Shown here piece after piece: positions 1-30,240 of a stretch of 30,240 bases of DNA. The stretch is from a virus: IMG/VR virus record IMGVR_UViG_3300005529_000599, positions 1 to 30,240 of that record. One strand, written 5' to 3'. The position numbers were made by a program, and so were the translations under genes. Numbering within the stretch: the first letter of the stretch is position 1; each line of letters opens with the position of its first letter. Below the pieces are notes generated by a model, which did no database searches, was not told the origin of the DNA, and saw only the letters and a list, made by a program, of their open reading frames with translations.

Positions 1-70
1 ATTGCCGGTAGAAACAGCGCGCAAAATCGCACTAATCCCAATTTTCGCAAGGATTTCCGCGGTAAGGAAC

Positions 71-125
71 TGGAGCCGAGGCCCGGACTTGAACCGGGGA
101 CCTGCCGATTACGAATCGGCGGATG
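71..125 (-). other. 3' part of a tRNA-Thr(CGU) gene; putative phage attachment site
   Basis: Read on the minus strand, this holds a perfect tRNA anticodon arm (5-bp stem, loop TTCGTAA, anticodon CGU), a 5-nt variable loop, a perfect T-arm with loop TTCAAGT, the 3' acceptor strand CCTCGGC, discriminator T and an encoded CCA (complement at 71-73). The expected 5' acceptor strand GCCGAGG and any D-arm are absent from the bases to the right, so this is not a complete tRNA. Tyrosine-recombinase phages commonly integrate at the anticodon or T-arm of a tRNA gene and leave such a 3' fragment at one prophage end. With this orientation the phage lies to the right and bases 1-70 would be host flank. It could instead be the tRNA copy carried in a phage attP. 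Identity as a tRNA fragment is clear; the att role is inferred. Confidence 0.8.
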
Positions 126-248
126 GTTCCGAGATTTCAATAGTTTAGCCCAAGTGTGTGGCGAAATTGTGCGGGACTTTTTGCAGGGAACTGCCGAAGC
201 TGCGCGCGCGAGGCAGGATTGGTAAAGCGCGATAAAGCAGGAGATTTT

Positions 249-271
249 GGGGCGGGCAAATTGACCGCCCC
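249..271. other. GC-rich hairpin after the last phage gene
   Basis: A perfect 7-bp stem (GGGGCGG with CCGCCCC, loop of 9 nt) lies about 16 nt past the stop of the leftmost gene. Neither side has a U-run directly after the stem in its own reading direction, so it is not a canonical intrinsic terminator. It may still mark the 3' end of the minus-strand transcript. The rest of 126-287 shows no gene. Confidence 0.3.
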
Positions 272-287
272 GGTGTTGCGAAGGGAT

Positions 288-473
288 CTACCAAACGACC
301 TTGCGGATCGCGTGCCCGACGGCTTTGCCGTCCTTTATCGGATGGCGTACCGGATGGCTTCCGGCCTTCACGGCCGTCTTCACCACTTTTGTGGTGGATT
401 TCACCACGCCGGCGGACGCCAATGGCACCCCGAACATCACCAAACACAAAACCAGCAACGTCTTCCTCGTCAT
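288..473 (-). CDS. small secreted basic protein (61 aa)
   Basis: The ATG at 473 is preceded by AAGGAG at good spacing, which decides this start over longer in-frame readings. Residues 1-20 form a classic signal peptide (MTRK, a hydrophobic run, then ASA before G22). The mature part of about 40 residues is rich in Lys, Arg, His and Val and nearly free of acidic residues (one Asp), with spaced motifs such as VVKSTTKVVKTAVKAG. This suggests a cationic, possibly membrane- or envelope-active exported peptide. I do not recognise a family. It is the last gene before the tRNA fragment, where lysogenic-conversion cargo often sits, but it may simply be the last gene of the lysis cassette. Function is unknown. 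Confidence 0.65.
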   Translation of the reverse strand: MTRKTLLVLCLVMFGVPLASAGVVKSTTKVVKTAVKAGSHPVRHPIKDGKAVGHAIRKVVW

Positions 474-531
474 CGAAATGCTCCTTGTACGAATTTGTGC
501 AAAAACCGGAATTTGTACGAAACCGTGCAAT

Positions 532-1176
532 TCAGTGTCGACAGTGGCCCGATCCGCAGATCGCCCCCGCTGCGGCGCCCGCACCGATCGAAATCCATTT
601 CACGGCGCGGCCGAAGCGCTGCCAAAAGCTGCCGCCCTTGGCCGTGTTCTCCCACATCTCCGCCTTATCCGTCTCCTGCTTCAGAGAGTCCGCCAAGCGT
701 TGATTCTGCTGCTGCGTATAGGTGAGCTCCTGAGTTTTCGCCGTCAGGTCCAGCTTGCATTGGTCGCAGCCTTTCACGGCTTCGGTCACTTCCGGCACGC
801 GCGCTTGCGGCACCTCAATCATCGCTGGCTGTTCCGGATTCTTGGGCACATTAATCGTTATGGGCGGCTGCCCCGGCTGCGTCTGAATGTGGCTCACGAT
901 CCACGCGAGCTGCTCGTCCGGAGTTTTCAGCGCGGCGACGGTCTCTTGCAACGCGGCCACTTGCTTGGCGTTGTCCTGCCGCACTTGCTCAATCAGGGCC
1001 CCTAGCGATTGCAAGGCCTGCTGATTTTGCGCGATCACCTGATCTTTCGCTTTACTCCGTTCTTCCGCCTGCAGGCGCGCATCATGCTCGCTCAGCCACG
1101 TCCGAAAAGCGAGAACGCCTCCCGCAAGTCCAGTGAGGATCAGCGCGAGCATTACTTTGTGTTTCCAGTCGAACAT
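532..1176 (-). CDS. spanin-like membrane protein with long coiled coil
   Basis: The 214-residue protein starts with a TM segment (about residues 7-24, type II topology) followed by a long heptad-like Gln/Ala/Glu-rich helix (about 28-90), a Pro-rich linker (PGQPPITINVP), a CDQC pair, a second coiled coil (about 145-175) and a hydrophobic Gly/Ala-rich stretch near the C-terminus. An N-terminal TM with a periplasmic coiled coil in a lysis cassette is the plan of Rz-type i-spanins, which bridge inner and outer membranes in the last lysis step. The C-terminal hydrophobic part and CDQC are not typical, so this is a functional analogy. The ATG at 1176 overlaps the upstream stop as TAATG, favouring this start over an in-frame start 9 codons earlier. 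Confidence 0.7.
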   Translation of the reverse strand: MFDWKHKVMLALILTGLAGGVLAFRTWLSEHDARLQAEERSKAKDQVIAQNQQALQSLGALIEQVRQDNAKQVAALQETVAALKTPDEQLAWIVSHIQTQPGQPPITINVPKNPEQPAMIEVPQARVPEVTEAVKGCDQCKLDLTAKTQELTYTQQQNQRLADSLKQETDKAEMWENTAKGGSFWQRFGRAVKWISIGAGAAAGAICGSGHCRH

Positions 1177-1457
1177 TATTTCAGCCACTTCATCTGCGCG
1201 CACCGCGCCTTGGTACCCGCCAGCTTGAATCCCTTGTCATCAAGTTCCACCTTTACATAGTCGCCCTCAAACAGCTTTGGCGCCTCCCCTTCGCACACGA
1301 TGCGCAGATCCTCCGGCATGGTCATGAATCTCGCCTCGAAATGCCCCTGCGCGCGATCCGCGACTACCACCTTTACCGTGTATCCCGTGTCATGGCCACG
1401 GCACACTCCCGCAGCGGCAAACGCCAGCGCTATCCCGCCCATCCATGCGCGCCTCAT
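1176..1457 (-). CDS. exported protein of unknown function (93 aa)
   Basis: Residues 1-18 look like a signal peptide (MRRAWMGG, then a hydrophobic Ala-rich run). Cys19 follows Gly-Val, which is not a good lipobox, so lipoprotein status is doubtful. The rest is a small beta-rich sequence with two more cysteines (near 55 and 86). Its position directly upstream of the spanin-like gene, with a TAATG overlap, makes it a candidate partner in outer-membrane disruption (o-spanin role), but no o-spanin signature is visible. Its start is an ATGA overlap with the phosphatase gene. Function not recognised. Confidence 0.6.
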   Translation of the reverse strand: MRRAWMGGIALAFAAAGVCRGHDTGYTVKVVVADRAQGHFEARFMTMPEDLRIVCEGEAPKLFEGDYVKVELDDKGFKLAGTKARCAQMKWLK

Positions 1458-2089
1458 TTGTCGGCGGTTTCCTTGAATCCCTTAGGGTGTATTCTCTCGA
1501 GCTCCGCGCCGTCGGGCCTGACGTGCAGTAGCATCACGCTGCCTGGCGGAAAGTCGTCATCTAGACTGTCTAGCTCGTTCGCATTTTTCGGCTTCCCGGA
1601 AAAAATCTGTTCCGCGAACATCATGTGATGCCCGTGCACTACCAGCGCTCGCGGCGCGTCCGCATGCTTCGCGTTGTAGCGCTGCGCTTCCTTAAATTCC
1701 GGCTTGTTGCGCTCGATCGCGTTCTCAAATGATTCGCCGCCGGCCGGCGCGATCTCTGAATTCCGAATGTACTGCTTGCGGATGGGAATCGTTTCCGATT
1801 CCTTTTTTCCCGCCACGCGGTTGCCCGTATCCCACGTCCGCAGGTTGTAAGTCTTTTCAACCGGCACGCCCAATTTCTCGCCAAGCCAATCCGCGGTGCG
1901 GGCCGCGCGCGGCAAATCCGAGCTTCGCAGTTCGTTCACGTTCAGCTTCTTGAGCGTCTCGGCAATGCCTGGCCCCAACTCCTCGAGCTTTTCGGGATCC
2001 GGCGGTACGCGCAGCCAGCTCCTCGAGATCCCTTGCGCGTTCAGTTTTGTGGGAACGTGGCGCACCAGCGGGATGATCACCTCGTTCAT
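1454..2089 (-). CDS. histidine phosphatase superfamily protein
   Basis: The 211-residue protein carries the landmarks of the histidine phosphatase (phosphoglycerate mutase-like) clan: R10-H11 in LVRHVPT (the RHG position, with Val replacing Gly), SSDLPRAARTAD around 56-67 supplying the second Arg, GGES at 117-120 with the likely acid Glu119, and VVHGHH at 150-155 supplying the second catalytic His. Family members form a phospho-His intermediate and remove or transfer phosphate on small molecules or proteins. The substrate here cannot be read from sequence. No signal peptide is seen, so it should be cytoplasmic. It is coupled by ATGA overlaps to the transglycosylase upstream and the exported protein downstream, so it is expressed with the lysis genes. 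All catalytic positions appear present. Confidence 0.85.
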   Translation of the reverse strand: MNEVIIPLVRHVPTKLNAQGISRSWLRVPPDPEKLEELGPGIAETLKKLNVNELRSSDLPRAARTADWLGEKLGVPVEKTYNLRTWDTGNRVAGKKESETIPIRKQYIRNSEIAPAGGESFENAIERNKPEFKEAQRYNAKHADAPRALVVHGHHMMFAEQIFSGKPKNANELDSLDDDFPPGSVMLLHVRPDGAELERIHPKGFKETADK

Positions 2090-2541
2090 CGGTACTTTTC
2101 CTGGCGCGCCAGCACTTCCGCCGCGTAGGCGGGGTTACCGCCGCCGTTCCAGGCCAGCAGCGCCGCCGTCACGTCGCCCTTGGCGTTCTTTAAATCGCGG
2201 AATAGCCACTCACACCCGAGCGAGAGATTCGTTTCCGGATCGCACAATTGGGAAAGGAAGGCCAGGTCAGCTCCCAGCTCCCGCGCATCCTCGCCCATCA
2301 ACTGCATCAGTCCCCAGCTGAAGGCCCGCGCGTAGGCCTCCGTCGCGCCAATCTTGTTGTTGGTGTACATTCCGGCGATGTACTTCGCGAAAAATCGCGG
2401 CTCATAGCGGATCGCCCAGGGATTCCAGTTCGATTCCTGCTCCACCACCGCGCAGACCAGCTCCGGTGCCAGCTGGAATCGCGCGGCAACGGTTTTCGCC
2501 AGCACGATCAGCTTCTGCTTTGCGGGGCCGGCGTCAGCCAT
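2086..2541 (-). CDS. lytic transglycosylase (GH23/SLT-type), probable endolysin
   Basis: The 151 residues match the soluble-lytic-transglycosylase fold: VVEQESNWNPWA at 32-43 gives the catalytic Glu (E36 of the ES motif), SWGLMQLM at 75-82 is the usual GLMQ motif, and AWNGG with the following AYAAEVL (130-143) is the C-terminal substrate-binding part. Such enzymes cleave the MurNAc-GlcNAc bond with formation of 1,6-anhydroMurNAc. There is no signal peptide or SAR segment at the N-terminus, so export would need a holin. It is the likely cell-wall hydrolase for lysis, as a single-domain protein of typical phage length. The start overlaps the upstream TM gene by 8 nt. Confidence 0.9.
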   Translation of the reverse strand: MADAGPAKQKLIVLAKTVAARFQLAPELVCAVVEQESNWNPWAIRYEPRFFAKYIAGMYTNNKIGATEAYARAFSWGLMQLMGEDARELGADLAFLSQLCDPETNLSLGCEWLFRDLKNAKGDVTAALLAWNGGGNPAYAAEVLARQEKYR

Positions 2542-2785
2542 GACTGCGCTTCCTGGACTGAAAGTCCACGAACTGCACCCGCGGTGGGTCCTTGAGGTTG
2601 CGCCCTTGCTTGGCGGCGATTTCCCGCAGCTCCGCGTAAATGTGCGGCAGGTGATTTGTCGCCATGTCCCGCACGAAAACGCGCGTGATTTCGTCGTCGC
2701 GCATCTTGCGATGCAGCCAGCGATAAAACAGCGCGAGCTGCACCGCGAACGCCGCCGCGGCGCTTAACCATCCCAGGATTTCCAT
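2534..2785 (-). CDS. one-TM protein preceding the endolysin (83 aa)
   Basis: An N-terminal hydrophobic segment (about residues 4-23, LGWLSAAAAFAVQLALFYRW) is followed by a charged cytoplasmic-looking helix and a basic tail. AAGGG about 8 nt before the ATG at 2785 supports the start. The position directly upstream of the transglycosylase with an overlapping stop suggests a lysis role such as pinholin, holin or antiholin. A single TM with a long soluble tail could equally be a holin regulator. No family recognised. Its 5' end faces the plus-strand promoter at 2797-2825. Confidence 0.65.
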   Translation of the reverse strand: MEILGWLSAAAAFAVQLALFYRWLHRKMRDDEITRVFVRDMATNHLPHIYAELREIAAKQGRNLKDPPRVQFVDFQSRKRSHG

Positions 2786-2796
2786 GGATTCAGCCC

Positions 2797-2825
2797 TTGA
2801 CCGGTGATTTCCAATTCACTAGAAT
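2797..2825 (+). promoter_or_regulatory. sigma70-like promoter for the plus-strand gene
   Basis: TTGACC (2797-2802) and TAGAAT (2820-2825) each match the -35 and -10 consensus at five of six positions and are separated by exactly 17 bp. The expected start of transcription, 6-8 nt past the -10, falls at about 2832, the first base of the GTG codon of the following gene. Confidence 0.7.
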
Positions 2826-2831
2826 TCCCGC

Positions 2832-3083
2832 GTGCAGCCTTCCCCAGCGCAGCTTCTCTACTACCGCGTCAAGGAAACCACGCGCGCCGCCGTCCGCCAG
2901 ATCCTTCTGTACATTTTTGCCTGTTCCGTCCTCGTGGCCTGGTGGTCCGGCGCTCTGGACGACAAGTACTTCAATTCGCATCCGCTCTCTTTGACCGTCT
3001 TCACGGCGCTAGTTCTTGGAGCGCCTCTCGGCGTCCTGGCGTTCCTTGCGATCCGCTTGCTGCGCTTCGCCTTCCGCCGCTAG
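2832..3083 (+). CDS. two-TM membrane protein, the only plus-strand gene
   Basis: GTG-started 83-residue protein with two hydrophobic segments (about residues 22-41 and 53-75), separated by a polar loop (DDKYFNSHP) and ending in a basic tail RLLRFAFRR, as expected of a small inner-membrane protein. It lies against the direction of all surrounding genes. A good promoter places its transcript start on or next to the GTG, and I see no Shine-Dalgarno sequence, so the mRNA would be leaderless. Its TAG stop and that of the convergent ejection gene share the palindrome CTAG (3080-3083). The arrangement fits a separately controlled moron gene, possibly expressed in the lysogen. A superinfection-exclusion, holin or antiholin role is possible but not shown. 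No family recognised. Confidence 0.65.
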   Translation: MQPSPAQLLYYRVKETTRAAVRQILLYIFACSVLVAWWSGALDDKYFNSHPLSLTVFTALVLGAPLGVLAFLAIRLLRFAFRR

Positions 3084-5353
3084 CGGCCAACCTTGTTGAT
3101 TCGCTTCAGCGCCTGAATCAGTTTCAGAGCGTTGATCCCCGGCCCCTTCGGTTCCGGCAGGCCCTCCTCCTCGCCTGGTTCCCGCATCCGCGGCCCTGCT
3201 TCCCGCCGCAGATAGTCCATCGCGCTCCGCATCACCTTGGTGATTCTTCCCTTTTCAAGCGATTGCAGCGCCTGTTCCAACTGCTGCGGCGTGAATTCCG
3301 TCTCCTTGATCCACGGCAGTTGGTCTCGCAGGCTTCCCACGCTGTACCAGTGGCCGCCCATGCGTTCGCCATGCTTGAAATCCCTTCGCCCCGCGAGCGT
3401 GTGCTCTTCCGGCGTGGTTTCCGCAAAGTACCGTCCCGGCCGGTCCGCGGAACGCATGATATCCAGCGTCTGCCTGACCAGTAGACTTGCCTGCTCCGGC
3501 AGGATCGATTCCGCCACGCCCGGCAGTTGCGCGGCTGGGGTGGTGCGAACGCCTCCGCGCCCCATTGTTCCCAATCTCCGCTCCGGGGCGAATTCTGCTC
3601 CCGCGGCGGAGGGCCGTACTTCCTCGCGTGTGAATTGTTCCTCGGGAACCGGAGGAATCGATGTTTCCGGAGCCTCGCCGCTCGGTAGAAATCCGCGCAC
3701 CTCCGGGGCAGGCTTTACCGATTGCCGTTTGATTTCCCGTATAAATTTCGCCGGCGTGGGGCTGGGCTCTGGCAATGCCGCCCGCGGTGTAGCCCACCGC
3801 GCCGTCGGATCCCGAAACGTTCCGCTCGTATCCGGCTGTATTCCCGGTCCCAGCGGCGTTGCTCCTGGCCCCAGCAATGCCCGTGGCTGCGGCGGTCCTG
3901 GTGCTCGCGCGATCGGTTCAGCCGGGGCGAAGGCTTTCGGCCCGTGAAAACTTTGCTCGATCAAAAAATCCGGATTGCGCAGCGTCTTGAGCATGCGGCC
4001 CACGGCCAGAGCTCCGCCGGCTCTTGCCGCGCCTAGCGCGTTGCCGCTCAGCAAATCTCCCGCCGCATGCAGATACGAAAGGCCTTCCCACAGCCCGCCT
4101 TCCTTTGTGCGCGTGCGAATGGCGTGCTGCCTTGCGGCCGCGCGCTCCACGTCGCGCAGCGCTCCGTATTCGCGCTTCAGGTCCTTGACTCCCGCGCCGC
4201 TCAACTCTTCCACTTTTTTGTCGAGTAAGTTGCGCAGCACCCGCACTTCCGCCTGTGTGGCGCGTGTGTCCGCGGTGACCGGCGATTCTCCTGCCACCGG
4301 CTGCTTGTAAAAACCCTTTAAATCGTCGTTTGCATCGATGATTGCGTCTTCGATGTCGCGCAGGCTCATCGGTTTGTCATAAGCCGCCGAGCGCGCTTCG
4401 ATTCGCGCCGCTTGCTGCGGAAACTGCTCGCGCACGCGCTTCGAGATGCTATCGCGCATCGCTTTGCCGGCGGCGCTCGCGTCCACCTGTAATTGCTCCA
4501 CCGGGCCCAGCCGCTGCTCGATCGCGCCGATCACGGCCTGCTTTGCGCTTCTCACCGCTCCCAGGAGCTGCCCCGTGCTGCGGATCTCGCTAATCGGATT
4601 TCCGTCTAGGTCCCGCAGCGCGCCTGCCTGCCGCAATTGCTGTATCCGCGGCCCGGCAATCTGGATCGATTCCTGCGCACGGGGAATGTTCACGCCAGGC
4701 TGAATCGCCTGCGTGAAGGCCTTCGGCGCAGCGGGCACAATCGCGGCCGGCGGTTCGCCCTTGATCAGCGCGCGATTCCCGGCCCGCACGAGTCTGCCGG
4801 TCATCGTCGGTGCCGGAGAAGCAATCGCTCCACCCGTCATAGCCCCTCCACTGGCCGCTTCAGACCCCGCCAGGAAGGTCTTTTCCACCGCTTCTGGATT
4901 GCCACGCAGGGCTTCCGGCAAATTCCGCGCCAACTGCAGGCCGCCGTGCGCAACCATCGCCGGCCCCACAATTTCCGGCGCCGCAATTGCCGCCGCACCG
5001 ATCGCCGCTTCTTTTGGTTTCGGCTGCACCGCGCCTGCGGCGTAGCGCATTAAGCTCGAGAGCATCCCGTACCCGGTTCCTGGCGAATACGCGATTGCGC
5101 GCGGATCCGTGCGATACGGCTGCCCTTTTGCCGCGCGCGCCGTATTCTCCTCGTACGCCTCTTGCTGTTTCCGCGCAGCCCAATCCGCACCCTTCTCCAG
5201 TTCCTGACGGATTAGTCCCTCCGGCATCCAGTCCCGTACGCGCTGAAAAAACGATTTCTTTTCAGGCTGCGCCGGCTGCTGGCGCTCTTCGTCCCATTGC
5301 ACTTGTGGCGCGGCCTGCGACTGGTCCCAGCTGATTTGTGCTGCTGCGCTCAT
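3080..5353 (-). CDS. putative DNA-ejection (internal virion) protein, 757 aa
   Basis: A large Ala/Pro/Glu/Arg-rich protein with a charged N-terminal part, a hydrophobic Ala/Gly-rich stretch around residues 115-150 that could be membrane-active, long helical regions (about 200-420) and a Pro-rich linker region (about 470-620). Size, composition and place among three consecutive non-enzymatic genes resemble the ejection set of short-tailed phages (P22 gp7/gp20/gp16 or T7 gp14/15/16), which leave the capsid to form a channel across the envelope. There is no lysozyme or protease motif that I can see. It starts by ATGA overlap with the upstream gene and ends tail-to-tail with the plus-strand gene. 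The functional call rests on context. Confidence 0.65.
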   Translation of the reverse strand: MSAAAQISWDQSQAAPQVQWDEERQQPAQPEKKSFFQRVRDWMPEGLIRQELEKGADWAARKQQEAYEENTARAAKGQPYRTDPRAIAYSPGTGYGMLSSLMRYAAGAVQPKPKEAAIGAAAIAAPEIVGPAMVAHGGLQLARNLPEALRGNPEAVEKTFLAGSEAASGGAMTGGAIASPAPTMTGRLVRAGNRALIKGEPPAAIVPAAPKAFTQAIQPGVNIPRAQESIQIAGPRIQQLRQAGALRDLDGNPISEIRSTGQLLGAVRSAKQAVIGAIEQRLGPVEQLQVDASAAGKAMRDSISKRVREQFPQQAARIEARSAAYDKPMSLRDIEDAIIDANDDLKGFYKQPVAGESPVTADTRATQAEVRVLRNLLDKKVEELSGAGVKDLKREYGALRDVERAAARQHAIRTRTKEGGLWEGLSYLHAAGDLLSGNALGAARAGGALAVGRMLKTLRNPDFLIEQSFHGPKAFAPAEPIARAPGPPQPRALLGPGATPLGPGIQPDTSGTFRDPTARWATPRAALPEPSPTPAKFIREIKRQSVKPAPEVRGFLPSGEAPETSIPPVPEEQFTREEVRPSAAGAEFAPERRLGTMGRGGVRTTPAAQLPGVAESILPEQASLLVRQTLDIMRSADRPGRYFAETTPEEHTLAGRRDFKHGERMGGHWYSVGSLRDQLPWIKETEFTPQQLEQALQSLEKGRITKVMRSAMDYLRREAGPRMREPGEEEGLPEPKGPGINALKLIQALKRINKVGR

Positions 5354-7131
5354 TGCGCCGTAATCCTTCCATTCCGTACGACGACTTTAGTCCCATCCGG
5401 CAGCGTGCCCGTGTCTCCTTCCTTTCGTCCCGCCGGCGCCGGCCCCAGGTCGCGCTCCGGCTGCGGCGCCGCGGGGTTGCTTTGCGCTGCTCCCGCTACG
5501 TTGTCCTCATTCAACATCGCTTCCGCCGCCGATCCGCCAATCCTGCGAAGGATCTGCCGCGCTTCCGGGCTGAGAAAGCGGAAGTCCCGCGGCTTGCCCA
5601 AGCCAACGCGGTACTGATTGTCCAGAGCCTCCAGGCGCGAAGCCATCAGCTGGATCAACTGCTGGACGCCCGCGCGCAGCTGCTCCGGAGACTGCGCGGA
5701 ATTAATCTGCTGCCGCCATTCCTTGATTTCCTGGTCGGTTGCGCCGGTGCCTTTGAACACGGAAGCCATTTCGTTCACCACGGCGTTTGCGGCGTCGTTG
5801 AATTTCACGGTGCGCGGGTCTCCGGCTTGCGTCAGTCCCCAATTTGCGATGCGGTTCCACAGCTGGAACCCGCCGTTGCCCAGCTCCTCCGCAACGTGCT
5901 GCAACGTGTTCAGGTGCCCGATCGCCGTGTTCAAAGAGCGAACGTTCTGCGCGGACTTACCGCTCTGAAAATCTTTTCGCGCGGCCTGGCGCGCCGCATA
6001 CTGCGTCTGGTCGTACGTCGGGTCATACTGACGCGCGAGCGATAAGTACTTTTCGCGCGCGCCTCCCCTGTAACTCAGCGATTTCGGATCGATCTCGTAA
6101 TTCGCGATGCCCTTGACCAGCGCCGCATCCGCCGGAGTTAGATTCCCCAGCACCGCTTCTCCCGTTCCGCCCGCTGGGGACGCTGCAACGCCGTCTTTTA
6201 CCGGCCCGCGGATCGCGTTGTAGGTACTGCCGTCTGGCCGCTGCATTACGTTCACGCGCCGTCCTTGCGGGTCAATGAATTCGTCGATTTTTTTATCCAC
6301 TCGGTCCGGTTGCCCCGCTGCTTTTGCCCGGGCTTGCAACGCCGCACGTGCCTTGTCCCGATTCGCCGGCGTGTTCTCCAGATTGTTCGCGGCAAGGTAG
6401 TCCTCGAGCTCCTGCTCCTGCTCAGGAACTTTCGGCGCCGCCTTTGCCGCGGCATCGGCTTTGCGCGCCTCCGCTTCGCGCTCCGCAATCTGCGAAGCGG
6501 TATCCTCCAGCTTGGCCTCTTCCCCAATCGCCGCCATCTGCCGGTCGCTCGCCGCTTTCGCGTCCGCGAACTGCTGCGCCTTCCGCATTTCGATATTGCC
6601 TCGCGACCCCGGAATGCGCGCCTCCAGGCGCGGCGTAAGGATCTGGCCGGCAATGTCCAGCCACTTCTTCCACCCCTGCGGGCCTTCGCCCGGCTGCATC
6701 CGGTATTCCGCCGGCAGTGGAGCCTTCCCCAGCGCCTGCTCAAAACGCTCCGCAAACGACAATCGGCGCGGCTGTGATTGCACTGTTCCCTCAGCGCCAT
6801 TCGCAAAGCTCAACGGCACGGCGTGCGTTCCCGTGGGCACGGGCAGCGTTTCGTTTTGCACTTTCGCGCCCGCCGGCAAAAACTCCGTAGAAGGCTGGCG
6901 CACGCCCGTGCCGAGATCCGGCGCGGCCGGCATACTCGTATCCCGCACAAACGAGACGCGCGGCGCATTCGTCGCCGCCACACTAAGCCGGTAATCCAAC
7001 GAGTTCGGATCACGCCCCGTCCCGCTTGCGCGGATGAAGCTGATGCCCGCTTTCCGCGCCGCTTCTTCCGGGTCGATTCCTCTGCGCGCCAGCTCGTCGT
7101 CGATCGCTTCCAGGTCCAGCGCCATTTTCAC
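5350..7131 (-). CDS. putative DNA-ejection (internal virion) protein, 593 aa
   Basis: Mostly helical and rich in Ala, Gln, Arg and Glu. A charged coiled-coil-like tract spans about 180-290 (for example QIAEREAEARKADAAAKAA). A more conserved-looking part around 370-500 includes QNVRSLNTAIGHL and the FNDAANAVVNEMASVFKG region, a type of sequence that recurs in large phage virion proteins of unknown enzymatic role. The C-terminus ends in a short beta-hairpin-like piece (GTLPDGTKVVVRNGRITAQ). It lies between two other candidate ejection genes and is coupled by ATGA to the 757-residue protein. No catalytic motif is visible. An internal start 2 codons later (M3) is possible. Confidence 0.65.
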   Translation of the reverse strand: MKMALDLEAIDDELARRGIDPEEAARKAGISFIRASGTGRDPNSLDYRLSVAATNAPRVSFVRDTSMPAAPDLGTGVRQPSTEFLPAGAKVQNETLPVPTGTHAVPLSFANGAEGTVQSQPRRLSFAERFEQALGKAPLPAEYRMQPGEGPQGWKKWLDIAGQILTPRLEARIPGSRGNIEMRKAQQFADAKAASDRQMAAIGEEAKLEDTASQIAEREAEARKADAAAKAAPKVPEQEQELEDYLAANNLENTPANRDKARAALQARAKAAGQPDRVDKKIDEFIDPQGRRVNVMQRPDGSTYNAIRGPVKDGVAASPAGGTGEAVLGNLTPADAALVKGIANYEIDPKSLSYRGGAREKYLSLARQYDPTYDQTQYAARQAARKDFQSGKSAQNVRSLNTAIGHLNTLQHVAEELGNGGFQLWNRIANWGLTQAGDPRTVKFNDAANAVVNEMASVFKGTGATDQEIKEWRQQINSAQSPEQLRAGVQQLIQLMASRLEALDNQYRVGLGKPRDFRFLSPEARQILRRIGGSAAEAMLNEDNVAGAAQSNPAAPQPERDLGPAPAGRKEGDTGTLPDGTKVVVRNGRITAQ

Positions 7132-7137
7132 GCCTTC

Positions 7138-7347
7138 CTAAATCTGTAAATTTCGCAAAATACCGAACATCCGCGGATCCCGCTGCTGTCCGCTTTCGTC
7201 TATCCCCGCGAAAAACCCGGGCGTTCCTCCCGCCACCTGCTGCGGCGAAGCCACCACGCTCGACATTTGCCGCAGAGGGTTCTGGTTCAGCGGCAACGGC
7301 TTTACCGGCCCTGTCGGAAGCTGCAACTTTTCCAGCGCTGTGAACAT
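7138..7347 (-). CDS. small phage protein of unknown function (69 aa)
   Basis: Starting at the ATG at 7347, which has a GGGAGGG tract about 8 nt upstream, this encodes a Pro/Gln-rich low-complexity protein (LQLPTGPVKPLPLNQNP) without TM segments. A longer TTG start at 7371 would overlap the preceding gene's stop; I prefer the ATG for its purine-rich leader. It lies between candidate ejection proteins and may be a minor virion component. No family recognised. Confidence 0.5.
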   Translation of the reverse strand: MFTALEKLQLPTGPVKPLPLNQNPLRQMSSVVASPQQVAGGTPGFFAGIDESGQQRDPRMFGILRNLQI

Positions 7348-7363
7348 TGCTCCCACCCTCCCC

Positions 7364-7969
7364 TCATGCAAACATCGCGCCCGTCACGCCTTGCGCCAGT
7401 CCGCTGCCGAGCCCCTGGCTGAAGCTCTGCCAGAATCCGCCGGTATTCTTCGGCTCACGCGCCTTTTCCTGAACCTGCAAATAATCCACCGGCAAGCCCA
7501 GCGATCTCGCCAATAGATTCGTATCGATTCCGTACAGATTCCCCATGCCGGAAAGCGCCGCGAGTTGGTTCTTGCGGATAATGTCCGATTGCGTTTGCGC
7601 TTTCTCCCGCGCCAGTAAATCCCGGCCTTCTACTTCCCCCGCGGTATTTCCCGTGCGAGCCGCGCGGCGCGCCAGCGCATCTCCCGCCGACCCGAACGAA
7701 GCGGCCGCCGCTTCCATTTCCGGTCCGCTGGCCGCGCTGTCGTACAAGTTCTGATATTTGGACATCAGCGCCTGCTGCTGCTGCTGCCGCTGCGCTTCCA
7801 TCTGCGCGTTCATCGCGTCCTGTTTGGCGCGCTCCTGCGCGGCTGCGTCTGCGGTCCTTTTATCTTCGCCGCGCAAGAGCATGGCCGGGCCTGTGTATTC
7901 GTATTGCCCATCGTGAGACACCCGCTGCAAGGTCTCCCAATCAAAGACCGGATTCACCGTGATTTTCAT
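7364..7969 (-). CDS. putative internal virion/ejection protein (201 aa)
   Basis: The ATG at 7969 follows AAGGCG and gives a sensible N-terminus (MKITVNPVFDWETLQRV); a longer in-frame reading is Arg-rich and overlaps the GNAT-like gene, so it was rejected. Residues 45-80 are a Gln-rich helix (ERAKQDAMNAQMEAQRQQQQ). The middle is Ala-rich and helical, and the C-terminus is Gly-rich and amphipathic (GFWQSFSQGLGSGLAQGV). Length and composition fit the smallest member of an ejection-protein trio (P22 gp7 or T7 gp14 size class). The assignment is by context only. Confidence 0.6.
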   Translation of the reverse strand: MKITVNPVFDWETLQRVSHDGQYEYTGPAMLLRGEDKRTADAAAQERAKQDAMNAQMEAQRQQQQQALMSKYQNLYDSAASGPEMEAAAASFGSAGDALARRAARTGNTAGEVEGRDLLAREKAQTQSDIIRKNQLAALSGMGNLYGIDTNLLARSLGLPVDYLQVQEKAREPKNTGGFWQSFSQGLGSGLAQGVTGAMFA

Positions 7970-7979
7970 GGTTCGCCTT

Positions 7980-8408
7980 CTATGGCGCGGTTTTTCGCGT
8001 GTAGCAACGCCAGCGGCAGCTTTGCCAGCCAAGCATCTCCAGCTTGCGCTCGAATCCCCTCGGCCGGCGCTTCTCCGGCAGAGGCCTCCGCGGCGGCACT
8101 TCAGGCGGGATCCAGCAGTACACGTCCTCCAGCCCGCTGGCCCTGGCCCGCCGCCGCATCTCTTCATGCAGCAGCAGGAAATTGCTCCACCGCTTCGCCG
8201 GTGTTCCCGCTTGCGGATCGTGCAAGAAGTAAGCTTCCGCGGTCAGCCGCAGCAGCGCCGCCATGCGCACACCATCATCCTCCAGCACCAGCTTGCCGAG
8301 GAACGTTTCGTCTTCCACGTCCGGAAAGCCGTAATCGAATCCCTGCCGCGCGTGCATGCTTCGCAGCGCATCGAGATCCTCCGGCTTGTAGGCGCGCACC
8401 AGGCTCAC
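7980..8408 (-). CDS. GNAT-like acetyltransferase domain protein (142 aa)
   Basis: The start (LVRAYKPEDLDALRSMHARQGFD) matches the N-terminal strand-helix of GNAT acetyltransferases, and the C-terminal FERKLEMLGW resembles the usual final helix/strand region. The middle (LLLHEEMRRRARASGLEDVY) sits where the acetyl-CoA-binding helix and following strand would be, but I cannot see a clean R/Q-x-x-G-x-G/A loop, so catalytic activity is uncertain. It is coupled by ATGA overlap to the upstream virion gene. GNAT-like proteins occur among phage structural genes, where their targets are generally unknown. It might acetylate a host or phage protein or be a non-enzymatic relative. Confidence 0.6.
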   Translation of the reverse strand: MSLVRAYKPEDLDALRSMHARQGFDYGFPDVEDETFLGKLVLEDDGVRMAALLRLTAEAYFLHDPQAGTPAKRWSNFLLLHEEMRRRARASGLEDVYCWIPPEVPPRRPLPEKRRPRGFERKLEMLGWQSCRWRCYTRKTAP

Positions 8409-8947
8409 AGCGTCGAAACCTTCAGCCTTCCTCCGCCTCCCGTAAAATTATTGCCGCCAAATCCGCCTCCGCCTCCGCCAGAGCCGCTCCCGCCTCCCGG
8501 CGGAGCTGGGCCGGCGCTTCCTCCGCCGTTTACGGCGATGGGATTCGCTCCGCCATAGACAATCTTCTTGCTCCTCGGCGAATTGCGAAACTGGCTGTAC
8601 GCGCGAAAATACAGCGTCTGATTGCCCAGCTGAATATACTCGCTGAGAGACGGTCCAATGTCCTCCACTGTCGGGTTCGGAAACGCCGGGTTTGTGTCCC
8701 ATTCGATGAAGCGATGCAAGCCCAGATTGTCCTGCGCCTGACCCGCTGGATCGCTCAGCTTGACGCTGAAAAACCCGTTCGAAGCCGTCACCGTGATGCT
8801 CGCGATGTCCGGCGGCGCCGGAATCGGCGTACCGCTCGTCCCTGTCAGCTTGGCCATGTTTTGCAGCTCCTGCACGATCAGGACAAGCGACTCGTACAGG
8901 TACGGATCGCGATCCTTAATCGGCGCGAGCTGCGCGATGGTCAGCAT
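8405..8947 (-). CDS. minor virion protein with FnIII-like domain and Gly-rich tail
   Basis: Residues 1-35 form a helical N-terminus. Residues about 45-135 read as a fibronectin-III/Ig-like beta domain (for example ITVTASNGFFSVKLSDP, YIQLGNQTLYFRAYSQF). The last 45 residues are a Gly/Ser/Pro tract (GGSGSGGGGGGFGGNNF), a flexible linker typical of surface appendages. It lies between the 123-residue protein and the GNAT-like gene in the tail/connector region. An accessory tail or capsid-surface role is likely; exact function unknown. Confidence 0.6.
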   Translation of the reverse strand: MLTIAQLAPIKDRDPYLYESLVLIVQELQNMAKLTGTSGTPIPAPPDIASITVTASNGFFSVKLSDPAGQAQDNLGLHRFIEWDTNPAFPNPTVEDIGPSLSEYIQLGNQTLYFRAYSQFRNSPRSKKIVYGGANPIAVNGGGSAGPAPPGGGSGSGGGGGGFGGNNFTGGGGRLKVSTL

Positions 8948-8952
8948 CGCGG

Positions 8953-9324
8953 CTACTGCAGCTTGCGGAATGCAGCCGACCAGGCGACCTTATCCGCAGT
9001 CACCGAACCCGGATACGCGCCCGCGGCCAGTTCCGTGTTGAACGCCGTGACCACCTTGATTTTGCTGTTGTTCAGCGCGCTGCCCTGCACCGGGAAGTAC
9101 TGGTTCGCAATGTTGCCGTTCACGCTGCCCACCGCCAGCCCGTCCGGCCCGTACGCCGTCATCAGCGCCGGAATCAAGCCTTCAAAATTGGCGTCCGCGG
9201 TCGCCTGCGTGAAATCCAGCGTGTCTCCGCCCGTCGGATAGTTTCCCGAAAACGTGATGTAGCCCTGCGCATAGACGTGCTGCCCGGACATTTCAATTTT
9301 CGTGATGGTTACCGCAAGAGGCAT
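8953..9324 (-). CDS. small virion protein of unknown role (123 aa)
   Basis: A beta-rich soluble protein beginning MPLAVTITKIEMSGQHVYAQ, without cysteines or TM segments. AAAGGA about 8 nt before the ATG at 9324 supports the start. Position next to the head-tail adaptor suggests a structural or decoration protein. I do not recognise a family. Confidence 0.6.
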   Translation of the reverse strand: MPLAVTITKIEMSGQHVYAQGYITFSGNYPTGGDTLDFTQATADANFEGLIPALMTAYGPDGLAVGSVNGNIANQYFPVQGSALNNSKIKVVTAFNTELAAGAYPGSVTADKVAWSAAFRKLQ

Positions 9325-9358
9325 GTGTTTTTTCCTTTCCCTGAATAAATTCTAAACT

Positions 9359-10333
9359 CTAGAACGGGCTCCAGCCCGACCGGCTCGAGAACGGCCGCCG
9401 CCGCGTTCCGCTGCGCTGATTCTGCCGCGCCGCCCGCGCGATCAAATCCTCCAGGGCGTCCATTCCCGCCTGGTCCCACTTTTCCGAGAGCGGAGATCCG
9501 CGCGTCAGTCCGGCAACGCCCGCGGCAAAAAACGCGATCGCGCTTTGGGCGTTCCGGATGAGAATCGCGGACGTTCCGTCCACCAGGTCTGCATAAAACG
9601 CCCGGTAACGCAGCCGGATCTGCGTGTCTTGCGTCGCTCCAATAAAGTACAGTCCGTCTCCCCGCCATTCCCACACGCTCAGGATCTGGTCCTGCATCCG
9701 CGACGGCAGACCGCCCTTGTTGGTCATGTCCGTCATTTCCATGAATTCCTGCGCGGTTCCATTCGGCCGTTCCCACAGCTTCAAGGGAACAACCAGGTCC
9801 GTCGGCAGTTGCGCCGCGGTCGAGTCCGTGATGCTCACCGTCACTGAAGGATCCGGCGCGGCCACCGCCGGCACCACCAGATAGACGTCGTCCCGCACCG
9901 GCCCGGGCTGGCCCACGTTCTCGAGCGCGCGCTGGACCTTGCGATAGCCTTCATTCACGTACGGCAGCAGCACCGGGTCCGTCCACACCGCGCCTTGCCC
10001 CACGTTGCTCACTGTCCCCGAACTGGCGCTTTCATTCGCGCCGTTTTGCGCGTACGTGAACTGCGTCGCGCTGATGACGCTCGCCACCCTGAACGTGCCA
10101 TTGAACGTGTTCACGCCCACCGGCACGCCGGAGATTGTCGCCTGGTCCGGCGCCGCTCCGGCAATCAATCCATGCGGACCGATCGTCGTCACTGTCACCA
10201 CGTTCGCATTGCGCACGATCGCCGCAATCTGAATCGGCGCGCTGGCCAGCACGTTCGCGTCGTTCAGCAGCGCCCGCACTAACTGCATCACCCCGCGCGC
10301 CTGCGGATACGCCGAGCTGCCTACAACCGGCAT
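9359..10333 (-). CDS. head-tail adaptor, P22 gp4-like tail accessory factor
   Basis: The 324-residue protein opens with a helix (ARGVMQLVRALLNDANVL), continues around residues 115-145 with WTDPVLLPYVNEGYRKVQRA, then a beta-rich part, and later FIGATQDTQIRLRYRAF and a helical region (IRNAQSAIAFFAAGVAG). This order is familiar from gp4-type adaptors, which form a ring under the portal. Between residues about 42 and 110 is an extra beta-rich module (VTTIGPHGL, FNGTFRVASV, TQFTYAQNG) that also occurs twice in the large tail protein at 12573-15557. The C-terminus is Arg/Ser-rich. It abuts the upstream holin candidate without a gap. Confidence is good for adaptor role and moderate for the P22-type name. 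Confidence 0.7.
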   Translation of the reverse strand: MPVVGSSAYPQARGVMQLVRALLNDANVLASAPIQIAAIVRNANVVTVTTIGPHGLIAGAAPDQATISGVPVGVNTFNGTFRVASVISATQFTYAQNGANESASSGTVSNVGQGAVWTDPVLLPYVNEGYRKVQRALENVGQPGPVRDDVYLVVPAVAAPDPSVTVSITDSTAAQLPTDLVVPLKLWERPNGTAQEFMEMTDMTNKGGLPSRMQDQILSVWEWRGDGLYFIGATQDTQIRLRYRAFYADLVDGTSAILIRNAQSAIAFFAAGVAGLTRGSPLSEKWDQAGMDALEDLIARAARQNQRSGTRRRPFSSRSGWSPF

Positions 10334-10564
10334 TCATCCCTCCGGATTCGGCAACGGCGACTTCTGCAAATAGGCTGCCACGCCGATCACGGCGTTAATC
10401 AGCGCGGCGGCCGCCCCGATCCGCCAAGTATGCCCGAAGCCCGCCGTCAGATTGAAATGCGCCGGTTCGATCCCGATGGCCGCGAGTCCCGTCAAGACTC
10501 CGCCCGCCGCTCCGCTAATGGACGCCGCCAGCATCCCTCGCAGCCAGATTTCCCAGGATTTCAT
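10334..10564 (-). CDS. holin-like two-TM protein (76 aa)
   Basis: The ATG at 10564 has AAGGAG 7 nt upstream, which selects this start over an upstream one. There are two hydrophobic segments (about residues 9-30 and 46-66) with a short polar turn between and a charged C-terminal tail, which is class II holin topology. It sits between the spike and adaptor genes, well away from the transglycosylase at 2086. A holin would permeabilise the inner membrane for the endolysin. This is one of several small TM proteins in the window that could do so. The 170 bases upstream (10565-10734) hold no gene, only the palindrome CTGCACTGTGCAG at 10588-10600. Confidence 0.6.
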   Translation of the reverse strand: MKSWEIWLRGMLAASISGAAGGVLTGLAAIGIEPAHFNLTAGFGHTWRIGAAAALINAVIGVAAYLQKSPLPNPEG

Positions 10565-10734
10565 CGCTTCGCTCCTTGCTTCGTTCACTGCACTGTGCAG
10601 AAACTTCCTGGTTGTACCGTTCACCGTGACCCGCGCCTGTTGCGGAGCCTTGCATCTGCACCGTTCCCGAAGCCTAGGGGTTTTGGAACTAGCGCCATGT
10701 CAGTTACCCACGCATACAAAGCTGAAGGAATCTG

Positions 10735-12573
10735 TCATCGCACCACCCGCCAATTGACCGTCGCCGCCGTCGGCGTGATGGAACCTGCGGTAGGGTTGCA
10801 ATAGGCAAAGTTGACGTTGTTCGCCGTAACCCACTTTTGCAGGGTCAGCGTTCCTGGGTTCGCGCCTACTGCCGCGTTGAATGCCGTTTCGATGGTGTCC
10901 GTGGTTTGAACGCCCGAAGCCGATACAGTCACCGTTGCGCCGCACGCGCCCGAGGCAATCGCAGCCGTGGTCATGGTCGCTGTGCCGGAAGCAACGACGC
11001 GAGGCAGCGTCAAGAAAGAATCATTGTTATAGCTGGCCTTGAGCGCATGAGCCGTGGAATCGGCATAGAGAATGGCGTTGCCCGCTGACCCTGATGGCGC
11101 AGCTACTTCAGGAAACTGTACTTGCGGCGTTGCGAGAATGGATTGCACGGCCCCAGAAGATGCAACGGAGCGGTACTGCGAGGTTGTTGCGACGGTGCCT
11201 AGTGTGCTCAGGCCAATTAGGTCAACATCAAAAATGTTGTGTCCGCCGATGTCATTAAGGGCTGTTCCAGCCGGAGAGGTGTCGCAAGTCAGCCGCACAA
11301 GATTGTTACTGCCCGCAGTTTGGTAGCACACATTTCCAGTCGAGCTGGCATTGGCCATGCGGGCAATGATGATGTCATCCGCCTGGGGAGCAGTTTCCTG
11401 GAACATGATGGAATTGTTTTGCGTGCCGATGCGCTGTGCCGTGATGTCCCAATAGTTGCCCTCACAGCCGTTACAAAGCACTGCTTGGTCGGTCTGCCAT
11501 ACCAATATATTGATGAAGTGATTGAGCACGATATCCGCTGAGCTTGGGCCTGTGCTTTGTCCCCAGATTGCAGCGGAGCCGTTTCCGCAAGCAGTCGGGC
11601 AGTTTATGAATATGTTCTGAATGGTGTTGTCGAAGAATTGCGACGCATCGCTGCCAATCGCCTTGATGCCGTTCATGACAGCGCCAGCCGGAAACTGCAT
11701 CTGTAGGTCGCTCAGCATCGCCTCGTGTGTGTTGCTAAAGACAAAGCCTGCCGCTGCTGGCGCTGAAGTCCATTGCAATATGGTGCTTCCCCAGCCCGCG
11801 CCTCGGACATGCACAAGAGAAAAGATACTGACACTCGTGTTACCCATCGGAACGGGTACGCCATTGGTGGAAGGAATAAATACTTCCCCGCCACCGTTGC
11901 TGTTTGCCTGGTTTATCGCTGCTTGAATGCCTGCCGCTGTGCAAGCGTACTTGGGAGACGTAGGGGCTGGCGAAGCGCAGCCGTCCACTACAATCGTTCC
12001 GTTTACTCCGTAGGCGTTGACCTGATTCTGCCCCGCCGTAGCCGTGAGGTTGCCGGATAAGGTTGTAGGGCCGGAGAAGTTGCCGTTCAGTGCTCCGCCG
12101 CCATTCAGGTTGGCTGCGCCAGAGAACGTCTCTGTTCCGCTGTGCGTGTTGTTGCCGGTGAAGGTGTTATTGGCGCTGGCGGCAACGCAGGTCGTGCCTG
12201 GAATGCAGGAGATGACGAACACATACGGCCCCTGCGGAGAGGAAATGCCTACCCCGCTGACCGTGTAGGTATAGCTTCCCGGCGCGGCAAAGAATGCAGG
12301 CACGTTCCCCAGCCCGTCCGTTTTTAGCGGATTCGTGGTCTGATTGATGGGCTGCGTCAGTTGAATGTCGCTGTAGATCGTGGCGAGATTAGTGCATGGC
12401 AGCCCCGTGGCCGGGTAGTTGCACACCGTAATCGTCGCTCCGCCCTTCGGAGCTCCACTCGGTCCCAGCACCGGAGGCAGATTCCCTGGGCCGCCCTGCG
12501 CCCGCGCTGCTGGCGCGCTCACTATCGCGCATAAAAGCGCAAAGCCCGCGCCGATTTTCCAGATTCGATTCAT
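10735..12573 (-). CDS. putative tail spike with signal peptide and beta-helix (612 aa)
   Basis: The ATG at 12573 overlaps the upstream stop (TGATG) and opens directly with a signal-peptide-like leader (MNRIWKIGAGFALLCAIV, then ARAQ). Residues about 30-135 form a beta-sandwich-like module with paired cysteines (ITVCNYPATGLPCTN, PLKTDGLGN, FFAAPGSYTYTVSG) seen in Acidobacteriota proteins as far as I recall. Residues about 210-480 look like a pectate-lyase-type right-handed beta-helix (AGIQAAINQANSNGGGEVFI, then repeated short strands). A C-terminal beta domain ends in TPTAATVNWRVVR. This plan fits a receptor-binding spike, perhaps polysaccharide-degrading. The leader is odd for a virion protein. 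The base composition looks more AT-rich than neighbouring genes, consistent with exchange of the receptor-binding gene. Confidence 0.7.
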   Translation of the reverse strand: MNRIWKIGAGFALLCAIVSAPAARAQGGPGNLPPVLGPSGAPKGGATITVCNYPATGLPCTNLATIYSDIQLTQPINQTTNPLKTDGLGNVPAFFAAPGSYTYTVSGVGISSPQGPYVFVISCIPGTTCVAASANNTFTGNNTHSGTETFSGAANLNGGGALNGNFSGPTTLSGNLTATAGQNQVNAYGVNGTIVVDGCASPAPTSPKYACTAAGIQAAINQANSNGGGEVFIPSTNGVPVPMGNTSVSIFSLVHVRGAGWGSTILQWTSAPAAAGFVFSNTHEAMLSDLQMQFPAGAVMNGIKAIGSDASQFFDNTIQNIFINCPTACGNGSAAIWGQSTGPSSADIVLNHFINILVWQTDQAVLCNGCEGNYWDITAQRIGTQNNSIMFQETAPQADDIIIARMANASSTGNVCYQTAGSNNLVRLTCDTSPAGTALNDIGGHNIFDVDLIGLSTLGTVATTSQYRSVASSGAVQSILATPQVQFPEVAAPSGSAGNAILYADSTAHALKASYNNDSFLTLPRVVASGTATMTTAAIASGACGATVTVSASGVQTTDTIETAFNAAVGANPGTLTLQKWVTANNVNFAYCNPTAGSITPTAATVNWRVVR

Positions 12574-15557
12574 CAGTTCTGCCCTCGCACCGGCGCCCAC
12601 GGATCCGGCGTCACGCTCGGCGTCAGCTTCTGCAGCCGAAACCAGTTTCCCGGCACGGTCGCGTCGCTCGCCACCTTAAACGCCACGCGCTCTCCCGCCA
12701 CATTCAATTGCGCCTCCAGATCCCGCGCCGCGGGACTCGAAAGCGTCAGCAGCGGCAACAGCTGCGGAAACGCCGCGTTCAGCGGATACGCCGTCACGTT
12801 CAGCAACCCCGCGCCCTCGCAATACATCGTCAAGTACCGGAACACCATGCGATGCGCGTTCAGCCCCAGCGATTCCCGCGTCTCCGGCTGCGGCACAAAC
12901 GCCGTCGTGTAATACGCCGGTATCGCCAAGCCGTCATCCTTCAAATTGCCCGCGTCCAGCTGGTAGATTTTCCCCGTCGGGTTTCCGCCCGGCGCTTGAT
13001 TGCCGTAGGCGCCCGCGCCGAAGAACACCTGCTGCGTCCCGTCAAACCGCTCCACGATCGCTGCGGCGTTCGCCGAAATGGTCCACGGACTCCACTTCCG
13101 GCTCTTGTCCCGCACAATCTTCCGCCCGCGGTAGCTGATGGTCACGGCCGGTGAATCCGCGATCGCCTCCGCGCTGTCCGGCGTAATGTCCCGGTAATCC
13201 AGCTGCAAAATCGCGTTCGGAGTTGTCGCGGCTCCGAACGGCGCTCCAATCAGGATCCGCCGCTCCTGCGTATCCACCACCACCCAAATCGTGTGTCCGT
13301 ATTGCCAGTTGATCTGGTCCCAGGCCTTCGTCAGCCCGCTTGCGCTGTGCCCCACTTCCTGCGAAATCTTCAGCGGCTCCCCGCCGTTGGTGATGAACAG
13401 TCCCGCCCGGTCCGCGATCACCGCCCAATCGTTTCCCGCGGCTACTCCGCGCGCGCTCAGCGTCCCCACGCGCTGGGAAACCTGGCTCACGGTCCAGCTG
13501 CTCGGCTCCGTCGCGCCGTCATCCTGCGTCACGTACAGCGAATGTTCTTTCACCAGATACAGCCGCTCGCGCAGTTTGAACGCCGCGCGCAGCGCCTGGC
13601 CGTTGTTTTCCGCCACGTTCAAGAAGCCCGTGACGCCATCGTAGCTTTCCTGATCTTCCGCGTTGCTGACCCGCAACAGTGAAGGATTCACCGGCGTCGC
13701 CGTCGGAAACACCTCGACGTCGTCGATAAAGAATTTTCCGTTGTTCGTCGGCGTCCCATCCGCGTAGATCCGCAGGACCAGGTCGCTCGGGATGCTCGCC
13801 AGCGCGTTTGTCAGCACCGCCGTGTATTCCACATAGCCCGTCGTGGCCTGCGCGGCCGTCACCTGAATCCCCGCGGTGTTGATTCCTCCGCTCTGGCTGA
13901 ACAGGTGGATGTGCAGCGTGCCTTGCGCCAGCGTGTTGTTGCGGGAAATGCGCGCGCGCACCGAATATTGCGCGCCCGTCTGCAGCCGCGGCACGCCAAA
14001 ACTGTCCTGCACCGCAGATTGCGTGATCATTCCCCGCGTCGGCGTCGCGCCGTTGCCCACGATCGCCAGCGCGCAACCCCACACCACTTGTGTCTCTTCG
14101 TCCGTCTTTCCCGGCCCGAACGTCGGATCGGCCGTCCAGCCCAGCGGCAGATTGTCCACTGCGCCGGCGGTATTGCCGCTCACAAATCCGCCGTCGAAAT
14201 CCAGATTGAGCCAGTTGTTCTGCTTGTTGCGCTCGCCCCACCAGAAGAGCCGCTGGCTGTAATCGATGACTCCCGCGCACTCCCCCAGCACGATGCGGTT
14301 AAAGAGCTGCTGTCCGCTCGTCGCTCCGAGCAGGATCGCGTCCGTGAAGTCCACGGTCACGGTCGTCGTCGTGTTGTCGCTAATGACCGTGGCTCCGCTG
14401 AATAGCGTCGAAGCGCCCTGCGGAATCCAGTAGTAGCTCTCTCCTCCCGCCGCCGTGAACAGCAGGATGCGCGCCGTCACGTTCGGCGGCCCGACCGGAA
14501 TGCCGCTGATCACCGCGCGCCTTCCGCCCGCCGCGGTCCACGTTACCGCCGGGCTTGGCGCCGTGATGTAGCCCTGGCGCGTCTCAAACGCCACCGCCAG
14601 GCCATGCACGCCGGCGGCAATGCTCCCCGCGCTCCCCGCCGTTCCCCCGCTCGAGCTCGTCAGGCCTCCCGTTCCAGCGCGATACGTGAAATGCGTCGCA
14701 TCCGCCACGGTCAGCACCGTGAACGTCCCGTTGTAGCCCCCAACCGTCACGTTCGCCAGGATCACCAGCTGCCCGGCGGTCAGCCCGTGGGCGCTGCCCG
14801 TCGTCACGCTAGCCGTCGCCGAAGCGCTCGTCCCGAAGGCCGTTCCCGGTCCCAGACCGGAAGTTCCCACAATGATCGTGAAGTGCGTCGCGTCTATCAC
14901 GCTCTGCACCGTGAAATTGCCGTTGTAGCCCGCCGGCGTCACCCCGGAGATCGTCACCGTATCCCCGGCGCCCAGCCCATGCGCCGCGGAAGTCGTAATC
15001 GTCCCCAGGAAGCCCACTGCGCTCGCCGCGGAGATAGCCACCGCCGCGGGCTGCGAAATGGCCGTAACGCTCGCGCTTGTGCTTTCGTCCGCGACCGTGG
15101 GCGCCGCCCCGGGGCCGCTTTGGCTCACTCGGTCCAGATTCGTATCGTCAAACTGCTTCGGAATGTCTTGGCCCGTCTTTCCGTCGCCAAAGGCCAGGAA
15201 CTCCCGTCCGAAAAGCGTCGCCGAATTCGGCCACGCGCTTTGCAGCGCCGCCGCCGTCTGCACCAGGCTCAGCACGCCCTGAGCGCTTTCCTTCCACAGA
15301 TCGCCCAGGCTGCTGTACGCCAGCAAGCGCAGCGTCCCGTCCAGCTTGATGTACGTCCTCAGATAGTTGACCGTCGGATTGCCGTTCAGCGCCGCAAATA
15401 CCGCGGTCAGCCCCGGCCGCGTCCTCACGCTCGATTCGCTGAAGATCACGTCCTGGCAATCCGGCGAAACGCCCGGCGGCAGTTCGTTCGGCGCGATGTC
15501 GCACACCAGGCCGCCGATGATCTCGATCGTGGCGTCCGCTGTGCCGGCTACGCTCAT
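12573..15557 (-). CDS. large tail/DNA-stabilisation protein, gp10-like (994 aa)
   Basis: The N-terminus (IGGLVCDIAPNELPPGVSPD followed by SSVRTRPGLT) has the layout of short-tailed-phage proteins that close the portal and build the tail tube, such as P22 gp10 with its early arginine-x-phe/pro-pro-gly motif. It then has beta-propeller-like strands. Two copies of a beta-rich module lie at about 185-235 and 248-300 (each with HGL, GYNGNFTV or GYNGTFTV, DATHFT). A jelly-roll-like segment around 500-600 (FFIDDVEVFP) resembles a carbohydrate-binding domain. It starts by ATGA overlap with the 227-residue gene and ends in a TGATG with the spike gene, so the two tail proteins are coupled. No enzymatic motif seen. 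Confidence 0.65.
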   Translation of the reverse strand: MSVAGTADATIEIIGGLVCDIAPNELPPGVSPDCQDVIFSESSVRTRPGLTAVFAALNGNPTVNYLRTYIKLDGTLRLLAYSSLGDLWKESAQGVLSLVQTAAALQSAWPNSATLFGREFLAFGDGKTGQDIPKQFDDTNLDRVSQSGPGAAPTVADESTSASVTAISQPAAVAISAASAVGFLGTITTSAAHGLGAGDTVTISGVTPAGYNGNFTVQSVIDATHFTIIVGTSGLGPGTAFGTSASATASVTTGSAHGLTAGQLVILANVTVGGYNGTFTVLTVADATHFTYRAGTGGLTSSSGGTAGSAGSIAAGVHGLAVAFETRQGYITAPSPAVTWTAAGGRRAVISGIPVGPPNVTARILLFTAAGGESYYWIPQGASTLFSGATVISDNTTTTVTVDFTDAILLGATSGQQLFNRIVLGECAGVIDYSQRLFWWGERNKQNNWLNLDFDGGFVSGNTAGAVDNLPLGWTADPTFGPGKTDEETQVVWGCALAIVGNGATPTRGMITQSAVQDSFGVPRLQTGAQYSVRARISRNNTLAQGTLHIHLFSQSGGINTAGIQVTAAQATTGYVEYTAVLTNALASIPSDLVLRIYADGTPTNNGKFFIDDVEVFPTATPVNPSLLRVSNAEDQESYDGVTGFLNVAENNGQALRAAFKLRERLYLVKEHSLYVTQDDGATEPSSWTVSQVSQRVGTLSARGVAAGNDWAVIADRAGLFITNGGEPLKISQEVGHSASGLTKAWDQINWQYGHTIWVVVDTQERRILIGAPFGAATTPNAILQLDYRDITPDSAEAIADSPAVTISYRGRKIVRDKSRKWSPWTISANAAAIVERFDGTQQVFFGAGAYGNQAPGGNPTGKIYQLDAGNLKDDGLAIPAYYTTAFVPQPETRESLGLNAHRMVFRYLTMYCEGAGLLNVTAYPLNAAFPQLLPLLTLSSPAARDLEAQLNVAGERVAFKVASDATVPGNWFRLQKLTPSVTPDPWAPVRGQN

Positions 15558-16237
15558 TTCTCAGCGGGCTCCGTTCCTTCGCGTCTCCGTTCCTTCGGCT
15601 TCGCGGGCGCCAGCGCCTCGCGCAATTCCGGATAGAGCTTCGCAGCCTTTTCCGCGTCCAGGATCGCGCCGCAATGCCCGCACTTGGCAATTCCCGGCAG
15701 ATGCGGAATCCCGCAGCCCGGGCAGAGCTCCTGGGGCGCCGCGGAAGCCAGCCACGGCTCATTCGTCAGGTTCAGATAACGGGCGGCCCGCCGCTGCTCA
15801 TCGGTGATCCAATCCGTGCGACGCTCGCGCTCCCACTGGCCTTTCGCCACGCCGACGGCGTGCTCGTAGCGCCGCCGCAGGCTGGCGTGCGCTTCCTCCA
15901 GTTCGCCCCGCGACGGAGAGGCGCCGTTTTCAATCACGAAAACTCCCGCGAAGCTGTGCTCCCCAATGTCCGCGTTGCACTGCCGCGCCACGTCCCTGGC
16001 GATCTCCAGCGCGCTGATTTCCTGCACCGTGCTGTCCTCGCCCTTGTTCGCGCGGCTCGCGCGCCACTCCACCCGCGTAACCCGGTATTCCTCGCCCGGC
16101 TTGCGCCCTTCCACGATGATCACGCCGAAGTCGTAGTTCTTCTGGAACGTCTCCTCGCTGATGTTGCAAAGAAACGCTTCCGGACGGAATTCCAGAGCCG
16201 ACGCGATTCGCCGCGGCTCTCTTGCCGTAGTTGCCAT
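15554..16237 (-). CDS. zinc-ribbon head-region protein (227 aa)
   Basis: AAGGAG about 8 nt before the ATG at 16237 marks the start. The first 100 residues are mixed alpha/beta, followed by a charged helix (GELEEAHASLRRRYEHAVGV) and a zinc ribbon with C172-x2-C175 and C186-x2-C189 (LCPGCG and KCGHCG). The tail is basic. The ribbon probably stabilises the fold or binds nucleic acid or protein. It lies between the coat region and the gp10-like gene, and the ATGA overlap couples it to the latter. No named family recognised. Confidence 0.6.
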   Translation of the reverse strand: MATTAREPRRIASALEFRPEAFLCNISEETFQKNYDFGVIIVEGRKPGEEYRVTRVEWRASRANKGEDSTVQEISALEIARDVARQCNADIGEHSFAGVFVIENGASPSRGELEEAHASLRRRYEHAVGVAKGQWERERRTDWITDEQRRAARYLNLTNEPWLASAAPQELCPGCGIPHLPGIAKCGHCGAILDAEKAAKLYPELREALAPAKPKERRREGTEPAEK

Positions 16238-16260
16238 TTGTTTTTCTCCTTTTTGCCTGC

Positions 16261-16854
16261 CTATAAAACGGTCACGAATTCCTGCCCGCGCATCGCCGGC
16301 GCGGCATCGTCCATCACGTCAAACGCCCAATCTTCGTATTCGCGGTCCGCCCGCGCTTCTCTGGCATATAGCGCCGCGCGCCGATCGCCCCTCGGCATCA
16401 CCCGCCCCCACTCGATCGCCAGCGCGATGCGCTCCGCCACCGCCGGCGTCAACTGCACGAATTCTCCGCGCGGCGTCTCCAGCGTGAAGCAATGCTCGTA
16501 CTCCCCGCGCGAAGGATAGGGCCCGAGCGCCGGCAGTCGCAGGCCGTTCTCCGTTTCGACCGTCTGCGCGTACCACTGCCGCGGCGAGCCGTACGCTTCC
16601 GGCGGCAGCCACCGCTCGATGTGCCAGCGGTTCACCGCCGGATACTTCGGTTCGAAGCGAAGTTCGACGCGCTCGCGCAGGAGCGCGCCCGTTTCGTCGC
16701 GGTCCTCGAATTTGCCGCCAATCCACGCCAGGCGATTCCAGCCCCACACGGCGCGGTAGTTGCTCTCGCCCAGCCGGTTGCGTCCGCCCGCAAGCGCCAG
16801 CCTGCGCTGCACGCTTTCCGGAGCCTCGTGTTGTTCCCTGAGCACTTGAATCAT
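16261..16854 (-). CDS. phage protein of unknown function (197 aa)
   Basis: A soluble protein rich in Trp, Arg and Glu (AVWGWNRLAWIGGKFED, RWHIERWLPPEAYGSPRQWY) with no TM segment. The ATG at 16854 lies directly after the U-tract of the terminator following the coat gene and has no visible Shine-Dalgarno sequence; a GTG three codons in is an alternative. It is 23 nt from the next gene. A head-completion or virion-associated role is suggested only by position. Confidence 0.6.
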   Translation of the reverse strand: MIQVLREQHEAPESVQRRLALAGGRNRLGESNYRAVWGWNRLAWIGGKFEDRDETGALLRERVELRFEPKYPAVNRWHIERWLPPEAYGSPRQWYAQTVETENGLRLPALGPYPSRGEYEHCFTLETPRGEFVQLTPAVAERIALAIEWGRVMPRGDRRAALYAREARADREYEDWAFDVMDDAAPAMRGQEFVTVL

Positions 16855-16856
16855 GT

Positions 16857-16895
16857 TGAAAAAGAGAAAGGGGCCCGGACCGCGTTCCGAACCCC
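16857..16895 (-). terminator. intrinsic terminator after the coat gene
   Basis: On the minus strand a 10-bp stem (GGGGTTCGGA with TCCGGGCCCC, two G-T wobbles, loop ACGCGG) is followed by TTTCTCTTTTTC. It lies about 85 nt past the coat stop and 2 nt before the next ATG. It likely ends part of the transcripts so that coat mRNA exceeds the downstream genes. The remaining bases up to 16980 show no gene. Confidence 0.75.
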
Positions 16896-16980
16896 TTCGC
16901 CTTGCCAGGCTGTCGTCGTAGTCCTGGGAGAAAGCGGGACCAGGCCGCCTTGCGGCAGCCTCAGCCGGGCAATGTCAGGA

Positions 16981-18243
16981 TCAATAACCCTGCGGCCTAC
17001 TGAGCGTGTCAATGAACGCCCCGCTGCGCGGAGAATCCATGAACACGTTGAACGCGGTGTCGAAGTAGAAGATGTAGGAAGCGGAAAGTCCGCCGCTCGC
17101 GCCGTACACCGGGAATACGGTGTTGCCGTTGACTTCGTAGAAGTCCACGTCCTTCAGCACCGCGCGACCCCAGTGGCCCAGCGCCAGGAAGTCGATGCGC
17201 GTCTGGTCCGCGTTCACGCTGGCCTTGATGGGCGCGCCGCCCATCGTCTTCCGCCCGGTGAACAGCAGGTCCAGGTCGTTCGCGCCGCCTCCCGCTCCGC
17301 CTTCCTTGATGATCTGGCTGATGCCGATGCCCAGGTTCTCCCAGGCGTGCTCCTGCTCCACCGCCATGTAGGCGATCAGCTTCTCGAGCTGATTGATGCC
17401 CAGGGCCTTGCGGACCTTGTTCATCGCCAGGCGCACATGCGTCGGCGTCAGGTTGGAGCTTGCCGCATTTACTCGCGGCGTCTGCAGCTGCACCGGATAG
17501 GTCGCGCGCGCCAGGTTCATCCAGGTTCCGGTTGTGGCGGCGTTGTGATGGTACTTGAGGTTGAAGAGCGAAACCGGCTGGGCCCCGGTGAGGCCGTCGT
17601 GCACGATCAAATCGCCGTTGCTCAGCCCGGCCGGATTCGCATCCACGGTGATGGTCTGCGAAGCGCTGATGGGATCCGCTTCCAGCACCACCGCGCTGCC
17701 GCGGTTCGTGGTCAGCGTCGAATCGTACACCTGGATCGTCTGGCCGACGTACACCAGCGCGGCGCCGCTCGGCACCGCCATCGTCCACGTTGTGCCCACG
17801 AACGAGCTGATCGTGCCCAGCACGCCGTTGCCGGCGCCGCCGTTCAGCAGCTTGTCCAGGAAAGACCGGAACTGGCGCATGCCGTTCGCCACTTCCCGCT
17901 TCGCCGCGTTCTCGATGGCGCGCTCCCGCCCCGCCGTCGCGTATTCCACCAGCTTGGTCACTTCCACCGCGAAGCGGAAGAACACCGGCGAAATCGTCGC
18001 CACGTCGTAATTCGTTCCGGAGCCGCGCCCCAGGTCTCCGCCGTCGGCGTTGTAGGACCCCGCTTTTCCGCCCGGATTGATTTGCAGCGGAAGGCGCATC
18101 GCGCGGCTCGACACTTTTTCCACGTCGCCGCGCTGCTGGATCATCGTCAGTAAGATGTCGTCGCGCTCATAGAGAAGAGGGACCTTGTCCCTTACTTTCT
18201 CGAGTTGCAACGCGACAACATTCGCGTTCGCCATTGCAGGCAT
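16981..18243 (-). CDS. major capsid (coat) protein
   Basis: The 420 residues have the layout of HK97-fold coats of the P22/N4-like kind: an N-terminal helix (NVVALQLEKVRDKVPLLY), an E-loop-like stretch (LPLQINPGGKAGSYNADGG), a spine helix (AIENAAKREVANGMRQFRSFLDKLL), an inserted beta-rich domain at about 150-220 (TIQVYDS, SQTITVD, NGDLIVHDG), and a C-terminal P-domain (FLALGHWGRAVLKDVDFYEVNG). Place after portal and scaffold is the standard order. The first ATG (GAGAAGG upstream, 7-nt spacing) is preferred to a second ATG three codons later. A short perfect hairpin (18282-18296) lies in the leader. No protease gene is seen, in line with a scaffold-driven, uncleaved coat. Confidence 0.85.
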   Translation of the reverse strand: MPAMANANVVALQLEKVRDKVPLLYERDDILLTMIQQRGDVEKVSSRAMRLPLQINPGGKAGSYNADGGDLGRGSGTNYDVATISPVFFRFAVEVTKLVEYATAGRERAIENAAKREVANGMRQFRSFLDKLLNGGAGNGVLGTISSFVGTTWTMAVPSGAALVYVGQTIQVYDSTLTTNRGSAVVLEADPISASQTITVDANPAGLSNGDLIVHDGLTGAQPVSLFNLKYHHNAATTGTWMNLARATYPVQLQTPRVNAASSNLTPTHVRLAMNKVRKALGINQLEKLIAYMAVEQEHAWENLGIGISQIIKEGGAGGGANDLDLLFTGRKTMGGAPIKASVNADQTRIDFLALGHWGRAVLKDVDFYEVNGNTVFPVYGASGGLSASYIFYFDTAFNVFMDSPRSGAFIDTLSRPQGY

Positions 18244-18331
18244 GGGATAACCTTCTCAGGCCGAACGCGGCGGCCCCTTTCTCCGGCTCTGCCGGACAGG
18301 ATTTGTTACTGCTTCAAAATCTTCCAGAACC

Positions 18332-19735
18332 CTACATGTCCAGAATCTGTTCGTCGCTCAGCTGCTTGCCGTAGCCCCGCCCCTTCATGTCCTCCACGCT
18401 CAGCGGACGCTTCGGCGCTCCCGCGGAATTCCCGCCGCGCACATCCTGCCGGCTGGCCGCCGTATTCTCCTTTTCCGCTTTCTGCTGGGCGCTGGCCACC
18501 GCGGCTTCCGTGAAGGGATTCAGAACGTCCCGCGCCACGTACGGAAGGATCTGCTTCGCCCGCCCGAACAGCAGATTTCGCGCCTGCTCGGTGCTCTGCT
18601 GGGGATTTTTCCGCCAGGCGTCGTTGCCGATCGCCGCGAGCATCTTTTCCCCCAGCTCCGTGTCCTTCGCCAGGCGGTCGTCGATCTCCGCCAGGATCTC
18701 CCGCGTCAGCCGCTTCCCCAGCTGCTCGCGCGCCGCCGTAGGCATGTTCTTCGGCAGAACGCTCTCCACGTTCTTCCCGACTTCCTCGCCCAAGGACTTC
18801 TGGAAGCCTTCGTCCACCCCGCGCTTCCAGTCCGTGAATTTCTGCGCCGTTTCCCGCTGCTGCGATTCGCGCAATTGCCGGTTTTCCTCGAGCGCCCGCT
18901 GCAGCTCCGGGCTGGCCTGCTGTTTCGCCGCTTCGCCCTTGCCGCGGAAGCCGGCTTTTTCCGTCCATTCGCTCAGCTTGCCGAATGCCTCCGCGAAGCT
19001 CTTCTCATCTTCCTTCGCGGCCGCTTCCAGCAGAGCATTGATGGTTTCGGGCAGCCCATCAGCCTGCAGCGCTTCCCGCGCAATCTCCAATCCCACTTTC
19101 TGGTACGTCTCCGGCGCCACTTCCCGCAGCGTCTCCAGATACGGCTTCGCTCCCGCCGCGTACGCCTCCGGCATATCTTGCGCGATGCTCTTGAGCACCG
19201 TGGCTTGCCTCGCGGGATCACCCGTCGCAAATTCCGCGTTTTCCGCGCGCGCGTCCTTGCCGGCTTGCACGATGCCGCGCAGCTCCTCGATCCCGCCGGG
19301 CGCTAGGGCACGCGCCTCCCGCGCTTCCTCAAGCGACCAGTGCTCGCGGTAGCCGCCCAATTTCTGATACTTTTCGTAGAGCTGCTTCGCGAACGCGCCA
19401 TGAGTCGGATCCGCAAGGAGCTTGTCCAGCAAGGCCTGGTCGACGGCCCATTCATCTACCTGAGCTTCGGCCGCTGCTTTCTGCTCCTCGCTCTTCTGCG
19501 CTGCGGCTCCTGCGGCGCCCTGGTCGGCCTGGGCCGCTCCCTCGGCCGCGCTCCCCTTGTCCCCGGTATCCAGCTTCCCCGTTTCGAGTTGCGTTCCGGC
19601 CGCTCCCTGCGCCTGGTCCTGCTGAACCTGCGCGGATGAATCGAGCCCCAGCAGGCTTTCCGCCGCGCTGTCAAAACTCGGCGCCGCGTTCACGCCCGCC
19701 TGATCGGTGACTGCCGCTGTTCCTGCGGTATCCAT
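18332..19735 (-). CDS. scaffolding protein
   Basis: 467 residues, acidic and Ala/Gln/Glu-rich, disordered at the start (about 1-90, repeated AAEGAAQADQGAAG-like tracts), then strongly helical with coiled-coil parts (ELQRALEENRQLRESQQRET) and a basic C-terminal segment (PKRPLSVEDMKGRGYGKQ) that would contact the coat, as in P22-type scaffolds. The position between portal and coat is the classic one. AAAGGAG overlaps the portal stop codon, 8-9 nt before this ATG. It should direct procapsid assembly and leave before or during packaging. Confidence 0.8.
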   Translation of the reverse strand: MDTAGTAAVTDQAGVNAAPSFDSAAESLLGLDSSAQVQQDQAQGAAGTQLETGKLDTGDKGSAAEGAAQADQGAAGAAAQKSEEQKAAAEAQVDEWAVDQALLDKLLADPTHGAFAKQLYEKYQKLGGYREHWSLEEAREARALAPGGIEELRGIVQAGKDARAENAEFATGDPARQATVLKSIAQDMPEAYAAGAKPYLETLREVAPETYQKVGLEIAREALQADGLPETINALLEAAAKEDEKSFAEAFGKLSEWTEKAGFRGKGEAAKQQASPELQRALEENRQLRESQQRETAQKFTDWKRGVDEGFQKSLGEEVGKNVESVLPKNMPTAAREQLGKRLTREILAEIDDRLAKDTELGEKMLAAIGNDAWRKNPQQSTEQARNLLFGRAKQILPYVARDVLNPFTEAAVASAQQKAEKENTAASRQDVRGGNSAGAPKRPLSVEDMKGRGYGKQLSDEQILDM

Positions 19736-19748
19736 AGCGTTTTCTCCT

Positions 19749-22292
19749 TTAGGCCGCCGGCTTCTTCGACGCCAGCCGTGCCTGCAGTTCCGCGGCTTTC
19801 TGCGCCTTGTCTCCGGCTTCCTTCATCTGCAATTCGTTCGGGTCCAACTGAATCCCTGCTTGCGCCGCCATCTGCACTTTTCCGCTCACCGGCATGTCCT
19901 TGAAGTTCATGCTCTCGCTCGGCGGCTTCTGCGCGGACGTCTGCGCCTGCTGAATCTGTTTCTGATGCTCCAGCGCGTGCGCCACCACGTTCGCGTAGCC
20001 GTCCGGGTTGGACATTCGCGCTTCCTGTCCCGCCGCGCCGTTCACCCACCGCCGGCACTCCTCGAATTCCACGTCGTGGCGGTCCAGCGGCCCTACCGGC
20101 ACCGTCGAAATCGTTTGCGGGGGAATCGGCGTTCCGTCCGGCGCCATTCCCGGCGGCTGCACGATCGGCGGCTGCTGCAGCAGCAGGGAGATCTCCCGCA
20201 ATTGCTTCATCCGCGAATCCTCCCCCGGAATCACCAGGTCTTTCAGCCCAAACGCGGTCTTCACCTCGCCCCAGTTCGCTGGCTCCTCCAGAATCGGCGC
20301 AAACACCGGATTCGTTTCCGCCGCGGTCAGCATCTGCATCAGCACGCTCTTTTGCTGCGACTTTAGCCGCGGGAACGTCTCGTCCGGCTCCGGACGCGCT
20401 TGCACGTTGCCCCGCAAATCCGCCATCCGGATCACCTTGCTCTCAAAATTGCCGTCGTCCCCCAGCACCGGGACCGCCACGTCGTCCGCGCGGTTCTTGC
20501 GGAAGCAATCCACCGCGAGCTGCATCACCTGCGCGTAAAACGATTTGATGCCCCGCCAGTACAGCCCCAACCGCCCCAGCGCCTGGTCGCGTGCCATCGC
20601 ATACTCTTCCGCGGTCTTCGAGCCCTGCATCGCCCCGCCAAATACGGCCGGAAACAATCCCGAAAGGAACTGCGCGATACCGCTGAACATGTTGTCCATC
20701 TGCTGCAGGGCGTCCGGCGCCATCTTCGCCGGCTCCGGCTGAAAGAAGCCCTCCGCCAGCGGCTGGCCGGGGCGCGCCCGCGCAGGAAAATGCGCCGCCG
20801 GCTCCGCCGTTTGCCCCGCGATGGCGTCAAAGTCCAGCACCTGCGGATCCGCGTAAATCGGCGGAATCCCGAATTCGTAGGCTTCCTGCGCCGTGTTGCT
20901 CAGGATGTTGTAGCGCTCCTGCACGCTGATCAGCGAACTGCCCACGGCTGGCCGGTTCTGTCCATCCCCCGGCATCGGTTGCAAAACGCGCCAGTGGTCC
21001 TTCTTGCTCTCGTTGCGGCTTTCGCAGTAGGTGTCACCGGCGAACGCCACATAGCAGCCGTCCGGAAACAGCTTCAGCAGCTTTTCCCGGACGTCGTCCT
21101 TCACTTTTTCGCTGTAGAAGGCCCACGGTTCGATCCATGACCGCGAGAACGTGATCAGCGAATACAGCGCATCGCCCGGATGCGTCGTCGGCATACCCTG
21201 CTTCACGCTCACGCGGCTCGCACGCGCATACACATCTTCCGCGTCACTCGGATTCCCCGGACGGATCTGGTCCTTCACATGCGGATAGGCCGCGCGCAGC
21301 TTGGCCTCATGCACTTCCAGCTGCAACTGGAGATACGCTCCGTCGTTGATCGGGTCGTCCGTGTAAATCGGCCGGTTTACTTCCAGCCCGCCGTAAATGG
21401 AAATCACTTCCTGCCCGTTAGGCACGCGCCGCAGCGACGTCACCACCGGCGTCTTCACCATTGGCGCTTCACGGAAGTTTTCAGTTCCCAGCTTCGTCCC
21501 GCACTGCGGACAAACCGAGCCCGCGAACAGCTTTCCCGGCAGCGTCTGCGCTCCGCAATTCGGGCACTCAAAAACGTCCTCGCCGAATTTTTGCTCCTGC
21601 GCCTCGAGCTGCGGCGAATCATGGAATCCAAAGCGCTGCCCGTCCGCCACGTAGCGCACATAAGCTCCCACCACGCCGTCGCACCAGAGGAAAAAACCGA
21701 CGGCCTTCAGCAATTCCTCAATATGGTTGTTTTCCGCGATCAGGTCCGCCACGTCGCTTGCGGCTTTAGCGATCGCCAAATCCTGGTCGCTTTGCGCGTT
21801 CTGCGGATACCAGTGCACCGTCGGCACGTCCTGGCTCACCACCGCGATGAACGACAGCCCGAAGGCCTGATAGAAATTCGTGACGAACTGGTAGCGGCCG
21901 CCCTCCACCGAGTCCTTGTCCTCGTCGATCGAAAGCCCCGTGCCGGCGCCTCCCGCTCCGAACGGCATGCGCCATTCCATGTTGTCCGCATCCCAGCCGT
22001 AGAGGTACTGCAGGCCTTGCCAGAAAAGCCGCGCTTGCTTGATTTTCCGGATCTCGTGCCGGCGTCCCACAATCCCTTCCATGCGGAAATCCAGCACCAG
22101 TTGCTTCAGCGCCTGCACCACTTCCGGCATGGCCTTCTCCAGCCGCTCATTGTTCGGTCCCAGGCCTTCGTCCCGCTGCTTTTCCGGGTCCCCCATTTCG
22201 CGGGGCACAATCCCGGACGTGTCCGGTTGCGGCTTGCCTTGCTCTTCCAGGCCCGCCCGCGCCTGCGCCGTGAATGTAAGTGCCGCTGCCAA
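19749..22292 (-). CDS. portal protein with embedded zinc ribbon
   Basis: The 847-residue length and the helical stem/crown layout fit large P22-type portals (about 725 residues or more), the dodecameric ring through which DNA enters. Recognisable parts are the N-terminal helical region (EIRKIKQARLFWQGLQYL), MEWRMPF near 106, a central part with QERYNILSNTAQEAYEFGIPP, ending in a long Gln/Ala-rich helical barrel. Unusually, residues 243-264 form a zinc ribbon (CPNC ... CPQC). The start is TTG at 22292: an in-frame TAG lies 11 codons upstream and no ATG or GTG occurs between, and a GGGGAA tract gives a weak ribosome site. A minus-strand terminator lies just upstream. Confidence 0.85.
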   Translation of the reverse strand: MAAALTFTAQARAGLEEQGKPQPDTSGIVPREMGDPEKQRDEGLGPNNERLEKAMPEVVQALKQLVLDFRMEGIVGRRHEIRKIKQARLFWQGLQYLYGWDADNMEWRMPFGAGGAGTGLSIDEDKDSVEGGRYQFVTNFYQAFGLSFIAVVSQDVPTVHWYPQNAQSDQDLAIAKAASDVADLIAENNHIEELLKAVGFFLWCDGVVGAYVRYVADGQRFGFHDSPQLEAQEQKFGEDVFECPNCGAQTLPGKLFAGSVCPQCGTKLGTENFREAPMVKTPVVTSLRRVPNGQEVISIYGGLEVNRPIYTDDPINDGAYLQLQLEVHEAKLRAAYPHVKDQIRPGNPSDAEDVYARASRVSVKQGMPTTHPGDALYSLITFSRSWIEPWAFYSEKVKDDVREKLLKLFPDGCYVAFAGDTYCESRNESKKDHWRVLQPMPGDGQNRPAVGSSLISVQERYNILSNTAQEAYEFGIPPIYADPQVLDFDAIAGQTAEPAAHFPARARPGQPLAEGFFQPEPAKMAPDALQQMDNMFSGIAQFLSGLFPAVFGGAMQGSKTAEEYAMARDQALGRLGLYWRGIKSFYAQVMQLAVDCFRKNRADDVAVPVLGDDGNFESKVIRMADLRGNVQARPEPDETFPRLKSQQKSVLMQMLTAAETNPVFAPILEEPANWGEVKTAFGLKDLVIPGEDSRMKQLREISLLLQQPPIVQPPGMAPDGTPIPPQTISTVPVGPLDRHDVEFEECRRWVNGAAGQEARMSNPDGYANVVAHALEHQKQIQQAQTSAQKPPSESMNFKDMPVSGKVQMAAQAGIQLDPNELQMKEAGDKAQKAAELQARLASKKPAA

Positions 22293-22330
22293 ATTCTTTT
22301 TCCCCGCATTTCCCTGGAAATCAGCCTAAA

Positions 22331-22360
22331 ATGCAAAAAATGCGCCTGCGCACGCAGGCG
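22331..22360 (-). terminator. intrinsic terminator upstream of the portal gene
   Basis: On the minus strand a perfect 8-bp GC stem (CGCCTGCG with CGCAGGCG, 2-nt apical spacer, or 7 bp with a 4-nt loop) is followed by CATTTTTTGCATTTT. It lies about 80 nt after the 216-residue gene and 39 nt before the portal TTG. I see no promoter between it and the portal gene, so portal expression would need readthrough or antitermination. Confidence 0.75.
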
Positions 22361-22369
22361 GCGTTTGCT

Positions 22370-22424
22370 CGCCGGAGCCGGCTTTGTTCCCTGGGAAGGC
22401 TGAGCCGTCCTCCGGCGTTTTTTT
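22370..22424 (+). terminator. plus-strand terminator-like hairpin
   Basis: On the plus strand CGCCGGAG (22370-22377) pairs with CTCCGGCG (22410-22417), with an inner CGGCT/AGCCG pairing, and is followed by seven T (22418-22424). It is an intrinsic terminator for rightward transcription, although no rightward gene is evident here. In the leftward mRNA it forms a second hairpin ahead of the terminator at 22331-22360. Confidence 0.55.
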
Positions 22425-22437
22425 CGCTCGATCCCCC

Positions 22438-23088
22438 TTAATTTTGTTTCGGCGGCTCCTCGCCCGTCTGCACGGCCTGTCCGGCTTCCGGAAGAATCAG
22501 CAAGTCATTGACCGGCACGCCGTCCAGCGAATCCTCGAAGAAGGCGCATTCGCCATCTTCGGAAAGACGGAGCACCCGCTTCGGCGCGGTCCACATTTCT
22601 TCCACCGGTTGCATCCGCACCACCAAATCGCCCGGAATGACGTGCTCTTCATTCGCAGAGATCTCTTCGAAGCCCGGCTGCGATGGCGGCTCGCCACCCT
22701 CCAGCGCTTTCGCCGGCACTGCCAGTTCCCCGTCCCACGCGAGGCACCCCCGCTCCATCCGGAACGTGTTGTCCTCGCTCGCCGCCACTCTCTCCAGCAT
22801 CTCGTGCTCCACCGGAAAGTGCGGCTGCACCCGCACGCTCAGCTTCAGGTTCGTCCCTTCCTCCACAAACTGCGCGGTCCCTTTCAGTTCCAGCATCGTT
22901 TTCTCCTTTTCGCGGGCCTGCTTCCGCAGCTCCTCGCGTTTCCATTCCACGTACCATTTCGGCAAAACCCGCGGCCAGCGCCACGGCACCCGCCGCCGCC
23001 ACGCCGCGAATTCCGCCACTCCCCAAGTGATGCAGAATTTCCCGCTCAGCGCGTCCAGCAGTTCCGTCAGATTCGCCTGCGCCGTCAC
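22438..23088 (-). CDS. phage protein of unknown function (216 aa)
   Basis: The GTG start at 23088 overlaps the upstream stop as GTGA. The N-terminus has a Trp/Arg-rich segment (FAAWRRRVPWRWPRVLPKWYVEW), then a charged helix, then a beta-rich region (ELKGTAQFVEEGTNLKLSVRVQP) and an acidic C-terminus. No TM segment or catalytic motif is seen. It is the last of the small-gene cluster before the double hairpin and the portal. Function not recognised. Confidence 0.6.
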   Translation of the reverse strand: MTAQANLTELLDALSGKFCITWGVAEFAAWRRRVPWRWPRVLPKWYVEWKREELRKQAREKEKTMLELKGTAQFVEEGTNLKLSVRVQPHFPVEHEMLERVAASEDNTFRMERGCLAWDGELAVPAKALEGGEPPSQPGFEEISANEEHVIPGDLVVRMQPVEEMWTAPKRVLRLSEDGECAFFEDSLDGVPVNDLLILPEAGQAVQTGEEPPKQN

Positions 23089-23288
23089 TTCCGCTTGCTC
23101 TTGTTCGCGCCAAAGAAATGCGCCGTCTTGCGGTACACCACGGCCTTTTCCGCCGGCGTGCCGTGCTGCTGCACGCGCGCCCGCGCATTCGCCGCGTGAG
23201 CGCGGTCCTCGATGGGATACCTTCTTCCGGGCAGCGCAAACGCGTCCTCCGGCAAGGCATTCCGCTTTTTCGCCGTCAGCTCAGCCAT
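23085..23288 (-). CDS. conserved small phage protein (RNALPEDAFALPGRRYPI type, 67 aa)
   Basis: The ATG at 23288 has GAAGGA upstream and lies 8 nt inside the preceding gene's end. The stretch KRNALPEDAFALPGRRYPIE with the following DRAHAANARARVQQ is a motif I know from small phage and capsid-region proteins of unknown function, where it often sits beside head genes. It has a basic tail (NKSKRK). It is probably virion- or assembly-associated. A start 9 codons upstream is in frame but has no better ribosome site. Confidence 0.65.
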   Translation of the reverse strand: MAELTAKKRNALPEDAFALPGRRYPIEDRAHAANARARVQQHGTPAEKAVVYRKTAHFFGANKSKRK

Positions 23289-23475
23289 CGGTCTGTTTCC
23301 TTCGCCTGGCGCCAAACAGATGCGCCTTCTTTTTCTTTCCCGCGTGTTCCGGCAGACTGCTCATTCTGCGGCCGTGCATCTGCTCGATCACTTCCCGCGC
23401 GAAAGCCTGGTCGCCCGAAGCCTTGCCCTCCGCCACCGCGTGCGCCCATCTCACCTGCGCCTGGCTATCCGGCAT
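23281..23475 (-). CDS. small basic phage protein (64 aa)
   Basis: MPDSQAQVRWAHAVAEGKAS then a helix (FAREVIEQMHGRRMSSLPEH) and a very basic tail (KKKKAHLF, RRRKQ). The sequence style (RWAHAVAEGKA, MHGRRMSSLP) is that of a small conserved phage protein usually found near terminase or head genes; its function is unknown. The basic tail suggests nucleic-acid contact. It overlaps its upstream neighbour by 25 nt and its downstream neighbour by 8 nt. Confidence 0.6.
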   Translation of the reverse strand: MPDSQAQVRWAHAVAEGKASGDQAFAREVIEQMHGRRMSSLPEHAGKKKKAHLFGARRRKQTDG

Positions 23476-23681
23476 GGCCCCTTCCTCCGCGCCCGCTGCT
23501 TTCTCCTGCCCATCTCGGTCTCATCGTCCGTGCGCATCGCCAGCGCCGCGCGCTTTTCCTGCGCGCTCCATAACTCCGGATCCGGCTTCAGCGCCGCGCT
23601 CCTTTGATCCACGGTCCGCGCGTGCAGCTCGTTCAGTTCGATGTGATAGCGGATCCCGTTCTCCGAATAGTCCGCCTTCAC
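23451..23681 (-). CDS. small phage protein of unknown function (76 aa)
   Basis: The GTG start at 23681 overlaps the upstream stop as GTGA. The first 55 residues (MKADYSENGIRYHIELNELH, then DPELWSAQEKRAALAMRTDD) look like a folded alpha/beta protein; the last 20 are Arg-rich and overlap the next gene. No family recognised. Coupling to both neighbours suggests co-expression with the head genes. Confidence 0.5.
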   Translation of the reverse strand: MKADYSENGIRYHIELNELHARTVDQRSAALKPDPELWSAQEKRAALAMRTDDETEMGRRKQRARRKGPCRIARRR

Positions 23682-23893
23682 TTGCGGCCCTTCAGGTATT
23701 CGCAGTCACCGCAGCGAAACCGCTTCGTTTTCAGCGATTCCGGCTCGAATTCGTTGCAGCAGCCCAGCTCCTTGCTTACCCCGCCGGGCACGTTCACTAT
23801 CCGGCAGTCGCCGTCCTTGACCGCTCCGGTGATCTCCATGTACCCGGCCTGGCCCGCCGGCATGCGGTGGTCTTTTTTTCGTCCGCCGAACAT
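23678..23893 (-). CDS. small Cys-rich, probably metal-binding phage protein (71 aa)
   Basis: Five cysteines (C30, C45, C46, C61, C64) occur in the order CRIV, LGCCNEFEP, RCGDCEYLKG. A CxxC near the end and a CC pair in a short protein suggest bound zinc or an iron-sulphur site. The pattern QAGYMEI ... C ... V..GGVS ... CC is one I associate with small phage proteins, some faintly like high-potential iron-sulphur proteins; I cannot prove the metal. The ATG at 23893 has GGGAG 11 nt upstream. Confidence 0.55.
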   Translation of the reverse strand: MFGGRKKDHRMPAGQAGYMEITGAVKDGDCRIVNVPGGVSKELGCCNEFEPESLKTKRFRCGDCEYLKGRK

Positions 23894-24066
23894 GTCTTCA
23901 GCTCTCCCAGCACGCTTCTCAATTTCCCGTCCCGCGCTTGCGCGGCTTCCGGCCCAGAGTCGCTTTTCGGATAGAGCCAGGCATGCACCATCTCCGAAAG
24001 GACCGCGTCAAGCCGTTCCGCCAGATCCGGGCGCGCCTTCAGCTTCGCGTCGAACTTCTCCGTCAC
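23797..24066 (-). CDS. small helical phage protein (89 aa), heavily overlapped
   Basis: GTG start at 24066. The N-terminal half (MTEKFDAKLKARPDLAERLD, AVLSEMVHAWLYPKSDSG) is a plausible helical protein. The C-terminal third overlaps the Cys-rich gene in another frame and reads as low-information Arg/Ser/Thr sequence, so the functional part is probably the first 55 residues. The start lies 59 nt inside the preceding coiled-coil gene. No family recognised. Confidence 0.45.
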   Translation of the reverse strand: MTEKFDAKLKARPDLAERLDAVLSEMVHAWLYPKSDSGPEAAQARDGKLRSVLGELKTCSADEKKTTACRRARPGTWRSPERSRTATAG

Positions 24067-24328
24067 GCGTCTGCCTCTCCCGAATCTTCCGGTAGGATTC
24101 CCGCTCCGTTTTGGCCTGGATCTGATGCAGACTTCTCCGCCGCGGCGGCAGCGCCGGTAATTTCTCCTGCTGTTCCGGAAGCGGCGGAAGGCCCGCGGTG
24201 CCCAGCAGCGAACTCGTCAGCGCGCGGTTTTCGGCGCGAAGCCTGGCGTTTTCCGCTTTCAACTCCGCGCACAGCTCTTCCAGCAGCCGCGTGTACGCAG
24301 ACTTGAGCAGGCTTCGAAGCCAGTTCAT
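24008..24328 (-). CDS. small coiled-coil phage protein (106 aa)
   Basis: MNWLRSLLKSAYTRLLEELC followed by AELKAENARLRAENRAL forms an amphipathic N-terminus running into a leucine-zipper-like coiled coil (about residues 12-42). A Pro-rich linker and a basic helix (QIQAKTERESYRKIRERQT) follow. This may be a membrane-peripheral or assembly chaperone protein; no family recognised. The ATG at 24328 lies 2 nt after the TAA of the exported protein gene. Confidence 0.55.
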   Translation of the reverse strand: MNWLRSLLKSAYTRLLEELCAELKAENARLRAENRALTSSLLGTAGLPPLPEQQEKLPALPPRRRSLHQIQAKTERESYRKIRERQTRDGEVRREAEGAPGSGGTA

Positions 24329-24330
24329 CG

Positions 24331-25194
24331 TTAATTGGCCGGAGCGGCCAGCTTGTAGCCCTCAAAATGCGCATGCAGGGCGCCGGCGCTCGCGTTGGAC
24401 GTGGTGCAGTGCGCGATCGGTGCCGTGGCCGCCGCATTGAACGCCACCGGCGTGCTCAGCGTCGAGCTGTCCGTGGTGGTCCCGGCCGTCAGCGTGGTAT
24501 TCGCCGCGCTGAACTCCGTGCCCGTCGAAAAACCCAGCGACCATCCGCCGGCGCACGTTGCGATGGTCGTGGTCACCTTCGCGGTGGCGCTCAGTACAAT
24601 CGACCTGGTGGGGATGTTGACGCTCCCTAGTGTCGTATTCGCGCCGCCCGTGTTCAGCGACACGGTGCCCGGATCGATTACCCAGTGCACCGGTCCGCCG
24701 CCATTCAGGCTTGCGTCATTGATCGCTTCTTGAATGCCCTGATCGCCCGATACCACTTGAAACTGGTTTTTGCTCGGGCTATGCGTGTTCGAGAACGTGG
24801 CCGTGACATTCGCGCATTGCACCGCGTATTGCCCGGTCGGGTCGTTGACCAGCGAACTGGCCGTCGGCGTCACCGTCTCCGAGCTGCCCCCCTGCGGATC
24901 CACGATAATCGGCGCGAAAACCGCGTTCGCCGCCGTGAACGGCTGAAACACGCGGCCGTCCCGCAGCGCCACATACGCCGGGCAGATCGTGATGGTCTGC
25001 GATCCCGTGGCGGAATTGCCCGCCACGATCGAAGCGCCCCAATCCCGGTACGCCACCGAATCGTAGACGCCCGCCACGCGCGACTGCATCGCCGGCCCGC
25101 TCTGCCCCCGCACCTGCGCGTTGCCGAACGCCAGCGCGAACGCCGCAATCAGGCCCGCCAGAAAAGTCCCCACCGCAAAAATACGGTTCTTCAT
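24331..25194 (-). CDS. exported beta-rich protein, possible appendage component (287 aa)
   Basis: GAGGAG lies 7 nt before the ATG at 25194. Residues 1-27 are a signal peptide (MKNRIFAVGTFLAGLIAAFA, then FGNAQ). The rest is Thr/Ser/Ala/Gly-rich and beta-rich. It includes a GDQGIQEAINDASLNGGG segment, which is the usual first helix of pectate-lyase-like phage spikes, so a short beta-helix may follow. The C-terminus is a Thr-rich beta domain. It lies among head genes, just after the zinc-finger protein. It could be a receptor-binding or surface-decorating protein, or truly secreted. Sequence style matches the spike at 10735-12573. Confidence 0.6.
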   Translation of the reverse strand: MKNRIFAVGTFLAGLIAAFALAFGNAQVRGQSGPAMQSRVAGVYDSVAYRDWGASIVAGNSATGSQTITICPAYVALRDGRVFQPFTAANAVFAPIIVDPQGGSSETVTPTASSLVNDPTGQYAVQCANVTATFSNTHSPSKNQFQVVSGDQGIQEAINDASLNGGGPVHWVIDPGTVSLNTGGANTTLGSVNIPTRSIVLSATAKVTTTIATCAGGWSLGFSTGTEFSAANTTLTAGTTTDSSTLSTPVAFNAAATAPIAHCTTSNASAGALHAHFEGYKLAAPAN

Positions 25195-25218
25195 CGTTTG
25201 CTCCTCTTCAGAGATTGG

Positions 25219-25536
25219 TCATTCCGCGGAAATCCTCATTTGCCGCAAAAAACTCCGGTCATACTCGCTGTAGCGCATCACTTCCTGCGCTCGAGACCCG
25301 CCGTGCTCCCGCTCCATGTGCTCGTCCAGGAGCCGGTTCGCCACCTCCGCGCTTTCCGCCACGAATGTGCGCGACCGGCAATGCGGACACCGCGCGCGCG
25401 CCAGCTTCCCCGGAATCTCTGGGTCGCCATGCTCGCGCTCATAATGCTCGTCCACGCGGCGAATCATCTCCAGCACGGTCTCGTACTCAAATGAATACGG
25501 GCACTGCGAACACCGAAATACCGGCCTGACGGGCAT
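25219..25536 (-). CDS. double C2H2-like zinc-finger protein (105 aa)
   Basis: Two similar units each give two Cys and two His: C9-x2-C12 with H31-x4-H36, and C50-x2-C53 with H73-x4-H78. Both end in DEH..EREHG, so the protein arose by internal duplication. The second half ends in a charged helix (QEVMRYSEYDRSFLRQM). It lies just after terL (3-nt gap) in the packaging region. DNA or protein binding during packaging or late regulation is possible. Function not established. Confidence 0.65.
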   Translation of the reverse strand: MPVRPVFRCSQCPYSFEYETVLEMIRRVDEHYEREHGDPEIPGKLARARCPHCRSRTFVAESAEVANRLLDEHMEREHGGSRAQEVMRYSEYDRSFLRQMRISAE

Positions 25537-25539
25537 GAC

Positions 25540-26976
25540 TCATGTTCCGCGAAACCGCCTGCGAATCACCGGCATCGCTTTTCTCCGCTCCTCCGCTTCG
25601 TACTTCTGCGCGTAAATCGCCCGGCTCGTCGGATCCATCGCCCGCCCTTGCCGCTCTTCCGCCTCCCGCAGCCGCTCCTCCACGGCCACACCTAGGGGCC
25701 GCCGTACCGCCGCCGAGCGCATCATCGTCACGATCCCGTAGCGCCACCCGTCCGCCGGATCGTCCCCGTCCATCTTGCGAATGTCTTCCACGTGCTTTTC
25801 GTCCCGCACCAGCATGGGAATGCACTCGATCAGCTTCGCGCAGTTCTCCGCTATAACGCACCGATCTCCCTCGAATAGCGAATAAAGCAGCTGCCAACCG
25901 CCGATGCGATCGTCATCCGCAGCAGCGGGTTCCGGTAAGCCGCCAGCGGCGAGAACTTCTCCCAATTGCTCCGCGATAGACGCCTCAGCGGTTCGATGGG
26001 CGAAGGCGTCCGGCGAGAGGAACACTTGGCCGATTTTTTCATCGCGCTCGCACCGTTCCAGAATCGCCTGCCCCAGCATCCGCGGGCTCAGCCCGCTCTG
26101 CACGAATTCCCGGTAGGTGATCAGCCGCCCGTCCGGCGCTTTCGCATGCCAATAGACCGCGCTCGGATGCTGAAAGCCCCAATCCAGTGAAATCCACTTC
26201 GGCCACCACTCCTCGATCCCCAGCTCCTCCGCGCGCTGCGTGTGCCGTCCCGGATCGAATACGTCAAAATATTGCCCCGCGAACACGTCCCAATCGCCCT
26301 CAAGGAACGCCCTCCGCAACGCGTCCGGAAGCGCCTCCAGCGTCCGCCGGTACTCCGCGTCCTTCGCGTAAATCGGATTGTCCGAAATCTTGGCGCGGAT
26401 GAATTCATAATCCTCCGCGCGGTAAAGCTCCGGCCGCTCAAAGCCCGCCGGAGGCCTGCCGTCCACCCAGAGCGCTTTCACCCACGCGTGGCCGATGTTC
26501 CCCGGGTTGCTGGCGCCCGCCATACAGGGAAACGTACCCACCACCGGGCAGCGGTTCCGGCTCGTCAGGAATTGCCACTGCTTCAGCGAGAAATGCGTCA
26601 GCTCATCGAATCCTATGAACAGCAGCTCGTCGCCCTGATACTGATAGACGTCGTTCTCCCCGCGGCAATAGCCGAATCGCGTCGTCGATCCGTTCTTCCA
26701 GGTGACCAGGTGTTTGGTATCGTTGTACTTCTCGTACATCTCGCGCGGGACGCTTCGACGAAATTCCCGCAACAGCGATCCCTCGAGCTCCGGGAACGTG
26801 CGCCGCAAAAGCAGCGTATTCACGCCCGGAAAAGCGTTCGCCTGCAACACCGCTTCCCACAGCAGCGCTTTCGTCTTGCCCGGCCCTGCGGCTCCGCCGA
26901 ACAGCCGGTATTTCGCCTTCGATTTGTGAAACTCCTGCTGCCGCGCGAACGGCTGATAATGCTCCGAAATCCTCAA
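25540..26976 (-). CDS. terL: terminase large subunit
   Basis: Packaging ATPase-nuclease. With a TTG start at 26976 the protein has 478 residues. Walker A is GGAAGPGKT (27-35), the TLLLRRTFPELEGSL segment follows, Walker B is LLFIGFDE (D124-E125, the catalytic Glu), GASNPGN lies near 155, and the nuclease domain begins with SLDWGFQ (metal-binding Asp about 265). The enzyme pumps DNA through the portal and cuts concatemers. The TTG forms a TTGA overlap with the preceding stop, in line with ATGA/GTGA overlaps all along this operon. GTG at 27069 or ATG at 27015 would also be in frame and would lengthen the overlap. The C-terminus is basic (VIRRRFRGT). Confidence 0.9.
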   Translation of the reverse strand: MRISEHYQPFARQQEFHKSKAKYRLFGGAAGPGKTKALLWEAVLQANAFPGVNTLLLRRTFPELEGSLLREFRRSVPREMYEKYNDTKHLVTWKNGSTTRFGYCRGENDVYQYQGDELLFIGFDELTHFSLKQWQFLTSRNRCPVVGTFPCMAGASNPGNIGHAWVKALWVDGRPPAGFERPELYRAEDYEFIRAKISDNPIYAKDAEYRRTLEALPDALRRAFLEGDWDVFAGQYFDVFDPGRHTQRAEELGIEEWWPKWISLDWGFQHPSAVYWHAKAPDGRLITYREFVQSGLSPRMLGQAILERCERDEKIGQVFLSPDAFAHRTAEASIAEQLGEVLAAGGLPEPAAADDDRIGGWQLLYSLFEGDRCVIAENCAKLIECIPMLVRDEKHVEDIRKMDGDDPADGWRYGIVTMMRSAAVRRPLGVAVEERLREAEERQGRAMDPTSRAIYAQKYEAEERRKAMPVIRRRFRGT

Positions 26977-27185
26977 GGCCGATAAATCTTCGTGAACCGC
27001 GCCCCCACGTACCATGCGATCGGCCCGCACACCAGGAGCGTCTTGTTCACCAGGCCAAGTTCGTGCCACCCGCGCATCAGCGCCAGGCCGAACAAGATGA
27101 TGCCAAAAACCTTGAGCACATAGTCCAGATACACCGTATTCGTCAGACGCTCCAAAAAACCCGGTTTCGTTTGCACCGCCGTCAT
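26973..27185 (-). CDS. holin-like two-TM protein between terS and terL (70 aa)
   Basis: Begins MTAVQTKPGFLERLTNTVYL and has two hydrophobic helices (about residues 20-37 and 45-61) with a short polar loop (RGWHELGLVNKT), ending in a basic tail (ARFTKIYRP). This is holin-like topology, but the function is unproven. The ATG lies in an ATGA overlap with the stop of the small chimeric ORF upstream. Its first 18 codons are duplicated exactly 182 nt upstream (see the repeats), so the original gene probably began directly after terS. Confidence 0.6.
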   Translation of the reverse strand: MTAVQTKPGFLERLTNTVYLDYVLKVFGIILFGLALMRGWHELGLVNKTLLVCGPIAWYVGARFTKIYRP

Positions 27186-27225
27186 GCTTCCTCCTTCCTC
27201 CGCGCGGCTCGCTGTGTCACCGCGC
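27132..27225 (-). repeat. 94-bp exact direct repeat, copy 1
   Basis: Identical to 27314-27407 at an offset of 182 bp. It contains the end of a terS-like frame (AVTQRAARRKEEA plus stop), the ATGA junction and the first 18 codons of the holin-like gene. Similarity runs further (to about 27263) in a diverged form matched to 27434-27472. Confidence 0.95.
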
Positions 27226-27367
27226 CGTCCTTGCCCGTCAGTTCCACGGCCGTGACCGGATTCGCGCCTGACACAGTCCACGTGATTTGGATATTAGTGG
27301 AATTAGCAGACTTCACCGTATTCGTCAGACGCTCCAAAAAACCCGGTTTCGTTTGCACCGCCGTCAT
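27182..27367 (-). pseudogene. chimeric ORF made by a partial tandem duplication (61 aa)
   Basis: The first 18 residues are identical to the start of the holin-like protein, and the last 24 or so (NPVTAVELTGKDG then AVTQRAARRKEEA) match the end of the terS candidate, minus the 9 residues GPVVIDLDS. Between them is a unique piece, KSANSTNIQITWTVSGA. It therefore looks like a by-product of duplication of the terS/holin junction rather than an evolved gene. It keeps ATGA overlaps at both ends, so translation could still pass through it to the holin-like gene. An assembly chimera of two strains is an alternative. Confidence 0.6.
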
Positions 27368-27407
27368 GCTTCCTCCTTCCTCCGCGCGGCTCGCTGTGTC
27401 ACCGCGC
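27314..27407 (-). repeat. 94-bp exact direct repeat, copy 2
   Basis: Second copy of the repeat at 27132-27225. It covers the true end of the terS candidate, its ATGA overlap and the start of the chimeric ORF. Identity stops at 27408 (T against C) and resumes for four bases only. Confidence 0.95.
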
Positions 27408-27720
27408 TGTCCAGGTCAATCACCACCGGTCCGCCGTCCTTGCCGGTCAACTCGACGGCCGTCACCGGATTCCAGCCCGCAGCCCGCAACAGAAACTCCG
27501 CCGCCGGCAGGCTGCCCTGCATCGCATGCACCGCCGCCTGGTGATAAATCGCGTCCAGGACGTGCGCCCACTCCTTGTGCGGCGACGTCAGCAGGATCTG
27601 CGCCCGTTCCCGGCACAGCCGGTTAAACTCCGCCTGTTCCTTCGATACTCCCTGCAGGTTGATCCGGGGATCGCCCTTCGTGAACGGCTTCCCCCGCGGC
27701 AGTTTCTTTCCTTTGGGCAT
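27364..27720 (-). CDS. putative terminase small subunit (118 aa)
   Basis: A basic N-terminus (MPKGKKLPRGKPFTKGDPRI) with the KGDPRINxxG pattern is common at the start of small phage proteins encoded just before terL. A helical core (EFNRLCRERAQILLTSPHKE, LPAAEFLLRAAGWNP) and a charged tail follow. The order relative to terL supports terS, which recognises the packaging site. No clear helix-turn-helix is visible. The ATG at 27720 lies 98 nt inside the end of the preceding gene; GGAG 12 or so nt upstream is the only ribosome site candidate. Confidence 0.6.
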   Translation of the reverse strand: MPKGKKLPRGKPFTKGDPRINLQGVSKEQAEFNRLCRERAQILLTSPHKEWAHVLDAIYHQAAVHAMQGSLPAAEFLLRAAGWNPVTAVELTGKDGGPVVIDLDSAVTQRAARRKEEA

Positions 27721-27949
27721 GACGCAAAATCATCTCCGCGAGCTGCGCGTTCAGCGCCGCGGTCCAGTGCTTCTGCTCGCGCAACAGCACTATTTCATCG
27801 ATCGCGCCCTGTTCCACCAGCCCCAGCAGGATCCCGTCCAGCGCATCTCGATGCTTCTGGCACCAGCGGTCGCCCGCACGCACCGGCTCCGGGCACGGCA
27901 GCCACAATTCCGGATACTGGCGCGAGCGGCGGTACGCCACGCACGTCAC
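27623..27949 (-). CDS. small Cys/His phage protein (108 aa)
   Basis: C3, C19 and C30 with H33 in PCPEPVRAGDRWCQKHRDAL could form a small zinc knuckle. A helical region follows (ILLGLVEQGAIDEIVLLREQ, AALNAQLAEMILRHAQRKE). The final 30 residues overlap the terS candidate in another frame and look unconstrained. It is coupled by ATGA to the coiled-coil exported protein. It may be a packaging or regulatory accessory protein. Function not recognised. Confidence 0.55.
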   Translation of the reverse strand: MTCVAYRRSRQYPELWLPCPEPVRAGDRWCQKHRDALDGILLGLVEQGAIDEIVLLREQKHWTAALNAQLAEMILRHAQRKETAAGEAVHEGRSPDQPAGSIEGTGGV

Positions 27950-28374
27950 GGCTGCGCCAGCGTCGTCCCCGCCTGCTGCGTTTTCGATTGCAGCGACTTT
28001 ACGGAATTTTCCAGCGTGGTAATCCGCGCTTCATCCGCCGCGAGCTGCGTTTGTAACTGCTGCACCTGCTGCTGCAGCGTGCCGATCGCCGCGGCTTGGT
28101 CCGTCAAACTCTTCAGTTTTGTTTCATCGGCGGACTGGTTCTGCCCCAGCGTCTGAATTTGCGCCGCGGCCCATGTTGTCCAGGCGCTTTGCTGGCTGAT
28201 CGCCGTGGCGATCGGCGTCGGATCGAAAGCCGTCAGCGCCGGCGGCGCCGTCACCGTGCTCGGCGTAGTGCTCGTCTGCGCCACTACGGGGATTTTCGCC
28301 GGCATTACGGATACAAACATCAACAGCGCCAGAAGAGGCGCGGTAAAAACAACTCGGAACGCGGCTCGGTTCAT
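27946..28374 (-). CDS. exported coiled-coil protein (142 aa)
   Basis: Residues 1-32 form a signal peptide or signal anchor (MNRAAFRVVFTAPLLALLMF, then VVAQ). A Thr/Pro/Ala-rich linker (about 34-60) leads into a long Gln/Leu coiled coil (about 85-135, TLQQQVQQLQTQLAADEARI). The plan resembles a periplasmic coiled-coil such as a spanin or an appendage stalk. Overlaps of 4 nt (ATGA) join it to both neighbours. No family recognised. Confidence 0.6.
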   Translation of the reverse strand: MNRAAFRVVFTAPLLALLMFVSVMPAKIPVVAQTSTTPSTVTAPPALTAFDPTPIATAISQQSAWTTWAAAQIQTLGQNQSADETKLKSLTDQAAAIGTLQQQVQQLQTQLAADEARITTLENSVKSLQSKTQQAGTTLAQP

Positions 28375-28757
28375 TTTGCCTCCAGGCGGTAGTTATGGAT
28401 TGCCGAGCGGCCCGGTATCGCTACCGCCGCCACCGGACTCCACCAATGGCCGATGAAGCGCCACGTTTTGCTGGGATCGCCTTCCTCGACGTGGTAAGAG
28501 AGCGCGTGCAGCGTGAACTCCAAGGCAAAGCCCGCGCTGCTGAGTGCTACCACGGAGCCGGTATCGGGGCGCGCGCCAAGCGCGGGGTTGGTCTCCACGA
28601 GGCCGCGCCGCGCATTGAGCGTGCTGTGCGCGTCCGCAGCCATGCAGCCCGCGATGACCGCAGCGCCTACCCAGAACTTCCTCTGCTTGTACCACGGCTT
28701 GGCTTGGGCCAGCGGCGCGAGAAGGAAGAGAGCAAGGAGCGCGGCTAGGGGCTTCAT
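28371..28757 (-). CDS. membrane protein with signal peptide (128 aa)
   Basis: Starts at an ATGA overlap with the fibre gene. Residues 1-19 are a signal peptide (MKPLAALLALFLLAPLAQA). Hydrophobic segments follow around 28-44 (KFWVGAAVIAGCMAADA) and 68-85, with a possible one near 107-115. The ADAHSTLNARRG..ETNPALG region resembles small membrane proteins of unknown function in GC-rich bacteria. It is coupled to the spike/fibre gene, so it may be an envelope-active phage product. Function unknown. Confidence 0.6.
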   Translation of the reverse strand: MKPLAALLALFLLAPLAQAKPWYKQRKFWVGAAVIAGCMAADAHSTLNARRGLVETNPALGARPDTGSVVALSSAGFALEFTLHALSYHVEEGDPSKTWRFIGHWWSPVAAVAIPGRSAIHNYRLEAK

Positions 28758-30240
28758 TGTGCCACCACTACGGCCTTGACGTTGGCGAGCGTCTCCGCAG
28801 CTTGCGTGGTGAACTGAATAGAAATCAGGTCGCCTGCTGCGTATGCCTGCGTGTGCGTGATGTCGGTACAGCTTGTGCCCGTGCCGAGCGTGCAAGTCAT
28901 CGTGGTAGTCGAGCCGTTCTTGAGCACGGTAACGACCCCGCTAGATGCGTTGACGCCGCCTGTGCCCGCCGAGACGATAAGCGCCTTGAGCGTTCCTGCC
29001 CGCGTCATCAGCTTGCCAGCGCCTAGAGTCGTGCTGGTGCAAGTTGTCAGCGTGACATTCGGCCCTGTACCGTACAGACCTAGCGTTGAAGATGCCGAAG
29101 CGACGCCGGTGCAAGCGCCTTGCAGGCCATTTCCAGCTTGCACCGAGTATGTTACGCCGTTCTGAATTAACCCAGTGGTGCCCGCCGTCCATGCCGTTGT
29201 GCCATCGTCGTTGACGATGCCGGAGGTTCCCTCCGCCGCGAATTGTGTTGTTCCGCTTGGAGTGACAGTGGAATTTTCAAAAAGGTTGACAGTTGCTCCG
29301 CCCGACCCGAAATGGATGCAGCCTACAGCAGCACCGTTCGTGCACAATATCGTGCCGCCATGAATGTTGATGGTTGCATTTCCGCCAGACGGATTAAGGC
29401 CATCTATTCGGTCCCCCGAACCCACCACGAAACTTTGTCCCGCCGAGGAGCTTGACCATGTTCCGCCAGTGCTATTTAGCGTTCCTGTTCCCGTTACAGA
29501 TGCTCCTTGCCCCGTGTCTCCGACGAACGGCCAGTAAACGTTCACGGGTTGACCGCCCAGAACAATGGACCATCCTGGGACACCGGCTGCATCAGACTGG
29601 CAATTGATGCAAGTGGCAGGCGCTCCAATCTTGATTCCCGTGAAGCTGCCGCCGCCTGAGAAAACGGGGCAGAGCGCCCATACGTAAAGATTTAGTCCCA
29701 TGAAATTCGCATCGGCACCGATTCCCTTGAGTCCTGCAACAGCGGAAGAACAACCATTTGCGCCGCTGTTGCCGCCACCGAAAACAACGAAATCATGCTC
29801 GTAGAGTTGGGAAATACCAGAAAGAGCCAAGCCCCCAAAGAAACAAAATCCGGAAGTGGAACAAGTGTTCCCTGTGCCAGGGGAAGTGCTCCATGCAAAG
29901 GACGGGCTTGGAAGCATCGTGGTTGAAGTTCCCGCGCCGCAACCCGCGATGGTCGGCATGAAATTGATGTTCACATTCGGGTTGGAAGAGATGCCATGCT
30001 CCACGATGGATGCGCCGCATGGCAGTTGTAGCACGGCGGGCGCATTTTTGAGTTGCGCAACGAATGCAGTCCAAGCCGCTTGCCAGCCCGCGTCGTCCAC
30101 GTCTCCCCAGAAAAGACAGGACGTTCCCGTAGCGTTGGAGTTCGCGTTCAGCGTAATTTGCGTGTCGGAGTCCACGCTCTTAATTGTGGTGCGTGCGATG
30201 CGATTCGTTCCTGTCAGTTGCGATTCGTTCCTGTCAGTTG
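28754..30240 (-). CDS. tail fibre/spike protein, N-terminus cut by the window edge
   Basis: The frame is open to the right edge, where TGTNRIARTTIKSVDSDTQI continues upstream of the first in-frame GTG at 30175, so the true start lies outside. FWGDVDDAGWQAAWTAFVAQ followed by a Pro-Cys-Gly-Ala stretch is the opening of pectate-lyase-like phage spikes. A beta-helix with many Asn/Gly turns fills the middle. The C-terminus (about the last 110 residues, from TLGAGKLMTRAG) is a compact beta domain with repeated Thr-Cys strands. It is a receptor-binding protein, a second one in addition to 10735-12573. Base composition looks more AT-rich than the structural genes. Confidence 0.7.
   Translation of the reverse strand, partial: TDRNESQLTGTNRIARTTIKSVDSDTQITLNANSNATGTSCLFWGDVDDAGWQAAWTAFVAQLKNAPAVLQLPCGASIVEHGISSNPNVNINFMPTIAGCGAGTSTTMLPSPSFAWSTSPGTGNTCSTSGFCFFGGLALSGISQLYEHDFVVFGGGNSGANGCSSAVAGLKGIGADANFMGLNLYVWALCPVFSGGGSFTGIKIGAPATCINCQSDAAGVPGWSIVLGGQPVNVYWPFVGDTGQGASVTGTGTLNSTGGTWSSSSAGQSFVVGSGDRIDGLNPSGGNATINIHGGTILCTNGAAVGCIHFGSGGATVNLFENSTVTPSGTTQFAAEGTSGIVNDDGTTAWTAGTTGLIQNGVTYSVQAGNGLQGACTGVASASSTLGLYGTGPNVTLTTCTSTTLGAGKLMTRAGTLKALIVSAGTGGVNASSGVVTVLKNGSTTTMTCTLGTGTSCTDITHTQAYAAGDLISIQFTTQAAETLANVKAVVVAQ
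30201..30240. repeat. two tandem copies of a 20-bp unit at the right edge
   Basis: CGATTCGTTCCTGTCAGTTG occurs at 30201-30220 and again at 30221-30240, with no mismatch. The unit is not a multiple of 3, so the second copy changes the reading (SQLTG versus a different frame) in the partial fibre gene. It may be an assembly artefact at a contig end or a real local duplication. Confidence 0.9.

Follow-up and report, generated by a model that had tools for sequence, protein, structure and literature searches.

The lambda gene bor, classed as a lysogenic-conversion gene, faces against the late genes and lies directly beyond the lysis genes. In phage P22, pid, a gene of the late region, encodes a small protein of 86 aa, runs opposite to its neighbours and occupies a site where relatives carry nothing or another insert; it has a Shine-Dalgarno sequence and a 3' terminator, its product acts on the host dgo operon, and its expression was seen in the phage carrier state, as opposed to strict lysogeny (PMC3573128). 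STMMW_20121 of the Salmonella prophage ST64B is antisense to the prophage lytic genes and is transcribed in the lysogen from its own promoter, as seen by RNA-seq (PMC7067206). HK97 gp15 and P22 SieA, the latter with three transmembrane (TM) segments and about 162 aa, are small prophage-encoded inner-membrane proteins (predicted or proven) that are expressed in the lysogen (PMC10883804).

The window analysed here, which is the whole stretch of 30,240 nucleotides, holds a gene that can be set beside each of these. All its other well-supported genes lie on the minus strand, and this one runs against them, between the lysis genes and a large late gene with which it converges:

71 to 119, minus strand: 3' half of a tRNA-Thr(CGT), the probable attachment core, matching att copies in L203 and G032.
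2086 to 2541, minus strand: SLT-domain endolysin (Pfam SLT, 1.3e-14; PHROG endolysin, 3.5e-11).
2534 to 2785, minus strand: protein with one TM segment (1-TM protein), its gene overlapping that of the endolysin; holin-like by position and conserved in relatives.
2797 to 2802, plus strand: −35 hexamer TTGACC (5/6 to consensus), its TTGAC core retained in both homologues.
2820 to 2825, plus strand: −10 hexamer TAGAAT (5/6 to consensus), with 12 nt from its first T to the start codon.
2832 to 3083, plus strand: gene for an 83-aa protein with two TM segments (the two-TM gene), GTG start and TAG stop; homologues in L083 and L002, and the sole conserved frame.
3080 to 3083, on either strand: CTAG common to the stops of the two-TM gene and the convergent gene, read in the sequence.
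3080 to 5353, minus strand: convergent late gene for a 757-aa protein, with homologues in G001 and G032 and weaker ones in G047, G029 and G033.
4482 to 4712 in L083 (record G032), minus strand: homologue of the two-TM gene, opposite to the late genes, with two predicted TM segments.
5109 to 5345 in L002 (record G001), minus strand: homologue of the two-TM gene, likewise opposite to the late genes and with two predicted TM segments.

The feature as originally marked, 2797-3083, starts at the −35 hexamer; the gene proper is 2832-3083, and its stop codon is 3081-3083. It is like pid in its small product, its late-region position, its orientation and the variable occupancy of its site, and differs in its control sequences. 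With bor it shares orientation and place next to the lysis genes, whereas Bor is an outer-membrane lipoprotein and the present protein a predicted two-TM inner-membrane hairpin. STMMW_20121 offers a parallel for an antisense gene with its own promoter, except that its host is Salmonella and that expression, observed there, is here predicted.

Codon usage favours the antisense frame 2790-2981 (score 17.9) over the two-TM frame (1.2, a low value), so that independent evidence is needed. Homologues were found in L083, by a scan with the endolysin that reached eight relatives, and in L002, by a scan with the 757-aa protein that reached one. Among 14,111 open frames, the best non-self match of the window protein is the one in L083 (phmmer E 6e-4), followed by that in L002 (E 0.6), and a profile made from the window and L002 proteins recovers L083 at E 2e-5 from the same frames. 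When the three regions are compared in all six frames, their mutual similarity is confined to the two-TM frame (E 1e-7 to 1e-3 in this small set), and no antisense frame at the locus is conserved across the three phages; a minus-strand frame conserved in its stead, which the initial annotation had named as the outcome speaking against the gene, is not what was found. The overlap with the stop of the convergent gene is also kept in all three, as CTAG in L083 (4482-4485) and CTAA in L002 (5109-5112). Judged by these comparisons, the frame is a genuine gene. Since the homologues are only about 30% identical, and the terminases of the three phages are a mere 38-42% identical, the sequences indicate that the gene is old or mobile, and not a recent copy. 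Its GC content does not deviate within the window (0.619 against 0.625), and that of the homologues is lower, at 0.53 and 0.52.

Read from the sequence, the order upstream is TTGACC, a 17-nt spacer, TAGAAT, six nucleotides (TCCCGC) and the GTG at 2832, with no Shine-Dalgarno sequence upstream of that codon. When both strands of the 30 kb window were scanned for sigma-70-type sites matching 10 of 12 positions with a spacer of 16-18 nt, this promoter (2797-2825) was the only one. Shuffled windows hold 0.8 sites of this class, and 0.07 located 5-8 nt before the start of a frame of at least 40 aa; 4 of 60 shuffles contain one at leaderless distance from such a frame. Taken alone, without the homologues, the promoter in the window is only suggestive. 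It is held to be more than chance because both homologues share the promoter-to-start geometry: TTGACA-17-AAAACT-6-ATG in L083 and TTGACT-18-TAGACT-7-ATG in L002, so that TTGAC[A/C/T], a spacer of 17 or 18 nt, a −10 element and a start codon 6 or 7 nt further on recur in all three members. As background, a site matching at least 9 of 12 positions lies 5-8 nt upstream of 27 of 39,928 start codons (7e-4; frames of at least 50 aa, all loci), and the two homologues are the sole small two-TM frames on the opposite strand with a promoter of at least 9/12 in the loci of the relatives. The −10 of L083 is weak (3/6 to consensus) and overlaps a terminator-like hairpin, a strong stem followed by nine T at 4713-4742 (plus, the late strand). 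This hairpin separates the two-TM gene from the 1-TM/endolysin pair and is perhaps an operator, or a terminator ahead of the lysis genes. Palindromes also lie between −35 and start, with perfect 8-bp arms in L083 and as an imperfect GTGA...TCAC in the window; they could be operators, but their sequence is not conserved and they were set aside.

The first T of the −10 stands 12-13 nt before the start codon in all three family members, and a TANNNT at this distance has been reported for bacterial leaderless genes, which occurred in all three Acidobacteria genomes surveyed, with a mean of 13.3% (PMC3160421). In host MAG sequence, genes with an upstream gap of at least 80 bp show an excess of good −10 hexamers at 5-8 nt upstream of their starts (11, compared with 31 in 40 other positions, p 0.001), and so do such genes in related phages (9 against 17, p 3e-4); genes with a gap below 80 bp show no such enrichment. 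Leaderless genes are recognised by a TANNNT-like −10 some 12 nt upstream of the start codon together with the lack of a Shine-Dalgarno sequence, and the mRNA of the two-TM gene is, on these sequence grounds, probably leaderless. The initial annotation had described a two-TM gene among left-facing genes, with TTGACC-17 bp-TAGAAT putting the transcript start at its GTG, no Shine-Dalgarno sequence, a probable leaderless mRNA and a CTAG-shared stop; each of these points agrees with the sequence, and the promoter geometry, the −10 distance and the stop overlap recur in both homologues.

The window protein has two hydrophobic segments, and two membrane helices are predicted in each of the three homologues. 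The net charges of the two tails are +3/+4, +4/+2 and +1/+3, with near-neutral loops (−1, 0 and −1), and an AF2 model places helices at 5-38 and 52-82 with low confidence (pLDDT 69). The topology that the initial annotation had suggested predicting comes out as an N-in/C-in helical hairpin whose basic tails both lie in the cytoplasm. A BFVD structure search with the model gave no significant match, and from the AF2 and BFVD results nothing is concluded beyond the hairpin.

The surroundings of the gene are conserved in part. The window and L083 share the order of a 757-aa gene, the reversed two-TM gene, the 1-TM protein, the SLT endolysin and a histidine-phosphatase-like gene; this last one, of the histidine-phosphatase superfamily (1454-2089, minus strand, directly after the endolysin), is kept in L083 and is an unusual partner for lysis genes. 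The initial annotation had proposed looking for the gene at other positions in related phages, and L002 supplies such a case: there it is found on the opposite flank of the 757 homologue, with a 439-aa gene as its second neighbour and again with overlapping stops. The two-TM gene adjoins a 757-family gene in all three phages, the side differing, and the 757-aa protein is, by position, probably virion-associated. The pair of 1-TM protein and endolysin is conserved in L083, L084, L089, L091, L093, L094 and L097, and in five of these (L084, L091, L093, L094 and L097) it is present without the two-TM gene, which is missing from most related phages. Strict co-occurrence with the 757-aa family is likewise ruled out, as the 757-family genes of G047 and G033 have no two-TM neighbour.

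The window is a fragment and holds neither an integrase nor a recognised repressor. The tRNA half at 71-119, about 2.7 kb from the two-TM gene at the lysis end, matches two att copies in L203, with 97.9% identity along 48 nt and 95.9% along 49 nt, and one of these copies sits inside a complete tRNA-Thr(CGT). The att where the ends of G032 join is 84% identical to the tRNA half along 45 nt; ARAGORN and Rfam made no call at 71-119 because the tRNA is partial. L203 carries a 14.3-kb element (1914-16302; about 99913-114301 of contig C4 in G047) flanked by two copies of tRNA-Thr(CGT), one partial and one complete; it contains a 757-family gene and adjoins an integrase. By its sequence this element is an integrated relative; shorter than a full phage, it is perhaps a remnant or satellite. 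G032 has a 97-bp direct repeat at its ends, with a tRNA core of this kind inside it and an integrase next to it, and because of this repeat the record is probably circular and complete. A second short tyrosine-recombinase-like frame (about 180 aa) lies near its terminase at 27113-27598, and G009 has one of similar length near its own terminase. Given the att core, the integrated relative in L203 and the att and integrase of G032, the window phage is very probably temperate. As to the host, 35 of the 36 terminase relatives in GTDB contigs lie in Acidobacteriota records, some of them inside contigs of 300-600 kb.

Its own promoter, its orientation, its patchy presence, its variable position and the temperate phage make an accessory gene the best explanation, and we consider it probable that this is a moron-type prophage gene of a temperate Acidobacteriota phage, expressed in the lysogen; this degree of confidence covers moron identity and lysogenic expression, with any exclusion function outside it. 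The initial annotation had called the gene a prophage moron, with superinfection exclusion or immunity as possible roles, which is a reasonable guess. Much of what defines a moron is present, namely a promoter of its own (a conserved TTGAC-17/18-TANNNT-type site in three of three members), presence in some relatives only and at different sites, as the move in L002 illustrates, and a phage that is very probably temperate, but no clear intrinsic terminator, which the classical definitions call for, was found 3' of the gene in the window. The word is therefore used here in the wider sense of an accessory gene expressed from the prophage. In the lysogen, with the late genes silent, the host's vegetative polymerase would transcribe the gene, and ribosomes would begin directly at the 5' GTG of the leaderless mRNA. 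The product would then enter the inner membrane as a hairpin and might guard the lysogen from related incoming phages, by blocking either the entry of their DNA or the virion proteins of the entry channel. Superinfection exclusion is the commonest known role of such proteins, with HK97 gp15 and P22 SieA as analogues (PMC10883804), and by this analogy protection of the lysogen against related phages is the most likely function, which we put forward tentatively. Exclusion proteins of the HK97 gp15 and P22 SieA type showed no sequence similarity to the two-TM protein in the libraries searched.

The main rival to a prophage accessory gene is a role in lysis, with the protein as a class II-like holin or antiholin (two TM segments, N-in/C-in) that times or guards lysis from its own promoter. 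Class II holins and their inhibitors have a size and topology like those predicted here, and in the window and L083 the gene adjoins the 1-TM/endolysin pair. The gene is, however, turned against the late genes, and its promoter resembles a vegetative one more than a late one; five relatives keep the lysis pair without it, the L002 gene stands away from the lysis genes (the contig ends soon after), and no holin family was matched. We regard this role as unlikely. Another view ties the gene to its other neighbour, the two-TM protein being an immunity partner that would block the 757-aa protein, if incoming virions eject this into the membrane; it would be a form of superinfection exclusion with a defined target. 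Adjacency to the 757 family in every phage that has the gene, despite the differing side, speaks for such a link, whereas G047 and G033 do without the gene, and three cases cannot part a functional link from shared descent; we hold this partnership to be doubtful. We would give as little credence to the wider proposal built on it, that leaderless two-TM exclusion proteins expressed in the lysogen form a new family in Acidobacteriota phages and are directed against phages with a 757-type protein, as matched pairs of virion protein and immunity protein.

The promoter could also serve chiefly to make an antisense RNA directed at the 3' end of the late mRNA for the 757-aa protein, the small protein being secondary. 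With no evident terminator, a transcript from 2832 would indeed continue into the antisense of the 757-aa gene, and an antisense RNA of the Salmonella prophage BTP1 mediates superinfection exclusion (PMC7067206). Yet the two-TM frame has been kept at about 30% identity in three diverged phages, and in L002 the target would be another gene, so that the protein is conserved and the target is not; the antisense reading is improbable. That the frame arose by chance is more improbable still. It is short, its codon score is low, and the shuffles at times put a comparable promoter before some start, but conservation contradicts this: diverged phages carry homologous frames at corresponding places, and these retain the promoter geometry and the overlapping stops.

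Accessory genes of prophages are difficult to recognise in DNA sequence by itself. The signature of this one, a leaderless promoter set against the late operon together with a small membrane protein, holds across diverged phages of the Acidobacteriota, a major group in soil whose phages have, to our knowledge, hardly been studied, and it defines a protein family that can now be tested for protection of the lysogen. Scans of the two-TM protein against Pfam, PHROG, NCBIfam and PADLOC gave nothing above the cut-off and no defence family; weak hits to DUF2955, LapA, phrog_22150 and PspM fell below it and were treated as chance. A profile search of 39 virus records returned no match besides the two known homologues, and further members were found neither by tblastn in phages, nor in scans of GTDB and viral contigs, nor in 33 related host genomes, nor among the few candidates scored per genome in 399 genomes of the class, a search that was not exhaustive. 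The family found has three members and, by sequence, is new to all libraries searched, while the kind of locus is already known from pid, STMMW_20121 and bor. An 82-aa two-TM frame in L089 (485-733, minus strand) was excluded from this count, being not homologous and having a weak promoter. Like the two-TM gene it is turned against the late genes, and it immediately precedes the 1-TM/endolysin pair; GACAAT lies 7 nt upstream of its ATG, and the frame may be another accessory gene that occupies this site.
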